Of a stretch of 64,000 nt of DNA, positions 1 through 64,000 are shown one piece after another. Position 1 is the stretch's first letter. Each line of letters opens with the position of its first letter. The stretch is from an uncultured Sphingomonadaceae bacterium (lineage in GTDB: Bacteria; Pseudomonadota; Alphaproteobacteria; Sphingomonadales; Sphingomonadaceae), in assembly GCA_946479505.1 (NCBI GenBank), contig CAMLGC010000007.1, positions 9,086-73,085 of the forward strand. The letters run 5' to 3'. The position numbers and the translations under genes were made by a program. The notes under the pieces were generated by a model. It had not been told where the DNA came from. It made no database searches and saw only the letters and a program-made list of their open reading frames with translations.

Positions 1-957
1 GTTGCCGTAGGCGTTGATCGTCTGGTGCTCCATGCCCTTGTGCGGGGTCTCGACCACGCCGACCTTCTCGTCGCCGAAGGGGTAGGGGCCGACGAGCGTC
101 TCGTAGAAATCGAGCGTCGGCGCGAATTCGGCGAAGAGCTCCTTGGCCTGTTCCTCCTCGCCGGGGAGATACCAATAGGCCATGGGAATCTCGTTGCCGT
201 ACTGGCTGTGGTACGTGCCCTTGATGACCTCATAGGGCGCGATGTTGAGCGCGACGCTGTACGGGTTGGGGCTCTTCGCGGTCCAGTTCCAGGTAGTGCG
301 TCCGTCGGGGAGCGTGTCGACGCCGACGAGGACGCCGTTGGAGGGCGCCTTCAGTCCCTCGGGCACGGTGATGTGGAGATCGACGCGCGCGGGCTCTCCC
401 TTCGGAAAATCAAGGCACGGCCAGAACAGGTCGCAGCCATAGCCTTCGGCGGTGGTCGCAATCCACGGCGCGCCGGCGGGCGTTTCGGACCAGACGAAGC
501 CGTCATCCCACGGCGCGCGGACGGCGACGTGGGGCGTGCCGCCGTATGTGATCTTCGCCGTCACCTGCTCGCCCTTGGCGACGGGCTTGGGCAGCGTGAT
601 GGTGAGCTGGCCCTCGGGATTGGACCAGGCCGAGGCGGGGAGCGTCTTGCCGCCGACCGCGACCGACTGGGGACCGAGATTCTTGTCGAGATCGAGCACG
701 AGCGTCGAGAGCGGCGCGGCGGCGGTGAAGGTGAGCGTGGCGATGCCGCTGATCGACCGCGTCTCGGGCAGCACCTCGATCGCCAGATCGGCGACGTCGA
801 AGCGCATCGCCTTCTGCTCGGGCGGGCGCTCGCCGCCCGATTTCTGCGTCTGTTCGGTGATCGGCGGCTCGCCCTTCTGCGGGAGCGCCTGCTGCGCCGT
901 GGCGGCGGTGGCGAGCGCGAGGAGCGAGACGGCGAGGGGGAGGCGGAAACGGATCAC
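1..957 (-). CDS. M1 family metallopeptidase, N-terminal part (cut by window edge)
   Basis: 319 codons are visible, read without interruption to the window edge. The start is a GTG at 955-957; its first base is the last base of the upstream gene's TAG stop (TAGTG), so translation is probably coupled. Residues 1-22 form a signal peptide (VIRFRLPLAVSLLALATAA). The body closely matches the complete M1 peptidase just upstream: shared landmarks are CDLFWPC, GTPHVAVRAPWD and KGMEHQTINAYGN, the last corresponding to the GAMEN substrate-binding loop. The HEXXH zinc site would lie beyond the window edge, so catalytic competence cannot be judged here. It is inferred to be a periplasmic aminopeptidase-like zinc enzyme, a tandem paralogue of its neighbour. 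Family assignment is firm; substrate unknown. Confidence 0.9.
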   Translation of the reverse strand, partial: MIRFRLPLAVSLLALATAATAQQALPQKGEPPITEQTQKSGGERPPEQKAMRFDVADLAIEVLPETRSISGIATLTFTAAAPLSTLVLDLDKNLGPQSVAVGGKTLPASAWSNPEGQLTITLPKPVAKGEQVTAKITYGGTPHVAVRAPWDDGFVWSETPAGAPWIATTAEGYGCDLFWPCLDFPKGEPARVDLHITVPEGLKAPSNGVLVGVDTLPDGRTTWNWTAKSPNPYSVALNIAPYEVIKGTYHSQYGNEIPMAYWYLPGEEEQAKELFAEFAPTLDFYETLVGPYPFGDEKVGVVETPHKGMEHQTINAYGN

Positions 958-2675
958 TATTGGGCCTTTCGGTCTTGCTGGGCCTTGCGCCAGGCGCGGA
1001 AGGCATCGACGGTATCGGACTGCATGAGGATTTTCGAGTTGGGATCGAGGACGACGTGCGCGTCGGCGGGGATGGCGAGCGTGCCGGTGCCGTCGGTCAT
1101 CGCCACGGTCTCGATGCTATCGCCGACGCGGACCTCGACGGGCATCGGGAAGGGCTTGTCGTGCGGCGTCTTCCACGCGAGGCGGAGCGTGTCGCCCTGG
1201 CGGGTCTGGACGAGCTCGGGCAAGGCGGCGTCATAGATATAGACGTCGAACAGCCATTGATAATCCTTGCCCGAGGTCTGCTTGACGGCGCGGATGAAAT
1301 CGGGGGTCGAGCGGAAGACCTGCTGGTAATTGCCCGGCTTGGGATCGGTGCGGCCATAGACGAGCAGGCGGACGGCGTCGAAGAAGGCCTTGTCGCCGAT
1401 CAGGCTGCGCAGCGTGTGGAGCATCCACGCGCCCTTGGTGTAGATGTCGCCGCCGCGGCCGGGCTGCTCGACATAGACGTTCTCCGCGGTCTGCGGCTTG
1501 CCGAGGACGAGCGGCGACTGCGCCGCGATCCCCATCCGCGACTGGGCGAGCATCGCAGTGTACGCCCAGCGCCCGTCGAGCCAGTCGCCATAAAGCGGCT
1601 GCATGTAGGCGGCGAAGCCTTCGTGGAGCCAGAAATCGTCCCAGTTCGCCGCGGTCATCTGGTTGGCGAACCATTCGTGGGAAAATTCGTGCTGGAAGAG
1701 GTCGTCGAAGCCATAGGGCGACTTGGCGTAGTTGTTGCCATAGGCGTTGATCGTCATGTGCTCCATGCCCTTGTGCGGAGTCTCGACGACGCCGAGCTTC
1801 TGGTCGCCGAAAGGATAGGGGCCGATCACGCTTTCGAAGAAATCGAGCGTTTTGGGGAATTCGGCGAACAGCTCCTTCGCCTCGGCGTCCTCGCCGGGGA
1901 GATACCAGTAGAACATCGGAATGCTGTTGCCGAAGCGGCTCTTGTAGGTGCCCGACATGTGCTCATACGGGCCGACGTTGAGCGCGATGCCGTAGAGCGT
2001 CGGGTGGCGGACGCTCCAGTTCCAGGTGGTGCGGCCGTCGGAGAGGGTATCCTTGCCCTTGAAGACGCCGTTCGACGGCGCGACCAGCCCTTCGGGAACG
2101 GTGATGTGGATGTCGATCCGGTCGGGCTCGTAGGTCGGGTAATCGATGCACGGCCAGAACAGGTCGCAGCCTTCCATCTGCACCGCGGTCGCGACCCAGG
2201 GCTTGCCGGCGGGGGTCTTCGCCCAGACGAAGCCGCCGTCCCACGGCGCACGCACCGCCACATGCGGCGTGCCGGCATAGGTGATCTTCGCCGACACCTT
2301 GCCGCCGGCGGGGACGGTCTTGCCGAGATCGATCGTCATCCGGCCTTCGGGGTTGGACCAGGCGCCGTCGGGCAGCGGCGTGCCGTCGATCGCGATCGCG
2401 GAGACCGGGAGGTTGCGGTCGAGGTCGATCACCAGGCGGGAGAGCGGGCTCTTCGCGGTGAAATTGAGCGTGGCTATGCCGGAGATCGCTTCGCGATCGG
2501 GGAAGATTTCGAAACGCAGGTCCGCGGTGTCGAAGGTGACGGCCTCCTGCTCGGGGGCGAGCGGGCCGCCCGAGGACGAGGTCTGGGCGGTGATCGGCGG
2601 CTGCCCCTTGTCAGGTGCGGGCGCGGCCGCGACGAGCGCGAGCAGCGAGGCGGCGGCAATCAGCCGGACGATCAT
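957..2675 (-). CDS. M1 family metallopeptidase (complete), exported
   Basis: A 572-residue zinc peptidase of the M1 (gluzincin) family. The ATG at 2675 is chosen over one 11 codons upstream because a GGGGGGAA ribosome site lies 6-13 bases before it and the protein then begins with a signal peptide (MIVRLIAAASLLALVAAA). The active site is intact: HEFSH at residues 329-333 (zinc ligands H329 and H333, catalytic E330) and the third ligand E352 in WLHEGFA, giving the HEXXH-X18-E spacing. KGMEHMT precedes it as the GAMEN-like exopeptidase loop. It likely trims peptides in the periplasm. Its stop codon overlaps the start of a second M1 gene by one base, so the two form an operon. Confidence 0.93.
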   Translation of the reverse strand: MIVRLIAAASLLALVAAAPAPDKGQPPITAQTSSSGGPLAPEQEAVTFDTADLRFEIFPDREAISGIATLNFTAKSPLSRLVIDLDRNLPVSAIAIDGTPLPDGAWSNPEGRMTIDLGKTVPAGGKVSAKITYAGTPHVAVRAPWDGGFVWAKTPAGKPWVATAVQMEGCDLFWPCIDYPTYEPDRIDIHITVPEGLVAPSNGVFKGKDTLSDGRTTWNWSVRHPTLYGIALNVGPYEHMSGTYKSRFGNSIPMFYWYLPGEDAEAKELFAEFPKTLDFFESVIGPYPFGDQKLGVVETPHKGMEHMTINAYGNNYAKSPYGFDDLFQHEFSHEWFANQMTAANWDDFWLHEGFAAYMQPLYGDWLDGRWAYTAMLAQSRMGIAAQSPLVLGKPQTAENVYVEQPGRGGDIYTKGAWMLHTLRSLIGDKAFFDAVRLLVYGRTDPKPGNYQQVFRSTPDFIRAVKQTSGKDYQWLFDVYIYDAALPELVQTRQGDTLRLAWKTPHDKPFPMPVEVRVGDSIETVAMTDGTGTLAIPADAHVVLDPNSKILMQSDTVDAFRAWRKAQQDRKAQ

Positions 2676-2787
2676 GGCGGTTCCCCCCTTTTGTCGGACG
2701 ATTGCCATCCTGCCGCTGAGGGCGCGCGGAGTCGAGATGCGGAAGCGCCTTTCTCACGCGAGCAAAGATGAAGGCGAACACCGATGA

Positions 2788-2817
2788 TTGATGGACCCAC
2801 CCCGCTTCCCATATAAG
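2788..2817 (+). promoter_or_regulatory. Candidate promoter of lon
   Basis: TTGATG (2788-2793) and TATAAG (2812-2817) are separated by 18 bases, a fair sigma-70-type match. CCCATATA overlapping the -10 also faintly resembles the heat-shock sigma-32 -10 (CCCCAT-T), as would suit lon, but no good sigma-32 -35 is seen. A GGAG ribosome site at 2847-2850 precedes the ATG at 2856. Confidence 0.45.
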
Positions 2818-2855
2818 ATGCGAAGGCGCCCCGTTCAGGCGCCATTGGAGTATTC

Positions 2856-5249
<2,394 letters not shown>

Positions 5250-5259
5250 GGGACGCCGT

Positions 5260-5296
5260 CGCCGGATTTTGGGGCATTCTGCCCCGAATTCCGGCG
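5260..5296 (+). terminator. Stem-loop terminator after lon
   Basis: Two 17-base arms (5260-5276 and 5280-5296) pair almost completely around a 3-base loop; the outer CGCCGGA/TCCGGCG and inner GGGGCA/TGCCCC blocks are perfect. The downstream T tract (TCTCTTTG) is weak. It lies 10 bases after the lon stop. Confidence 0.75.
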
Positions 5297-5303
5297 AATC
5301 TCT

Positions 5304-5332
5304 TTGACTCGGCGCTGCGGAATGGCCTTACT
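5304..5332 (+). promoter_or_regulatory. Candidate promoter of the HU gene
   Basis: TTGACT (5304-5309) is a near-perfect -35 element. At 17 bases spacing lies CTTACT (5327-5332), a poor -10. The position, just past the lon hairpin and about 60 bases before the HU start, is appropriate. Confidence 0.4.
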
Positions 5333-5392
5333 GCCGCACCGGCTCAGGCCGCGATTCCTTTTTGACCAAAGCTAAACGGGGGTTCCCAGGGA

Positions 5393-5665
5393 ATGAACAA
5401 GCAAGAACTGATCGGCGCTGTCGCCGACGCGTCGGGGCTCGGCAAGGGCGACGCCAGCAAGGCTGTCGAGGCCGTGTTCGACTCGGTCGCGGGCGCACTC
5501 AAGAAGGGCGACGAAGTTCGCCTGGTCGGCTTCGGTACCTTCTCGGTATCGAAGCGCAAGGCATCGACCGGCCGCAATCCGCGCACCGGCGAGCCGATGA
5601 CGATCAAGGCGTCGACCCAGCCGAAGTTCAAGGCCGGCAAGGGTCTGAAGGACGCGGTCAACTAA
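5393..5665 (+). CDS. hup: DNA-binding protein HU
   Basis: A 90-residue HU/IHF-family nucleoid protein, full length. It begins MNKQELIGAVA and carries the family signature GFGTFSVSKRKASTGRNPRT in the DNA-gripping arm, ending KFKAGKGLKDAV. It binds and bends DNA non-specifically, as a homodimer or with a second HU chain. The ATG follows AGGGA very closely; a second G-run (GGGGG) lies 12-16 bases upstream, so the ribosome site is not textbook. It is most like HU-beta. A GC hairpin and a tRNA follow. Confidence 0.97.
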   Translation: MNKQELIGAVADASGLGKGDASKAVEAVFDSVAGALKKGDEVRLVGFGTFSVSKRKASTGRNPRTGEPMTIKASTQPKFKAGKGLKDAVN

Positions 5666-5728
5666 GATTGGTTCTGGGCAGGCGGGCTGGACAAGCGCCG
5701 GCCGCCTGCTACAGGGCTGCAAACGGAG

Positions 5729-5750
5729 AGGCGGCGGATTTCCGCCGCCT
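5729..5750 (+). terminator. Hairpin terminator after the HU gene
   Basis: AGGCGGCGGA (5729-5738) and TCCGCCGCCT (5741-5750) are perfect 10-base inverted arms with a very short loop, followed by TTGACGTTT. A weaker inverted repeat, GCAGGCGG/CCGCCTGC, lies just upstream (5676-5709). Confidence 0.7.
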
Positions 5751-5759
5751 TGACGTTTC

Positions 5760-5834
5760 GGGCGCGTAGCTCAGTGGTAGAGCACTGTGTTCACACCGCA
5801 GGGGTCGCAAGTTCAATCCTTGCCGCGCCCACCA
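5760..5834 (+). tRNA. tRNA-Val (anticodon CAC)
   Basis: A complete cloverleaf: 7-bp acceptor stem GGGCGCG/CGCGCCC, D arm with GCTCAGTGGTAGAGC, anticodon arm CTGTG-TTCACAC-CGCAG with anticodon CAC (reads GUG), T arm GCAAG-TTCAATC-CTTGC, and encoded ACCA end. The T loop has the usual TTC-A-TC pattern. Confidence 0.97.
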
Positions 5835-5841
5835 TTTCAGC

Positions 5842-5880
5842 AAGGGCCGGCCGCGTGATCGACGTGCGCCGGCCTTTCGC
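5842..5880 (+). terminator. Terminator after tRNA-Val (possibly bidirectional)
   Basis: GGCCGGC (5845-5851) pairs with GCCGGCC (5868-5874), extended by AAG/TTT, followed by TTTCGCTTT. It also lies at the 3' end of the minus-strand small gene that stops at 5893, so it could serve both. Confidence 0.65.
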
Positions 5881-5892
5881 TTTCTGCGCGGT

Positions 5893-6045
5893 TCACCAGG
5901 CGGCGAAATAGAAGCCCAGCGCGAGCACGACCAGTCCGATCAGCCCGCCTACGAAGATGCGCCGTCGGCGCCGCGTGCGCAGGATGATGTCGCCACCGCG
6001 CGCATCCGCGCCGCTCAGGTGAATGGGCCGGTCTTCGTCGTTCAT
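5893..6045 (-). CDS. Small single-pass membrane protein, function unknown
   Basis: 50 residues from the ATG at 6045, which has AGGAC 7-11 bases upstream; a longer reading from 6111 lacks such a site. The first half is polar and acidic (MNDEDRPIHLSGADARGG), then a basic cluster RTRRRRR at about residues 25-31 precedes one hydrophobic helix (IFVGGLIGLVVLALGFYFA) that runs almost to the end. The positive-inside rule puts the N-terminus in the cytoplasm. I recognise no named family. Confidence 0.65.
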   Translation of the reverse strand: MNDEDRPIHLSGADARGGDIILRTRRRRRIFVGGLIGLVVLALGFYFAAW

Positions 6046-6067
6046 CGGCTGTCCTCGAATGCCGCTA

Positions 6068-6253
6068 TCAGGCGACCGGTTGTTCGAGTGGTTCGCGTAT
6101 CGGTTCGGCATCTTGCGCGATCATCACCATATCGTTCGGCATATATTCGTGCGGACCGGCATGCCCGCGTGGCGCGCGGCAGATGTAGCACGGCAAGCCT
6201 GGCGGGCTGCGCAGGCAATGCTGCTCGGCATCGAGAACGAGCAGGGTAATCAC
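6068..6253 (-). CDS. Small Cys/His-rich protein, function unknown
   Basis: A 61-residue reading frame from a GTG at 6253. It contains CYIC followed by PRGHAGPHEY, an arrangement of two cysteines and two histidines that could bind a metal, then an acidic C-terminus. Codon use (CTG CTC GTT CTC GAT GCC GAG) looks like real coding sequence and nothing overlaps it. The start is uncertain: no clear ribosome site precedes the GTG, but an 18-codon ORF with a good GGAGGA site (ATG at 6304-6306 on the minus strand) ends in a TGA that overlaps the GTG as GTGA, suggesting coupling. The frame is also open upstream of the GTG, without another start codon. It may be a small zinc-binding protein; unproven. 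Confidence 0.45.
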   Translation of the reverse strand: MITLLVLDAEQHCLRSPPGLPCYICRAPRGHAGPHEYMPNDMVMIAQDAEPIREPLEQPVA

Positions 6254-6476
6254 GGCCGGCCTATTCGGCTGCGGCGTTTCCTGCTCTTCGCTTTTCTTCC
6301 AGCCATCGAACGTCCTCCGTCGACAGCCCCCCTGTATCTTTCGCTTCTACGCCATGCCGGGCGGCCGAGACATGATCTCGATCAGCACCTTAGCACATTC
6401 GGGCCTGCTTGCGCGAGGATGGCGGTGCGGCGACCGCGGCGCTATCGTGGCGGCGAACGAGGGAGGGCAGAGGACC

Positions 6477-7778
6477 ATGGTGATCGGGCGGCTGTGCATG
6501 ATGGTGGCGATGGCGGCGACGATGGCGACCGCCGCAGCGGCGCAACGGGGACCGGATCCCGACGAGCGCGCGATCCTTCTGGTGCCCGACCGCGTCTTCA
6601 CCGCCGTCGATCGAACGGCGCATCCGGGCTGGCGCGTCCTGGTGCGCGGGCGCCGCATTGCGGCGGTCGGCCCCGATGTCGCGGCGCCGGCGGGGGCGCA
6701 GACGGTGCCGCTGCCGGGCATGACGCTGATGCCGGGCATGATCGACGCGCACGTCCATCTCTTCCTCCATCCCTATGACGAGACGAGCTGGAACGACCAG
6801 GTGCTCAAGGAATCGCGCGCGCTGCGCACCGCACGCGCGATCGCGGCGGCGCGGGCGACGCTGATGGCGGGGTTCACCACCGTGCGCGACCTCGGCACCG
6901 AGGGCGCGGGCGATGCGATCGTGGGGGTGGAGCACGCGATCGACCAAGGCATCGTGCCAGGCCCGCGCATCCTCAACGCCGATCGCGCGATCGTCGCGAC
7001 CGGGGCCTACGGGCCGAAAGGCTATGCGTTCGAGGTGCCGCAGGGCGGCGAAGAGGCGAGCGGCGCGGACGTGGTGCGCGTCGTGCGCGAGCAGATCGGC
7101 CGCGGCGCCGACGTCATCAAGCTCTACGCCGATTATCATTGGCGACCGGGAGAGCCGAGCCGGCCGACGTTCACGCTCGACGAGATGCGCGCCGCGGTCG
7201 AGGCGGCACACGATGCCGGACGCAGGGTCGCGGCGCACGCCAACACCGCCGAGGGCATGCGCCGCGCGATCCTGGCGGGCGTCGATACGGTCGAGCATGG
7301 CGGCGAGGGAACCGCCGAGACCTGGGCGCTGATGAAAGCGCACGGTACGGCGCTGTGCCCGACGCTCGCGGCGACCGAGGCGATCACGCGCTATGGCGGC
7401 TGGAACGGCGAAGCGCCCGAGCCGCAGGCGACCACGGAAAAAAAGGCGAGCTATCGCGCGGCGTTGAAAGCCGGCGTCACGATGTGCGCAGGCGGCGACA
7501 CCGGCGTCTTCGCGCATGGCGACAATGCGCGTGAGGCCGAGCTGATGGCCGCCTGGGGCATGCCGCCGGCGGCTGCGCTCCAGGTGTTGACCGCCGGAAA
7601 CGCGAAGGTGCTCGGCATCGGAGACGAGGTCGGCACGATCGCGCCCGGCCTGCGTGCGGACCTGGTCGCGGTAGAAGGCGACCCGACCCGCGACATGACC
7701 GCGCTCGAACGCGTCGGCTTTGTCATGAAGGATGGCGTACGCCAGGGAGAGGGCGCAGCGGAGAATGGGGCGAACTAG
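6477..7778 (+). CDS. Secreted metal-dependent amidohydrolase (imidazolonepropionase/prolidase-like)
   Basis: A 433-residue amidohydrolase-superfamily protein. The ATG at 6477 has AGAGGA 3-8 bases upstream and opens a signal peptide (residues 1-21, ending ATAAAAAQ). Metal-site landmarks run in order: MIDAHVHLF (HxH), DVIKLYAD (the likely carboxylated lysine), AAHANT, VEHGGEG and GGDTGVFAHGDN (catalytic aspartate region). This matches the group of periplasmic enzymes that hydrolyse Xaa-Pro dipeptides or related amides; the substrate cannot be told from sequence. Its last 56 bases overlap, tail to tail, the end of the response regulator on the other strand. Confidence 0.88.
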   Translation: MVIGRLCMMVAMAATMATAAAAQRGPDPDERAILLVPDRVFTAVDRTAHPGWRVLVRGRRIAAVGPDVAAPAGAQTVPLPGMTLMPGMIDAHVHLFLHPYDETSWNDQVLKESRALRTARAIAAARATLMAGFTTVRDLGTEGAGDAIVGVEHAIDQGIVPGPRILNADRAIVATGAYGPKGYAFEVPQGGEEASGADVVRVVREQIGRGADVIKLYADYHWRPGEPSRPTFTLDEMRAAVEAAHDAGRRVAAHANTAEGMRRAILAGVDTVEHGGEGTAETWALMKAHGTALCPTLAATEAITRYGGWNGEAPEPQATTEKKASYRAALKAGVTMCAGGDTGVFAHGDNAREAELMAAWGMPPAAALQVLTAGNAKVLGIGDEVGTIAPGLRADLVAVEGDPTRDMTALERVGFVMKDGVRQGEGAAENGAN

Positions 7779-8400
7779 GCGCGGGCTTGTCGCCCACGCC
7801 GGCGGCAAACGCCGCATAGAGCACTTCGGACAGGCTGCTCGCGTTCAGCTTCTCCATGATGTTCGCCCGATAGACCTCGACCGTTCTGGGGCTGATGCCG
7901 AGATCGAGCGCAATCGATTTGTTCTGCTTGCCTGCCGCCAGCCCGCGCAGCACGTCGACCTCGCGGGGTGAGAGCGATGCCAGTTGTCGGCGCGCTTTTT
8001 CGGACCGCGGATCTTCGGCGGACGATTGCGACAGCGACATCAATGCGTCTTCGACGGCCGCAACCAACGCGGACGATTCGACGGGCTTTTCAAGAAAGTT
8101 CTGTGCGCCCGCGCGAAGGGCCTGGACCGCGGTTGCGACGTCACCGTGCCCGGTCAGGATGATCGTGGCGATCGGCAGTTCCCGTTCCTTCAAGAGCGCG
8201 TGGACGTCCAGACCAGACAGGTCTGACATCCGAATGTCGAGCAGGGCGCATGCCGGCGTATGCGGATCTGCGCCTTCGAGAAACGAATGGCCATCGGGCC
8301 ACAGATGGACGTCGAACGCCGCGCTCCGGAGCATCATTCCGACAGCGTCGCGGATCGCTCGATCATCGTCGACGACATGGACCGTTCGGGACGCCTGCAT
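7723..8400 (-). CDS. FixJ-family response regulator
   Basis: 225 residues: receiver domain (residues 1-120) with acidic pocket DDD at 11-13, phospho-acceptor D55 (LLDIRM) and conserved lysine in FLEKPVE; then a LuxR-type helix-turn-helix (LSPREVDVLRGLAAGKQNKS, ISPRTVEVYRANIMEKL). The ATG at 8400 has GGGGAGAA upstream. The last ~20 residues are a proline-rich tail with no domain. It is the evident partner of the histidine kinase directly upstream, whose coding end it overlaps by 67 bases. Target genes are unknown. Confidence 0.94.
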   Translation of the reverse strand: MQASRTVHVVDDDRAIRDAVGMMLRSAAFDVHLWPDGHSFLEGADPHTPACALLDIRMSDLSGLDVHALLKERELPIATIILTGHGDVATAVQALRAGAQNFLEKPVESSALVAAVEDALMSLSQSSAEDPRSEKARRQLASLSPREVDVLRGLAAGKQNKSIALDLGISPRTVEVYRANIMEKLNASSLSEVLYAAFAAGVGDKPAPSSPHSPLRPLPGVRHPS

Positions 8401-10313
8401 CGATCTTCTCCCCGTTTCGACCTCCGCAATGTGAAGTGAAATTCGGTCCCGCCACCGGGGCGTGGCCCCGCCCAGATACGGCCGCCATGGACCTCGACGA
8501 TGGTGCGGCAGATCGACAATCCAAGCCCGAGGCCGCCGATCTTGGTGCCGAAAAACGCGTCGAAGATGTTGGCGCTCTCGTCGGGCGAGAGGCCGCAGCC
8601 CGAATCGGAAACGGTGATCTGCGCGATTTCCTGGCTCCGGGCGACCGCTCCCAGCCGCACTCTGCGAACCGGCGCGTCGCGAACCGCATCGAACGCGTTG
8701 CGCAGCAGATTGAACACGACCTGCTGGATCTGGACCTTGTCGACGAGGACCGAGCCGAGCTCCGGTTCGAGCGCCAGCTCGATCGCGGTCGGAAGATCGG
8801 CCGCCCCCATGCAGGCGAGATTTTTCGCTTCGACGAGCAAGGCTGCAAGGTCCTCATGGACCAGCTCGATGTCGCGGCGCGCCAGCATTTCACGTGTTCT
8901 GCGAATAATCGCCGCCGCGCGAAGAGCCTGGCCCGAGGCGCCTGCCAGCGCGGTGTCGAGATCGTTCGACCCGTCGTCCATGCCCGGCGGCAACAGATTG
9001 CGGGCGGCGCCGATATAGCTTTCCACCGCTGCGAGGGGCTGGTTGAGCTCGTGTGCGAGCGTCGCGGCCATCGTTCCCATGGCGCTCACGCGTGACATGT
9101 GCAGCAATTGCTGTTGCAGCGCGAGCATGCGCGCACGCGTCGCCGCCTCGCCGCTCAAATCGCGAATGAAGCCGGTGAACTGGACGCTGTCGCCGATCGC
9201 CGCCCGACCGACCGTAATCTGGATTGGAAACACCGTCCCGTCGGCGCGCCGCGCCGTGCCGCGCCGCGGGCCGATCTCCGCGAGATGGTTGAACCGCAGA
9301 AGGTGGAGGTCCGTGTTGCCGGAAAGCGATTGCAGCAACATGGAGGCGTCGCAGCCGACGACATCGGTTTCCGAATAGCCGAACAAGGATTGCGCGGTTC
9401 GGCTGAACGACACGATGCACCCGTCGTTGCCGGTCACGATCGTGGCTTCGGGGACAGTCGCGAGGATCGAGCTGAGTTGCCGCTCGCGGAGCTCGAGCTC
9501 CCTGGCCGCACGCGCCTCCTCGGTGACATCCTGCATCACCTTTCCGAAACCACGGAGCCGTCCGCCGGTATCGAACAGCGCTGTCAGCGTAACGTCGGCA
9601 ATGAAGGTACTTCCATCCTTGCGACGTCGCTCGCCGCGCGCACGGAAGCGCCCGAGCTCGCGAGCGGCCGCAAGGGCGTGCTGGGGCTTGCCCGCCAGGC
9701 GGTCAGCGGCGGTATAGAACAGGTCGAACTTGCAGCCGACCGCTTCGCGTTCGGACCACCCGCAGATGCGAACCGCGCTCGGACTCCACAAGGTGATCGT
9801 GCCTTCGGTGTCGAGAAAGTAGATGGCGTGATTGGACGCGGCATCGATCAGCAGCGTCAATTCGTCGACCACGATTCGGGCATCGGACGCTTGCCGGGCG
9901 GCCACGCTGTGTTCGGCGACCGCCTTGTCGCGCCACGCGACGATCTCCCGCGTCAGCCGGATCGTTCCCGCAGAAACGCCGAGGAAAATGACCAATCCCA
10001 GCAGGTGAATCCGGTCGCTTTCGAACGGGCTCACCACCAGGCTTCCAGCCACGGCACCGAACACCGTCGCCGCGACCGCCGCACGCGTGCCGCGATAGGC
10101 GGCGGCGGCCAGAATGACGGGGAGGTAGAGCGTGTACGGGAGGCGCTCGCCCACCCACGGCTCCAACAGGAGGCGCAGCAAGGTTGCAGCGCAGATGCCG
10201 AGGAAGGGCCAGCCGTGCGTCTCGATCGCACGCAGAATGGCTGCGACGTCCCGATGCGCGCGTCGATCGGACCGCGCGAGGTTCGCCCCATGACGGGAGT
10301 CTGCCATCGGCAT
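8334..10313 (-). CDS. Membrane PAS-domain sensor histidine kinase (FixL-like)
   Basis: A 659-residue kinase. Residues ~33-125 hold hydrophobic helices in a DUF4118-like, KdpD-type membrane region (PYTLYLPVILAAAAYRG). Two PAS domains follow (about 150-275 and 280-400), then HisKA with phospho-acceptor H421 in AHELNQPLAA, and an HATPase domain with N, G1 (DSGCGLSP) and G2 (GGLGLGLSICRTIVEVHGG) boxes. The architecture resembles FixL, but I cannot identify the FixL haem-ligand motif with certainty, so oxygen sensing is not claimed. The downstream FixJ-type regulator begins 67 bases before this gene's stop, in another frame. The start is probably ATG 10313 or 10307. Confidence 0.92.
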   Translation of the reverse strand: MPMADSRHGANLARSDRRAHRDVAAILRAIETHGWPFLGICAATLLRLLLEPWVGERLPYTLYLPVILAAAAYRGTRAAVAATVFGAVAGSLVVSPFESDRIHLLGLVIFLGVSAGTIRLTREIVAWRDKAVAEHSVAARQASDARIVVDELTLLIDAASNHAIYFLDTEGTITLWSPSAVRICGWSEREAVGCKFDLFYTAADRLAGKPQHALAAARELGRFRARGERRRKDGSTFIADVTLTALFDTGGRLRGFGKVMQDVTEEARAARELELRERQLSSILATVPEATIVTGNDGCIVSFSRTAQSLFGYSETDVVGCDASMLLQSLSGNTDLHLLRFNHLAEIGPRRGTARRADGTVFPIQITVGRAAIGDSVQFTGFIRDLSGEAATRARMLALQQQLLHMSRVSAMGTMAATLAHELNQPLAAVESYIGAARNLLPPGMDDGSNDLDTALAGASGQALRAAAIIRRTREMLARRDIELVHEDLAALLVEAKNLACMGAADLPTAIELALEPELGSVLVDKVQIQQVVFNLLRNAFDAVRDAPVRRVRLGAVARSQEIAQITVSDSGCGLSPDESANIFDAFFGTKIGGLGLGLSICRTIVEVHGGRIWAGPRPGGGTEFHFTLRRSKRGEDRCRRPERSMSSTMIERSATLSE

Positions 10314-10661
10314 CGCGACTGCCCCTCTTGCTTGCGACGCCCGACGACTCCCTTCGTGGGGGGTCGCTCGTTAGGTTCAATGTACTCCCGTATTCGGACA
10401 ATTACCATCCGGGGCGCTACGGATAGGCGACTCAGATCGCCCAACGTAGGTGTTTTATCAAAGACATGAGGGGCGGCCAGGTGATGGCCGCACCGACATC
10501 ACATCGGACCTGCCCGCGTGGATGCGTGTCGGGAAGGGTCCGGTCATCCGGTCGCACGGAAAATTTGACAGCGCCGCCGGCCCGCGTCGGGGCGCGATCG
10601 CGTTCGGCGTCGCTCGTGGGCGACCGCCGTTGCGCATGGCCGACAATCGGCGGAGGGGCAG
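10314..10661. other. 348-bp intergenic region, mostly unassigned
   Basis: This lies between the divergent histidine kinase and the small secreted-protein gene. I see no convincing gene; the ORFs crossing it have no start sites or domains. ATCCG-N8-CGGAT (about 10408-10425) is a short inverted repeat that could be an operator for the neighbouring response regulator, but nothing else supports that. Confidence 0.4.
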
Positions 10662-10847
10662 ATGCGAAGTACCGTCAAAACGATCGGAATTCCGGCAGCG
10701 GTTGCAGTGGCGCTCGGCTTCGCCATTGCCGAGCCCGGCCATAGCCAGAACATCGACAACGCTGCGCATCTGCTCGGCGCCGCACCGGCGCAGAACGGAT
10801 ACAAAGCTCCAACCGCGATCGAACAGGTCGCGCTGAAAGGACAGTGA
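10662..10847 (+). CDS. Small exported protein, function unknown
   Basis: 61 residues. The ATG follows GGAGGGG with suitable spacing. Residues 1-29 read as a signal peptide (MRSTVKTIGIPAAVAVALGF, then AIAEPGHSQ), leaving a mature peptide of only about 32 residues, rich in Ala, Asn and Gln, with no cysteines. I recognise no family. It is followed within 15 bases by a GC hairpin, consistent with a monocistronic unit. Confidence 0.6.
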   Translation: MRSTVKTIGIPAAVAVALGFAIAEPGHSQNIDNAAHLLGAAPAQNGYKAPTAIEQVALKGQ

Positions 10848-10860
10848 GGAACGGTAAAAC

Positions 10861-10956
10861 GCCCGGCGCCGTCCGGGCAGCAAGGTGGGCCCGCCAACTC
10901 CCCGATTGGCATCTCGATGCCGGCGGGCCCGGATCGGCAAGGTTGCGGTAACCTTC
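10861..10956 (+). repeat. Three consecutive stem-loops after the small exported gene
   Basis: Hairpin 1: GCCCGG (10861-10866)/CCGGGC (10873-10878). Hairpin 2 is nested: outer GGGCCCGCC (10887-10895)/GGCGGGCCC (10922-10930) and inner GGCATC/GATGCC around a 2-base loop (10908-10921). Hairpin 3: AAGGTT/AACCTT around GCGGT (about 10939-10955). The first may terminate the small gene; the nested one is large enough to be a structured RNA or a protein-binding site. None has a strong T tract. Confidence 0.55.
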
Positions 10957-11015
10957 GCCAGATCGTGAGCTGCGTTCGCCGGCGGATGATGCGTCGTCTT
11001 CCGATGGTGCGCAGG

Positions 11016-11062
11016 ATGCGGTGACGCAATTCGCACCCCCCCGGGCGTCTGCGTCACCGCAT
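11016..11062. repeat. Perfect 13-bp inverted repeat
   Basis: ATGCGGTGACGCA at 11016-11028 is exactly mirrored by TGCGTCACCGCAT at 11050-11062, with a 21-base loop that includes CCCCCCCGGG. It lies in a gene-free stretch between the small exported gene and the ligase. It could form a hairpin in either transcript, or be a paired binding site. Confidence 0.7.
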
Positions 11063-11190
11063 TTCGGCTCGCGATCTTCTTCACCCCGCCCGCAGTTTTT
11101 CTCAATTCCTTTTGCGGATACGACGTCGCCGCGACACGATTGCGAGCGAGTGCCTTGGAACGACTTCCCGACGCGGGGAGTCTTGGGGGC

Positions 11191-11265
11191 ATGGCAGGCA
11201 AAGATCGGGCGCAGGCAAGGCGTACCCCGAGCGCGGCGATGTTCGACCCCGCGGCTCCGGCATGA
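11191..11265 (+). CDS. 24-codon leader ORF overlapping the DNA ligase start
   Basis: It reads MAGKDRAQARRTPSAAMFDP then AAPA, and stops in a TGA (11263-11265) that overlaps the ligase ATG as ATGA. A G-rich ribosome site (TTGGGGG) precedes it. It may be a leader peptide whose translation is coupled to the ligase, or the true N-terminal extension of the ligase separated by a frameshift. The composition (basic, then FDPAAPA) would suit a linker. Confidence 0.4.
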   Translation: MAGKDRAQARRTPSAAMFDPAAPA

Positions 11266-12302
11266 CCGATGGCGATCTCGCGCCCGTCGCGCCGATGGAG
11301 GCGACGCTGGTCGATAGCCTTCCCGATGATCCCGGCTGGCAGTTCGAACCCAAATGGGACGGCTTTCGAGCGATCGCGGCGCGCGAGGGCGATCGAATCG
11401 AGATTCATTCCAAGTCGGGAAAGCCGCTGGCGCGCTATTTCCCCGAGATCGTCGCCGCGCTTGCCGAAGTGCCGGCAGGCCGCTTCGTGCTCGACGGCGA
11501 GCTCATCCTGCCGATCGGCGACGTGCTGTCCTTTTCGGCGCTTCAGGCGCGGCTGCATCCCGCCGCCTCGCGGATCGAGCGGCTGTCGCGCGAGACCCCG
11601 GCGCAGCTCATGCTGTTCGACTGTCTGGCGGTCGGCGACGAGGATCTTGCCTCGGCGCCCCTCCGCAAACGACGTGCCGCGCTCGAGCGCTTCGATCGCG
11701 ACCATGCGGCGGCGCCGCTGCTGTTGTCGCCGTTCAGCTACGATCTCGACGATGCCGAGGCGTGGCTTGCCGCAAGCGGCGGAGCGCTCGACGGCGTGGT
11801 CGCCAAGCGGCTGGACGAGCCGTATCGCGCGGGCGAGCGTGCCATGCTCAAGGTCAAGCAGCACCGCACTGCGGATTGCGTCGTCGGCGGTTTTCGGACG
11901 ACGAAAAAGGGTGAAGGCATCGCGTCGCTGCTGCTCGGGCTGTACGATGCCGAGGGCAAGCTGAACCACGTCGGATTCACCTCGGGCATCGCGGCGGCGG
12001 AACGCGTCGAGCTTCTCAAAAAGCTGGCGCCGCTACGGGGAGGGCACGGGTTTACCGGCAACGCACCGGGCGGCCCGAGCCGATGGAGCCGCGGCCGCAA
12101 CGCGGAATGGGAGCCGGTGACGCCCGACCTGGTCGTCGAGGTGCTCTACGACCAGGTGACGGCGGGGCGATTCAGGCACGGGACGCGCCTGCTGCGCTGG
12201 CGCCCGGACAAGGCGCCCGAGCAATGCACGGCCGCCCAACTGGTTCACGAGCTGCGTCCCGCGGCGCTGGGCGCCCTCATCGAAACCGCAAAGCCGAGCT
12301 GA
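11262..12302 (+). CDS. ATP-dependent DNA ligase (LigD-ligase-domain/LigC type)
   Basis: 346 residues from the ATG at 11262. The nucleotidyltransferase motifs are present: motif I FEPKWDGFRA with adenylated lysine K31, FVLDGELILP (motif III region), GVVAKRLD (motif IV) and LKVKQHRTADCVVGGF (motif V), followed by an OB-fold domain ending in a VEVLYDQVTAGRFRHGTRLL-type region. It seals nicks using ATP and is a stand-alone ligase without the polymerase or nuclease domains of full LigD; such ligases work in base-excision or end-joining repair. No good ribosome site precedes this ATG, which instead overlaps the stop of a 24-codon ORF. A longer in-frame reading from 11112 lacks ligase-like sequence and is rejected. 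Confidence 0.9.
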   Translation: MTDGDLAPVAPMEATLVDSLPDDPGWQFEPKWDGFRAIAAREGDRIEIHSKSGKPLARYFPEIVAALAEVPAGRFVLDGELILPIGDVLSFSALQARLHPAASRIERLSRETPAQLMLFDCLAVGDEDLASAPLRKRRAALERFDRDHAAAPLLLSPFSYDLDDAEAWLAASGGALDGVVAKRLDEPYRAGERAMLKVKQHRTADCVVGGFRTTKKGEGIASLLLGLYDAEGKLNHVGFTSGIAAAERVELLKKLAPLRGGHGFTGNAPGGPSRWSRGRNAEWEPVTPDLVVEVLYDQVTAGRFRHGTRLLRWRPDKAPEQCTAAQLVHELRPAALGALIETAKPS

Positions 12303-12362
12303 GCGGTTCGGGTCGAGTATGATATCGCTCAAAAACATGCCCGTTCGTCGCGACGAAAGAAT

Positions 12363-12391
12363 GGGGCGCCGCTGACTGGCAGCGACGCCCC
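12363..12391 (-). terminator. Terminator of the ferritin-like operon
   Basis: GGGGCG-C-CGCTG and CAGCG-A-CGCCCC form an 11-pair stem with one mismatch and a 5-base loop. On the minus strand it is followed by ATTCTTTCG, 22 bases past the stop of the last ferritin-like gene. Confidence 0.65.
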
Positions 12392-12412
12392 AAGTCCGGT
12401 GATGTCGTGGGG

Positions 12413-13417
12413 CTATTCGCCCGAGGTCGCGATCTCTCCGTTGACGCCATCGGGGAAGAACCCGCCTTCGGTCACGGTTCCGGCGTTCAGATACACGATG
12501 TTGAGCACCTGGCCCGTGCTGCGGCTGAAGGCGACGCCGTTGGCATCGGCGGGAACGATGTTCGAAACGTTGCCCATCGGTGCGATGCCCTGATCGCTGT
12601 CACCGTCGCCATCGAGCGTGTCGCGGGCGTTCGAGATTTTCTCGGTCGCATCGATCAGCGCCTGCATCGACAGTCCCTTGCGGTAGAGCGTCGTGCGGAT
12701 CAGCCCCGCATGATACGCCTCGGCGGCAAGGATGCCGGCCGCGGCGGACAGGTAGGTCTTGTTCTCCAGCAACGGCGACGCGCCCTTATAGGCGGTGACG
12801 CCGACGTCCTCGAAGATGAACGCGGCGAGCAGGAAGTTCTCGTCGCTCGCATAGGGATCGAACGTCTGGCCTGCACCGATCAGCCCCGCGGCGGTTGCCG
12901 CCGCCGAGAACGCACCGGCGGCGCTGATGTCGATCGTCGGCTGCGCGACCGCGGCGCTGCCGAGCGCCTGGCGCAGGAACGCCACGTGCGCGGCCTCGTC
13001 GGCGGCGATCTCCCGGGCATAGCGCGAGACCACCGGATCGGTGAAGTTGACCTGACGCCCGCCGGTCACCGCGCCCTGATCGCCGGTGCCGGTCTGCATG
13101 TCGGCGCCCAGCCCGGCGCCGGTGGCGGCATAGGAATAGAATTGCGCCTCCAGATATTCGAGGTTGAGCGCAAAGTTGAGGACGTTGAGATCCTGCTGGC
13201 TCGTCGTCGGGGTGGGGGTTGGCGTGGGGGTGGGGGTTGGCGTCGGCGTGGGCGTCGGTGTCGTTACCGGGCCGTTGTCATCGTCACCGCACGCGGCGAG
13301 CAGCGAGCTTCCGGCGACGACGAGCCCCGCGCTTCCTGCCATCCGCAGCAGCGACCGGCGTTCCGCGCGGCGTTTCTCGCACGCGTCCATCACCTTGAGC
13401 ACTAGATCCTGGTTCAT
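12413..13417 (-). CDS. Ferritin-like domain lipoprotein with Pro-Thr linker
   Basis: 334 residues. The ATG at 13417 has GGGAGG 7-12 bases upstream and is preferred to one 10 codons earlier. The N-terminus carries a twin-arginine-like [10 protein letters not shown] motif and a lipobox, SLLAAC, so the product is probably a Tat-exported lipoprotein. A run of about ten Thr-Pro repeats then forms an extended spacer. The rest is a Ferritin_2-type four-helix domain, with helix signatures [20 protein letters not shown] and [17 protein letters not shown], whose Glu and His residues could bind metal. This family (including Rds1-like proteins) is often linked to desiccation or oxidative stress; the role here is inferred. 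It is the second gene of a two-gene operon of paralogues. Confidence 0.85.
13207..13262. repeat. Thr-Pro-coding low-complexity tract with G-quadruplex potential
   Basis: The tract encodes the Thr-Pro linker on the minus strand. On the plus strand, 13209-13236 contains four runs of four or five G separated by loops of 1, 7 and 1 bases, a canonical G-quadruplex pattern. The repeat unit (GGNGTN) is variable enough to look like a drifting microsatellite. Confidence 0.8.
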
Positions 13418-13443
13418 AATGAGCCTCCCTTCGAGCCGCAGGC

Positions 13444-14400
13444 TCAATTTGCCGCGCTGGTTGTGATGGCGCCGTTGACGCCGTTCGGGAAAAAGCCGCC
13501 TTTGGCGACCGCCATGTTGGTCAGGTACACGATGTTGAGAACCTGGCCCGCGGTGCGGCCATAGGCGATGCCGTTGCCGTCGAGCGGCGCGATGTTGCTC
13601 ATCTGAGCGGTCATCGGGGCGACGCCCTGATCGTCGTCGCTCGGCCCGTCGAGGCTGTCGCGTGCGGCGGAGATGCGTTCGGTCGCGTCGATCAGCGACG
13701 GCGCCTGGATGCCCTTGGTGTAGAGCGTCGTGCGGATCAGGCTGGCGTGATAGGCCTCCACCGCGAGAATCCCGGCGGCGGCTTCGACATAGGCGGCGTT
13801 CGAGAGCAGCGGCGCTGCGCCCTTGTATGCGGTGACCCCGACATCCTCGAAGATGAACGCGGCGAGCAGGAAATTCTCGTCGCTCGCATAGGGGTCGAAC
13901 GCCTGACCGGCGCCGATCAGGCCGGCGGCACGAGCGGCCGCCGAGAAGGCGCCGTTTGCCGCGGCGCTGACGTCGATCGCCGGCTCCGCGACTGCGGACC
14001 CGCCGAGCGCGTTTCGCAAAAAGGCCACGTGCGCCGCCTCGTCGGCGGCGATCTCGCGGGCGTAGGCGGCAACCGCGGGATCGGTGAAATTGACCTGGCG
14101 ACCACCGCTGACGCTGCCTTGCGTGCCGGTGGTGCCGGTCCGCATGTCAGCCGGCAGCCCCGAACCCGTGGCGGCATAGGAATAGAATTCCGCCTCCAGA
14201 TATTCGAGGTTGAGCGCGAAATTGAGCACATCCTCGTCAGTGGGCGCCGCCTGCGCTTCTGCGCTGGTGGCCCTGCTCGTCAAATAGAGCCCGCCGCCGA
14301 GCGCGGCTGCTGCGCCAAAGGCGCGGAAAAAGTCGCGGCGTTCCTCGCGTCGTTTGGCGCGAGCGTCGAACACCTCGATCACGTCGGCGTGTGCGTTCAT
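13444..14400 (-). CDS. Ferritin-like domain protein, Tat-exported
   Basis: 318 residues, starting at the ATG 14400 with GGGAGG 9-14 bases upstream. The N-terminus has a twin-arginine signal ([19 protein letters not shown]) with cleavage expected after SAEAQA, and no lipobox, so the product should be soluble in the periplasm. The ferritin-like domain matches the downstream gene almost helix for helix: [20 protein letters not shown], then [18 protein letters not shown]. The two genes are 26 bases apart and clearly arose by duplication, with different export anchoring. A candidate EcfG promoter lies 35-60 bases upstream. A role in metal or oxidative stress is inferred from family and promoter. 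Confidence 0.86.
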
Positions 14401-14434
14401 CGGGGCAGCCTCCCTTTTTTCGAATGATGCAAGC

Positions 14435-14460
14435 AACCATCACTTTCGGTCGATGGTTCC
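14435..14460 (-). promoter_or_regulatory. Candidate EcfG (general stress) promoter of the ferritin-like operon
   Basis: On the minus strand, GGAAC (14456-14460) and GGTT (14435-14438) are 17 bases apart, matching the EcfG pattern GGAAC-N16/17-CGTT at all but one base. A start point near 14427 would give a short leader holding the GGGAGG ribosome site. An overlapping imperfect repeat AACCATC/GATGGTT spans the same bases, and GGTACG-GCCG-CGTACC lies just beyond (about 14474-14490). Confidence 0.5.
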
Positions 14461-14607
14461 GATTGGACGCATATCGGTACGGCCGCGTACCTATTTGCAT
14501 CCAAACACTTAGTATAAACGAAGCTATTGCTGTGGGGGCGTCTGGCCCGGAGCAGAAGGTGACCGCAGGATGATCGATGCTGGCCGCTCGAAGGACGCCG
14601 CTGCCGC

Positions 14608-15390
14608 ATGACGAGCGCCACCGACAACCTTTTGCTGCAATCGCTGAGCCCGGTCGACGCCAGCCTGATCGCCCCGCATCTGACGCGCGTCACGCTGGCA
14701 GCCGGCGACGCCGTCGTCCTGCCGGGAACGGCGCATGCGTTCGTCTATTTCCCCGAAACCGCCGTCGCCGCATTCGCGGAGACGCTCGAGGATCGGACGT
14801 TGCTCTATGTCGGGCTGATCGGCGTGGAAGGCTGCATCGGCTGGCCGGCGCTGCTCGGCTGTCCGCTGGCGCACGATCGTGGCACGATCGAGATGCGCGG
14901 CGGGTCCCTACTGCGCATTCCCGCCGCGACGCTGATCGACGTGTGCAGCGTCAGCCCGTCTCTTCGGGCGCGGCTGCTGAGCTTCGTGCGAACCTATGCG
15001 CTCCAGATGGCGCGCACGATCGCCGCCAATCTGCGCGACCCGGTCGAGCAACGGCTCGCACGCTGGCTGCTGATGCTCCACGATCGGATCGACGGCGACG
15101 AGATGCTGCTCACCCACGATCGCCTCGCCGAGGCGCTCAACGTGCGCCGCGCCAGCGTGACCGACAGCCTGCATGTGCTCGAAGGCCACCACGCGGTGCG
15201 CAGCTCGCGCGGTCATCTCGTCGTGCGCGACCGCGCCTGCCTCGAGCGGCTGGCGGGCGAATGCTACGGCGTGGCCGAGGCGGCCTATTGCCGGATGATC
15301 GCGCCGTTCGGCAAATCGGAATCACCCGATCCCGAGCGCCCGCGCGGTGAGCCAGCCCGGCACCGCGGCAACGCACAGCAGGGTGCCTAG
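14608..15390 (+). CDS. Crp/Fnr-family transcriptional regulator
   Basis: 260 residues. An N-terminal cupin-like sensor domain (about residues 10-125, with GVEGCIGWPALLG) is followed by a long dimer helix (RARLLSFVRTYALQMARTI) and a winged helix-turn-helix (LTHDRLAEALNVRRASVTDS). There is no N-terminal cysteine cluster, so it is not an Fnr-type iron-sulphur sensor; the ligand is unknown. This subgroup often controls stress genes. The ribosome site is poor (AAGGA 13-17 bases upstream), so the start is moderately certain. The final 69 bases overlap, tail to tail, the end of the prepilin peptidase gene. Confidence 0.88.
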   Translation: MTSATDNLLLQSLSPVDASLIAPHLTRVTLAAGDAVVLPGTAHAFVYFPETAVAAFAETLEDRTLLYVGLIGVEGCIGWPALLGCPLAHDRGTIEMRGGSLLRIPAATLIDVCSVSPSLRARLLSFVRTYALQMARTIAANLRDPVEQRLARWLLMLHDRIDGDEMLLTHDRLAEALNVRRASVTDSLHVLEGHHAVRSSRGHLVVRDRACLERLAGECYGVAEAAYCRMIAPFGKSESPDPERPRGEPARHRGNAQQGA

Positions 15391-16083
15391 CGGCAGCGCG
15401 GTTGCGCCGGTGACCGCGCGGCCATGCACGAGCGCGGTGAGCGCGAGCAACAGCCCCAGCAGCGAGGCGGCAAGCAGCACGAAGGGCAGCGCCTGCCAGC
15501 CCAGCCAGGCGCCGATCGCGGCGAACAGCTTGGGATCGCCGCCGCCCAGGCCATCGCGCCCACGAATGGCTCGATACGCTCGCGCGACCGCCCACAAAGC
15601 GCCGAAGCCCACCACAAGCCCGATCAGACGGTCGTCGATGCGCGCGGCGTCGATCAGGCCGCCGAGCGCGAGCCCGGCCGCGGCGAGGCAGAGCGTCAGC
15701 GCATCGGGCAGCCAGTAATGGCGCCAGTCGAGCGCGGCGAGGAGGAGCAACCCCCAGCCGAGGACGGCCCAGACGAGCGCGGCAATCGGGCCTGCGAACA
15801 CGAACGCCGCGCCGCCGATCGCCGCCGCCGCCAACTCGACCAGAAGATGCACGCGATCGATCGGCGCGCCGCACCCGCGGCATCGGCCCAGATTCCAGGC
15901 GAAGCCGAACACCGGCACCAGATCCGCCGGAGCGAGCGGCAGGCGACATCCGTCGCAGCGCGAACGGCCCGACAGCGGGTTCTCCCCGGCGGGCCATCGC
16001 ACGAGCACGGTCGCGAGGAAGCTGCCGACGATCGCGCCCAGCAGGATGCCGAGCGCGCCCGCGAGCAGCGGGGCGTCGCTCAT
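15322..16083 (-). CDS. gspO: Prepilin peptidase of type II secretion (GspO/PilD)
   Basis: 253 residues, integral membrane aspartic peptidase. It cleaves and N-methylates the pseudopilins GspG-K of this operon. N-terminal hydrophobic helix, then a cytoplasmic zinc loop with two CxxC pairs (RCDGCRLPL and CRGCGAP), then multiple helices. The two catalytic aspartates are in ALDWRHYWLPD and GGGDPKLFAAIGAWLGWQ (the GxGD motif). The ATG overlaps the gspN stop as ATGA. It is the last gene of the operon. Both the peptidase and methylase parts look intact. Confidence 0.95.
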   Translation of the reverse strand: MSDAPLLAGALGILLGAIVGSFLATVLVRWPAGENPLSGRSRCDGCRLPLAPADLVPVFGFAWNLGRCRGCGAPIDRVHLLVELAAAAIGGAAFVFAGPIAALVWAVLGWGLLLLAALDWRHYWLPDALTLCLAAAGLALGGLIDAARIDDRLIGLVVGFGALWAVARAYRAIRGRDGLGGGDPKLFAAIGAWLGWQALPFVLLAASLLGLLLALTALVHGRAVTGATALPLGTLLCVAAVPGWLTARALGIG

Positions 16084-16805
16084 TCGAGCCCGCCCGTGGT
16101 CCTCAGCCGAAAGCCGCCGGGCACGCGCGTGAAACCGAATTCGGCGAGCGCCGGTGCGAGTGCGGGATCGGGTTCGGCGACGAGCGCGTCGGCGATGTAG
16201 TTGCCGCTCGCGTCGATGCTGAGCTCGATCCGGTCCTGCCCCGATTGGCCCGCGAGCGAGACGCGTGCGTGGGCGCCGTCGCAACGGACGGGGCCCGTCA
16301 GCCCCTGCGCGAGCGCGATGCCCGGAAGCGCGCCGGTCAGCCGCGCGCGCACGCGGCCTTCGGCGCGCTCGCAACTCCCGCCGACGAAGCGGATGCTCAC
16401 ATCCTCGAGCTCGATTGCGGCGATGGGCAGCGGCGCGAGCAAGCCTCCGGTCGAAAGCGACGCGGTGACGTCGTCGATGCCGACGGTGTGACGGCTGATC
16501 GTGATCGCGCCGTTCAGATCATCGGCACTCCGATCGTGCCGGGCGAGGTCGAGCCGCGCGCGGCCGAGAACGAGCGCGAAGGGCGACAGCGCGGCATCGA
16601 GCGTGCCGAGGGGGAGCGCGCCGACGTGCATCTCCTCGATGGTGCCGCCCCAGATGCTGCCATGGACGCCGCGCGCGCTGATGCCGCGGGCATCGAGCGC
16701 GAACCACCCGAAGGCGAGCCGCATCGGCAACAGCAGCACGAGCGCGCCCAAAAAGGCGATCAGCAACAGCACCCACCGCCCCATCGGCAGCCACAACCGC
16801 TTCAT
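16080..16805 (-). CDS. gspN: Type II secretion system protein N
   Basis: 241 residues; inner-membrane component whose exact role in the secretion machine is unclear. One N-terminal helix (residues ~10-30) precedes a periplasmic beta-rich domain with FALDARGISARGVHGSIWGG, characteristic of GspN, and two cysteines (SCERAEG, VRCDGA) that may form a disulphide. ATGA overlaps on both sides with gspM and gspO fix the start. Confidence 0.88.
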   Translation of the reverse strand: MKRLWLPMGRWVLLLIAFLGALVLLLPMRLAFGWFALDARGISARGVHGSIWGGTIEEMHVGALPLGTLDAALSPFALVLGRARLDLARHDRSADDLNGAITISRHTVGIDDVTASLSTGGLLAPLPIAAIELEDVSIRFVGGSCERAEGRVRARLTGALPGIALAQGLTGPVRCDGAHARVSLAGQSGQDRIELSIDASGNYIADALVAEPDPALAPALAEFGFTRVPGGFRLRTTGGLE

Positions 16806-17278
16806 GGTCCGGGTCTCCGCAAGGTGATTCGCGCCGAAATGGTGCGGTTCGGGCCTGGCTGGATGGCGAGCGCGTCGACGACCAGCCCGTTGGCTTCGAG
16901 CGAGCCGAGCCATGCGAACAATGCCGGCGCGCGCGCCGATCCGATCGCGAGCGAGACGCTGTCGGCGCCGGCGGGGGTGTTGCTGTCGAGCGTGAAGCCC
17001 GCCTGGGCGGCGCTCTGCGCGACGAGCTGGTCGAGCGGCCCTTCCGCCGTGGCGGCCGTCGCTTCGGTGCCGTCGAGGATTGCGACGCCCGCCTCGACCG
17101 CTGCCGCGCGATCGATCGCGGCGAGGTGCGCTGCCTTGGCATCGGCGAGCGCATCGGTGACGGGGCGAAGCACCCCGAGCCAGATCACGACGATCCCGAA
17201 CAGCACGAGCATGACGAGGATCAGCCGCTTCTCGCGCAGGCTGCTCGCGATCCACCAGGCGCGGAGCGATGCGGTCAT
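16802..17278 (-). CDS. gspM: Type II secretion system protein M
   Basis: 158 residues with the GspM layout: short cytoplasmic N-terminus (SLRAWWIASSLREKRLI), one transmembrane helix (~20-38), coiled-coil-like stretch and a small ferredoxin-like periplasmic domain. It partners GspL in the inner-membrane platform. The ATG overlaps the gspL stop as ATGA. Confidence 0.88.
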   Translation of the reverse strand: MTASLRAWWIASSLREKRLILVMLVLFGIVVIWLGVLRPVTDALADAKAAHLAAIDRAAAVEAGVAILDGTEATAATAEGPLDQLVAQSAAQAGFTLDSNTPAGADSVSLAIGSARAPALFAWLGSLEANGLVVDALAIQPGPNRTISARITLRRPGP

Positions 17279-18372
17279 GGCGCCACCATCGTGATCGCGA
17301 TCGCGTTGCGGCCGCCTTGGTTCTGAGGGGGCTCGGCGGTGACAGTATAGCCCGCGCCGCGCAGCGTGCCGAGCACGGCATCGATATCGTCGACGCCCGG
17401 TGCGGCGAGCGTTGCCGCGAGCGCGCCGTCGCCGGTGCGCGCGAGCGCCGCGAGCGTGACGCCGGGCGCCGCCTGCATCGCGCTCAGGAGCTGCGCCGTC
17501 GGCCCCGAAAAGCCGCGTCCGCCGACGCCGCGTGCCGCGAGCTCGGCGTTGACCGCCGCCTCGGCCTGCTCGGCGGTGGTTACGTCGGGCGCGATCGTGC
17601 GCGCGGCGGCGACGGCAGCGGCATCGCGCGACGCGGTATCGGCGTGCAGCCTGCCGATCCGCACGAGTGCGGTGGCGAGCACGACCAGCAGGATCAGCCC
17701 CGCGATCGCGGTCGACCGGCGCACCACCCCCCAGTCGATCGCGCGCCGCCGCCGCCGCGCAAAGGCGCCCTGCCGAAGGTTGAGCGGCGGTGATTCGACC
17801 GCCGCGAGGATCGCGGCGTCGACCGCTTCGGGTGACAGCATCTCGACCGGAGCATCATCGACCAATCGCGCACCGAGGCCATCGTCGACGAAGGCCGAGC
17901 TCGCGTCACGCAGCAGGTTCTCGCTGCCGACGCGTGCGCCGACAAAACCGTTGTCGGGTCGCGAAAGCAGCAACGCCGCGGGAATGATCGCGCCCGGATC
18001 GAGCGCGCGATGCTGCGCCCAGAGCAGCCATGCCGCCATGTCCGCATTGCGCACGACCGCGACGTCGAGCCCGTCGTCTTCGTTGTGGGGGCCGGTCGCC
18101 ACATGCAGCGTGTCGGCGCCGCCAAGACTGTTCTCGAGCGCGAGCAACCGTGCGGCGGCGGCGGCCTGCCGCGGTGCGAGATCGGGAAGGGTGGTGCGAT
18201 GGAGTGTGATCGCCGCGGCGGGCGCGACGAGCAGGATTGCGCCGGGGCCATCGGGGATTTCGCCCCAATCCTCGCCGCTGCCTCGTGCGACGATCGCGTC
18301 GTCTCCGACGCGCAGCCATTCGGGCGCGTCGTCCAGATCGGGCGGCAGGATGATGACGAGCGCCGCGCTCAC
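17275..18372 (-). CDS. gspL: Type II secretion system protein L
   Basis: 365 residues from a GTG at 18372. I prefer this GTG to the ATG five codons upstream because GGGGGGAG lies 6-13 bases before it and it overlaps the gspK stop as GTGA, like the other junctions of the operon. A cytoplasmic actin-like domain (to ~residue 210, LPDLAPRQAAAAARLLALEN) binds the GspE ATPase; one transmembrane helix follows the basic ARRRRRAIDWG, then a periplasmic domain. It links GspE to the membrane platform. Confidence 0.9.
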   Translation of the reverse strand: MSAALVIILPPDLDDAPEWLRVGDDAIVARGSGEDWGEIPDGPGAILLVAPAAAITLHRTTLPDLAPRQAAAAARLLALENSLGGADTLHVATGPHNEDDGLDVAVVRNADMAAWLLWAQHRALDPGAIIPAALLLSRPDNGFVGARVGSENLLRDASSAFVDDGLGARLVDDAPVEMLSPEAVDAAILAAVESPPLNLRQGAFARRRRRAIDWGVVRRSTAIAGLILLVVLATALVRIGRLHADTASRDAAAVAAARTIAPDVTTAEQAEAAVNAELAARGVGGRGFSGPTAQLLSAMQAAPGVTLAALARTGDGALAATLAAPGVDDIDAVLGTLRGAGYTVTAEPPQNQGGRNAIAITMVAP

Positions 18373-19361
18373 GAAGACTCCCCCCATTGACGCCGTACGA
18401 GCCGCACCGGCGTCTCGCGTGCATCGAACAAGGCCGTCTCATGGCCCACCACACCGCCGAGCGCCACCCTCGTTTCGACCGTGAACCAGCCGGTCTTCAC
18501 GCCGAGCTGCGATCGTTCGGCGGGCGAGACGCCGACGCCCTCGAGCGCGCCATTGTTCCAGAAGTCCTCGGCGCTGGCATAGCCGCCGAACGGCCGCGCC
18601 GCGATCGCGCGCTGGGCGTCGCCGATCGAAAGCTGCTCGGGCGCGAGCATCGCGATCAGCGGCGCCTGCGCGGGCAGCAGCGTGTTGACGTTGATCGGCG
18701 AAAGGTCGCTTGTCGGCAGCGCGCAGATCCAGGGGCGCAGCGTCGCGTAGATCGCGGGCGTCACGCCCTGCACCGCGCGCAGCTCGCTCGGATCGATCAT
18801 GAAGCGATTGGCGGTGCGATAGGGGATCGCGGCGCGCGCATAGGTATCGTCCTCGGCGCCGCCCGGCTGGGGCCGGTCGTCGGTATCGATCCAGTCGGCG
18901 GTCGCCGCCGCGATCGTCACCGCCGCGCGCGATTCGATGCCGAGCACCGCCATCAGTCCGCGGAATTGCGTGATGCCGCCGGGGCGCACCATCAGTGACG
19001 CCTGGTCGTCGCCCGAAACCAGGCTGTTGAGATTGAAGCAATTGCCGCCGTCGGTCACCTGCGCAGTGCCGGCGCCGCCGGGGATGGGGAGCGGCAGCGG
19101 GGTGTCGCTCCAGCCGCCGGCGAGCGTGGTGCGATCGGGATCGGCCGCGACCAGATCGCCGATCCGCGCCGCTGCGAGCGCCTCGGCCGAGATCGTGTAG
19201 GCACGCGCCTGATCGAGCGCCGCGGCATTGCCGGTGAGCCGCGTCGCGATCGTCAGCTTTTCGAGCAGCGTCGCGGTGACGACCGACATGACGGCGACCA
19301 GAAGCAGCACCGTCAGCAGTGCCGCGCCGCGCTCGCGCTGGGGCGGGGCGGGATCAGCCAT
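18369..19361 (-). CDS. gspK: Type II secretion system minor pseudopilin K
   Basis: 330 residues from the ATG at 19361 (GAGGAAGAAA just upstream; overlaps the gspJ stop by 8 bases). Prepilin leader ends at RERG, cleavage before AALLTVLLLVAVMSVV; as usual for GspK, the glutamate at +5 found in other pseudopilins is absent. The large helical domain (GVTPAIYATLRPWICALPTS, INVNTLLPAQAPLIAML) is typical. It caps the pseudopilus tip with GspI and GspJ. Confidence 0.92.
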   Translation of the reverse strand: MADPAPPQRERGAALLTVLLLVAVMSVVTATLLEKLTIATRLTGNAAALDQARAYTISAEALAAARIGDLVAADPDRTTLAGGWSDTPLPLPIPGGAGTAQVTDGGNCFNLNSLVSGDDQASLMVRPGGITQFRGLMAVLGIESRAAVTIAAATADWIDTDDRPQPGGAEDDTYARAAIPYRTANRFMIDPSELRAVQGVTPAIYATLRPWICALPTSDLSPINVNTLLPAQAPLIAMLAPEQLSIGDAQRAIAARPFGGYASAEDFWNNGALEGVGVSPAERSQLGVKTGWFTVETRVALGGVVGHETALFDARETPVRLVRRQWGESS

Positions 19362-19974
19362 TTTCTTCCTCGGGCGGCTCGGGCTTGGCACCGGGGCCGA
19401 CGAGGAAGAGCAGCCTGAGCGGCGCGCCCGAGCGAACAACCGTCAGTTCGACCGCGCTCGGCAGCAGGTCGGGATCGACCGCTGCCCAGTCGGTGCGCCA
19501 CGCGCCGGTCGGCTCGCGGAAACGAAGCTGGGCTGCGGTGATGCCGTCGATCATCGTTGTGGTGACGCTCGCCGCCGCGCCGTCGACGAAGGGATAGCTG
19601 CGCCGCTCGAGTCGCCCGTCGACGAGCCAATATTCGACCTTCTGGATGCCGGGCCGATCGCCGTTGCCGTCGAGATTGTCCCATCCGCCGCGCACGAACA
19701 GCAGCGCCGGGCGATCGGGGCGGATCACCGCGTCGGCGTAGAAGGCGGGGGCGAGCGTGCCCGTCTGCGTGCGGCTGATCCGGGGCAGCGCCTGGGCGAG
19801 ATCGGCGGTCATCAGCGAGCTGGCGCGCTCGACCGCCGCCATGTCGTCGAGCCGCTCGGTTACCGCCGTCTGCGCCGAGACGGTGCCCGACAGCAGCATC
19901 ACGCCGGCGGCCGAGATCATCGCGAAGATCATCAGCGCGACGAGGAGCTCGATGAGCGTGAAGCCCCGCGTCAC
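19354..19974 (-). CDS. gspJ: Type II secretion system minor pseudopilin J
   Basis: 206 residues from a GTG at 19974 that overlaps the gspI stop as GTGA. The leader is only four residues (VTRG) before the cleavage site and FTLIELLVALMIF, with glutamate at +5. The C-terminus is acidic and proline-rich (KPEPPEEENG). It forms the pseudopilus tip complex with GspI and GspK. Confidence 0.92.
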   Translation of the reverse strand: MTRGFTLIELLVALMIFAMISAAGVMLLSGTVSAQTAVTERLDDMAAVERASSLMTADLAQALPRISRTQTGTLAPAFYADAVIRPDRPALLFVRGGWDNLDGNGDRPGIQKVEYWLVDGRLERRSYPFVDGAAASVTTTMIDGITAAQLRFREPTGAWRTDWAAVDPDLLPSAVELTVVRSGAPLRLLFLVGPGAKPEPPEEENG

Positions 19975-20327
19975 CGCGCGCGCCTCGCCACCGTGAGGAT
20001 CGCGGGCGAGCCGTTTGGCCCGCGCACCGCGATATCGATCCGCAGCACGCCGCCACCGAGCGCGCGCACGCGCCGCGCCCAGCTCCACGGGCGGCCGCCG
20101 TTGACGGTCGTGCCCGCGGCATCGCCGATCACGGGCGGCACCGGATCGGTGAGCGTTTCGACCGCGATGTTGCGTGCGACCGCCTGGGCGACCACGCGCG
20201 TGTCGAGATCGGCGGTGGTGCGCAGGCTCACGCCCTGGAGCCTGAGCAACGCGAGCGCGGCAAGGCTGAATACCGCGAGCGCGACCAGCATTTCTATGAG
20301 CGTGAAGCCTTTCACCCGATCAGCCAC
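19971..20327 (-). CDS. gspI: Type II secretion system minor pseudopilin I
   Basis: 118 residues from a GTG at 20327, with GAGG 9-12 bases upstream; overlaps the gspH stop by 8 bases. Prepilin leader VADRVKG, then FTLIEMLVALAVFSLAALAL with glutamate at +5. It nucleates the pseudopilus tip. Confidence 0.92.
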   Translation of the reverse strand: MADRVKGFTLIEMLVALAVFSLAALALLRLQGVSLRTTADLDTRVVAQAVARNIAVETLTDPVPPVIGDAAGTTVNGGRPWSWARRVRALGGGVLRIDIAVRGPNGSPAILTVARRAR

Positions 20328-20790
20328 CGATCGTCACCTCGCCGTTCGCATCGACGCTCACCGACGAGCGCGCATCGTTGCGCACCAGCGTCACCGTCAG
20401 CGGCGCAACCGCGGCGCCGGTCGTGTCGAACACGATCCGCGCCGGACCCTTGCTGCCGACGAGCGCGATTGCCTGGTGGCGCCAGTCGGTGGTGACGAAG
20501 GGCTCGTCATCGAGCGGCACCCATGCGCCCTCGATCCGCTGCGCGAAGCCGTAGCCGCTCGGCGCGACCCACACGCTCATCGGTCGCGCCTCGATGATCG
20601 CATTGTCCCGCGCCGCCGACACGCGCGCGGCGAAGCGCTGCATATCGTCGAGCACGCGGGCCCGTGGATCGGGGATCGTCATCACCACCGCCGCCGAGGT
20701 GAGGCCGAGGATGACGAGCACGACCATCAGCTCCACAAGCGTGAAGCCTTGGGCGCGGGGCTTAGAGGTCGCTCGAATAGATGTCCGCAT
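20320..20790 (-). CDS. gspH: Type II secretion system minor pseudopilin H
   Basis: 156 residues from the ATG at 20790, with GAGG 9-12 bases upstream; a further-upstream ATG lacks sense. Leader MRTSIRATSKPRAQG, then FTLVELMVVLVILGLTSAAV. It overlaps the gspG stop by 29 bases. It sits between the tip complex and the GspG rod. Confidence 0.92.
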   Translation of the reverse strand: MRTSIRATSKPRAQGFTLVELMVVLVILGLTSAAVVMTIPDPRARVLDDMQRFAARVSAARDNAIIEARPMSVWVAPSGYGFAQRIEGAWVPLDDEPFVTTDWRHQAIALVGSKGPARIVFDTTGAAVAPLTVTLVRNDARSSVSVDANGEVTIGG

Positions 20791-21223
20791 TCTCGCCCTC
20801 GCCGCCCGGGGCGCCGTCGGCGCCGAGCGAGACGATGTCGAACGGCCCGCGCTTGCCGGGCACACGATACTGATAGGGGTGGTTCCAGGGATCGTCGGGG
20901 AGGCGGCGGATATAGCCGCCCGGTCGGTAGCGCTCGGGCTGGGCGAGCGTCGGCGGCGGCGTCACCAGCGCCTGGAGCCCCTCGCTCGCGCTCGGATAGT
21001 TGATGTTGTCGAGCCGGTATTGGTCGAGCGCCTGCTCGAGCGTCGAGATGTCAGCCTTGGCCTTTTCGACCCGCGCCTTGCCGGTGGCGGGCAGCACGTT
21101 GATCGCGACGATGGTGGCGAGCAGCCCGATGATGACGATGACGACCATCAGCTCCACGAGCGTGAAACCCTTTTCGGTCACTCGGGCGGCCATGTGGCGT
21201 TTGGGATGCGGACGATGGGACAT
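20762..21223 (-). CDS. gspG: Type II secretion system major pseudopilin G
   Basis: 153 residues from the ATG at 21223 (AGAGG upstream), or possibly the ATG 10 codons later. Leader ends in EKG, then FTLVELMVVIVIIGLLATIV. The C-terminal segment SLGADGAPGGEGENADIYSS is the calcium-binding signature of major pseudopilins. It polymerises into the pseudopilus that pushes substrates through GspD. Confidence 0.95.
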   Translation of the reverse strand: MSHRPHPKRHMAARVTEKGFTLVELMVVIVIIGLLATIVAINVLPATGKARVEKAKADISTLEQALDQYRLDNINYPSASEGLQALVTPPPTLAQPERYRPGGYIRRLPDDPWNHPYQYRVPGKRGPFDIVSLGADGAPGGEGENADIYSSDL

Positions 21224-21231
21224 GATACCTC

Positions 21232-22449
21232 TCAAGCGCCGGTCAGGCTCTGGAGTTGCAGGATCGGCAACAAAATCGACAGCACGATCAGCGCGACGAC
21301 GCCGCCCATCACGATGATGATCGCGGGCTCGAGCATCGACAGCGCGACCGAGGTGAACGAATCGAACTCGCGTTCGAGATAGTCGGCGGCGCGGGACAGC
21401 ATGGTATCGAGCTTGCCCGCGGACTCCCCGCTCGCGGCGAGATAGACGAGCAAAGGCGGGAACACGCCCGCGCGGCGCAGCGCGCTCGACAGGCTGCCGC
21501 CGCCGCGGATCGCCTCGACGATCTCGTCCGACGCGCGGCGGAGCACGCGGTTGTGGACCGTCTGCGCGGTGAGCGCGAGGCCTTCCATCAGCGGCAGTCG
21601 GCTGGCGACCATCGTCGCGAGCGTGCGCGCCATCCGCGCGGCGTGGAGGTCGCGCAGCAGCCGGCCGATCAGCGGAATGCGCAGCACGAAGCGATCGGCG
21701 GCGTAGCGGATCGGCTCCTCCTTGAGCGCGCGCCAGCCGAGCCCTGCGAGCAAGGCGATGCCGAGCACCAGCGCCCACCACCAGCCCGCGAGGAAGTAGG
21801 AGATGCCCATCACGATCCGCGTGAGCAGCGGCAGCGTCTGCCCCATCGTGTCGAACTGCTCGACCACCTTGGGCACGACGAAGATCATCAGCGCCGCGAC
21901 GACGACCATCGCGAACACCGCGAGGATCAAGGGATAGGCGATCGCGGTAATCACCTTGCCACGCATCTCGGCCTGGCGTTCGAGCAGCTCCGCGAGGCGC
22001 TCCATCAGGAGCGGCAGGCTCCCCGAGCTTTCGCCCGCCGACACCATCGCGCGGTAGAGCAGGGGGAAGCTTTTGGGCTCGGCCCCCATCGCCTCGGCGA
22101 GGCGGCGGCCCTCGACGATCCCGGCATGAACACGGTCGATCACCTTGCGGACGTGCGGCTTCTCGCTCTGCCGCGCGATCGTGCGTAGCGCTTCTTCGAT
22201 CGGGCTGACCTCGATCAGCGTCGAGGCCTGGCGCGTGAACAAGGTCAGCTCCTTGGCCGACAGCTTCTTGCGTTCGAGGCTGAACAGCGCGGGCGCGGCC
22301 GCGCTGCGCGTTTGGGCGGGCTTGACGCGCATCACGAACAGCTTGCGCCGATCGAGCTCGGCCTTCGCCGCCTCGACATTGTCGGCGGCGATGCGGCCCT
22401 GCTGCTCCTTGCCCGAGGGCGCGATCGCAAGATAATCGAAGTCAGCCAT
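21232..22449 (-). CDS. gspF: Type II secretion system inner-membrane protein F
   Basis: 405 residues from the ATG at 22449, which overlaps the gspE stop by 8 bases. Two tandem GspF domains of cytoplasmic helices (around residues 65-190 and 265-390), each followed by hydrophobic helices (VITAIAYPLILAVFAMVVV; IIIVMGGVVALIVLSILLPI). It is the polytopic platform protein through which the GspE motor acts. Confidence 0.95.
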   Translation of the reverse strand: MADFDYLAIAPSGKEQQGRIAADNVEAAKAELDRRKLFVMRVKPAQTRSAAAPALFSLERKKLSAKELTLFTRQASTLIEVSPIEEALRTIARQSEKPHVRKVIDRVHAGIVEGRRLAEAMGAEPKSFPLLYRAMVSAGESSGSLPLLMERLAELLERQAEMRGKVITAIAYPLILAVFAMVVVAALMIFVVPKVVEQFDTMGQTLPLLTRIVMGISYFLAGWWWALVLGIALLAGLGWRALKEEPIRYAADRFVLRIPLIGRLLRDLHAARMARTLATMVASRLPLMEGLALTAQTVHNRVLRRASDEIVEAIRGGGSLSSALRRAGVFPPLLVYLAASGESAGKLDTMLSRAADYLEREFDSFTSVALSMLEPAIIIVMGGVVALIVLSILLPILQLQSLTGA

Positions 22450-24007
22450 CGCCGAGCTCGGCCCCGCCATCACCGCGGGTGATGCGGATCGCCTCCTCCG
22501 CCGTCGTCTCGCCCGCGAGCACGAGTGCGCGCGCCGCGCCGCCGAGGTTGCGCGAATGCGCGAAGGCGTGGTGCGCGATCGCCGCCTCGTCCCCGCCTTC
22601 GTTGATGAGGCGACGGATCGTGTCGTCGATGCGGATCATCTCGAACACGCCGACACGGCCCTTGAAGCCGGTGTTCTGGCACGCTTCGCAGCCGACCGCG
22701 TGCCAGATCGTTGTCCCTTCCTCGACGCCGAGCCGCCCAGCGACCGTCGCGTCCGCCTCGACGGGCGCGCGGCATTCGGGGCAGAGCCGCCGCACCAGCC
22801 GCTGTGCGATCACCGCACGCAGCGTCGAGGCGAGCAGGAACGGCTCGACCTTCATGTCGCGCATCCGCGTGATCGCGCCAACCGCGTCGTTAGTGTGGAC
22901 GGTCGAGAGGACGAGATGCCCGGTCAGCGACGCCTGCACCGCGATCTCGGCGGTCTCGCGGTCGCGGATTTCGCCCACCATCACCACGTCCGGATCCTGC
23001 CGCAGGATCGCGCGCAGCCCGGCCGCGAAGGTGAGCCCCACCTTGGGATTGACCTGCGTCTGCCCGACGCCCTCGATCGCGTACTCGACCGGGTCCTCGA
23101 CCGTCAGGATATTGCGGCTGCCGTCGTTCAATTGCCGCAGCCCGGCATAGAGCGAGGTGGTCTTGCCCGATCCCGTCGGCCCGGTGACGAGCACGATGCC
23201 GTTGGGCTCGGCGAGCGCGGCGCGGTAGGTGGCCTCGACCGCCTCGCTCATCCCGAGCACGTCGAGATCGATTCCGGCGGTGTCCTTGTCCAGGATACGC
23301 AGCACGACGCGCTCGCCCGCGCGGCTGGGGAGCGTCGAGACGCGCACATCGAGCAGCTTGCCGCCCAGCGTGATGCCGATCCGCCCGTCCTGCGGCACGC
23401 GCCGCTCGGCGATGTCGAGCCGCGCCATCACCTTGATCCGGCTGACCACCACCGGCGCGACGTGCGGCGGCATCCGCAGCGTCTCCTTGAGCACGCCGTC
23501 CATCCGCATCCGCACGACAAGGCCGGTCTCGTACGGCTCGATGTGGATGTCCGACACGCCGTGCCGCGCCGCCTCGGCGAGGATGCCGTTGATGAGGCGG
23601 ATCGCGGGCGCGTCGTCGGCCGAAGCGAGCAGGTCCTCGGCGCTCGGCAGGTCGCCCGCGATGAGATCCAGCTCGCCCGCGTCGACATCGAGTGCGCCTG
23701 CCATCGCCGCCGCGGTGCCATCCATCGCATAGTGGTCGGAAAGGTGCCGATCGAATTCGGCCGCCGACACCGCCTCGACCTCGAAACCGTGCGCGAGATG
23801 GCGTCGGACTTCGATCAGAACGCGCGGGTCGGCGCCCTCGCGCAGTGCGATCGTCGGCGTGTCGCGGCCGCGCTCGTCGAGCAGCACCACGCCGAACATG
23901 CGCGCAAACGGGTAGGGGATGCCGGCCGACAGGGGCGTGGGGGCGACGGAGGTTTCGACGGGCTCGGCCGGTGCTTCCTCCGCCGCCGATCCGCGCGCAA
24001 TCTTCAC
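22442..24007 (-). CDS. gspE: Type II secretion ATPase E
   Basis: 521 residues, the cytoplasmic motor. N-terminal GspL-binding domain, then the ATPase with Walker A GPTGSGKTTS (lysine 282), Asp box (ILTVEDPVEY), Walker B (DPDVVMVGEIRD) and His box (TGHLVLSTVHTND). A tetracysteine zinc site, CPEC and CEAC, lies near residues 405-440. The ATG overlaps the gspD stop as ATGA. All catalytic motifs are intact. Confidence 0.97.
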   Translation of the reverse strand: MKIARGSAAEEAPAEPVETSVAPTPLSAGIPYPFARMFGVVLLDERGRDTPTIALREGADPRVLIEVRRHLAHGFEVEAVSAAEFDRHLSDHYAMDGTAAAMAGALDVDAGELDLIAGDLPSAEDLLASADDAPAIRLINGILAEAARHGVSDIHIEPYETGLVVRMRMDGVLKETLRMPPHVAPVVVSRIKVMARLDIAERRVPQDGRIGITLGGKLLDVRVSTLPSRAGERVVLRILDKDTAGIDLDVLGMSEAVEATYRAALAEPNGIVLVTGPTGSGKTTSLYAGLRQLNDGSRNILTVEDPVEYAIEGVGQTQVNPKVGLTFAAGLRAILRQDPDVVMVGEIRDRETAEIAVQASLTGHLVLSTVHTNDAVGAITRMRDMKVEPFLLASTLRAVIAQRLVRRLCPECRAPVEADATVAGRLGVEEGTTIWHAVGCEACQNTGFKGRVGVFEMIRIDDTIRRLINEGGDEAAIAHHAFAHSRNLGGAARALVLAGETTAEEAIRITRGDGGAELGDG

Positions 24008-26289
24008 GGCTGCGCCTCGCTCGGCGGAATCGTGACCGGCTGGACGGTGATCGTCGAGCGCTGCTCCTGCATCGGCACGACGACGGGCGCCGGCGGCGGC
24101 GCCGTGCCCGTCACCGTCGTCACCTGTCGGGGTGTGATGACGGTGCCGGTGATCGGCGTACCCGGCGGGATCGGGGGCACTGCACCCATATAGTCGCGCA
24201 CGAGCGCATCGAGGCTCGGCTCGACGCCCGGGTTCTGGAGAAGCTGCTGGTTGCGCATGTAGCCGTAACGCTGCGCGGTCATCCGGTCTCCCTCCGCGGG
24301 GCTGTGGATGATCGTCGGGCGAATGAACACCATCAGATTGGTCTTGGCGTGCGTCTTCGAGCGCGATTTGAACAGCTCACCGATGAGCGGGATGTCGGAC
24401 AGTAGCGGAATGCGCTCGATCGTCCGGCGCTCCTCGTCATTGAGCAGACCGCCGATTGCGAGGATTTGGCCGTCCATGGCGGTCATCGTCGTCTGGAACT
24501 CGCGCTTATTGACGATGAGGTCGTTGAAGTCCTCCGAGACGGGGCCGGCGACCGAGCTTACCTCCTGACGGATGACGAGCTTGATCTCGCCCCCTGCGTT
24601 GATCTGCGGCCTGATATCGAGCTTGATGCCGACATTCTCGCGCTGAACGGTGCGGAAGGCGTTGTCGAAATTGTCGGACAGCGCCTCGCCGGTGGTGATC
24701 GGGATTTCCTGCCCGACGAGGAAATGCGCCTCGTGATTGTCGAGCGCGAGCACGTGCGGGGTCGCGAGGAGGTTCGAGGCGGTGTCGGACTTCACCGCGT
24801 TGATGATCGCCCCGAAGATCGCGTTGCTCCCGATATTGAGCAGCGTGCCGCCGAACCCGCCGGTCGCGCCCAGCAGCTCCTGTGCGGCGGCCTGTTGGAG
24901 CGTGTCGGTGAGCGGGCTGTTGGTGGTGGTCGTCACCACGTTGCCGTCGATCGTCGTCGACTGCGTGTCGAGCTTGGTCGCGCCATAGGCGCCCGCAAGC
25001 GTCAGGATGTTGGGAACGGCATTCGAATAATTGGTCGCGAGAAAGGGCACGCCGCTCGATGGGTCGCCGCCGAGCAGGAACTGCACGCCCAGCCGCTTCG
25101 CCGCATTGTCGCTGATTTCGACGATGATCGCCTCGACCAGCACCTGCTCGCGCGCGACATCGAGCTGGCGGATGACCTCGCCGAGCATCCGCTGGGTCTC
25201 GGCATTGCCGCCGATCACGATCGCATTGGCGCCGGTAAAGCGCGTGACGATCACCGGGCCGCGCAGGAACAGGCTGTTGTCGGGCGACGAGGCGCCGGTG
25301 CTCTCTGCCGCGACCGGCGTCGATATCGGCGCCGCGATCGCTCCCATCGCGGTCCCCTTGCCGCTGCTGCTGTCGGCCCCGAGCGGAGTCTGCGCGAAGG
25401 CGGGTGTGTCCTCGACCGCCTGCGACACGGGTTGGCCGACGAGCTGCTGCAACACGGGCAGCAATTGCGCGGCATCGGCGTGTTTCAAGTAGATGACGCG
25501 AATCTCGGTGCCGCTTTCGGCCTTGCGATCGAGCTCGCGCGCCAGCGCAGCGAGCCTGGCAACGCCCGCGGGATCGCCGCGAAGCGCAATGCTGTTCGAG
25601 CTGTCGATCGCCACCGCGATCACGCCCGATCCGACTGCGGCGGTGCCGTTCGGCCCCGTCGCGCCGCCCGCGCCACCGCCCGCGAGCTGTTGCAGCGATT
25701 CGGCCACTTCGCGCGCGCCGGCATTCTCGAGCGCCACCACCTCGGTCGCGTCGTTGGTTCGGTCGATCCGCGCGATCAGTTGGCGCACGCGCTGGATATT
25801 GTCGGCATAATCGGCGACGACGAGGCTGTTCGCCGCACGGTTGGCGGTGATCGAGCCTTCCTTGCTGACCAGCGGCTTCAACGTTTCGAGCGCCGACGTC
25901 GCGTCGATATGGCGCAGGCGGAACACCTCGGTGACGAACGAATTGCGGTTGGCCGCGCGGCCGACGCTGCCCGGCTGTCCGGCGGCGCCCTCGACCGGCT
26001 GGATGCGCAGCGCGCCGCCGCCGGTGGGCACCGCGACGAGGCCGTTTGCGCGCAACGTGGCGAGGAATATCTCGAAATATTCGGAGCGCGAGAGCGGCCG
26101 GTCGGTGACCACCGAGACCTTTCCCTGCACGCGATTGTCGATGATGAAGGTGCGCCCGGTGACCCGCGCGGCATCCTGGATGAAGGCGCGGATATCGGCA
26201 TCGCGGACGTTGAGCGTTTGCTGCGCCATTGCCGGCGCCGAGAGCGTGAGCGCCACCGCGGCACCGATCGAGAAAAATCGCTTGGTCAT
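24004..26289 (-). CDS. gspD: Type II secretion outer-membrane secretin D
   Basis: 761 residues. Signal peptide 1-23 (SAPAMAQ). N0 domain (LNVRDADIRAFIQDAARVTG), then repeated secretin N domains, with a long Ser/Gly/Ala-rich insertion around residues 295-335 in the last one, then the secretin barrel (from ~ANAIVIGGNAETQRML) with the conserved FLVGQEIPITTGE and IGGLLNDEERRTIERIPLL segments. The C-terminal tail is Pro/Thr-rich. It forms the outer-membrane pore. ATGA overlaps join it to gspC and gspE. Confidence 0.97.
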   Translation of the reverse strand: MTKRFFSIGAAVALTLSAPAMAQQTLNVRDADIRAFIQDAARVTGRTFIIDNRVQGKVSVVTDRPLSRSEYFEIFLATLRANGLVAVPTGGGALRIQPVEGAAGQPGSVGRAANRNSFVTEVFRLRHIDATSALETLKPLVSKEGSITANRAANSLVVADYADNIQRVRQLIARIDRTNDATEVVALENAGAREVAESLQQLAGGGAGGATGPNGTAAVGSGVIAVAIDSSNSIALRGDPAGVARLAALARELDRKAESGTEIRVIYLKHADAAQLLPVLQQLVGQPVSQAVEDTPAFAQTPLGADSSSGKGTAMGAIAAPISTPVAAESTGASSPDNSLFLRGPVIVTRFTGANAIVIGGNAETQRMLGEVIRQLDVAREQVLVEAIIVEISDNAAKRLGVQFLLGGDPSSGVPFLATNYSNAVPNILTLAGAYGATKLDTQSTTIDGNVVTTTTNSPLTDTLQQAAAQELLGATGGFGGTLLNIGSNAIFGAIINAVKSDTASNLLATPHVLALDNHEAHFLVGQEIPITTGEALSDNFDNAFRTVQRENVGIKLDIRPQINAGGEIKLVIRQEVSSVAGPVSEDFNDLIVNKREFQTTMTAMDGQILAIGGLLNDEERRTIERIPLLSDIPLIGELFKSRSKTHAKTNLMVFIRPTIIHSPAEGDRMTAQRYGYMRNQQLLQNPGVEPSLDALVRDYMGAVPPIPPGTPITGTVITPRQVTTVTGTAPPPAPVVVPMQEQRSTITVQPVTIPPSEAQP

Positions 26290-26993
26290 TGGTCCGGGGT
26301 CATCGCGTTGGCGGCGGCGGGCGCGGCGGTGTTGGCGGGCGGCGGCGCTTGCGCGGCCGGCGGCGCGAAATTGATCGTGGTGCCCGCAGGCGAGGTTGTA
26401 AAGCGGGGCTGCGCGCCCGTCTGCGGCATCGCCCCGGAAGCGGGGGTCGCCGACGCGGCGGGCGTCGGCACCGGCGTCGCCGCGATCGCGCCGCCGGGCG
26501 CGACCACCGGCGCCGGCTCGGACTGGTCGAGATAGAGGAGCTCGTCGGCACCGCTTTTGGCGAGCACGACGTGATCGATCGCCACCGCCTTCAGCGTCAC
26601 GCCGCCGGTGATCTCGTCGCCTACGGCATAGCTCGACTGGACCCCATCGGGGGTGGCGATAATTGCCGAGCCGAGCCCGGTCGCCTCGTTGATCCGCACA
26701 CCGAATAGCGCGAGCGAAAGCGAGGTCACCGGCTGCGCCCCTTCATCGGCGACGGTACGGTAGAAGGGGTCGAAACGCGCGAACAGCGCCATGCGCGCGT
26801 CGGCGGGCAATACCATCGCCTCGCGCGGTCGCCAGTCTCCGAACGGGCCGACCGGCGTTACGACCGTCCACACCAACCGGGCCAACGCGATCGCGAGCCC
26901 AATGAGAAGGAGCACCTCGAGCCATGCGAGCGGGCCGCCGCGGGGCAGGCGCCGCAGCATCCGCTGAAAGCGTTCGGTCTGGTAGAGCCGCAT
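26286..26993 (-). CDS. gspC: Type II secretion system protein C
   Basis: 235 residues; first gene of the operon, with a strong GGGGGAGGT directly upstream of the ATG. One transmembrane helix (~residues 24-44), then the HR domain (about 70-150, LALFGVRINEATGLGSAIIA) that contacts the secretin. Where many GspC proteins have a PDZ domain, this one ends in an Ala/Pro/Thr-rich tail of about 80 residues. It connects the inner-membrane platform with GspD. Confidence 0.9.
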   Translation of the reverse strand: MRLYQTERFQRMLRRLPRGGPLAWLEVLLLIGLAIALARLVWTVVTPVGPFGDWRPREAMVLPADARMALFARFDPFYRTVADEGAQPVTSLSLALFGVRINEATGLGSAIIATPDGVQSSYAVGDEITGGVTLKAVAIDHVVLAKSGADELLYLDQSEPAPVVAPGGAIAATPVPTPAASATPASGAMPQTGAQPRFTTSPAGTTINFAPPAAQAPPPANTAAPAAANAMTPDQ

Positions 26994-27122
26994 ACCTCCC
27001 CCGTTCGGAACGCCTCCCGCTCGCCAGCGCGAAGCGTGAACATCCGCTTGTTACAGCCGAATGCCTTGCCCACACCAGCAAAAGCAAGCCTGCTTCGCGC
27101 TGTTGTGGTTCCAGCACCTCCA

Positions 27123-27138
27123 TGTACGCTCGCGTACA
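27123..27138. promoter_or_regulatory. 16-bp palindrome between gspC and the sigma factor gene
   Basis: TGTACGC-TC-GCGTACA has perfect 7-base arms. It lies about 60 bases before the sigma factor start and 130 bases before gspC, so it could control either. No regulator can be assigned. No convincing -35/-10 pair was found in this 205-bp region. Confidence 0.4.
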
Positions 27139-27198
27139 CTCGCCGGATGCGCCGGGGCGCAGGAGCGGATTGCCGCGAAGCCGCCGACGCGGTACGCA

Positions 27199-27786
27199 AT
27201 GCGGGTGACAGTGCCTCCGCCCGACCTTGCGAGCTCGCCCCGCGCGCAATTGATCGAGGCGCTGGTTTCGACCGGCGAGCAGGATCGGGAGGCATTCGCC
27301 CGCGTCTATACGATGACCTCGGCAAAGCTGTTCGGCATCTGCCTTCGTATCTGTAGGGACCGACAGGCCGCCGAGGATGTGTTGCAGGACGTGTATCTTT
27401 CGATCTGGAGACGTGCGGCCGGGTACGAACCCGGACGATCGAGCCCGATCACCTGGCTCGCCACGATCGCGCGCAACCGCGCCATCGATTGGAAACGCGC
27501 CAATCGTCACCATGAAGCCGCGGCGCCCGCCGATGAAGCACCCGAGCCCGTCGACGAGGCCCCGCTCGCGAGCCATGTGATGATGCAGGCGGAAACCTCG
27601 GGCCATTTGCGCCACTGCCTCGATGGACTCGAATCGCGCCAGCGCGATGCGATCAGCACCGCCTTCTTCGAAGGCCTGAGCTATGCCGAGCTCGCCGAAC
27701 GGCGGTCGGTCCCGCTTGGCACGATGAAGAGCTGGATTCGACGCGGGCTGATGCGGTTGAAGGAGTGCCTCGGCGATGCCCGGTGA
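27199..27786 (+). CDS. ECF RNA polymerase sigma factor (SigK-like)
   Basis: 195 residues from ATG 27199 (the start is not well supported; GTG at 27205 is equally possible). Region 2 (ICRDRQAAEDVLQDVYLSIW, then SSPITWLATIARNRAIDWKR) and region 4 (LESRQRDAISTAFFEGLSYA, SVPLGTMKSWIRRGLMRLKE) are complete; there is no extra C-terminal domain. The next gene, overlapping by 11 bases, encodes a RskA-type membrane anti-sigma factor, so release is expected to follow an envelope signal. Divergent from the type II secretion operon; whether it controls that operon is unknown. Confidence 0.92.
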   Translation: MRVTVPPPDLASSPRAQLIEALVSTGEQDREAFARVYTMTSAKLFGICLRICRDRQAAEDVLQDVYLSIWRRAAGYEPGRSSPITWLATIARNRAIDWKRANRHHEAAAPADEAPEPVDEAPLASHVMMQAETSGHLRHCLDGLESRQRDAISTAFFEGLSYAELAERRSVPLGTMKSWIRRGLMRLKECLGDAR

Positions 27787-28465
27787 GCACGACGAGATCG
27801 ACGTCGCCGCCGCCGAGCTCGCGCTCGGCCTGCTCGACGGCGCCGAGCGTGCCGCGGCGCTGCGTCGCGTGCTCGCCTCGCCGGATTTTGCCGCCGAGGT
27901 TGCCGGCTGGCGCGAGAGCTTTGCCGAACTGTATGTCGACGCACCCGAGGTCGTGCCGCCCGAAGGATTCTTCGCACGAATCGAAGCCGCGCTCGATCGA
28001 CCGACGCCGCGCGTGTCGCGCATCTGGCCGATCGCAACCGCCGCGTCGGCGATCGCCGCCGCGTGTGCGATCGCGCTGCTGATGCTCCGTCCGGTGATCG
28101 AACGGCCGGTGCCGGTACCGGTGGCGACGACCGCACCCGTGCCGCTCGTCGCCGCGATCACGCCGCCCGAGGGCGCGGCCCTGGTCGCGGTGTACGACAG
28201 AGACTCCGCGGCGCTGCGCATCACCGGCGCCGATCTCGCGCCGCCCGAGCGAAGCGCCGAGCTCTGGGCGATCGGCGGCGACGGCGTGCCGCACGCGCTC
28301 GGGCTGCTCGAGGGCAAGGGCACGGTGCTCGTCATCGCGACGGACGATCGTGGCCGGCTGACGGCGGGCGCCACCCTTGCGGTGTCGATCGAGCCGATCG
28401 GCGGCTCGCCGACCGGCAAGCCGACCGGCCCGGTCGTCGCGACCGGCGCGCTCGAATTGATTTGA
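27776..28465 (+). CDS. RskA-type anti-sigma factor
   Basis: 229 residues. The N-terminal ~85 residues (AAAELALGLLDGAERAAALR, then ASPDFAAEVAGWRESFAELY) form the sigma-binding domain; one transmembrane helix (IWPIATAASAIAAACAIALL) at about 83-104; then a periplasmic RskA domain with ELWAIGGDGVPHALGLL. It would hold the upstream sigma factor at the inner membrane until regulated proteolysis. Confidence 0.9.
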   Translation: MPGEHDEIDVAAAELALGLLDGAERAAALRRVLASPDFAAEVAGWRESFAELYVDAPEVVPPEGFFARIEAALDRPTPRVSRIWPIATAASAIAAACAIALLMLRPVIERPVPVPVATTAPVPLVAAITPPEGAALVAVYDRDSAALRITGADLAPPERSAELWAIGGDGVPHALGLLEGKGTVLVIATDDRGRLTAGATLAVSIEPIGGSPTGKPTGPVVATGALELI

Positions 28466-28574
28466 TCTCCGCCGCCGCCGGGTCGTTCGCTGTCGCCGCG
28501 ATCGCATGCGGTGCCGCGGACAGATGCCTGAAATCAGACGCTCGCTTGCATCGGCGGGGCCGCGTAGGCACAAC

Positions 28575-30089
28575 ATGACATGGTGCAGCGGGATTCTCGA
28601 TAAAACTCTGATGCTAAAGGCGCTTCAGCCCATCCTCGAAACCGCGCTGGACGCTGTTGTCGCGATACGGACGGACGGGACGGTCGCCGCCTGGAACAAT
28701 CTGGCGGAGCAGATTTTCGGGTGGCGCGAAGACCAGGTCGTCGGCGCGCCACTCGTCGATCTGATCATTCCTGCCCGGCATCGCGAAGCGCATTGCGCCG
28801 GCCTTGCGCGCTATATTCGAACCGGCGAGGCGAAAATCCTGAATCGCCGGATCGAAATTTCGGCAGTCGATCGCGCCGGGCGCGAATTTCCCGTCGAGCT
28901 GTCGATCACCACATCATCGTTCGACGGCGAAATCCTGTTCGTCGGTTTTCTTCGAGACATCACGGCACGGCGGGAAGCGGAAGCGCGGCTTCAGCGGCAG
29001 GCGCGCGAGGCCCGGCTGCTGTTCGACGTGACGAGCCTGGCAGCCGTGACCCATTCGTTCGAGGATGCGCTTCGCGCCGGTCTCGAGGCGATCTGCAAGC
29101 TGACGGCGTGGCCGCTGGGGCACGCGCTCCTGCTGGTCGGCAACGAGCTGGTCTCGACCTCGGTCTGGCACGACGAGACCGAGGGCGCCGCCGCCGCGCT
29201 CCGCAGTGCGACCGAGCGGATCAGGTTCACCTCGGGCGTGGGTCTGCCCGGGATGGTGCTCGAAACCGAACAACCGGTCTGGGTTGCAGAGGCGGAGGTC
29301 GAGCCGCATTTCCCCCGCAAGGGTCTCGGTCTGGGCGCCGCGTTCGGCTTTCCCGTCACGAGCGAGGGCCGGATCATCGCGGTGCTGGAGTTCTTCACCT
29401 ACGACAAGGTTCGGCCCGACGCCGATTTGATGCTGATTGTGCGAACGCTGGGCGAGCAGGTCGGCCGCGTCCTCGAACGCAAGCGAACCGAAGAGCATCA
29501 GGAACTGCTGATCGGCGAGCTCAACCACCGCGTGAAGAACATGCTCGCGATCGTGCAGAGCCTGGCGGCGCAGACGTTCAAGGGGGCCGCGCCGCCGACG
29601 GTCCGACGCGCGTTCGACAGCCGGCTTGCGGCGTTGGCGGCCTCGCACGACGTGCTCACCGCGGAGAATTGGGAGTCGGCGTCGATCCGTGAAATCGTCG
29701 GCAAGGCGGCCTTGGGATGCGGGGCCGACGGCGACCGGACGCGGCTCGAAGGACCCGACGTTCGGCTCGATCCGAGAACCGCCGTGTCGCTCTCCCTCGC
29801 GCTGCACGAGCTCTGCACGAACGCGGTCAAATACGGCGCCTTTTTGAACGACAGCGGGACCGTCACGATCTCCTGGGAGATTTTGGGCAGCGCGGGTGTC
29901 GGGCTTCGGCTGATCTGGGAGGAGCACGGCGGCCCGCCGGTGGCGCCTCCGAAGTCGCGCGGCTTCGGCAGCAGGATGATCGAACGCGCGCTGGCGGGCG
30001 AACTCGGCGGAACCGCGCGGCTCGAATTCCTGCCCGGAGGGGTGCGGTGCGTGCTGGAAGTGCCCTTGGCGGGCGAAAGTCGCAACTGA
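28575..30089 (+). CDS. PAS-GAF-HWE histidine kinase
   Basis: 504 residues from ATG 28575 (ATG 28611 is an alternative; neither has a strong ribosome site). No membrane segment, so cytoplasmic. PAS domain at ~15-135 (TVAAWNNLAEQIFGWREDQV), GAF domain at ~150-300, then the HWE kinase core with phospho-acceptor H318 in ELNHRVKNMLAIVQSLAAQT, the N box LHELCTNAVKYGAF and the family's WEEHGGP. HWE kinases often feed general-stress or light responses in alphaproteobacteria, but no PAS flavin cysteine motif is evident and no response regulator is adjacent, so its signal and partner are unknown. Confidence 0.9.
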   Translation: MTWCSGILDKTLMLKALQPILETALDAVVAIRTDGTVAAWNNLAEQIFGWREDQVVGAPLVDLIIPARHREAHCAGLARYIRTGEAKILNRRIEISAVDRAGREFPVELSITTSSFDGEILFVGFLRDITARREAEARLQRQAREARLLFDVTSLAAVTHSFEDALRAGLEAICKLTAWPLGHALLLVGNELVSTSVWHDETEGAAAALRSATERIRFTSGVGLPGMVLETEQPVWVAEAEVEPHFPRKGLGLGAAFGFPVTSEGRIIAVLEFFTYDKVRPDADLMLIVRTLGEQVGRVLERKRTEEHQELLIGELNHRVKNMLAIVQSLAAQTFKGAAPPTVRRAFDSRLAALAASHDVLTAENWESASIREIVGKAALGCGADGDRTRLEGPDVRLDPRTAVSLSLALHELCTNAVKYGAFLNDSGTVTISWEILGSAGVGLRLIWEEHGGPPVAPPKSRGFGSRMIERALAGELGGTARLEFLPGGVRCVLEVPLAGESRN

Positions 30090-30131
30090 GAAACTTGCCG
30101 AAGAACGGTGGCGGACGCACGAGGGTCCGAC

Positions 30132-30527
30132 CTACGAAGACAGCACCGCGATGGCCTGGATTTCGATTTTGGCGCGGTGCTCGACCAGGCGCCGCACTTC
30201 GACCACGGCCATTGCCGGAAAGTGGCGGCCGATGACCTCGCGCCAGGCGTGGCCGATCGGTTTCAGCGATGCAGCATAATCGTCGAGATCGGTAAGGAAC
30301 CAGGTCATCGACACGAGGTCCGTCGGCGCCCCGCCTGCCTCGGCGAGGACGGCGACGATGTTCTCGAGCGTCTGGCGGGTCTGGCCGGCGAGGTCGTCGG
30401 TCTCGAACACCTGCGCCGCGTTCCAGCCGATCTGGCCGCCGAGGAAGACCGTGCGCCCTTCGGCGGCGACGCCGTTGGCATAGCCGATCGCCGGCGCCCA
30501 GCCGGGCGGGTGCAGGACGTCATGCAT
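30132..30527 (-). CDS. RidA-family (YjgF/YER057c) protein of the 2-aminobenzoate operon
   Basis: 131 residues with the RidA fold signatures VFLGGQIGWNA, QTRQTLENIVAVLAEAG and VEVRRLVEHRAKIEIQAIAV. It is the last gene of the operon and overlaps the thioesterase gene by 8 bases. The arginine that RidA deaminases use to hold the substrate carboxylate (PARS- in E. coli RidA) is replaced by methionine, M106 in HFPAMAVVEV, so classical 2-aminoacrylate deaminase activity is unlikely. By context it may act on an enamine or imine intermediate of 2-aminobenzoyl-CoA breakdown; that is inference. Confidence 0.88.
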   Translation of the reverse strand: MHDVLHPPGWAPAIGYANGVAAEGRTVFLGGQIGWNAAQVFETDDLAGQTRQTLENIVAVLAEAGGAPTDLVSMTWFLTDLDDYAASLKPIGHAWREVIGRHFPAMAVVEVRRLVEHRAKIEIQAIAVLSS

Positions 30528-30936
30528 GGTCGGGCTCCTGGTAGCGCGACAGCGCCGCGCGGATATCGTCGGGCCACGGCGCCGGCCGGTGCGTGTCGAT
30601 CGTCGCGGCGACGAGCCGCTGATCGGCGCGCCACAGCAATTCGGTCGAGGACACCTCGTGCGCCAGATCGAGCGAGCTGCGGCCGATCCGGGCGACGGTG
30701 CAGCGAAAGGTGAGCACGTCTCCTTCGAAACCCGGTTTGCTGAAGGTCGCGTCGAGCCGGACGGTCGGCGTGGTGAGGTTGCGCTCGCGCGCGAGGCGCG
30801 GCCATGGCCAGCCGATGGCTGCGAACAGGTCTTCGGTCACGCCGACCAGCATGTTCATATAGGACGGGAAATAGGCGATGCCCGAGGGATCGCAGTCGCC
30901 GAAGCGCAGCGGGCGAGTGGTTTCGAACGCGGTCAT
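30520..30936 (-). CDS. Acyl-CoA thioesterase (4-hydroxybenzoyl-CoA thioesterase-like hotdog)
   Basis: 138 residues from the ATG at 30936, which overlaps the ligase stop as ATGA. The motif FGDCDPSGIAYFP carries D16, equivalent to the catalytic Asp17 of Pseudomonas 4-hydroxybenzoyl-CoA thioesterase. Single hotdog domain, cytoplasmic. It could release CoA from dead-end aromatic or alicyclic CoA esters of this pathway. Confidence 0.88.
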   Translation of the reverse strand: MTAFETTRPLRFGDCDPSGIAYFPSYMNMLVGVTEDLFAAIGWPWPRLARERNLTTPTVRLDATFSKPGFEGDVLTFRCTVARIGRSSLDLAHEVSSTELLWRADQRLVAATIDTHRPAPWPDDIRAALSRYQEPDHA

Positions 30937-32555
30937 CCACGTTCTTCCCGCAAGCGGAAGCGCTGAATCTTGCCCGTCGCGGTCTTGGGAAGCGCGGTGA
31001 CGAAGCGGATCGAGCGCGGGTATTTGTATGGCGCGATCGCCGCCTTGACGTGATCCTGAAGGCGCTTCGCCATCAGTGTGTCGCCCGCGCAGCCGCCGAC
31101 GAGCACCACATACGCCTCGACGATCTGCCCACGCGCTTCGTCGGGGGCGCCGATCACCGCGCATTCGGCCACCTCCGGATGCGCCAGCAGCGCCGCTTCG
31201 ACCTCGGGGCCGGCGATGTTGTAGCCCGACGAGACGATCATGTCGTCCGAGCGCGCGGCGAAGTGGAAGCGGCCGTCCTCATCCTGCCAGAAGCTGTCAC
31301 CGGTCAGGTTCCAGCCGCCGCGGACATAGGTGCGCTGGCGCGCGTCGGCGAGATAGCGACAGCCGGTCGGCCCACGCACCGCGAGCGCGCCAATTTCGCC
31401 GCGGGGCAGTTCGACCATGTCGGCGTCGACGATCCGTGCCTCGTAGCCGTCGACCGCGCGGCCGGTGCAGGCCGGGGTACGATCGTCGGGACGGTTGGTG
31501 ACGAAGATGTGCAGCATCTCGGTCGAGCCGATCCCGTCGAGGATGGGCTTGTCGGTCTTGCGCGTCCATTCCTCGTAAACCGGGGCTGGCAAGGTCTCGC
31601 CTGCCGAGACCGCGAGGCGCAGCGACGAGAGGTCGGCGCCCTCTTCCATCGCCGCGAGCATCGCGCGATACGCGGTCGGCGCGGTGAAGCTGATCGTCGC
31701 GCGGTGCTGTTCGATCAGCTCGACCATGTTGGCCGGCGAGGCCTGTTCAAGCAGTGCCGCCGCCGCGCCGAAACGCAAGGGAAAGATCGCCAGTCCGCCG
31801 AGCCCGAAGGTGAAGGCGAGCGGCGGCGAGCCGACGAACACGTCGTCGGGGGTGACGCCGAGCACTTCCCTGGCATAGCCGTCGGCGATGATGAGCAGGT
31901 CGCGGTGGAAGTGCATCGTCGCCTTGGGCTCGCCGGTGGTGCCCGAGGTGAAGCCGAGCAGCGCGACGTCGTCGCGGCCGGTCGCCGCCGCGTCGAAGCG
32001 CACCGGTTTGCCGAGCGCGACGCGATCGAGCTCTGCGTCGTGGTTGGCGGTGCCGTCGAAGCCGATCACCTGTTTGAGGAACCGGTTGTCCTTGGCGCAC
32101 GCGATCATCTCGTCGAGGATGCGCGTGTCGCATAAGGCGAGGCCGATCTCGGCCTTGTCGACGATCTTGGCGAGCTCGCCGGCGCGGAGCATCGGCATGG
32201 TGTTGACGACCACCGCGCCGGCCTTGGTCGCGGCGAGCCAGCAAGCCACCATCGCGGGGTTGTTGGGCGCACGGATCAGCACGCGGTTGCCCGGCCGCAC
32301 GCCATAGTCCTCGACCAGCGCATGGGCGATGCGGTTCGACCAGTCGGCGAGCTCCTTGTAGGTACGCAACCGCCCGTTGCCGATCAGCGCGGTGCGGTCG
32401 CCCACGCCGCGCTCGACCAGCGCATCGCACAGCTCGACCCCGGCATTGAGCCGCTCGGGATAGTCGAAGCCATCGAGCAGAAGGTCGGGCCATTCGTCCA
32501 GCGGCGGCAGATTATCTCGAGTGAAAGTGTCGACATGCCCGCTCGGTCCCAGCAT
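30933..32555 (-). CDS. abmG: 2-aminobenzoate-CoA ligase
   Basis: 540 residues, ANL-superfamily acid-CoA ligase. AMP-binding motif GFTSGTTGEPKATMHFHRD near residue 205, GIGSTEMLHIF, the hinge/adenylate region YVRGGWNLTGDSFWQDEDG and DMIVSSGYNIAGPEVEAALL, and the catalytic lysine region LPKTATGKIQRF at the C-terminus. Whole-protein resemblance and the neighbouring monooxygenase/reductase point to anthranilate (2-aminobenzoate) as substrate, giving 2-aminobenzoyl-CoA with ATP and CoA; benzoate or related acids are less likely. It overlaps the acyl-CoA dehydrogenase stop as TGATG. Confidence 0.88.
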   Translation of the reverse strand: MLGPSGHVDTFTRDNLPPLDEWPDLLLDGFDYPERLNAGVELCDALVERGVGDRTALIGNGRLRTYKELADWSNRIAHALVEDYGVRPGNRVLIRAPNNPAMVACWLAATKAGAVVVNTMPMLRAGELAKIVDKAEIGLALCDTRILDEMIACAKDNRFLKQVIGFDGTANHDAELDRVALGKPVRFDAAATGRDDVALLGFTSGTTGEPKATMHFHRDLLIIADGYAREVLGVTPDDVFVGSPPLAFTFGLGGLAIFPLRFGAAAALLEQASPANMVELIEQHRATISFTAPTAYRAMLAAMEEGADLSSLRLAVSAGETLPAPVYEEWTRKTDKPILDGIGSTEMLHIFVTNRPDDRTPACTGRAVDGYEARIVDADMVELPRGEIGALAVRGPTGCRYLADARQRTYVRGGWNLTGDSFWQDEDGRFHFAARSDDMIVSSGYNIAGPEVEAALLAHPEVAECAVIGAPDEARGQIVEAYVVLVGGCAGDTLMAKRLQDHVKAAIAPYKYPRSIRFVTALPKTATGKIQRFRLREERG

Positions 32556-33697
32556 CAGCGTGTCCCCATCACTTGGCGCGCGATCACCACTTTCTGGACG
32601 TCGGAGGCGCCCTCGTAGATGCGCAATGCCCTGATCTCGCGATAGAGCCGCTCGACGATATGCCCGCGACGCACGCCGTCGCCGCCATGGAGCTGCACGG
32701 CAGCGTCGATCACCGCCTGCGCGCGATCGGTGGCGTAGAGCTTGGCCATCGCCGCCTCGCGAGTGACGCGGGGCGCGCCGCCGTCCTTGGCCCAGGCGGC
32801 GCGATAGACGAGCAGGGCGGCGGCATCGACGTCGAGCGCCATGTCGGCGATGTGACCCTGCACCATCTGCAAGTCGCCGAGCGGCGCGCCGAACAGGCGG
32901 CGGTCGGCGGCGCGGGCAATGCTCTCATCGAGCGCGCGCCGCGCAAAGCCGAGCGCCGCGGCGCCGACGGTCGAGCGGAACACGTCGAGCGTCGCCATCG
33001 CGATGCGGAAGCCCGCGCCCGGCGCGCCAATCATCGCCGAGGCGGGCACGCGGACGTTGTCGAAGCGCAACCGGGCGAGGGGGTGCGGCGCGATCACCTC
33101 GAGCCGCTCGGCGATGCTCAGGCCGGGCATGTCGGCGGGGACGAGGAAGGCGGAGAGCCCCTTGGCGCCGGGTGCCTCGCCGGTCCGGGCGAAGACGGTA
33201 TAGAGATCGGCGATTCCGCCGTTCGAGATCCACGTCTTCTCGCCCGACAGCACGTAATCATCTCCGTCGCGCCGGGCGGTCATCGCCATGTCGGCGACAT
33301 CACTGCCCGATTGCGGTTCGCTGAGCGCGAAGGCGGCAATCGCCGCGCCGCGCCGGGTGCGCTCCAGCCATTGCCGCTGCTCGGCACTGCCGAACAGGCT
33401 GATCGCCCCGGTGCCGAGCCCCTGCATCGCGAAGACAAAATCGGCGAGCCCGTCATGCCTCGCCAGCGTCTCGCGCGCGAGGCACAAGGTGCGGACATCG
33501 AGCGGACTCTCGCCGTCGCTCGTGGTCGGCAACAGCCATCCGGCCGCGCCGAGCATCGCGACCAGCGCGCGGCACGCTTCATCGACATCGTCATGCGCCA
33601 CCGGCAGGTTGGCGGCACACCACGCCTCCAACGCCTCGGCGAATTCGCGGTGGCGATCCTCGAAAAAGGGCCAGGTGAGGAAGCTGGTGTCGGCCAT
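32555..33697 (-). CDS. Acyl-CoA dehydrogenase of the 2-aminobenzoate operon
   Basis: 380 residues, FAD flavoprotein of the acyl-CoA dehydrogenase family. Signatures [17 protein letters not shown] and [20 protein letters not shown] for FAD and substrate, [20 protein letters not shown] and [20 protein letters not shown] at the C-terminus, the latter holding the likely catalytic glutamate. It overlaps the hydratase stop by one base (TGATG). In this operon it should oxidise an alicyclic or ring-opened acyl-CoA intermediate after dearomatisation. Confidence 0.9.
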
Positions 33698-34509
33698 CAA
33701 TCGCCCTCGAACACCGGCTTGTCCTTGGCGACGAAGGCGCGATAGGCGCGTTCGAAATCGCGCGTCTGCATGCACAGCGCCTGCGCCTGCGCCTCGGCCT
33801 CGATCGCCTGATCGAGCCCCATCGACCATTCCTGATTGAGCTGGGTCTTGGTGATTCCGTGCGCGAAGGTCGGCCCCTCGGCGATACGCTGCGCCAACGC
33901 GATCGCCTCGGCTTCGAGCGCGTCCGCCTCGACCAGCCGGTTGTAGAAGCCCCAGCGTTCGCCCTCCTCGGCCGACATCGTGCGGCCGGTGTAGAGCAGC
34001 TCCGCCGCCCGGCCCTGGCCGATGATCCGCGGCAGGATCGCACACGCCCCCATGTCGCACCCGGCGAGCCCGACGCGGGTGAACAGGAACGCGGTCTTCG
34101 CCGCCGGCGTCGCCAGCCGAATGTCCGAGGCCATCGCCATGATCGCGCCTGCGCCGACCGCGACGCCATCGACCGTCGCGACGATCGGCTTGCCGCAATG
34201 GAGCATCGCCTTGACCAGATCGCCGGTCATCCGAGTGAAACGCAGCAGTCTCTTCATGTCCATCGCCACCAACGGTCCGATGATGTCATGAACATCGCCG
34301 CCCGAGCAGAAATTGCCGCCGTTGGGGAGCAGCACGACCGCATCGACATCGTCGGCATCGGCGAGCGCGCGGAAGGTGTCGCGCAGCTCGGCATAAGAGT
34401 CGAAAGTCAGCGGGTTCTTGCGCTCGGGCCGGGCGAGCCGGATGCATGCGACACTGCCCGCCATCGACCAGTGGAAATATTCGGGCGTCAACCCCGCCAT
34501 CGCGCTCAT
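33697..34509 (-). CDS. Enoyl-CoA hydratase/isomerase of the 2-aminobenzoate operon
   Basis: 270 residues, crotonase fold. Oxyanion-hole motif [18 protein letters not shown] and [20 protein letters not shown], followed by [20 protein letters not shown]. The ATG overlaps the marR stop as ATGA. Glutamates usual in simple enoyl-CoA hydratases are partly replaced (CDMGACA), so it may catalyse a ring hydrolysis or isomerisation rather than plain hydration. Confidence 0.88.
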
Positions 34510-34976
34510 GCACCGTCCTCCCATGTGCTGCGGAACATCGCCAGCGTGTCGGCGACCGTCTCGGCATCGGCAGGCGCGATGCCGCCGAGCAATTCGTCGA
34601 TCCACTCGGCATGCGCGTCGGCCATCGCTGCGAATGCCTCGCGCCCTGCCGCCGTCAGTTGGACGACCGAGGCGCGGCGGTCGCCCTCGCGCGCGGCGCG
34701 GATGACGAGGTCGTCGGCGACCAATCGGTCGACGATCCCGGTGACGTTGCCGTTCGACACCAGCAGGAAGCGCGACAGCTCGCTCATCATCATGCCGCCG
34801 GGCGCGCGCCACAGCGCCGCCATCACGTCGAAACGCGGCAGTGTCGTATCGAAGTTCGTCTTGAGCCGCTCGCGCAGCTCGCTTTCGACCGAGCGCGACA
34901 GCCGCAGCAGCCGGACCCACAACCGAAGCCGTGCCTTGTCATCGGCGGCGACGCGGGCGAGCGGCGCGCTCACCAT
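34506..34976 (-). CDS. MarR-family regulator of the 2-aminobenzoate operon
   Basis: 156 residues from ATG 34976 (GTG 34973, overlapping the SDR stop as GTGA, is possible). Winged helix-turn-helix: [60 protein letters not shown]. MarR proteins in aromatic-CoA operons usually repress until a CoA thioester binds. It is embedded in the operon, and an AAGCTT-centred palindrome overlies the putative promoter. Confidence 0.92.
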
Positions 34977-35707
34977 GTCTCGCCTCCCGAGATCGAGATC
35001 GCCTGGCCGGTCACCGATCGCGCCGCGTCGCTCACCAGCCACAGCACGGTGGCGGCGACCTCTTCGGGCGTGACGAAGCGGCCTTGCGGATTGGCGAGTG
35101 CCGCACGGGCGTCTTCCTCGCTGCGGCCGGTCTTGGCGGCGATCGTTTCGATCGAAGCATCGAGCAGCGGCGTTTCGGTGAAGCCTGGACACACGGCGTT
35201 GACCGTCACGCCGCTTCTGGCGATCTCGGTGGCGAGCGCGCGCATCAAGCCGACGACGCCGTGCTTCGCCGCCACATAGGGCGCGACATAGGGATAGCCC
35301 TTGAGCCCTGCGGTCGAGGCGACGAACACGATCCGGCCCTGCCCACGCGCGGCCATCGGCTCGATCGCTGGGCGGACGCTGAGGAACGCAGCGGTAAGGT
35401 TGGCGGCAAGCACCGCGTTCCAGTCGGCGAGCGACACCTTGGCCGCCGGGCCGCTGGCGGTGCCGCCGGCATTGGCGACGGCGATGTCGAACGGCCCGCG
35501 CGCGCCCTCCGCCTCTTTGTAGAGCGCGGCGACCGCCGCCTCGTCGGTCACGTCGGCGACCAGCCCGTGGATGCGCGGATGCGCGACCGCGTCGAGCACC
35601 GCGCGGCGGCGGCCGCAGATCGTCACCTCGATTCCCGCCTCGGCGAGCGCCAGCGCGATCGCCTTGCCGATTCCGGTCCCGCCGCCGGTAACGAGCGCGT
35701 GCTTCAT
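34970..35707 (-). CDS. Short-chain dehydrogenase of the 2-aminobenzoate operon
   Basis: 245 residues. Rossmann motif [10 protein letters not shown] at the N-terminus, NAG motif ([10 protein letters not shown]), catalytic Ser (VASTAG) and YVAAK, and C-terminal [15 protein letters not shown]. The ATG overlaps the monooxygenase/reductase stop as ATGA. It probably oxidises a 3-hydroxyacyl-CoA-like intermediate with NAD. Confidence 0.9.
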
Positions 35708-38004
35708 GCCTTGAATTCCGCCGCCGCGGCCTTTTCGGCGAGGCGATAGAACTGGTCGCGGCCGGGCAGATACGGATCGGGCCACGCCGCCGATCGGTCA
35801 CCCAGCGATGCGGCGGCGTGCAGCGTCCAATAGGGATCGGCGAGATGCGGTCGTGCCAGGCAGACCAAATCCGCGCGCCCCGCGAGCAGGATCGAGTTGA
35901 CGTGATCGGGCTCGGTGATGTTGCCGACCGCCATCGTCGCGATGCCCGCCTCGTTGCGGATGCGGTCGGAGAAGGGGGTCTGGAACATCCGGCCGTAAAC
36001 CGGGCGCGCCTGGAGCGAGGTCTGCCCTGCCGAGACGTCGCAGATGTCGACGCCGGCCGCCTTGAGCATCGCGGCGATTTTCACCGCCTCTTCTGGCGTC
36101 ACACCATCCTCGCCGACCCAGTCGCTCGCCGAGATGCGCACCGAGATCGGCTTGGCCTCGGGCCACACCGCGCGCACCGCATGAAAGATTTCGAGCGGAA
36201 AGCGCATCCGGTTTTCGAGGCTGCCGCCGTATTCGTCGGTGCGGCGGTTGGTCAGCGGGGTGATGAAGCTCGACAGCAGATAGCCGTGCGCCATGTGCAG
36301 CTCGATCATGTCGAACCCGCAACGCTCCGCCATCTCGGCCGCGGCAACGAACTGATCGCGGACGCGGTCCATGTCGGCGCGGTCCATCGCCTTGGGCGTC
36401 TGGTTGGCGGGCGACCAGGCGATGGCGGAAGCGGCCATCACCGGCCAGTTGCCGCTTTCCAGAGGCGCGTCCATCTCCTCCCAGCCGAGCTGGGTCGAGC
36501 CCTTGGCGCCCGAATGGCCGAGCTGCGCGCAGATCTTCGCGGGCGTTTCGGTGTGGACGAAATCGACCAGCCGCGTCCACGCCGCTTCGTGCTCCGGCGC
36601 ATAGAGGCCGGGGCAGCCCGGCGTGATCCGCCCTTCGGCGCTGACGCACGTCATCTCGGTATAGACGAGGCCAGCACCGCCCTTGGCACGCTCGGCATAA
36701 TGCGCGAAATGCCAGTCGGTCGGGCAGCCGTCGACCGCCTTGTACTGCGCCATCGGCGAGACGACGACTCGATTGACGAGCCGCATCCCGCGCAAGGCGA
36801 ACGGCGCGAACATCGGCGCACGCGGGCGGTTATCGCCGTTCTCCGCGCCGGCGCGTTCCTGGAACCAGCCCTCCGCTCCTTCGAGCCAGGCTGAATCGCG
36901 CAGCCGCAGGTTCTCGTGGCTGATCCGCTGCGATCGCGTCAGCAGCGAATAGGCGAACTGGACGGGATCGAGGTGGAGATAGCGCTCGACCTGCTCGAAC
37001 CATTCGGCCGAGTTGCGCGCCGCCGATTGCAGCTTGAGCACCTCGACGCGGCGGGTCTCCTCATAGGCCGCGAATGCGGTGGCGAGATCGGGCGCCCGTT
37101 GCAGCTCGTCGGCCAGCGCCGCCGCGCTTTCGAGCGCGAGCTTGGTCCCCGAACCGATCGAGAAATGCGCGCTCGCCGCGGCGTCGCCGAGCAACACGAG
37201 ATTGCCGTGGCTCCAGCGCTCGCATAACACCCGCGGAAAGTTGATCCACGCCGAGCCGCGCAGGTGATGGGCGTTCGACATCAGCCGGTGCCCGCGGAGA
37301 TGGCGCGCAAAGATGCGCTCGCAGGCCGCGATCGATTCATCGCGCGTCATGTCGCCGAAGCCGAAGCGTGCCCATGTCGCCTCGGTGCATTCGACGATGA
37401 ACGTCGCGGTGTCGGCATCGAACTGATAGGCGTGCGCCCATAGCCAGCCGTGCTCGGTCTTCTCGAAGATGAAGGTGAAGGCGTCGTCGAACTTCTGGTG
37501 CGTGCCGAGCCAGACGAATTTGTTGGGCCGGACGTCGATCTCGGGGCGGAACGTGTCGGGAAATGCGGCGCGGGCGCGCGAATTGATCCCGTCGGCGGCG
37601 ATCACGAGATCGTATTCCGCCATCAGCGCCGCGATATCGTCGACCGCCGTCTCGAAGCGCAGCTCTACCCCCAGATCAAGCGCTCGCGATTGCAGGATCG
37701 TCAGCAGCCGCTGGCGGCCGATCCCGCAAAAACCGTGGCCGGTCGAGACGATCCGGCTGTCGCCGCGCACCACCGCGATGTCGTCCCAACAGGCGAAGTC
37801 GGCGCGGATCGCCTCGGCGCTTTCGTGATCGTTGGCGGCGAGGTTGCCGAGCGTCTCTTCCGACAGCACCACGCCCCAACCGAACGTGTCATCGGCCCGG
37901 TTGCGCTCAAATACCGCGATCTCGTGAGCAGGATCGCGCAGCTTGAGGCTGATCGCCGCATAGAGCCCGGCCGGTCCTCCTCCAACGATCGCAACCCGCG
38001 CCAT
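35704..38004 (-). CDS. abmA: 2-aminobenzoyl-CoA monooxygenase/reductase (fused FAD monooxygenase and old-yellow-enzyme domains)
   Basis: 766 residues in two enzyme modules. Residues 1-~385 are a flavoprotein monooxygenase: FAD motif [17 protein letters not shown], then [20 protein letters not shown]. Residues ~395-766 are an old-yellow-enzyme FMN reductase: [70 protein letters not shown]. This fusion is that of 2-aminobenzoyl-CoA monooxygenase/reductase, which hydroxylates and then reduces the ring to a non-aromatic oxo-cyclohexene CoA ester. A plain salicylyl-CoA 5-hydroxylase would lack the reductase half. First gene of the operon. Confidence 0.93.
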
Positions 38005-38033
38005 GCAGCCATCCCATTCGTTCGGTGTCCGGT

Positions 38034-38075
38034 ATGGTAGCGGCGCTCAGGTCATAATTTCAAGCTTAAAGCTTT
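38034..38075 (-). promoter_or_regulatory. Candidate promoter and MarR-type operator of the 2-aminobenzoate operon
   Basis: On the minus strand TTGAAA (38058-38063) and TACCAT (38034-38039) are 18 bases apart. TTTCAAGCTTAAAGCTTTG on the plus strand (about 38058-38075+) has two AAGCTT palindromes 7 bases apart, the first flanked to give an imperfect TTTC-AAGCTT-AAAG palindrome typical of MarR operators, overlapping the -35. Confidence 0.5.
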
Positions 38076-38097
38076 GCGCGGGTTTGGCAAAATGACC

Positions 38098-38934
38098 TCA
38101 TCGGCCGCCCATGCCGCGCGTTCGCGTCGCCGTGCGCAAGCAGTCGCCGACAAATATCAGGGACTGCTCGAGATGCCTTCGCCAATAAGCCCAATCGTGC
38201 CCGCCGGGCTGCTCCAGATAGGCATGCGCAATCCCGGCCGCGTCGAGCGCAGCATGGAGGCGGCGGTTGGCATCGAGGAAAATATCTTCTCGACCACAAT
38301 CGAAGCGGATCGGTGGTAACGGCGCCTCAGCGCGCGTCATCGCCGCGAGCACGCTCGTGTCCTCGGATGCCGCGCTCCAGCCTGCGCGCGTCTCCTCGAT
38401 AAGGGCGTCGAGCTGGCTCGCCTCGGTGATTGACGAATGTGCCGCGACAGCCGCGAGGCGATCGGGATATTTGCCGGCCAGGCGCAGCGCGGCGAAGCCG
38501 CCCATGCTCAGCCCGATGATGGCCAGCGGCGCGTCCGGTCCGCAGGCGGAACAAGCCTCGATCGTGGCCGCGGGCACCTCATCGACGATCCAGCGCTCGA
38601 AATCGCGGTCCGCATGCGGCACGTAACCCGATCCGTCGCCCGCGAGCCCGTCTGACGGCATCGCCAGCACCAACGGCGGGATGTCGCCCGCAGCGATCAG
38701 GCGCTGCGCGGTGACATGCGCCGCCCCCTTCAACGCCCACGCCCAGTGCGAACCGTACACGCCGTGGAGCAGCATCACGATGGGAAGCGGGCGGGCCGTC
38801 GTTTCGGCTTCGGGTGGGGCGTAGAGCGTGATATCGGCGCGGCCACCCAGCGCGGCGCTCTTGACGGTCAGAAAGCGCAGCCCCTCCGTCGTGATGTCAG
38901 GGTCCGATTGCTCGATCGTGCGGAAGACGTTCAT
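38098..38934 (-). CDS. Alpha/beta-hydrolase esterase (esterase D-like)
   Basis: 278 residues, no signal peptide, from the ATG that overlaps the alcohol dehydrogenase stop as ATGA. Nucleophile elbow IIGLSMGGFAALRLAG, oxyanion region PIVMLLHGVYGSHWAW, and terminal histidine QPGGHDWAYWRRHL complete a Ser-Asp-His triad typical of PF00756-type esterases. Last gene of a four-gene operon (oxygenase, amylase, dehydrogenase, esterase). An S-formylglutathione hydrolase role is possible but its partner dehydrogenase is not obviously class III. Confidence 0.85.
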   Translation of the reverse strand: MNVFRTIEQSDPDITTEGLRFLTVKSAALGGRADITLYAPPEAETTARPLPIVMLLHGVYGSHWAWALKGAAHVTAQRLIAAGDIPPLVLAMPSDGLAGDGSGYVPHADRDFERWIVDEVPAATIEACSACGPDAPLAIIGLSMGGFAALRLAGKYPDRLAAVAAHSSITEASQLDALIEETRAGWSAASEDTSVLAAMTRAEAPLPPIRFDCGREDIFLDANRRLHAALDAAGIAHAYLEQPGGHDWAYWRRHLEQSLIFVGDCLRTATRTRGMGGR

Positions 38935-40043
38935 GGGATCGCGAACACGCCCTTGGCGCTGCGGCCGTTCAGCATGTTGTCGAACGCGAGCTCGGCGCTG
39001 GCGAGCGGATAGGTGTGCGTGATCAGGCTGCCGATCTCGAGCGCGCCGGTCGCGATCCAATCGAACAGCCGCGGGAAATCGCGCGTGGGCACGCAGCCGC
39101 CGTAGAGTGGCGTCAGATACCGTTTGTTCCAGAAGAAGTCGGGCATCGAGACGCGCACGTCGCCGTGTGCGCCGCTCACCTGCACCGCATTGCCGCCGTT
39201 GCGCGCAAGCTTGAGCGGCAGGAACGACAGCGGCCAGACGCCGGTCGCCTCGAACGCGTGGTCCGCGCCGCGGCCTCCGGTCAGCGCTCGCACCGCGTCA
39301 ACGAGGCGTTGGTGATCGGCGTCGTCACCCTCGACGAGGACGCCGTCGGTTGCGCCGAAGGCGCGCGCGCGGTCGATTCCAGCCTGACGGCGGTCGATCG
39401 CAATGATCGTCCGGGCGCCGGCGAGCCGCGCGCCCTGGATGACGTTGAGCCCGACCCCGCCGCACCCGACCACCGCGACGGTCTCGCCCGGCTGAACGGC
39501 GGCGACGTTCACCACCGAGCCGACCCCGGTCATCACCGCGCAGCCGAGGATGCAGGCGAGCTCGGGCACGAGGTCGGGCGGGAGCGGTGTCACCGCCTCG
39601 GCGCGCACGAGCGTGTAGCGTGCGAAGGTGCCGAGGTGGAACGACCGCTCGATCGGCGTGCCGCGCCAGCGGGTGCCACCGGCATGCGCGCGGCTGGTGC
39701 CGAGCGTTTCGGGCGACAGCTCATGCGTTCGTTCGCAAAGCGCGTCGCCCTCGCGTGCGCATTGGAAGCATTGGCCGCACGGGATCGCCCAATTGAGCAG
39801 CACCGGCTGACCGGGCGTTATATGGCCGACCCCGTCGCCGACCGATTCAACGATCCCTGCACCTTCGTGCCCCATCACGAGCGGCCCCGGCCAGGTGAGC
39901 GAGGCATGATCGGTGTGGCACAACCCAGCCGCGGTCACGCGCACGCGCACCTCGCCGGGCTCGGGCGCCTCGACCGCGATCTCGTCGAGCATGAAACCGC
40001 CCGTGCCGTCAGCGATCAGCGCCGGTCCGGTGAGCGTCGTCAT
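38931..40043 (-). CDS. Zinc-dependent alcohol dehydrogenase
   Basis: 370 residues, medium-chain dehydrogenase family. Catalytic zinc ligands C42 (GLCHTDH) and H59-E60 (MGHEGAG), structural zinc cysteines in CGQCFQCAREGDALC, the NAD Rossmann motif VVGCGGVGLNVIQGARLAGA and the sugar-ring aspartate in IIAIDRR. It overlaps the amylase stop as ATGA. Substrate unknown; the operon context suggests an alcohol or aldehyde arising from glycoside breakdown. Confidence 0.9.
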   Translation of the reverse strand: MTTLTGPALIADGTGGFMLDEIAVEAPEPGEVRVRVTAAGLCHTDHASLTWPGPLVMGHEGAGIVESVGDGVGHITPGQPVLLNWAIPCGQCFQCAREGDALCERTHELSPETLGTSRAHAGGTRWRGTPIERSFHLGTFARYTLVRAEAVTPLPPDLVPELACILGCAVMTGVGSVVNVAAVQPGETVAVVGCGGVGLNVIQGARLAGARTIIAIDRRQAGIDRARAFGATDGVLVEGDDADHQRLVDAVRALTGGRGADHAFEATGVWPLSFLPLKLARNGGNAVQVSGAHGDVRVSMPDFFWNKRYLTPLYGGCVPTRDFPRLFDWIATGALEIGSLITHTYPLASAELAFDNMLNGRSAKGVFAIP

Positions 40044-41617
40044 GGGCGGCCGAGCAACGCGGTCTGGTAGGGTGCGAGCATCACCGCGCCGCCCTCGCCA
40101 CCCGCGGTGCCGAGCAGGTCGACCGGCGCTATGCTATCGTCCGGCCGATACGACGCCGGAGCATCGGTGAGATTGCTCACGATCAGGAACCGTTCGTCGC
40201 CCATCGCGCGCTCGACCACCAGCATGCCTTCGGGCGCGTCGAGTACGCGCTCGCTGCCGTGGCGGAAGGCGTCGTGCGCCGCGCGCAGGTCGAGCAGCCG
40301 CTCGTAGAGCGAGAGCAGGGAGGTGGGGTCGCCGGCTTCCTCCTGGACAGAGACGCCGTCGTCGGCACGCGCAAAGTGGTCGGTCCAGTAGCTCTTGGTG
40401 CTGCGATACCAGTTGGCGTGGATGGCTGCGTCCGGATCGGCTTTCCACTGGAAGGCCTCGCGCGTGCCGATGTCCTTCTCATCGGTTTTGTATTCGGGCC
40501 GCTGCGCGCCGAGCATGCCCAGTTCCTCGCCGTAATAGATGAGCGGCGTGCCCTTGAGCAGCGTCGTCAGCACCGCAGCGGTGCGGAGCTGTTCCGGCGT
40601 GATGCCGGGCTCGGAGGCGAGCCGGTTGGTGTCGTGATTGGCGGCGAAGAGGAGCTGGTGCTTGCCCGGCGGGGTCGCCTCGGCGGTGCCCGCGATCGCC
40701 GTGGCGATCTTGGCCGCATCGAAATCTCGGATCGCGCCCATCAGCGGAAAGGCGAAGACGTAGTCGACATCGCCCTCGGTCAGATACTTGGTGCCGTAGC
40801 CCCAATGCGCCTGCTCGGCGATGAAGGTCACGTCCGGGTTGGTCGCGCGCACCTTGGCGAAGATCGGCTTCCAGAAATCATCGAACAGGTTCGTCAGGAT
40901 ATGCTTGTCGTCGAGATCGTCCATCATGTGGTCGAGCCGGAAGCCGTCGACGCCGTCGCTGAAATCGCCATCATGGTTCGGATCGACCCAATCGACGAAG
41001 AAGCGCTGGAAATAGGCCTTGAGCGCGGGCGAGTTCATGTTGACGGTGGTGATCCCGGTCTCACCGTCCGGGAAGCGCGGCGCGATCGTGATGCCGAACG
41101 GGCCTTCCTCGGGCTTGGTGTTTCCGGGCCCGTGCCAGATCAGGAAATCGCTATAGGGCGAATCCGGATGGCCGAGCGCGGAAGTGAACCAGGCATGCCC
41201 GTAGGAGACATATTGGATCTCCTGATCGAGATAGATTTTCATGCCGCGTTCGTGGATCGCCGAAACGAGCCGATGATAATCGGCCATCGTCCCGAATTCC
41301 GGATCGATTCCTTCGAAATCGTCGGCGAAATAATTGTGGTAGAATTCGGATGGGTAGAGCGGCGTCAGCAGGATCGAGGTGACGCCGAGCCGCTGGAGAT
41401 AGTCGAGGCTGTCGATGATCCCCTGAAGATCCCCCTCGCCGTCGCCGTTGCTGTCGCGCATCGAACGGGTGAAAATCTGGTAGAAGACCTCGTCCGCGGG
41501 CGTGGCAGGTGCTGCGGCAACGGCAACCGGCGGCCGGGAGGTGACCGCCGGCGCCGTCGCGCACGAGGCGAGCGTCGCGGCGAGCGCGACGCCCAGCACG
41601 CAGGAAACACCCCTCAC
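40040..41617 (-). CDS. Lipoprotein alpha-amylase family enzyme (GH13)
   Basis: 525 residues from a GTG at 41617 that overlaps the oxygenase stop as GTGA. The lipobox TLASC places the lipidated cysteine at residue 19, followed by a Pro/Ala-rich spacer, so the enzyme is membrane-anchored, probably periplasmic or surface. GH13 barrel from residue ~43 (DEVFYQIFTRSMRDSNGDGE). Catalytic residues: nucleophile D229 (DGFRLDH), acid/base E268 (FIAEQ), transition-state D329 (AANHDT). It should cleave alpha-glucosidic bonds before uptake. Confidence 0.9.
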   Translation of the reverse strand: MRGVSCVLGVALAATLASCATAPAVTSRPPVAVAAAPATPADEVFYQIFTRSMRDSNGDGEGDLQGIIDSLDYLQRLGVTSILLTPLYPSEFYHNYFADDFEGIDPEFGTMADYHRLVSAIHERGMKIYLDQEIQYVSYGHAWFTSALGHPDSPYSDFLIWHGPGNTKPEEGPFGITIAPRFPDGETGITTVNMNSPALKAYFQRFFVDWVDPNHDGDFSDGVDGFRLDHMMDDLDDKHILTNLFDDFWKPIFAKVRATNPDVTFIAEQAHWGYGTKYLTEGDVDYVFAFPLMGAIRDFDAAKIATAIAGTAEATPPGKHQLLFAANHDTNRLASEPGITPEQLRTAAVLTTLLKGTPLIYYGEELGMLGAQRPEYKTDEKDIGTREAFQWKADPDAAIHANWYRSTKSYWTDHFARADDGVSVQEEAGDPTSLLSLYERLLDLRAAHDAFRHGSERVLDAPEGMLVVERAMGDERFLIVSNLTDAPASYRPDDSIAPVDLLGTAGGEGGAVMLAPYQTALLGRP

Positions 41618-42528
41618 GCCGCGAACCGCGCGACGTCGGGGGTCCGTTCCCACGGAATGGCGCGCGCGTTCTCGGCCATCGCCGGCAGCACCGCGTCGAC
41701 GCGCGCCCGCAGTTCGGGCGTCCAGTCGAGCGGGGTCAGCGGGCGCTCGGGCGTGACGATATCGTCGTTGCGCATATAGCCCATCATCGCGCGCGCCTGC
41801 ATGCCCGGCGACATCGTGCCCCAATGCGGCATGTACCAGAGCGTGAGCAGCGGCCGTTCGTGCGCGGTCGCGTTGCCGTAGGCGCTGTGGATCAGCCGCG
41901 CGTCGCCGACGAGCACATCCCCGGCTTTCACCGGCACTGCCACCTCGTCGGGATGCGATGCGAAGGCGGGGTTGTCGGGGTTGAGGAAGCCCTGAAGCTC
42001 GGACGAATGCGCCGCCTCGAGATGGTGGAGCGGGTGATCGCTCCGGTGCGTGCCCGGGATGACGCGCAGGCAGCCGTTCTCGGGCGTGGTGTCGGTGAGA
42101 TAGATCATCGCGAACCATTGCTGCGGCCGCGCCTCGTAGCTCTCGGGCTCGGTCCAGCCCCACCAATCCTGATGCCAGAAGAGCGGCGGGCCGCCCGCGG
42201 GCTTGGAGATGAGGAATCCGCCCGTCCAGCGCGGATCGCTCGCACCGAGCCCGCGCAACATGTCGATCAGTCCCTGGTGGCCGATGATGTCGGCGAATTC
42301 GGGGCTGTCGCTCAGATGGCACAGCGAGCCGTTCGACTTCACCTTCTCGCGCGCTTCGGCGCTCTCGCGGAATAGCCGCGCATGCGCGCGCAGCAGCAGC
42401 GTGTCGATCAGCCCCGGATCGAGCAGGCCGGGGATGCGGACGAAGCCGTCGCGATCGAGCGCTTCGGCGGCGGTGGAGGCTTCCCCGGTGGGGCGCGCTG
42501 CGGTGGCTGTGGTCATCATGAGCGTCAT
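41614..42528 (-). CDS. PhyH-family 2-oxoglutarate/Fe(II) dioxygenase
   Basis: 304 residues; ATG 42528 or the next in-frame ATGs (no clear ribosome site). Metal-binding H119 and D121 in FWHQDWWGW, the distal histidine in VGDARLIHSAYGN, and the 2-oxoglutarate arginine expected in HERPLLTLWYM. Also the PhyH hallmark ENGCLRVIPGTHRSD. It would hydroxylate an organic substrate in the cytoplasm. It heads an operon with a GH13 lipoprotein, an alcohol dehydrogenase and an esterase, an unusual partnership whose substrate I cannot name. Confidence 0.88.
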   Translation of the reverse strand: MTLMMTTATAARPTGEASTAAEALDRDGFVRIPGLLDPGLIDTLLLRAHARLFRESAEAREKVKSNGSLCHLSDSPEFADIIGHQGLIDMLRGLGASDPRWTGGFLISKPAGGPPLFWHQDWWGWTEPESYEARPQQWFAMIYLTDTTPENGCLRVIPGTHRSDHPLHHLEAAHSSELQGFLNPDNPAFASHPDEVAVPVKAGDVLVGDARLIHSAYGNATAHERPLLTLWYMPHWGTMSPGMQARAMMGYMRNDDIVTPERPLTPLDWTPELRARVDAVLPAMAENARAIPWERTPDVARFAA

Positions 42529-42582
42529 TGTAACGGGCGTCGGGGCGCAGCACAGCCGCGCACAATGTTGCGGTCGAGCTCA

Positions 42583-42592
42583 AAAACTATCG
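42583..42592 (-). promoter_or_regulatory. Shared upstream element, copy 1 (PhyH operon)
   Basis: CGATAGTTTT on the minus strand, 55-64 bases before the oxygenase start. The same ten bases occur before the TonB receptor, and with one change (TGATAGTTTT) before the MFS gene. A likely regulator- or polymerase-binding element. Confidence 0.5.
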
Positions 42593-42621
42593 TGTAATTG
42601 CTCAATTGGCCATGCGCATGC

Positions 42622-44022
42622 TCAGCTCGTCGAACGAGGTTTGGCGGGAACCGGGCGGACGCGCAGCCAACAAAGCGCAGACAGGAACAGGAAGCCGCCG
42701 CCGAGCAGAAATATCAGGCCCTTGTCATCGGCGCCGACAAGAAGCGGCCCCACCGCGAAGCTTGCGACGAGCTGCGGCAGCACCACCGCAAGGTTGAATA
42801 GCCCCATGAAGAGCCCGAGCCGCGCGCCCTCGACGCGCTCGGTCATGATCGCAAACGGCAAGCTGACGATCGCGCCCCAACCGATGCCGGCGAGTGCCAT
42901 CAGCGCGAACAGAGCGCCCTGCGTATCGGCGAAAAGTCCGATCGCAGCGAAGGCGGCGGCCATCACCAGCACCGCTGCGGCGTGAACATGGACCTGGCGA
43001 AAGCGCGTCGTGAGCGGCGCGAGCAACAGCGCGGGCGCGATCGCCGCAACGCCATTGAGCGCCAGATAGGCGAGCGCGACGGTGCGGCCGAGCGCCGCGT
43101 CGTCGAGCCCGGGAAGCCGCCCCTGCACGAACGCCACGAGATAGATGAAGAGCGACTGCACGCCGACCCAGCTCAGGGCGTGCGCGGCGATCACGCGCCG
43201 GAACGGATCGCCCGAGATCAGCGCATGGGCGATCAGCAGCGCGGTGGCGAGCGCGCAGGCGAGTTCGGGCACCCCTACCGCCGGCGTCGCGCCGAGCAGG
43301 CGCGCAGCCATCGCATAGACGTCATAGACGAGCAGCGCCGCAAGCGGCGAAAGCGAGGCGAAGGCGGCGATCGTCGGCGCCACGCGTTCGGTCTCGACGG
43401 TGCGCGGGGATGCGCGGGGTTCCTCGATGAGGAGGGCGGGTCCAATCGATAGTACCAGCACGATTCCGACGCCGGCATAGATCAGCGTCTCGTTGCCGAA
43501 AAGCGCGCCGATCGCATAGGCGAGCACGCCGAAACCGCCCGATACCGTCTGCATCCAGCCATAGCCGCGCGCGCGCTCGGCGCCGTCGGGCGTCACGTCG
43601 GCGATGATCGCGCGGGTGGGATTGAAGCTGACGTTGATCGCGAGATCGAGCGCGAGCGCGACGGTTATCGCGACGCCGATTACGCTTTCGAGCCCCAGCG
43701 CGGCCGAGATCGCGCCGATTTCGGGCAGCGCGAGCAGCATCAACGCGGCGGTGATCCCGCCGACGATGATGAAAACGCGTCGTCGGCCGTTCCACACCCA
43801 GACGCGGTCGCTGATGAGCCCGACCGCGACCTGCCCCAGGATGCCGGCGATCGGCCCGGCCGCCCAGATCAGCCCGATCGCTTCGACGTCGAGGTTGTAG
43901 CGCGTCGCGAGAATCCAGCTCAGCGCGGAAATCTGCACCGACAGCGCGAACCCCATCGCGGTCGCGGGCAGGCTGAGCAGGGCGAAGAAGCCGCGCGTCC
44001 GGCGGCGTTGAATGTCGAGCAT
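42622..44022 (-). CDS. MFS transporter, glycoside/sucrose-type
   Basis: 466 residues from ATG 44022, with GGGAGAGG just upstream. About twelve hydrophobic helices. The loop-2 motif GLISDRVWVWNGRRRVFIIV and early ALSVQISALSWILATRYNLD resemble the sucrose/maltose-type (SLC45-like) proton symporters of sphingomonads and caulobacters. It should import the disaccharide delivered by the TonB receptor. Transcribed away from the AraC regulator across an 87-bp region that holds the shared YGATAGTTTT element. Confidence 0.88.
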   Translation of the reverse strand: MLDIQRRRTRGFFALLSLPATAMGFALSVQISALSWILATRYNLDVEAIGLIWAAGPIAGILGQVAVGLISDRVWVWNGRRRVFIIVGGITAALMLLALPEIGAISAALGLESVIGVAITVALALDLAINVSFNPTRAIIADVTPDGAERARGYGWMQTVSGGFGVLAYAIGALFGNETLIYAGVGIVLVLSIGPALLIEEPRASPRTVETERVAPTIAAFASLSPLAALLVYDVYAMAARLLGATPAVGVPELACALATALLIAHALISGDPFRRVIAAHALSWVGVQSLFIYLVAFVQGRLPGLDDAALGRTVALAYLALNGVAAIAPALLLAPLTTRFRQVHVHAAAVLVMAAAFAAIGLFADTQGALFALMALAGIGWGAIVSLPFAIMTERVEGARLGLFMGLFNLAVVLPQLVASFAVGPLLVGADDKGLIFLLGGGFLFLSALCWLRVRPVPAKPRSTS

Positions 44023-44087
44023 GCCTCTCCCGTCGCGGAGCGTCCGCGAGGCCAGAGAGCCCGGCGGCGGGGTTGCGCGCAAACGAA

Positions 44088-44097
44088 AAAACTATCA
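44088..44097 (-). promoter_or_regulatory. Shared upstream element, copy 2 (MFS/AraC intergenic)
   Basis: TGATAGTTTT on the minus strand, 66-75 bases before the MFS start and 13-22 bases before the AraC start on the plus strand, so binding there could both control the transporter and repress the regulator gene. Confidence 0.5.
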
Positions 44098-44109
44098 TGC
44101 GCTTGATGT

Positions 44110-44958
44110 ATGGCGCTTCGCCCCATCTGCGAACCGATCGAGTTGCCGCTCGGCGCGTCGGTACTCGTCGAACATGTCGAGCATCCCGCCGGCTCGCCCG
44201 AATTGGGCCGCCTGCTCCATTTCCACGACGTGAGCGAGCTGGTGCTGTTCGAAACGGTCGAGGGCGCGTTCCTCGCCGATGGCCGTCGACATCCGGTAAG
44301 CACGCGGACGATCGTGTTCGCGCCGTCGATGCGCCACCACGATTACGAACTCGCGCCGGGCGCCAAGAAGTGGACGCTCGTCCAGATCGATCCCTATATT
44401 GTCGAGCAACTCGCGCTGCAGCCGGCGCTTGCGCGGCTGACGCGGCCCTTCTGCGCCGGCGCCGATGCGCCGCTGTGGCAGCGAATGGAGACGCTCGCGC
44501 GCTGGCTGCACGACGCCGCCGCCATCGATCCGCACGATCCGGTGGTGACCCGGATTGTCGAGCTGTTGCTCGTCGCTGCGGCGTCGGCGCCGGAGGTGGA
44601 GAGCGCGGCCGCGGACGACGACGCGGCGCATGTCGAGCGCCTGCTGCCCGCCGTCGAGCGGTTGAGGCTCGATCCGGCCGCGTCGGTGCCGCTCGATGAC
44701 GCAGCGGCGATGTGCAACCTCTCGCCCGCGTATTTCTCGCGCCGGTTCAAGAGCGTGTTCGGAATGAACTTCAGCGATTATACCCGCGCCTATCGCCTGC
44801 ACCTTGCGGCGCGGCGCATCCTGACGACGGGCGCTGCGGTCTCTGAAATCGCTTATGGGCTCGGCTTTTCGAGTCCGTCGCACTTCACCGCGCGCTTTCA
44901 CGAGCGCTTCGGGATGACACCGCGCGCCTATCGGCGGAGTGCCCGTCGCCGAGCATGA
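44110..44958 (+). CDS. AraC-family transcriptional regulator
   Basis: 282 residues. N-terminal cupin sensor domain (RLLHFHDVSELVLFETVEGA, ending ~155), then two helix-turn-helix motifs at the C-terminus: DDAAAMCNLSPAYFSRRFKS, and VSEIAYGLGFSSPSHFTARF with FGMTPRAYRR. It is the leading candidate to bind the YGATAGTTTT elements. The start lacks a clear ribosome site. Its end is 7 bases from the end of the convergent esterase gene. Confidence 0.9.
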   Translation: MALRPICEPIELPLGASVLVEHVEHPAGSPELGRLLHFHDVSELVLFETVEGAFLADGRRHPVSTRTIVFAPSMRHHDYELAPGAKKWTLVQIDPYIVEQLALQPALARLTRPFCAGADAPLWQRMETLARWLHDAAAIDPHDPVVTRIVELLLVAAASAPEVESAAADDDAAHVERLLPAVERLRLDPAASVPLDDAAAMCNLSPAYFSRRFKSVFGMNFSDYTRAYRLHLAARRILTTGAAVSEIAYGLGFSSPSHFTARFHERFGMTPRAYRRSARRRA

Positions 44959-44965
44959 CGCGCGC

Positions 44966-45898
44966 TCAGCGGTTGCCGAGCAGGAAGGCGACCGGCTGAT
45001 CGAGCCGCGCGCGCCACGATTGTTCGTTGTGCGCGGCGCCGGGAAAGACCTTGCTCATCCAGTCGCGCCCCCGCGTCCAGCCACGCGCCGCGACCGCCGC
45101 ATCGACTTGCTCCTGGAGCGGCGCATACAGCCGGTCGAGCGTCTGGTCGCCATGATCGAACCAGAGCCGGTGGGTGCCGGGCGCGGGCAGTGCATCGCGA
45201 ACATAGCCGGCGAATGCCGCCCCGATCGCCTCGACATCGGACTGAGGCAGCATCTCGCCGTCGGGCGGCAGGAACAGTGCCCAATGCGACGACAGGCACC
45301 CCGCCGCGCCGAACACGTCGGGATATTCGGCGAGCGCGTAGAGCGAGATCAGCCCGCCCATGCTCGACCCCATGATAGCGGTGCTCTCCGGCCCGCGCGC
45401 GACGTTGTAGCGGGCGTCGATATACGGCTTGAGCTCGGTGACGATGAAACGGAGATACGCGTCGGAAAGGGGAGGGCCCTGGTAGAGCGCCTCGACGCGC
45501 TCGCGCTGATCGTCGGGCAATCGCGCGAACACCTTGGCGGGCATGTATTCGCGCAGCCGCTTGGGCGTGTTCCAGATCCCGACGACGATCGTGCGTCGCG
45601 CCTTGCCCTCGGCCATGAGCCGCGTGAGCGTTTCGTCCACCCCCCATTCGTGGCCGCCATAAGCGCCGCGGTCGCGAAAGAGGTTCTGCCCGTCATGCAT
45701 GTAGAGCACGGCATAGGGCGCCCCTTGGGGGTCATAGTCCGCCGGAAGCCACACGGTCACGTTGCGCGCATCGACATAGTGCGAGGGAAAGCCGGTGAAC
45801 TGATCGAGTCGCCCCGGATCGGCCGGCGATTGCGCCAGCGCGGGGCTGCAAACCAACGTCAGGAGCGCGGCAAGCACGAGAGCAATTCGGGACAGCAT
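44966..45898 (-). CDS. Secreted esterase (PF00756-type alpha/beta hydrolase)
   Basis: 310 residues. Signal peptide 1-22 (LAALLTLVCSPALAQ). AVLYMHDGQNLF, nucleophile IMGSSMGGLISLYALAEYPD and C-terminal FPGAAHNEQSWRARL with the histidine give a complete triad. The ribosome site CAGGAG lies 10-15 bases before the ATG. Related periplasmic enzymes include feruloyl/acetyl-xylan-type and siderophore esterases; in this sugar cluster a deacylase of decorated glycosides is plausible. Divergent from the LacI gene. Confidence 0.88.
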   Translation of the reverse strand: MLSRIALVLAALLTLVCSPALAQSPADPGRLDQFTGFPSHYVDARNVTVWLPADYDPQGAPYAVLYMHDGQNLFRDRGAYGGHEWGVDETLTRLMAEGKARRTIVVGIWNTPKRLREYMPAKVFARLPDDQRERVEALYQGPPLSDAYLRFIVTELKPYIDARYNVARGPESTAIMGSSMGGLISLYALAEYPDVFGAAGCLSSHWALFLPPDGEMLPQSDVEAIGAAFAGYVRDALPAPGTHRLWFDHGDQTLDRLYAPLQEQVDAAVAARGWTRGRDWMSKVFPGAAHNEQSWRARLDQPVAFLLGNR

Positions 45899-45962
45899 GA
45901 CAGTGACTCCTGGGGAGAATCGGCTAAAGAGAGGCTATGAAAGAATTTGCAGAGGACCGTTG

Positions 45963-46979
45963 GTGACCGGAGGAGGCGTTACGCGACTCGAGGATCTGGC
46001 GCGAATCGCCGGGGTGTCGATTGCCACGGTCAGCCGAGCGCTCAACGACAGCAGCCTGGTCAACACCGAAACCAAACGCCACGTCTGGAAGCTCGCGCGC
46101 GAGCACGGCTATCGCTTCCGTCGACATATGCCGTCGGGGCCGATCGGAGCCGAGGCGACGATCGCGGTCGTGATGACGCGCCCGCAGGGGCGCGCCGATC
46201 AGTTGACCGATCCCTTCATCCTCGAACTGGTGGGCGGAATCGGCGACGCGGCACGCGAGCGCGGCTGTGATTTTCTGGTAAGCCATGTCGAGCCTTCCAC
46301 GTACCAGGACCTTTCCGCGCTGATGGCCACCAACCGCGCGGACGGCATTATTTTTCTGGGACAGAGCTCGCTGGTCACCGAATTCAACCAGCTCGCAATG
46401 GAGGAAAGCCGATTCGTCGTCTGGGGCGCGGCGTTTCCGGACCAGCGCTATTGCTCGGTCGGCAGTGACAATCTGCGCGGCGGAAGGCGCGCAACCGCGC
46501 ATCTCGCCCGGCTCGGGCGGCGGCGGATCGCCTTCCTTGGCGACATTGAGGCGCCCGAGGTCGTCCAGCGCTATCAGGGCTACGTTCAGGCGCTCGAGGA
46601 AGCGGGTCTGCCGCTCGATCCCGCGCTCGTCGTGCCCGCGCATTTCGAGGTCGAGTCCGCCGAGGCGGCGATCGATGCGCTGATCGCACGACGCGTCGAG
46701 GTCGACGGCATCGTCGCGGCGTCGGACATGATCGCGCTGGGCGCGATCCGATCGCTGCTTCGCGCCGGACGCGCTGTGCCCGGAGACGTATCGGTCATCG
46801 GCTATGACGACGTCCAGTTCGCGCGCTACAGCCACCCGGCGCTCACCACGATCGCGCAGGACACTGCCAAGGCGGGGCGGCTGCTCGTCTCGAAGCTGCT
46901 GAGCTCGGGCGGAGACGAGGATATCCCATCGGAACGCGTGCCGACCGACCTGATCGTCCGCGAATCGTGCGGCGGCTGA
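45963..46979 (+). CDS. LacI-family transcriptional regulator
   Basis: 338 residues from the GTG at 45963, chosen because AGAGGA lies 6 bases upstream and the product then has the family's normal length. Helix-turn-helix TRLEDLARIAGVSIATVSRA at residues 7-26 with hinge YRFRRHM; periplasmic-binding-protein-like sensor domain with DGIIFLGQSS, DGIVAASDMIALGAIRSLL and ISVIGYDDV-like SVIGYDDVQFARY. It likely represses the adjacent glucosidase and TonB receptor until a sugar binds. Confidence 0.94.
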   Translation: MTGGGVTRLEDLARIAGVSIATVSRALNDSSLVNTETKRHVWKLAREHGYRFRRHMPSGPIGAEATIAVVMTRPQGRADQLTDPFILELVGGIGDAARERGCDFLVSHVEPSTYQDLSALMATNRADGIIFLGQSSLVTEFNQLAMEESRFVVWGAAFPDQRYCSVGSDNLRGGRRATAHLARLGRRRIAFLGDIEAPEVVQRYQGYVQALEEAGLPLDPALVVPAHFEVESAEAAIDALIARRVEVDGIVAASDMIALGAIRSLLRAGRAVPGDVSVIGYDDVQFARYSHPALTTIAQDTAKAGRLLVSKLLSSGGDEDIPSERVPTDLIVRESCGG

Positions 46980-46989
46980 CGCCGCCGCA

Positions 46990-48642
46990 TCACACCCGCG
47001 CGACGTAGCCGGCGAGCGCGGGAAGCAATGCCGGGGCGGCCGTATTCGCCCAGGCATCCTCCGTCGCCTCGATCACGCGCCAAGCTCCCTCCGGCGGTGC
47101 CCAGTCGCAGGCCGCGTGTCCGAGATTGAAGACGCACAGCAACCGCTCGCCACCGCCCTCACGCATGAAAGCAAGGACGGGCTCGGGCGCTTCGAGAAAG
47201 GTCAGTGTGCCGGATCTGAACGCCGCATGCGCCTGGCGCAGGGCGATCATCCGGCGTGCAAAGGTCAATGTGGACGCGGGATCCCCTTCCTGGCGATCGA
47301 CCGAAAGCTCGTCATGTAGCGGATCCAGCGGGAGCCAGAGCTCGCCGGGTGCGGCAATCTCGGAGAAACCGGCGTGCGCCGCGCCGCGCGTCCAGGGCAT
47401 CGGCGTGCGCGCGCCGTCGCGCCCCAAGGTCGCCGGCCAGTTGACGATCGCATCGGGATCCTGAAGCTTCTCGAACGGGACGTTCGCCGTTGGCAGCCCG
47501 AGCTCCTCGCCCTGATAGACAAAGGCGTTTCCGCGCAAGCTCATCAGCAGCATCAGCGTCATCCGAGCGAGCCGCTTGGCGTCGCGGTTTTGCGCCCAGC
47601 GGCTGATGTGGCGGGGCGCATCATGGTTCGAAAAGGCCCAGCTCGGCCACCCCTCACCTTTGTCGCCCGACCATCTCCCAAGTGCCTGCCGCACCGTCGC
47701 GGGCTCAAGCGCATCGGCATAGAGGAATGTGAAACCGTAGGCGGTGTGGAGCAACGCGTCGCCGACGGTGAACGCCTTCATTTCGCGCTCCGCCTCGGGT
47801 CCACCGATCTCGGCAACGGTGAAGCGCGCGTCGTAGCGGTCGAGCAAGGCGCGCAGCCGGCCGAGAAATTTGGGGATGTCGGCATGCGACTGGTTGTAGA
47901 CGTGCTGTTGATAGTCGAACGAGCGCGTGCGTGGGCCGTCGTCGATCGCGGGCGGGTTGTCGCGCAGCTCGGGGTCGTGCATCGCGAAGTTGATGGCGTC
48001 CAGGCGGAAGCCGTCGACTCCCCGATCCAACCAAAAGCGCGCGACATCGAGCAGCGCATCCTGCACCGCCGGATTGTGGACGTTGAGGTCGGGCTGGCTG
48101 CCCAGGAAGTTGTGCAAATAATACTGGCCGCGGCGCGGGTCGAAGGCCCACGCGCTGCCGCCGAATACCGACTGCCAATTGTTGGGCGGGGCGCCGTCGG
48201 GGCGGGGGTCCACCCAGACGTACCAATCGGCTTTTGGATTGGTGCGGTTGCTGCGGCTCTCGGCGAACCAGCCATGCTGGTCCGAGGTATGCGAATAGAC
48301 CTGATCGATCACGACCCTGAGGCCGAGCGCATGTGCGCGAGCGACCAGCGCATCGAAATCGGAAAGGGTCCCGAAGATCGGATCGACATCACGATAATCG
48401 GCGACGTCGTAGCCGAAATCCTTCATCGGTGAGGTGAAGAATGGCGACAGCCAGATCGCGTCAACCCCCAATGAAGCCACATGATCGAGGCGCGCGGTAA
48501 TTCCCGGAAGGTCGCCGATCCCGTCGCCGTTCGAATCAGCAAAGCTGCGCGGATAGATCTGATAGATCACCGCGCCCTTCCACCACGGCACGGTGTCAGC
48601 CTGCGGATTCACGCCCGGTTTGAGTTGCTCGAGAATCTGCAC
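46990..48642 (-). CDS. Cytoplasmic alpha-glucosidase (GH13, oligo-1,6-glucosidase type)
   Basis: 550 residues from a GTG at 48642 with AGGAGG 5-10 bases upstream; a longer frame upstream is non-coding. No signal peptide. GH13 barrel from WWKGAVIYQIYPRSFADSNG. Nucleophile D215 (GFRLDAINF), acid/base E278 (FTVAEIGG), transition-state D341 (FSNHDAPR). Matches alpha-glucosidases that split short alpha-glucosides in the cytoplasm. Its 3' end faces that of the LacI gene at 10 bases. Confidence 0.92.
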   Translation of the reverse strand: MQILEQLKPGVNPQADTVPWWKGAVIYQIYPRSFADSNGDGIGDLPGITARLDHVASLGVDAIWLSPFFTSPMKDFGYDVADYRDVDPIFGTLSDFDALVARAHALGLRVVIDQVYSHTSDQHGWFAESRSNRTNPKADWYVWVDPRPDGAPPNNWQSVFGGSAWAFDPRRGQYYLHNFLGSQPDLNVHNPAVQDALLDVARFWLDRGVDGFRLDAINFAMHDPELRDNPPAIDDGPRTRSFDYQQHVYNQSHADIPKFLGRLRALLDRYDARFTVAEIGGPEAEREMKAFTVGDALLHTAYGFTFLYADALEPATVRQALGRWSGDKGEGWPSWAFSNHDAPRHISRWAQNRDAKRLARMTLMLLMSLRGNAFVYQGEELGLPTANVPFEKLQDPDAIVNWPATLGRDGARTPMPWTRGAAHAGFSEIAAPGELWLPLDPLHDELSVDRQEGDPASTLTFARRMIALRQAHAAFRSGTLTFLEAPEPVLAFMREGGGERLLCVFNLGHAACDWAPPEGAWRVIEATEDAWANTAAPALLPALAGYVARV

Positions 48643-48730
48643 GTCCCCTCCTGATCGCTTGGCGCCACGACACGGCGGACGGAGGCTTGCAGCCGCCGTC
48701 TTGCGTTCTCCTAGCCGATTCGCCGTAATT

Positions 48731-48744
48731 TGCAAACATTTACA
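48731..48744. promoter_or_regulatory. LacI-family operator candidate
   Basis: TGCAAACATTTACA is a near-palindrome fitting the LacI pattern TGnAAn-CG-nTTnCA, with CA in place of the central CG. It lies 89 bases before the glucosidase start on one side and 267 bases before the TonB receptor on the other; a lacI gene is adjacent to the glucosidase. Confidence 0.5.
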
Positions 48745-48897
48745 TACGGAAAAGCGACCGGGCAGCGTATGGTGCAATTGGGAATAAGACCGTTTAGTGA
48801 ACGGAAAAACATAGAAAAATACGTGCGTATGGGGGGTGGCGATTCGCTCGGAAATTCTCCGACTGCGACCGCTGAGAATTAGCGCTTGTAAAATATG

Positions 48898-48907
48898 CGA
48901 TAGTTTT
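48898..48907 (+). promoter_or_regulatory. Shared upstream element, copy 3 (TonB receptor)
   Basis: CGATAGTTTT on the plus strand, 104-113 bases before the receptor start and identical to copy 1 upstream of the PhyH operon. Confidence 0.5.
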
Positions 48908-49010
48908 GCAATCTTTTGCGGTCGCCGCTGGCGCTCGCGCATACAATCGCGCGAGCGCCAGCAGGCGGAAGGGCCAGCGCATCCGACGCCGGTACGAAGG
49001 AGGGGAGAAC

Positions 49011-51899
49011 ATGGTGAGATCACATCGCTCGGCGCGGAGCGCCCTGATGCTGGGGAGCGCGGGCATCGCGCTGCTTCTGGGCATGGGCGCGAGCCCGGCC
49101 TTCGCGCAGGTCGCGGACGAGCAAAATTCGAATCAGGCGGGCGCGCAGCCCGCCGGCGACTCATCTGAAGATCCCACCGACAAGCCCGCTGCGCCGCAGG
49201 AGGACGAAACCGGCGGCGACATCGTCGTTCAAGGCTTCCGCGCCAGCGTCCTCGATTCGATCCAGGCCAAGCGCGACGCGCCGATCATCGTCGACGTGGT
49301 TTCGGCCGAGGATATTGCCGGTCTGCCGGACGCCTCTATCGCCGACGCGATCGCGCGGCTGCCGGGCGTCACCTCGCAGCGCGGCGGCGGTCAGGCAAGC
49401 GCGATCAACATCCGCGGCCTCAACCAGGACCTGGTGTCGGCAACGCTCAACGGCCGCGAACAGGTCGCGACCAGCGGCCTGCGCACGATCGAGTTCGATC
49501 AATATCCCTCCGAGCTGCTGTATCAGGCCGCGGTCTACAAATCGCCGATGGCCTCGCAGATCGAGGGCGGCATCGCCGGCAAGGTCGAGCTCAAGACGGC
49601 GCGACCGCTCGATTCGTCAGAAGATTTCTCAGCCTCGCTCAACGTCCGCGGCAGCTACAACGATCGGGCGCACCAGCAGCCCGATGCAGACGAATTCGGC
49701 TATCGCGTCTCGGGCGCGGTTCAGGCCAAGCTGCTTCACGACACGCTGGGCATCGCGCTCGGCTACGCACGCCTCGTCCAGCCTAATGTCGCAACGCGCT
49801 TCAACGGCTATGATTACGTGCTGACGGGCAATGCCGGCGGCGGCAATCCGACCGATCTCAACGGCAATGGCGTCCAGGACGCGATCAGCTACGGCATGGA
49901 GGTCAACCAATTCGGCGGCACCGAGACGCGCGACGGTGCGCTGGGCGTCATTCAGTTCGAGCCGAGTCCGAGCACACGCCTCCTCATCGACGGCTATTGG
50001 TCGCGCTTCACCTCGGACGTGCGCCGCCGCGGCGTGCGCTTCGCGGGCGAGCAGAACGGCAACACGGCGACGGGCACGCTCACCGATCCGGTACTGTCGG
50101 GGGATGCGATCACCGGAGGCCACTGGCAGAGCGGTAACGGCGTCGATTTCGAATCGGTCAACCAGGACGAGAGCGACCGCGACCGGCTCTATACGATCGG
50201 CGGAAACTTCCAGCAGGATTTCGGCGACAATCTGACGCTGAGCCTCGACGCGAGCTATTCGACCGCGAACAGCTATTTCTACAATTCGGGCATCAACGTG
50301 AACACGTATTTGCCCGACGGGAGTGGCGGCTATGTCCGCGCGAATACCGTGCCGGGCGCACTCCAGCTCGATTATGTGCTGCACGGGCTCGATTTGCCCG
50401 ACATCAACTTCAACTATGATTTCACGGATCCCGAGCTCAATCGCTTCCAAGGCTTCTACATCGTTCCGCAGGAAGACAATGACCAGATGTGGGCCTATGC
50501 GGGCGATCTGACCTGGCGGGTGGATGGAGGTTTCATCAAGTCGCTCCAGGCGGGCGGGCGCTATTCGACCCGGCGTGCCGACCGCGTCGTCACGACCTTC
50601 AACGCGTTCGGCATTGCTGCGCCCGTCGCGCTGCCTGACGGTTCGTATGAGCTCGCCGGCTTCGAGGGCGACTATGCCGATCACGGCTTTCCCGATTTTC
50701 TCTCGGTCGATATCGACGCGGTGCTCGATCAGTTCGTCGGGCCCGATCGCGAGGCGCGGCAGGATTATCCTTTCCTCGGCTTCACCTACGATCAGAGCTT
50801 CACGATCCGCGAGAAGGTGTGGGCGGGCTACGGCCAGCTCAATTTCGACACGATCGCGGGCGGGCTGAACTTCTCGGGCAATATCGGCGTCCGCGTGGTA
50901 CATACCGACCAGAGCTCGACCTCTTCGCTGACCGACCCGACCTCGGCCACCGGTGAGCGATACGTTTCGACGTTCGGCGACAAATACTGGACGATTCTGC
51001 CGTCGGCGAACTTCATCCTCGACCTGTCACGGCAGGATCGGTTGCGGATGAGTGTCTCGCGGCAGATGTCGCGCGCGCGCTTCTTCGATTTGCGCAACTC
51101 GATCACGTTCGGGCTCACGGATATCGGTGGCGGCGTCTATCAGCCGCGCGGCGGCGGCGGCAATCCGACGTTGCGGCCTTATCTCGCGAAGCAGTTCGAC
51201 TTCGATTATGAACATTATTTCGGCTCGACCGGGTTGTTTCAGGTCGGCGTGTTCTACAAATGGCTCGAAAGCTTCGTCACAGGCGGTACGATCTACGATT
51301 TCGATTTCCGCGCGGCCGGGCTCACCTATCCGCCGCTGCCCACCGATGCACCGCCGGGGGCCACCGCGCTCGACATCGGCCAGCTCAGCGCACCAATCAA
51401 TGGCGACGGCGGCGATGTTTACGGCATCGAGGCGCAGTTCACGAAAACCTTCCCGTCGCTTCCCGCACCATTCGATGGCCTCGGCGTAATCCTCAATTAC
51501 GCCTATACGGAGAGCAGTCTCCAGGTGAAAAGCCCGGCCTCCGGTCAGGTTTTCACGCTGCCGCTGATCGGGCTGTCCAAACACGTCTTCAACCCAACGG
51601 TTTTCTACGAGAAGAACGGTTTTTCGGGTCGCGTGGGGGTTCGGTATCGCTCCGGCTATGTCGCCTCGCATTTCGGCTTCGGCGAGCAGATCACAGGCAA
51701 TGCGCCCGAGACCGTGGTTGACGCACAGCTCTCCTACGCATTCCAGAAGAGCAGCGCGCTCGACGGGGTGACGCTTTACCTCCAGGGCAACAACCTCACC
51801 GACGCGCCGACGCGTGCCTATTTCGGGCAGCACGCGCAGACTAACCTGCTCCAGCAGTTCGGACGCGTCTTCTATGCAGGTGCGACGATCAAGTTCTGA
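49011..51899 (+). CDS. TonB-dependent receptor (carbohydrate type)
   Basis: 962 residues from ATG 49011, with a strong GAAGGAGGGGAG upstream. Signal peptide 1-32 (MGASPAFAQ), acidic/proline linker, plug domain (DIVVQGFRASVLDSIQAKRD, DASIADAIARLPGVTSQRGG, INIRGLNQDLVSATLNGREQ) and a 22-strand barrel ending in a C-terminal phenylalanine (YAGATIKF). It belongs to the Xanthomonas/Caulobacter sugar-receptor group. It should bring oligosaccharides across the outer membrane using TonB energy. LacI-type and YGATAGTTTT sites lie upstream, a strong hairpin downstream. Confidence 0.96.
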   Translation: MVRSHRSARSALMLGSAGIALLLGMGASPAFAQVADEQNSNQAGAQPAGDSSEDPTDKPAAPQEDETGGDIVVQGFRASVLDSIQAKRDAPIIVDVVSAEDIAGLPDASIADAIARLPGVTSQRGGGQASAINIRGLNQDLVSATLNGREQVATSGLRTIEFDQYPSELLYQAAVYKSPMASQIEGGIAGKVELKTARPLDSSEDFSASLNVRGSYNDRAHQQPDADEFGYRVSGAVQAKLLHDTLGIALGYARLVQPNVATRFNGYDYVLTGNAGGGNPTDLNGNGVQDAISYGMEVNQFGGTETRDGALGVIQFEPSPSTRLLIDGYWSRFTSDVRRRGVRFAGEQNGNTATGTLTDPVLSGDAITGGHWQSGNGVDFESVNQDESDRDRLYTIGGNFQQDFGDNLTLSLDASYSTANSYFYNSGINVNTYLPDGSGGYVRANTVPGALQLDYVLHGLDLPDINFNYDFTDPELNRFQGFYIVPQEDNDQMWAYAGDLTWRVDGGFIKSLQAGGRYSTRRADRVVTTFNAFGIAAPVALPDGSYELAGFEGDYADHGFPDFLSVDIDAVLDQFVGPDREARQDYPFLGFTYDQSFTIREKVWAGYGQLNFDTIAGGLNFSGNIGVRVVHTDQSSTSSLTDPTSATGERYVSTFGDKYWTILPSANFILDLSRQDRLRMSVSRQMSRARFFDLRNSITFGLTDIGGGVYQPRGGGGNPTLRPYLAKQFDFDYEHYFGSTGLFQVGVFYKWLESFVTGGTIYDFDFRAAGLTYPPLPTDAPPGATALDIGQLSAPINGDGGDVYGIEAQFTKTFPSLPAPFDGLGVILNYAYTESSLQVKSPASGQVFTLPLIGLSKHVFNPTVFYEKNGFSGRVGVRYRSGYVASHFGFGEQITGNAPETVVDAQLSYAFQKSSALDGVTLYLQGNNLTDAPTRAYFGQHAQTNLLQQFGRVFYAGATIKF

Positions 51900-51912
51900 A
51901 GCCTTCCCCCTC

Positions 51913-51940
51913 GGCCGCCGCCTCCCCCATGGCGGCGGCC
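51913..51940 (+). terminator. Terminator after the TonB receptor
   Basis: GGCCGCCGCC (51913-51922) and GGCGGCGGCC (51931-51940) are perfect 10-base arms around an 8-base loop, followed by GCCTTGTTC, 13 bases past the stop. Confidence 0.75.
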
Positions 51941-52020
51941 GCCTTGTTCGGGTCGGGTTCAGCGCAACATGCGAAGAAGGATCGCATCAAAGGGAAGCGC
52001 GACGCAGCGGGAGAGAAAAC

Positions 52021-52779
52021 GTGAATCGGTTCGACGGATTGGAGAGGCTCGATCGCCGCGCGCTGATGCGGCACGCGCTGCTTTTGGTCGGCGGCGCGGC
52101 CGTGCCGTTCCCGCGAACGGCCTTCGCTGAGAAGGGTGCCTCCTGGTTCGAGCCGGCGCAACTCGACGTGGTGGCGGCCTATGCCGACACGCTGATCCCC
52201 GAGACCGGCACGCCCGGCGCGATCGGCGCGGGCGTGCCGCGCGCGATCGATGCGATGATGCGCGACTGGGCGTCGGACAAGACCCGGGCCGAGTTCGCCT
52301 CGGTGCTCGAGGCGCTCGACGCCGCCGCACGCAAGGCGGACGGGCAGGGGCTCGCCGCGTTGGCGCCCGAACGTCGAAAGGCAGTGGTCGTCGCCTTCGA
52401 CGCTGCGCAGATTGCGGCGCAGGAAGCCGCGGCTGCGCCCGAGCACCGCGCCGAGGAGGCGAAGGCGGTGCCCTCGGGTGGGAAGCCCGAGGCCACCGAT
52501 GCCGATCGGATCGCTTCGGGCAAGGCGCTCGATCAACAGGAAAAGAGCTCGGCGGGCGCTCGGCTCACTGAAGGGCCGCCGGCAAAGAAAACCGATGCCC
52601 CGGCCGCCGACCCGGTGGCGACGCTTGCCGGGCCATATATCAGGCTCAAGGATCTCGTGCTTACCACCTATTATCTCTCCGAACCCGGCGCGACGCAGGA
52701 GCTGCGATACGAGCTCATCCCCGGCGTATGGGAAGCCTCGATGCCATTGGACGAAGACCGGAGGGCATGGGCGGTATGA
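52021..52779 (+). CDS. Gluconate 2-dehydrogenase subunit 3-like protein (Tat-exported small subunit of the GMC dehydrogenase)
   Basis: 252 residues from a GTG at 52021 with GGGAGAG upstream. N-terminal Tat-like signal (LDRRALMRHALLLVGGAA) with cleavage after TAFA. Family landmarks: LDVVAAYADTLIPETGTPGA early, and LVLTTYYLSEPGATQELRYE late. Between them, residues ~131-200 are a highly charged Ala/Glu/Lys/Pro-rich stretch that looks like an insertion. Such subunits carry their GMC partner through the Tat pathway and stabilise it. The stop overlaps the GMC start as ATGA. Confidence 0.88.
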   Translation: MNRFDGLERLDRRALMRHALLLVGGAAVPFPRTAFAEKGASWFEPAQLDVVAAYADTLIPETGTPGAIGAGVPRAIDAMMRDWASDKTRAEFASVLEALDAAARKADGQGLAALAPERRKAVVVAFDAAQIAAQEAAAAPEHRAEEAKAVPSGGKPEATDADRIASGKALDQQEKSSAGARLTEGPPAKKTDAPAADPVATLAGPYIRLKDLVLTTYYLSEPGATQELRYELIPGVWEASMPLDEDRRAWAV

Positions 52780-54482
52780 TGCAGGCAAAGAGCAATCCTA
52801 CCTTCGACGCGATCGTCGTCGGGTCGGGTATGAGCGGCGGCTGGGCAGCGAAGGAGCTCGCCGAACGCGGGCTCAAGGTGCTCGTGATCGAGCGCGGCCG
52901 CCATGTCGAGCACGGCGCCGACTACACCGATACGCAGCGCCCCTGGGAAGACAAGAACTGGGGCCGCGTCAACGAGGACGAGATCGAACGCGACTATTAC
53001 GTCCAGAGCCGCTGCTATGCCTTCGGCACCCCGACCAAGCACTGGTGGGTCAACGATCGCGAGAACCCCTACACCACGCCCGAGGACCGTCCGTTCGCGT
53101 GGATTCGCGGCTACCATCTCGGCGGTCGCTCGCTGATGTGGGGGCGCCAGACCTATCGCCTGAGCGAGATGGACCTCTCCGCCAATGCCGCTGATGGCCA
53201 CGGCGTCGATTGGCCGATCCGTTATGCCGATCTCGCGCCGTGGTACGATCATGTCGAAACCTTCGCGGGGATATCGGGCCAGACAGAGGGGCTCGCGCAG
53301 CTTCCCGACGGCAAGTTCCTGCCGCCGATGGAGCTCACCTCGATCGAGAAGGACTTCAAGGCCAAGCTCGCCGCAGAACATCCGACACGCCGGATGACGA
53401 ACGGCCGGTGCGCGCACCTCACCCAGCCCACCGAGACGCAGCAGAATCTCGGTCGCACTCAGTGCCAATATCGCTCGATGTGCGAACGCGGCTGCTCGTT
53501 CGGCGCCTATTTCTCGAGCCTCAGCGCGACCTTGCCCGCGGCGATGGCGACGGGCAACGTCACCGTGCTCACCGACGCGATCGTCGAAAGCGTGGTCCAT
53601 GATCCGAAGACCGGCCGGGCGACCGGCGTGCGCGTCATCGATCAGAACACCAAGCAGGGCAGCGTCCACGAAGCGCGAATCGTCTTCCTGAACGCGTCGA
53701 CGATCGGCACCGCGCAGATCCTGCTCAATTCGACGTCGGAGGCATTCCCGACCGGCCTCGCCAACCGCTCGGATGCGGTCGGTCGCTATCTGATCGACCA
53801 CATGACGGGGCTTGGCGCGATCGGGACCTATCCCGGTTTCGAGGACATGTACTATCGCGGGCGGCGGCCCAATGGCTTCTACATTGCGCGTTACCGCAAC
53901 GTCAGCGAGCCCGCCGACGGCTATATCCGCGGCTATGCCTATCAGGGCGGCAGCTTCCGCAATGCCTGGCGCCGCGGCGTCGGCGAGGCGGGAGTCGGCA
54001 CCGAGTTCAAGGCGCGGCTCCGCGAACCCGGTTCCTGGTCGATGTGGCTGAGCGGTTTCGGCGAGATGCTGCCGCGCCCCGACAACCGCGTCACGCTCGG
54101 CAAGGAACGCGACGGGTGGGGCATTCCCATTGTTCACATCGATTGCACGCTCGGCGACAACGACCACCAGATGATGAAGCAGATCAACGCCGACGCGAAG
54201 GAAATGCTCGAGATGGCGGGCTGCACCGACATCGTCGTCTATCCCGGCGATCGCAATATCGGCCTCGGCGTCCACGAAATGGGCACGGCCCGCATGGGGC
54301 GCGATCCGGCCACCTCGGTGCTCAACGGGTTCAACCAGGCGCACGACGTGCCGAACCTGTTCGTCACCGACGGCGCGTGTATGGCGTCGTCGGGCTGCCA
54401 GAATCCGTCGCTCACCTATATGGCGATCACCGCGCGCGCAGCGCATCACGCGGTGGAGTTTCTACGCGAAGGTAAGGTGTAA
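52776..54482 (+). CDS. GMC oxidoreductase, sugar (probably glucoside 3-) dehydrogenase catalytic subunit
   Basis: 568 residues from ATG 52776. No signal of its own, so it is probably exported bound to the Tat subunit encoded upstream. FAD motif DAIVVGSGMSGGWAAKELAE, GYHLGGRSLMWGRQTYR, the active-site pair H500 (VHEMGTARMG) and N543 (GCQNPSLTYM). Cysteines C230, C236 and C240 in TQCQYRSMCERGCSFG are spaced much like the [3Fe-4S] ligands of FAD-glucose dehydrogenases and glucoside 3-dehydrogenase. It should oxidise a sugar in the periplasm and pass electrons out via the cluster, perhaps to the pseudoazurin encoded next. Confidence 0.9.
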   Translation: MMQAKSNPTFDAIVVGSGMSGGWAAKELAERGLKVLVIERGRHVEHGADYTDTQRPWEDKNWGRVNEDEIERDYYVQSRCYAFGTPTKHWWVNDRENPYTTPEDRPFAWIRGYHLGGRSLMWGRQTYRLSEMDLSANAADGHGVDWPIRYADLAPWYDHVETFAGISGQTEGLAQLPDGKFLPPMELTSIEKDFKAKLAAEHPTRRMTNGRCAHLTQPTETQQNLGRTQCQYRSMCERGCSFGAYFSSLSATLPAAMATGNVTVLTDAIVESVVHDPKTGRATGVRVIDQNTKQGSVHEARIVFLNASTIGTAQILLNSTSEAFPTGLANRSDAVGRYLIDHMTGLGAIGTYPGFEDMYYRGRRPNGFYIARYRNVSEPADGYIRGYAYQGGSFRNAWRRGVGEAGVGTEFKARLREPGSWSMWLSGFGEMLPRPDNRVTLGKERDGWGIPIVHIDCTLGDNDHQMMKQINADAKEMLEMAGCTDIVVYPGDRNIGLGVHEMGTARMGRDPATSVLNGFNQAHDVPNLFVTDGACMASSGCQNPSLTYMAITARAAHHAVEFLREGKV

Positions 54483-54486
54483 CAAG

Positions 54487-54936
54487 ATGTTCGTTGGACT
54501 GAGAACAGCCGCCGCGCTTGCCGTCGGAATAACGCTGACGATCGCGACCCCCGCCCTGGCCAAGGAGGTCCGCGTCAAGATGCTGACCAAGGGCAAGGAA
54601 GGCATGATGGTCTTCGAACCCGGCTTCGTGAAGATCGCACCCGGCGACACGGTGAAGTTCGTCGCGGCCGACAAAGGGCACAATGCCGAATCCTTCCCGG
54701 CCATGACTCCCGCGGGGGCGCCCGGCTTCAAGGGCAAGATCAACGAGGAGATCACGGTCACCTTCACCAAGCCCGGCCTCTACGGCTATCACTGCCTGCC
54801 CCATACCGGGCTCGGGATGGTCGGCCTGATTGAGGTAGGCAATGCCGGCAACCGCGCCGGCGTCGCCGCCGCAGCCGCCAAGCTGCCGCCGCTCGCGAAG
54901 AAGCGGATGGCGGGCTATCTCGCGCAGGCGCGCTGA
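54487..54936 (+). CDS. Pseudoazurin-type cupredoxin
   Basis: 149 residues; signal peptide 1-25 (TLTIATPALA). The type 1 copper ligands are all present: H65 (DKGHNAE), C103 and H106 (YHCLPHTG) and M111 (LGM). It begins 4 bases after the GMC stop, so it is co-expressed and is the likely periplasmic electron acceptor of the sugar dehydrogenase, instead of the cytochrome c usual for such enzymes. Pseudoazurins are otherwise known mainly from denitrification, and no denitrification gene is present here. Confidence 0.93.
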   Translation: MFVGLRTAAALAVGITLTIATPALAKEVRVKMLTKGKEGMMVFEPGFVKIAPGDTVKFVAADKGHNAESFPAMTPAGAPGFKGKINEEITVTFTKPGLYGYHCLPHTGLGMVGLIEVGNAGNRAGVAAAAAKLPPLAKKRMAGYLAQAR

Positions 54937-54961
54937 CAGCCGGAATAGAGGGGGAACGCTG

Positions 54962-56089
54962 ATGCCGCGGCTTCGGATGGGGATGATCGGCGGCGGGCCG
55001 GGCTCGTTCATCGGCGCGGTTCACCGCCTCGCCGCCGAGATGGACCGCGAGATCGAACTCGTCGCTGGCGCGTTCAGCAGCGATGCCGATCGGTCGCGCG
55101 CGGCAGGCGCGGACTACGGCATCGACCCGGCACGCGCCTATCCTTCGTATCGCGAGATGCTGGCGGCCGAAAGCGCGCGTGAAGACGGGGTGGATTTCAT
55201 CTCGATCGTCGCGCCCAACCACGTCCATTTGCCCGCCGCGTCAGCGGCCATCGGCGCGGGCATCGCGGTGATGAGCGACAAGCCGATGACCGCGACGCTT
55301 GCCGAAGCGCGCGTGCTTGCGGAACTCGTCGCCGACGCATCGGTGCCGTATCGACTGACCTACACCTATACCGGCTATCCGCTGGTGCGCGAGGCGCGCC
55401 GGCTCGTCGCCGAAGGCGCGCTCGGCCGCGTTCGCAAGGTGGTGGTCCATTATTCGCAAGGCTGGCTCGCCGAGCCGATCGAGCGCGCCGGCAGCAAGCA
55501 GGCCGAGTGGCGTGCGGACCCCGCGCGATCGGGCGAGGGCGGGTGCATCGCCGATATCGGCGTCCACGCCTTCAATCTGGCCGAATTCGTGAGCGGGCTG
55601 CGTGTCGAACGGATCTGCGCCGATCTCAACACGATGGTTGGCGGGCGTGCGCTCGACGACGATTGCAACATGCTGTTGCGCTTTGCCGGCGATGTGCCCG
55701 GCGCGCTGATTTCATCGCAGATCGCGGTCGGCGACCTCAACGGGCTCGCCTTGTCGATCTACGGCGAGAAGGCCGCGCTGCACTGGCGGCAGGAGGCGCC
55801 CAACGCGCTGACGCTCAACCATCTCGACGGGCGCAGCGAAACGATCCGTGCCGGCGTCGAGCAGATCGGCGCCGATGCGCGCGCGGCGACGCGCGTGCCG
55901 CCGGGGCATCCCGAGGGCTATCTCGAGGCATTCGCGAACCTGTATCGCGATTTTGCGACGCTGCTGCGCGGCGAGGGCGACGCGCCGCTGCTGCCGGGCG
56001 CCGAGGACGGCCTGCGCGGAATGGCACTCGTCTCGACCGCGGTTGCAAGCAGTCGCGCCGGCGCCGGATGGGTGCCGCTCACCGTCTGA
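54962..56089 (+). CDS. Gfo/Idh/MocA-family oxidoreductase
   Basis: 375 residues from ATG 54962 with GAGGGGGAA upstream. NAD(P) Rossmann motif GMIGGGPGSFIGAVHRLAAE, the EKP-type motif here as MSDKPMTATLAEARVL (lysine conserved), and C-terminal alpha/beta domain with CIADIGVHAFNLAEFVSGL holding the usual His. No signal peptide. It probably reduces or oxidises a keto-sugar made from the dehydrogenase product; 3-keto-glucoside metabolism is the best contextual guess. Confidence 0.9.
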   Translation: MPRLRMGMIGGGPGSFIGAVHRLAAEMDREIELVAGAFSSDADRSRAAGADYGIDPARAYPSYREMLAAESAREDGVDFISIVAPNHVHLPAASAAIGAGIAVMSDKPMTATLAEARVLAELVADASVPYRLTYTYTGYPLVREARRLVAEGALGRVRKVVVHYSQGWLAEPIERAGSKQAEWRADPARSGEGGCIADIGVHAFNLAEFVSGLRVERICADLNTMVGGRALDDDCNMLLRFAGDVPGALISSQIAVGDLNGLALSIYGEKAALHWRQEAPNALTLNHLDGRSETIRAGVEQIGADARAATRVPPGHPEGYLEAFANLYRDFATLLRGEGDAPLLPGAEDGLRGMALVSTAVASSRAGAGWVPLTV

Positions 56090-56104
56090 CGAGGGAGAGA
56101 CACG

Positions 56105-57157
56105 ATGAAGACGATCAAGGGACCGGCGATCTTTCTCGCCCAGTTCGCCGGCGATGCCGCGCCGTTCGACACGCTCGACGCGATCGGGGCCTGGGCAGCG
56201 GAGCTCGGCTACAAGGGCGTGCAGATTCCGACCTGGGACGCGCGCCTGTTCGATCTCCAGACCGCGTCCGAGAGCAAGACCTATTGCGACGACGTGCGCG
56301 GCACGCTTGCGGGGCATGGGCTCGAGATCACCGAATTGTCGACTCACCTTCAGGGCCAACTTGTCGCGGTGCATCCCGCCTACGACGCGATGTTCGACGG
56401 CTTTGCGGTGCCCGAGGTGCGCGGCGATCCCGCCCGGCGCCAGGCCTGGGCGGTCGATCAGGTGGCCCGCGCGGCGCGCGCATCGCGCCATCTCGGGCTT
56501 TCGACCGCCGTCACTTTCTCGGGCGCGCTCGCCTGGCCGTACGTGTATCCCTGGCCGCAGCGCCCCGCCGGCCTGGTCGAGACGGCGTTCGCCGAACTCG
56601 CCGCGCGCTGGCGGCCGATCCTCGATGTCCATGCCGAAAACGGCGTCGATCTCGCCTACGAAATCCACCCCGGCGAAGACCTTCACGACGGCGTCACCTT
56701 CGAGCGCTTCCTGGCGGCGGTCGGCGATCACGAGCGGTGCCATATCCTCTACGACCCGAGCCACTTCGTCCTCCAGCAGCTCGACTATCTCGCCTTCATC
56801 GATCACTACCACGACCGGATCAGGGCGTTTCACGTCAAGGATGCCGAGTTCAACCCCACCGGCCGTTCGGGCGTGTACGGCGGGTATCAGGATTGGATCG
56901 ACCGGCCGGGGCGCTTCCGCTCGCTCGGCGACGGCGAGATCGATTTCACGGGCATCTTCTCGAAGCTCGCCCAATACGATTTTGCGGGTTGGGCGGTGCT
57001 CGAATGGGAATGCGCGATGAAGCACCCCGAAGACGGCGCGCGCGAGGGTGCGCCCTTCATCGCCGATCACATCATCCGCGTGACGCCGCATGCGTTCGAC
57101 GACTTCGCCGCCGCCGGCACCGACGATGCCCTCAACCGCGCGGTGCTCGGGATCTGA
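56105..57157 (+). CDS. Sugar phosphate isomerase/epimerase family TIM-barrel protein
   Basis: 350 residues, AP-endonuclease-2 (xylose-isomerase-like) fold, cytoplasmic. Metal-site residues are recognisable: E in LAYEIHPGEDLHDG, D and H in LYDPSHFVLQQLDY, H in FHVKDAEF and the C-terminal E in VLEWECAMKHPEDG. Ribosome site GGGAGAGA. It is 15 bases after the Gfo/Idh gene and likely isomerises or cleaves the same keto-sugar. Confidence 0.9.
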   Translation: MKTIKGPAIFLAQFAGDAAPFDTLDAIGAWAAELGYKGVQIPTWDARLFDLQTASESKTYCDDVRGTLAGHGLEITELSTHLQGQLVAVHPAYDAMFDGFAVPEVRGDPARRQAWAVDQVARAARASRHLGLSTAVTFSGALAWPYVYPWPQRPAGLVETAFAELAARWRPILDVHAENGVDLAYEIHPGEDLHDGVTFERFLAAVGDHERCHILYDPSHFVLQQLDYLAFIDHYHDRIRAFHVKDAEFNPTGRSGVYGGYQDWIDRPGRFRSLGDGEIDFTGIFSKLAQYDFAGWAVLEWECAMKHPEDGAREGAPFIADHIIRVTPHAFDDFAAAGTDDALNRAVLGI

Positions 57158-57172
57158 GCGCCGGCGGGCGCG

Positions 57173-58147
57173 TCAGACGGTGAGCGTCGACAGGTAGGCG
57201 TAGTTCGCGCGCGCGGCGTCCAGCCGGGTCGTGGGGAAGGGTGCCTCCTCCTCGACGTACCAGCCGGTGATGCCCGCCTTCTTCGCAGCCGGAAGCAGGG
57301 TCGCCCAGTCGAGAACGCCCTGGCCCGGGACCGCGGGAACCTGCTTGAAGGCATAGTTCGGCACGGTTTCGGGTGCGATGTCCTTCATGTGGATCATACG
57401 GAAGCGCCCCGGATGCGCGTTCAGGATCGCCACGGGGTCGTGCCCCGCCGCGGCGACCCAGCCGACGTCGATCTCGAACGCAACCAGCGAAGGATCGGTG
57501 TGCGCCAGAAGCAGATCGAACCCGGTGGTATCGCCGACGCGATTGAACTCGAGATTGTGGTTGTGGTGCGCGATGCCGATCCCGGCACGCTTGAGGACGG
57601 CCCCCGTTTCGTTGAGCGTGTCGGCATAATGTTTCCAGTCGTCCGCCGTCATTTTTGCGGCAAGACGAACGAACCAGGCGCCCAGGTCCTCGCCGGCGCG
57701 CGGAGGCCCGAGCCGCTCGGGCACGTCGAACAGGCTGGGGACGACCCATTCTAGGCCGATCGTGTGCGCCGCCTCGATCTGCTCGTCGAGACCCGTCGTC
57801 AGGTTGGGGCCGCTCGGGGTTCGGAACGATGTCTGGGTGCTGTGGGCGATGAGACCGGCGCGCTTGAGTGCATCGCGTATCTCGGCCGGGCTGTGATCGG
57901 CAAGCGTCAGCAGCTCGACGGTGCGATAGCCGATTCCGGCGACCGCCGCGAAGGTCGCATCGAGGTCCTTCAACATCTCGGTGCCGAGCGTGTAGATCTG
58001 AAGGCCGATCGGCTCGCCCCCCGGGCCGAAGAAGCGCCGCGGCACGCCCGCCATCGCCGGCACGGCCGCTGCCGCCGCTCCCAGCATCAACGCCCCGAGC
58101 ATGGTGCGGCGCGTCGCGGTGGCCGGGAGCGTGCTGCACTTCTTCAT
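57173..58147 (-). CDS. Exported sugar phosphate isomerase/epimerase family protein (Tat signal)
   Basis: 324 residues from ATG 58147 (GGAAGAG upstream). Twin-arginine signal TATRRTMLGALMLGAAAAAV. TIM-barrel metal residues: H in IAHHNHNLEFNR with E, D in FEIDVGWVAAAGHDPV, H in MIHMKDI, E in WYVEEEAPFP. A periplasmic member of a normally cytoplasmic family, convergent with the cytoplasmic paralogue. It could act on keto-glycosides formed by the periplasmic GMC dehydrogenase. Confidence 0.88.
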   Translation of the reverse strand: MKKCSTLPATATRRTMLGALMLGAAAAAVPAMAGVPRRFFGPGGEPIGLQIYTLGTEMLKDLDATFAAVAGIGYRTVELLTLADHSPAEIRDALKRAGLIAHSTQTSFRTPSGPNLTTGLDEQIEAAHTIGLEWVVPSLFDVPERLGPPRAGEDLGAWFVRLAAKMTADDWKHYADTLNETGAVLKRAGIGIAHHNHNLEFNRVGDTTGFDLLLAHTDPSLVAFEIDVGWVAAAGHDPVAILNAHPGRFRMIHMKDIAPETVPNYAFKQVPAVPGQGVLDWATLLPAAKKAGITGWYVEEEAPFPTTRLDAARANYAYLSTLTV

Positions 58148-58216
58148 GGCATCTCTTCCTGATCCTGGTTCAAAACACCCTAGTTGACCCGGTCTCCTTT
58201 GCCCAGCAAAAGAAAC

Positions 58217-58238
58217 CATATTGTATGACGTTTTATGA
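58217..58238. promoter_or_regulatory. Operator-like repeats between the Tat isomerase and the SDR operon
   Basis: CATA-TTG-TATG (58217-58227) is a short palindrome overlapping two TATGA repeats spaced 10 bases (58224 and 58234). The patch is AT-rich in a GC-rich background, suiting a GntR/FadR site; a gntR gene lies in the downstream operon. Confidence 0.4.
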
Positions 58239-58248
58239 GCACGACTGA

Positions 58249-58977
58249 ATGGACAGATTGAGCGGCAAGACCTGCGTCGTCACCGGCGCCGCGCAAGGGA
58301 TCGGACGCGCGATCGCGGACCGATTTCTCGCTGAAGGGGCGGAGGTGATCGCCGTCGACCGGCGGTTGCCCGAAGGCCCGGCGGCGGATGGTTGGCGGCC
58401 GATCGCACTCGATGTCACCGACGAGGCCGGCGTCGCCGCGCTGGCCCGCGCGCATCCGCAGGCATCGGTGCTCGTCAACTGCGTCGGCCATGTTGCCGAA
58501 GGGGCGATCCTCGAGTGCGCGCCCGCCGACTTCGATCGCAGCATCGCGATCAACGTGCGCACCGCGATGCTGATGATCCAGGCGTTTCTCCCGGCGATGC
58601 TCGAGCGCAACAACGGCGCGATCATCAACATCGCGTCGGTCGTCTCGTCGGTGATGGCGGCGCCGAACCGTTTTGCATACGCCACCGGCAAGGCGGCGTT
58701 GATCGGCCTCACCATGTCGGTCGCGCGCGACTATGTCGATCGCGGGATTCGCTGCAACGCGATCAGCCCCGGCACCGTCGATACGCCGTCGCTTCACGAG
58801 CGCTTCGCCGCCTCCGGCGATCCGGCCGCGGCGCGCGCGGCGTTCGTCGCGCGACAACCGATGGGGCGCCTCGGCGACGCAGCGGAAATCGCCGCAACGG
58901 CATTGCTGCTCGCGTCGGACGATGCGCGCTTCATGACCGGCAGCAATGTCGTCATCGACGGAGGAATGAGCTTGTGA
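58249..58977 (+). CDS. SDR oxidoreductase (2-keto-3-deoxy-L-fuconate dehydrogenase-like)
   Basis: 242 residues. MDRLSGKTCVVTGAAQGIGR holds the cofactor motif, VIAVDRR gives an aspartate suited to NAD, catalytic S (IASVVSS) and YATGKAAL are present, and the end is FMTGSNVVIDGGMSL. The N-terminal pattern resembles dehydrogenases acting on 2-keto-3-deoxy sugar acids. No strong ribosome site precedes the ATG, which is near the start of the transcript. First gene of a five-gene operon. Confidence 0.87.
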   Translation: MDRLSGKTCVVTGAAQGIGRAIADRFLAEGAEVIAVDRRLPEGPAADGWRPIALDVTDEAGVAALARAHPQASVLVNCVGHVAEGAILECAPADFDRSIAINVRTAMLMIQAFLPAMLERNNGAIINIASVVSSVMAAPNRFAYATGKAALIGLTMSVARDYVDRGIRCNAISPGTVDTPSLHERFAASGDPAAARAAFVARQPMGRLGDAAEIAATALLLASDDARFMTGSNVVIDGGMSL

Positions 58978-59717
58978 GCCGCAGGTTGGCAATCGTCACC
59001 GGGGGCGGTGCGGGGATCGGCCGCCATCTGGTCGGTGCGCTCGTCGAGGCCGGCTATGCCGTCGCTACCAGCGATCGCGACCCCGCCGGCGATGTTTGCG
59101 AGCACGTGTTCGCCTGCGGCTGCGACGTCGGCGTCAAGGGGGATGTCGACCGCTTCGTCGCGGCGGCATGCGATTGGCACGGCGGCGCGCCCGATCTGCT
59201 CGTCAACAATGCGGGGATCCAGACCTGGGCATCGCTGCTCGATCTGGCGGAGGCGGATTGGGACGCAGTGATCCGGACCAATCTCAAGGGATGCTTCCTC
59301 AACACCCAGGCCGTCGCGCGCGCGATGCGCGATGCCGGGCAGGGCGGGGCGATCGTCAACATCGGCTCGGGCTGCAACAAGCTCGCCTTCCCCAAGCTCG
59401 TCGACTACACCGCATCCAAGGGCGGGATCGAGCAGTTCACCAAGACCGCCGCGGTCGAGCTGGGGCCGTTGGGCATTACCGTCAATTGCGTGGCGCCGGG
59501 TGCGATCCGCACCGAACGGACGGCGGACGAGGCCCCCGACTACGAAGCGGCCTGGGCGCGCGCCACGCCGCTCGGCCGGGTCGGCACGCCTGACGACGTC
59601 GTGGGCGCCGTGCTGTTCTTCGCCGGCCCCGCCGCCGCATTCGTCACCGGCCAGACGCTGTGGGTCGACGGCGGCGCCTTCACGCGTGCCAATTGGCCCT
59701 ATTCCGATGCGGCCTGA
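58974..59717 (+). CDS. SDR oxidoreductase (sugar dehydrogenase-like)
   Basis: 247 residues from a GTG that overlaps the preceding stop as GTGA. TGGGAGIGRHLVGALVEAGY cofactor motif, NNAG, catalytic S (NIGSGCNKLAF) and YTASKGGIEQF, ending FVTGQTLWVDGGAFTR. It may oxidise the free sugar (for example a deoxy-hexose) to its lactone. It overlaps the gntR start by 11 bases. Confidence 0.87.
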   Translation: MSRRLAIVTGGGAGIGRHLVGALVEAGYAVATSDRDPAGDVCEHVFACGCDVGVKGDVDRFVAAACDWHGGAPDLLVNNAGIQTWASLLDLAEADWDAVIRTNLKGCFLNTQAVARAMRDAGQGGAIVNIGSGCNKLAFPKLVDYTASKGGIEQFTKTAAVELGPLGITVNCVAPGAIRTERTADEAPDYEAAWARATPLGRVGTPDDVVGAVLFFAGPAAAFVTGQTLWVDGGAFTRANWPYSDAA

Positions 59718-60492
59718 GCGGGTGGCGAGCACTGCCGTGCCGGCGTTCGCGGGCAGCGGCGATCGCGTGATGTCCGCGCACGATCATATCGCGCGAGCGC
59801 TCGCGACCGATATCCTCGCCGGCCGATTGGCGCCCGGGGAAACGCTGCCGCCCGAAGCCGAGCTGCTGGCGCGCTTCGCGGTATCGCGCCCGGTGCTGCG
59901 CGAGGTGATCAAGACGCTCGCCGCAAAGGGGTTCGTTCGGCCGCGAGCGCGGGTCGGCACGCGCGTGCTGCCGATGTCGCGCTGGACGATGTTCGACGCG
60001 GACGTGCTCCGCTGGAAGCTCGCGCTCGGCTACGACGTGCGGTTCCGCGACGAGATCGCCGAAGTGCGGCGCGCGATCGAGCCGCGCGCGGCCGCGCTCG
60101 CGGCACGGCACGCCGCGGCGGACGATCTCGCCCGTATGCGCGCGGCGCTGACCGCGATGGCCGATGCCGGCAATACGCCGCACCGCTTCGCCGCCGCGGA
60201 TCTCGATTTTCACGTGGCGATCCTGTCGGCATCGGGCAACTCGCTCATCCGGTCGATCGGCGGGATCGTCGAAACGGCGCTCGTCGCGTCGTTCACGCGC
60301 AATCACGCGATCAACGAAAGCAGCGTGCTCGCCCACAGCCTCGCGCTGCACACGCGGATTGTCGATGCGATCGAAGCCGGCGACGGCGCGGGTGCCGCAG
60401 CGGCGATGCTTGCCGTGATCGATCTCGGAACCTCGCGAATCCACGTCGACGAAGTGGCGGCATCGCCAGGGGTCGACGAGGCGAGAGCATGA
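59707..60492 (+). CDS. GntR/FadR-family transcriptional regulator
   Basis: 261 residues from ATG 59707; ATG 59770 (MSAHDHIARALATDI) is an alternative start. Winged helix-turn-helix LPPEAELLARFAVSRPVLRE and LAAKGFVRPRARVGTRVLP, then the FCD sensor domain with metal-type residues in DLDFHVAILSASGN and LALHTRIVDAI. It probably represses its own operon in response to a sugar acid. Confidence 0.92.
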   Translation: MRPERVASTAVPAFAGSGDRVMSAHDHIARALATDILAGRLAPGETLPPEAELLARFAVSRPVLREVIKTLAAKGFVRPRARVGTRVLPMSRWTMFDADVLRWKLALGYDVRFRDEIAEVRRAIEPRAAALAARHAAADDLARMRAALTAMADAGNTPHRFAAADLDFHVAILSASGNSLIRSIGGIVETALVASFTRNHAINESSVLAHSLALHTRIVDAIEAGDGAGAAAAMLAVIDLGTSRIHVDEVAASPGVDEARA

Positions 60493-60582
60493 AGCTGGTG
60501 CGACCTTGGTCAACGATCTGTTGATGTGGCGCGTCGTGGCCCAAATCGGGATCGCCCCGGCGGCGCGGCAGGAGCTCGTTCG

Positions 60583-62289
60583 ATGAACGATGCGCAGTCC
60601 CGCACGGATTTTCTCTGGTCGCTGCGCGCGATCGTCGGCAGACGGCATGTCCTGACGCATTCGCGCCAAACGCACCGCTATCGAACGGGCTTTCGCTTCG
60701 GGGACGGCGACGCTCTTGCCGTGGTGAGACCCGGCACGCTGCTGGAACAATGGCGCGTTCTGGAGCTCTGTATCCGGGCGGATGTCGTCGTGATCTCGCA
60801 GGCGTCGAATACCGGCCTGACCGGCGGTTCCACACCGGCCACCGGCGGGTACGATCGCGATGTCGTCATCGTGAGCCTCACGCGGCTCAAGGGCATTTTT
60901 CTGATCGACGGCGGGCGGCAGGTCATCTGCCTGCCCGGCGCCACACTCGATGCGCTCGAACGGCGGCTGCGGCCGATCGGCCGGGAACCGCACTCGGTCA
61001 TCGGCTCCTCCTGCTTCGGGGCTTCGGTGATCGGAGGCATTTGCAACAACTCCGGCGGTGCGCTCACGCGGCGGGGCCCCGCTTTTACGCAGATGTCGCT
61101 TTTTGCGCAGGTCGACGCCGCGGGCGAGCTGCGGCTGGTCAATCATCTTGGCATCTCGCTCGGCGATACCCCGCACGAGATCCTCGCCCGGTTGCAGGAA
61201 GGAAGATTCGATCCCGCGGTGGGGCATGGCGCGCGCGTCGCGAGCGACGTCGACTATTCGCGGCACGTGCGCGATGTCGATGCCGACACGCCGGCGCGTT
61301 TCAACGCAGATACCCGCCGCCTGTTCGAGGCATCGGGCTCGGCGGGCAAGCTCATGGTCTTCGCAGTGCGGCTCGATACGTTCGAGGCGGAGCCGAATAG
61401 CAGGACCTTCTATATAGGCTGCAACGATCCCGCCGATCTCGGCCGGCTGCGAAGGCTGATCCTTCGGGAATCCGCCTCGCTTCCGATCGCGGGCGAATAT
61501 CTGCACCGCGACGCGTTCGATCTCGCCGACCGGTACGGCAAGGATCAGTTCCTGCTGATCGAAAGGCTCGGAACCGACCGGTTGCCGTCCTTCTTCGCGC
61601 TGAAGAGCCGATTCGACGCTGCTGTGTCGCGCGTGCGCTGGTTGCCCGCCAATCTCTCGGATCGCCTGTTGTTCGCGCTCGGACGACTCTGGCGCGATCA
61701 TCTGCCGCCACGGCTGCGCGTCTGGCGCAGGCATTTCGCGCATCATCTGGCTCTTCGCATATCGGAGGATGCCGTGGGCGAGATGCGCGCGCTTCTCGAA
61801 CGGTGGCAAGGTGCGGAGAAGGCGGACAGAGATTCGTTCGAATGCACACCGGTCGAGGCGCGCAAGGCCTTCCTGCACCGGTTCGTCATCGCAGGGGCGG
61901 CCGTGCGCTACCGGGCGATCCATCCGTCGGAAACGGCGGGAATCGTTGCGCTCGACGTGGCGCTGCGGCGCAACGAGCGCGACTGGTTCGAAACGCTGCC
62001 CGAGGATCTCGATGCGGCGTTGATTCACAAGATCTATTACGGCCACTTTCTCTGCCATGTTCTTCATCAGGACTATATCGTGGCCCGCGGCCGTGATTGC
62101 CTCGCGATCGAACACCGGATGTGGCGCCTGCTCGACCAACGCGGCGCCCGCTATCCGGCGGAACACAATGTCGGTCAGGTCTATTCCGCAGAGCCCGTGC
62201 TCGCCGACTTCTACCGCACGCTCGACCCCGGCAATCGGTTCAATGCCGGGATCGGCTGTACGTCCAAAAGGCGGCATTATTCGGAATAA
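60583..62289 (+). CDS. dld: D-lactate dehydrogenase, quinone-dependent (Dld type)
   Basis: 568 residues (E. coli Dld is of similar size) from ATG 60583, with GGAG 9-12 bases upstream. N-terminal PCMH-type FAD domain (VVISQASNTGLTGGSTPATG, then SVIGSSCFGASVIGGICNNS), followed by the Dld-specific membrane-binding domain (HHLALRISEDAVGEMRALLE, HRFVIAGAAVRYRAIHPSET, HNVGQVYSAEPVLADFYRTL). It oxidises D-lactate to pyruvate at the inner membrane, feeding electrons to quinone. Its place between a sugar-acid regulator and an FAH hydrolase suggests lactate is a product of this pathway. Confidence 0.92.
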   Translation: MNDAQSRTDFLWSLRAIVGRRHVLTHSRQTHRYRTGFRFGDGDALAVVRPGTLLEQWRVLELCIRADVVVISQASNTGLTGGSTPATGGYDRDVVIVSLTRLKGIFLIDGGRQVICLPGATLDALERRLRPIGREPHSVIGSSCFGASVIGGICNNSGGALTRRGPAFTQMSLFAQVDAAGELRLVNHLGISLGDTPHEILARLQEGRFDPAVGHGARVASDVDYSRHVRDVDADTPARFNADTRRLFEASGSAGKLMVFAVRLDTFEAEPNSRTFYIGCNDPADLGRLRRLILRESASLPIAGEYLHRDAFDLADRYGKDQFLLIERLGTDRLPSFFALKSRFDAAVSRVRWLPANLSDRLLFALGRLWRDHLPPRLRVWRRHFAHHLALRISEDAVGEMRALLERWQGAEKADRDSFECTPVEARKAFLHRFVIAGAAVRYRAIHPSETAGIVALDVALRRNERDWFETLPEDLDAALIHKIYYGHFLCHVLHQDYIVARGRDCLAIEHRMWRLLDQRGARYPAEHNVGQVYSAEPVLADFYRTLDPGNRFNAGIGCTSKRRHYSE

Positions 62290-62366
62290 AGCCGTCCGGT
62301 TTTCGCTCCTCTTGTCTGCGCATCGCGCCGACCATGCCATCGCAACGCAAGCTCGAAGGAATACGC

Positions 62367-63212
62367 ATGAAACTCTGTCGATTTGGCAAGGCCGGGCAGG
62401 AGAAGCCGGGTGTGGTCGACGCGAACGGCCAAGTCCGGGACCTTTCGTCCATCGTCGCCGATATCGGACCCGCCGAGCTCTCGCCGGAGCGGCTTCGGGA
62501 ATTCGCCGATCTCGATCTGGAAACGCTGCCTTTGATCGAGGCGCCGGGGCGGCTCGGTCCGCCCTTCGCCGGGACGAGGCAATTCCTCGCGATCGGGCTC
62601 AACTATTCCGATCACGCACGCGAATCGAACATGGAGATTCCGGCCGAGCCCGTGATGTTCACCAAGGCGGTGAGCTGCATTCAGGGGCCGAATGATCCGG
62701 TCGCCATTCCGCGCGGCTCCTGCAAAACCGATTGGGAGGTCGAACTCGGCGTTGTGATCGGAACGACGGCTTCGTGTGTCACCGAGGCGGACGCGCTAAG
62801 CCACGTTGCCGGCTATTGCATCGTCAACGACGTTTCGGAGCGCGAATATCAGCTCGAGCGCTGCGGAACCTGGGACAAAGGCAAGGGCTGCCCGACTTTC
62901 GGGCCGGTGGGGCCATGGCTGGTGACTGCCGACGAGGTAGGAGATCCGCAGGCGCTTTCGATGTGGCTCGACGTCAATGGCGAACGCCGCCAGACGGGCA
63001 GCACCCGGACGATGATCTTCGGCGTCGCTCAGATCGTGTCCTATCTGTCGCAATTCATGACGCTGCTGCCAGGGGATATCATCACGACCGGGACACCGCC
63101 CGGCGTTGGTATGGGTCAAAAACCGACACCGCGGTACCTGAAGGCGGGCGATACGATGGCGCTGGGGATCGAAGGGCTCGGCGAGCAGTGCCAGAATGTG
63201 GTGGGCGGATAG
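62367..63212 (+). CDS. Fumarylacetoacetate hydrolase-family protein (2,4-diketo-3-deoxy-sugar acid hydrolase-like)
   Basis: 281 residues from ATG 62367, with AAGGA upstream. FAH-fold motifs: FLAIGLNYSDHARESNMEIP, DWEVELGVVIG (metal Glu), CIVNDVSEREYQLE, and LPGDIITTGTPPGVGMGQKP. The closest functional group I recognise is that of 2,4-diketo-3-deoxy-L-fuconate/L-rhamnonate hydrolases, which yield pyruvate plus lactate. Ureidoglycolate lyase is sometimes annotated for the same family but does not fit the neighbours. Confidence 0.88.
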   Translation: MKLCRFGKAGQEKPGVVDANGQVRDLSSIVADIGPAELSPERLREFADLDLETLPLIEAPGRLGPPFAGTRQFLAIGLNYSDHARESNMEIPAEPVMFTKAVSCIQGPNDPVAIPRGSCKTDWEVELGVVIGTTASCVTEADALSHVAGYCIVNDVSEREYQLERCGTWDKGKGCPTFGPVGPWLVTADEVGDPQALSMWLDVNGERRQTGSTRTMIFGVAQIVSYLSQFMTLLPGDIITTGTPPGVGMGQKPTPRYLKAGDTMALGIEGLGEQCQNVVGG

Positions 63213-63303
63213 CGGGAAGATGCGCGCGGATGATTCCGACTGATGTGGATGGAACACGCTCTGTTCTCGGCTAGCGACGTCCGGCTGCTTTGAGCCAGTT
63301 TTC

Positions 63304-63309
63304 TTGACA
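63304..63309 (+). promoter_or_regulatory. Perfect -35 hexamer before the last gene
   Basis: TTGACA occurs 109 bases before the final gene. No convincing -10 is found at 16-19 bases spacing (AATGCC at 17), so this is only a partial match. The AT-rich run CTAAAAAATG follows. Confidence 0.3.
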
Positions 63310-63417
63310 CGCATCTCTCCCTAAAAAATGCCTACCCGCTCTTAACCAGTTGGTTCTACGGTGGAACAGGGCGCGTCAGACCCGGGGCGCAACGGGTCGT
63401 GAGGGAGAAGTACTAAG

Positions 63418-64000
63418 TTGTTGCAGAGATTGCTTGTCGCAGCGCTCACGGTTTGGGCGCTGCTCGGGGGTGCGCACGCCCATGCGCAGACTACGCTCAC
63501 GGCGACATTCAGCCGTGGGGCTATTGCCGAATACACGAACAATCCCAACAGCACCGATCGAGGTGAGCTGTTCAGCACGCTCAACATCACAAGCCTGTCG
63601 ATCAGCCAAGTCTCGGCGAACGGGTTGTGGGGCGGCACGCAAGGCAACGACACATCGGTCACGGCGACCCTCAGCTTCTCGAACGGCACGAGCGCGAGCT
63701 TTCCGGCTGCGATCAACTGGGTCAAGAATGCAGGAGGCGGCGACTTCGACTGGGTGGGCTTGACGATCAGCTCGCTTACGGTCGTAAATGACGGCTACAC
63801 GCTCACGGCCGGCTCCGAAAAGACGTATATCATTCAGTTCCGGCAAAGCTCGCTGGATCTCGGAACCCTGTTGCCGGACGGTCTCGATGGCAGTGCAAAC
63901 GAGGGGCAAGCTCTTGCCTCCCTCAACCAGTATTTTCCGAATGCGACGCCGCCGGCGATCACCGGCCCGAGCGGCGGCGCCGGCGCGGCGGCCTCGGCGA
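63418..64000 (+). CDS. Exported, probably surface-attached repeat protein, N-terminal part (cut by window edge)
   Basis: 194 codons are visible. No ATG fits; the frame opens with two TTG codons (63418 and 63421), and GAGGGAG at 63401-63407 is well placed for either. Signal peptide: LLQRLLVAALTVWALLGGAH then AHAQ. The mature part is rich in Thr, Ser, Asn and Gly with beta-type patterns (TLTATFSRGAIAEY, TSVTATLSFSNGTSASFPAA), followed by a linker PNATPPAITGPSGGAGAAAS. That linker resembles those introducing cadherin/Ig-like repeats in large sphingomonad surface or autotransporter proteins. The rest lies outside the window. Confidence 0.72.
   Translation, partial: MLQRLLVAALTVWALLGGAHAHAQTTLTATFSRGAIAEYTNNPNSTDRGELFSTLNITSLSISQVSANGLWGGTQGNDTSVTATLSFSNGTSASFPAAINWVKNAGGGDFDWVGLTISSLTVVNDGYTLTAGSEKTYIIQFRQSSLDLGTLLPDGLDGSANEGQALASLNQYFPNATPPAITGPSGGAGAAASA

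Follow-up and report, generated by a model that had tools for sequence, protein, structure and literature searches.

The locus and its repeated element

The window, by which we mean the whole 64-kb stretch of DNA analysed, carries a PhyH-GH13-ADH-esterase operon together with genes for an MFS transporter, two regulators, a further GH13 enzyme and a TonB-dependent receptor (Table 1). The HxD...H...R residues of the dioxygenase align in all six PhyH proteins compared. Its best PDB match is SnoK (E = 1e-10), with ectoine hydroxylase also among the best, and it has no close characterised relative. The alcohol dehydrogenase (ADH) matches 8h2a at E = 6e-109, the next match after 8h2b being at 1.5e-53; 8h2a is named FoADH in the available text of PMC10033563.

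Table 1. Genes and regulatory features discussed in the text
Feature	Coordinates	Strand	Remarks
Alpha/beta-hydrolase esterase	38098..38982	-	paired with ADH; start assumed
Zn alcohol dehydrogenase (ADH)	38931..40043	-	best PDB matches FoADH/ZoADH (8h2a, 8h2b)
GH13 (alpha-amylase family) enzyme a	40040..41611	-	start assumed
PhyH-family Fe/2-oxoglutarate dioxygenase	41614..42528	-	HxD...H...R present; Pfam PhyH 2.6e-25
Predicted -10 hexamer TACAAT	42527..42532	-	59 nt downstream of the G of GATAG
Site A operator (putative)	42557..42591	-	GATAGTTTT (42591-42583) and second half-site AACAT at offset 22 (42569-42565)
Site A	42583-42592	-	CGATAGTTTT; before the PhyH-GH13-ADH-esterase operon
MFS transporter	42622..44022	-	
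Site B	44088-44097	-	TGATAGTTTT; MFS/AraC divergent region
AraC-family regulator	44110..44958	+	C-terminal double helix-turn-helix (HTH_18 2.8e-24, HTH_AraC 6.4e-19)
LacI-family regulator	45897..46979	+	
GH13 alpha-glucosidase b	46990..48645	-	
Site C	48898-48907	+	CGATAGTTTT; before the TonB-dependent receptor
TTTGC direct repeat	48905..48919	+	TTTGCAATCTTTTGC; overlaps site C; present before the receptors of six relatives
TonB-dependent receptor	49011..51899	+	

An earlier note on this DNA had described three copies of the pattern YGATAGTTTT and suggested that they form one AraC-linked regulon. A pattern scan of the 64 kb confirmed the three copies, with coordinates and strands exactly as that note gave them, as the only exact matches; 100 dinucleotide shuffles of the window yielded 0.01 matches on average and at most 1. 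The gaps from site to ATG are 54 nt (A to PhyH), 65 nt (B to MFS) and 103 nt (C to receptor), in keeping with the 55-113 bases claimed. Site B also lies just 12 nt ahead of the divergent AraC ATG (44110), a proximity absent from the earlier note.

In five relatives with genomes of 3.2-4.5 Mb each (G001-G005), YGATAGTTTW occurs 5, 4, 5, 5 and 9 times, and two copies in each genome lie at the AraC locus. On these counts we rejected the idea that GATAGTTTT is common or occurs at random. The reversed pattern, taken as a control, occurs 6, 1, 0, 1 and 12 times in the same order. Since it is commoner than YGATAGTTTW in G001 (6 against 5) and G005 (12 against 9), the evidence lies in the position of the copies and not in their raw count.

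Geometry and conservation of site A

The operator layout at site A, computed from sequence, combines RAYAGTTTW with a RAYAG-like half-site 22 bp further along and a -10 hexamer (TANNNT) that begins at +59. Of 13 promoter-type sites, 12 have the hexamer at this distance, as do 8 of 9 representatives, a count that none of 20,000 shuffles equalled (shuffle maximum 4), and the RAYAG repeat peaks at offset 22 (0 of 20,000 shuffles). Three loci fetched later as a test (L078, L079 and L080) each have a single RAYAGTTTW, ahead of a PhyH-B-ADH-esterase-GH13 operon, and all three carry GAYAG at +22 and TANNNT at +59; they are not fully independent, as the PhyH-B promoters are mutually homologous and L078 is close to L056. 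Altogether, 11 of 14 AraC loci fit the geometry. The L046 site, earlier picked by eye, proved in a mechanical scan of the 17-kb locus to be its single RAYAGTTTW. Three RAYAGTTTW occur in L005 (before the P450 gene, before GH13b, and between AraC and a PfkB gene), and TANNNT accompanies none of them at +59; the copy before GH13b came from a later scan and is outside the 13 promoter-type sites. In L047 and L057, where AraC is 37-38% identical, an exact site accompanied by the -10 is lacking, and the one-mismatch candidate that each holds just before its MFS gene is at about chance level and was not counted.

Across the five relatives' genomes, the -10 accompanies 4 of the 28 YGATAGTTTW places, exclusively the A-type ones of G001-G004. 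In G002, G003 and G004, an ADH-esterase pair located away from AraC has its own GACAGTTTT...GACAG...TAGTCT, and in G003 GACAGTTTTY occurs at that copy only. A similar site in each of these three genomes (L015, L029 and L023, respectively) was rejected as a regulon member because it has no -10 at +59; it is assumed to be a coding-region match.

The earlier note had proposed a comparison with the same loci in related sphingomonads, and sites A and B proved conserved when this was computed. GATAGTTTW is kept at both positions, beside AraC orthologues, in Hephaestia, two Altererythrobacter and one Pelagerythrobacter (L001-L004), the A-position copies of these four ending in A (GATAGTTTA). In a more distantly related locus, from Henriciella, AraC is flanked by two copies. 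Six of the 11 compared loci (L006-L011), with weak or partial matches, were left out, and the AraC alignment omits the misframed L046 row. In Microscilla, ATAGTTTAT occurs in both intergenic regions around AraC, in AT-rich DNA with other hits, and was not counted; the Catenovulum ADH/AraC intergenic region has none of that element.

The predicted -10 at site A overlaps the longest-ORF ATG of the PhyH gene (42528); translation therefore probably begins at the ATG at 42519 or 42516, which would make the transcript near-leaderless. A sigma-70 scan of 42300-44300 found no consensus promoter, a result compatible with an activator-dependent promoter, though not evidence for one, and CTGTGC at the -35 position is a poor match. 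Class-II activators of the AraC/XylS family (AraC at araBAD, XylS) bind tandem direct half-sites about two helical turns apart that end beside the -35 region. Tandem direct half-sites adjoining the -35 region, at a fixed distance from a -10, were found at A and at neither B nor C; site A differs from the known examples in its half-site (RAYAG), its 22-bp period and the pathway regulated. The geometry of site A is thus as expected for a class-II AraC activator, with linkage pointing to the neighbouring AraC protein as the likely binder.

Distribution and likely function of the module

The operon had been described as part of a sugar cluster. It does appear sugar-related, but it looks more specific than that, resembling an oxidative demethylation module. 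The computed homology is to the 6-O-methyl-D-galactose demethylation cluster of marine Bacteroidota (Formosa, Zobellia), which has a cytochrome P450, redox partners, an ADH and an esterase. The window has an ADH of the 8h2a/8h2b (FoADH/ZoADH) type with an adjacent esterase. In L005, L046 and L047 the oxygenase slot is filled by a P450, and for the two compared with the PDB (L005 and L047) the best match is 6g5o. We take 6g5o to be a Zobellia enzyme; a text search found no printed identification of it. Unlike the Bacteroidota cluster, the window and most sphingomonad loci seen have PhyH in the oxygenase slot, and the window operon has this enzyme in place of the P450 with ferredoxin and reductase. 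The glycosidases of the window and of most of these loci are GH13, whereas GH2 and GH16 are those named in the available text of PMC10033563.

The module is rare. ADH orthologues (E up to 1e-110) were found in 2 of 396 genomes, both AraC-positive, and three of the five AraC-positive genomes of this draw lack the ADH at that threshold. Plasmid searches with the P450 (1e-60) and the ADH (1e-90) returned the same two records, one with esterase, ADH, AraC, P450, ferredoxin and FAD oxidoreductase genes contiguous. AraC adjoins ADH and esterase on one gamma-proteobacterial and one Bacteroidota plasmid, and on Microscilla pSD15 it lies between ADH and P450. From this co-occurrence and homology, the module of oxygenase, ADH, esterase and AraC probably strips methyl groups from sugars by O-demethylation.

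The same Pfam family (PF05721) includes the PHYHD1/FJS-type 2'-O-methyl nucleoside demethylases, a set with a Sphingomonas enzyme among them, for which 2-oxoglutarate-dependent ribose O-demethylation with formaldehyde release is proposed (PMC12709175, available text). The window PhyH is only remotely similar (PHYHD1 2opw, E 8e-5), and its operon is glycan-related. Among the matches listed in our literature search, none dealt with alpha-glucan demethylation or with a demethylating role of PhyH enzymes in the use of glycans. We see about even chances that, in an AraC-controlled methyl-glycan module with an interchangeable oxygenase, PhyH dioxygenases of at least three distinct lineages have taken over sugar O-demethylation from the P450. 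Within that proposal, the essential role of the ADH and esterase would not be to supply NADH to the P450, because both stay when the NADH-consuming P450 is gone. The available text of PMC10033563 has the ADH as needed for growth on 6-O-methylgalactose yet uninvolved in formaldehyde detoxification.

It is conceivable, though somewhat unlikely, that the operator is correctly read and the operon does something else, such as hydroxylating an aglycone, with the ADH oxidising the product. PhyH enzymes carry out many reactions, the best PDB matches of the window PhyH are SnoK and ectoine hydroxylase, and FoADH/ZoADH prefer aromatic aldehydes (PMC10033563, available text). Against this, the ADH groups with those of the 6-O-methylgalactose cluster, and the gene neighbourhoods on plasmids and the P450s in the oxygenase slot point to sugar O-demethylation.

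Sites B and C

The proposal of one regulon linking A, B and C holds as far as a shared operator at A and B is concerned, but not for B as a transporter activator or for C as a member. None of six sites of the B type, three of which are near-identical, is followed by a TANNNT within offsets 20-84, and site B overlaps TATCAT (44093-44098, +), which lies 11 nt ahead of the AraC start and is a likely -10 for that gene. Autoregulation of AraC is thus more likely than activation of the MFS gene, judging from these positions.

Site C lacks a RAYAG at +22 as well as a -10 at +59; its TACAAT, at +43, misses either expected spacing by about half a helical turn. RAYAGTTTW is absent from the promoters of three receptor orthologues (L001, L059 and L081) and of three more divergent receptors whose genomes are closely related (L048, L049 and L058). 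All six carry instead the overlapping TTTGC repeat, a candidate site of another regulator, possibly the LacI-family protein. Failing in geometry and conservation, C led us to reject a single three-site regulon, and it probably belongs to another control element. An exact 10-mer in the 365-bp receptor promoter is nevertheless improbable by chance, given 0.01 expected in the whole window, which leaves room for a lineage-specific role, and the receptor is a plausible pathway partner; we still think it unlikely that C is a lineage-specific recruitment of the receptor into one AraC regulon. A role for GATAGTTTT as a promoter element in its own right (a -10 or an alternative sigma box) is very improbable: GATAGT/TAGTTT resembles a -10 and site B has no downstream hexamer of its own, but the GAC and AAC start variants do not look like one, and the operon sites have both a second, strictly spaced -10 and the repeated half-site.

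Proposed regulation and implications

We consider it quite probable that site A is a tandem AraC operator driving the PhyH-GH13-ADH-esterase operon, that B is autoregulatory, that C lies outside, and that the operon serves sugar O-demethylation. In such a scheme, GATAGTTTT at A would be the promoter-distal half-site, and an AraC-family dimer would bind both half-sites with its proximal subunit abutting the -35 region. AraC would then act as a class-II activator of the operon. The related site B, over AraC's own -10, would allow autoregulation, and the receptor would be under the control of a separate TTTGC repeat, in which the TTTT of site C falls. The GH13 enzymes may free the sugar, which the PhyH dioxygenase would demethylate, with the ADH and esterase performing an auxiliary step; the demethylase reaction itself is deduced from the homologies described.

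A short repeat is in this way resolved into a precise predicted operator and promoter, and the operator can serve to trace further pathway members whose genes are dispersed, as the ADH-esterase pair is in three genomes. A module that keeps ADH and esterase without a P450 narrows their possible roles, and it suggests a second enzymatic route of sugar demethylation, one that does without a P450.

The operator and its architecture

The window holds three YGATAGTTTT decamers (sites A, B and C) and no other exact copies, against a shuffle expectation of 0.01. The genes concerned encode a PhyH protein (PF05721), two GH13 enzymes, an MFS transporter, an AraC-type regulator, two esterases, a LacI protein and a TonB-dependent receptor. 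In the window ORF list the PhyH, GH13a, ADH and esterase genes overlap or are tightly packed, so that site A stands upstream of what looks like a four-gene operon.

A scan of genome contigs gave 11 loci, 5 with clear AraC relatives: 75% identical to the window protein in Hephaestia caeni, 68-69% in two Altererythrobacter and one Pelagerythrobacter, and 43% in a Henriciella MAG. GATAGTTTW is present at both A and B positions in the first four loci, where the A-position version is GATAGTTTA, and two copies flank AraC in Henriciella. The gene is rare, occurring in 5/396 genomes drawn from the order, 6/397 from the family, 1/385 from the class, 1/105 from the Henriciella family, and 2/26 and 3/101 from two genera, in draws that overlap one another and include the centre genomes. 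These draws added loci L045, L046, L047, L056 and L057 and later L078-L080, giving 14 AraC loci including the window.

With offsets counted from the first base of RAYAGTTTW, a predicted -10 hexamer, TANNNT, started at exactly +59 in 12 of 13 promoter-type sites (TACAAT in the window), the lone exception being the Henriciella P450 site. When near-copies were collapsed to nine representatives (the A sites of L002-L004 as one set, three ADH sites as another), offset 59 was common to eight; none of 20,000 shuffles reached eight, the maximum being four. Repetition of RAYAG peaked at offset 22, where on average 4.0 of the 5 bases matched; the second-ranked offset reached 2.8 (0/20,000 shuffles). Loci L078-L080, kept out of the derivation, each held a single RAYAGTTTW in 19-20 kb, immediately before a PhyH-ADH-esterase-GH13 operon. 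In these loci +22 is occupied by GACAG, GACAG or GATAG, and +59 by TATCCT, TAGCTT or TATGCT. Since the three promoters share ancestry with the L056 promoter (PhyH-B 78-86% identical), this test shows the geometry persisting rather than a separate origin. Scanning all 14 loci added one promoter-type site, GACAGTTTT before GH13b in L005 (Henriciella), which has no -10; with it, 15 of 17 sites fit, spread over 11 of the 14 loci, both misfits being in L005. The operator is real and has a defined architecture.

Exact RAYAGTTTW copies are present in L047 and L057 but none has a -10; one L047 copy adjoins the AraC start. Each of these loci has a single one-mismatch candidate with a -10 at +59, directly ahead of an MFS gene; these were left out of the fit count and may be degenerate operators or chance.

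Across five relatives' genomes (G001-G005), YGATAGTTTW occurred in 28 places, of which just four, all of them A-type sites (G001-G004), have a -10 at +59. GACAGTTTTY occurred in five places in three genomes, with a -10 at +59 only in the two within the module of oxygenase, ADH, esterase and AraC genes. The ADH-esterase pair lying away from AraC in G002, G003 and G004 still has GACAGTTTT...GACAG...TAGTCT, and in G003 this copy is the sole GACAGTTTTY genome-wide.

Coordinates of features in the window and in other loci (L-numbers)
Feature	Locus	Position	Strand
Site A, before PhyH operon	window	42583-42592	-
PhyH, GH13a, ADH, esterase genes	window	42528 to 38098	-
Region where the predicted -10 overlaps the longest-ORF ATG of PhyH	window	42514-42528	
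ATG pair, probable PhyH start	window	42519/42516	
Palindrome TTGCGCGCAA	window	44073-44082	
Site B, between MFS and AraC	window	44088-44097	-
AraC	window	44110-44958	+
LacI	window	45897-46979	+
Site C, before receptor	window	48898-48907	+
TTTGC direct repeat (period 10-11), beginning inside site C	window	48905-48919	
Receptor	window	49011-51899	+
GMC oxidoreductase (protein scanned), small cupredoxin-like ORF, Gfo/Idh-like ORF	window	52728-54482	
TTTGC repeat	L001	14267	
TTTGC repeat	L048	5464	
TTTGC repeat	L049	4737	
TTTGC repeat	L058	10741	
TTTGC repeat	L059	5918	
TTTGC repeat	L081	319 and 500	
One-mismatch candidate	L047	12291	-
One-mismatch candidate	L057	2045	+
GH92 (Pfam)	L047	5058-7292	
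GH92 (63-66% identity)	L046	8958-11039	
GH92 (63-66% identity)	L057	3631-5718	
GH92 (63-66% identity)	L045	15055-15999	
AraC-flanking intergenic regions of Microscilla pSD15 with ATAGTTTAT	L072	11398-11589, 12442-12616	

Sites B and C

TANNNT was absent at offsets 20-84 downstream of 6/6 B-type sites in the MFS direction (the PfkB direction in L005). On the opposite strand, site B of the window and of L001 gives TATCAT at a distance of 11 nt from the AraC ATG downstream; L002-L004 have TATCAC, 12 nt ahead of that ATG. The simplest reading of these sequences is that site B would serve AraC autoregulation. In L056, L078 and L080 AraC lies at the operon end behind GH13a on the same strand; inside its target operon, it would yield positive feedback. 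The palindrome beside site B, kept in L001 and found as TTGTGCGCAA in L002 and L004, is possibly the site of a second regulator.

An earlier note had joined all three decamers in a single regulon. Sites A and B were kept, B being reassigned, and site C was dropped, as it has neither the +22 repeat nor the +59 hexamer and RAYAGTTTW is absent from the receptor promoters of six relatives, three of them orthologues (L001, 78%; L059/L056, 66%; L081/L078, 65%) and the other three more diverged receptors, though their genomes are close relatives (L048, L049 and L058; about 34%). Membership of site C in the AraC regulon is thus unlikely. All six promoters contain TTTGC-N4..6-TTTGC, a probable operator, with the LacI regulator encoded nearby as its putative reader. 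Downstream of the receptor, the GMC oxidoreductase gene and the cupredoxin-like and Gfo/Idh-like ORFs after it may form a sugar-oxidation branch.

The probable demethylation module and its oxygenase

The window ADH matched PDB entries 8h2a (6e-109) and 8h2b (2e-100), the following chain scoring 1.5e-53. These are FoADH and ZoADH, which PMC10033563 places in a 6-O-methylgalactose cluster with CYP, redox partners, esterase and ADH; it reports a growth defect on 6-O-methylgalactose upon ADH knockout and no part for the enzymes in formaldehyde detoxification. Scoring the best candidates per genome, we found the ADH in 2/396 order-wide genomes, both AraC-positive; the other three AraC-positive genomes had none at threshold. 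Plasmid searches with the P450 (limit 1e-60) and the ADH (1e-90) returned the identical two records. Microscilla pSD15 has contiguous esterase, ADH, AraC, P450, 2Fe-2S protein and FAD oxidoreductase genes, and Catenovulum pCadTS8_2 has contiguous esterase, ADH and AraC with the P450 and partners elsewhere. For AraC, the Catenovulum protein shows 30% identity along almost its entire length; that of Microscilla is alignable in the DNA-binding domain only. The half-site-like ATAGTTTAT lies in both AraC-flanking intergenic regions of pSD15, in AT-rich DNA.

The oxygenase slot is filled by PhyH-A in the window and L001-L004, by PhyH-B in L045, L056, L057 and L078-L080, by a third PhyH in L045, and by a P450 in L005, L046 and L047. 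The two P450s compared with the PDB, from L005 and L047, had 6g5o as top match (1e-99 and 6e-106; next 1.5e-34 and 5e-33). O-demethylation by PhyH proteins is precedented, because family members, one from Sphingomonas, demethylate 2'-O-methyl nucleosides according to PMC12709175; among the papers listed in a literature search on the subject, none linked PhyH to methyl-glycan catabolism. Genes of the alpha-mannosidase family GH92 lie beside the AraC/GH13/oxygenase module in four loci, hinting at a substrate there that contains alpha-mannose. The most interesting part is the swap of enzymes under one regulator.
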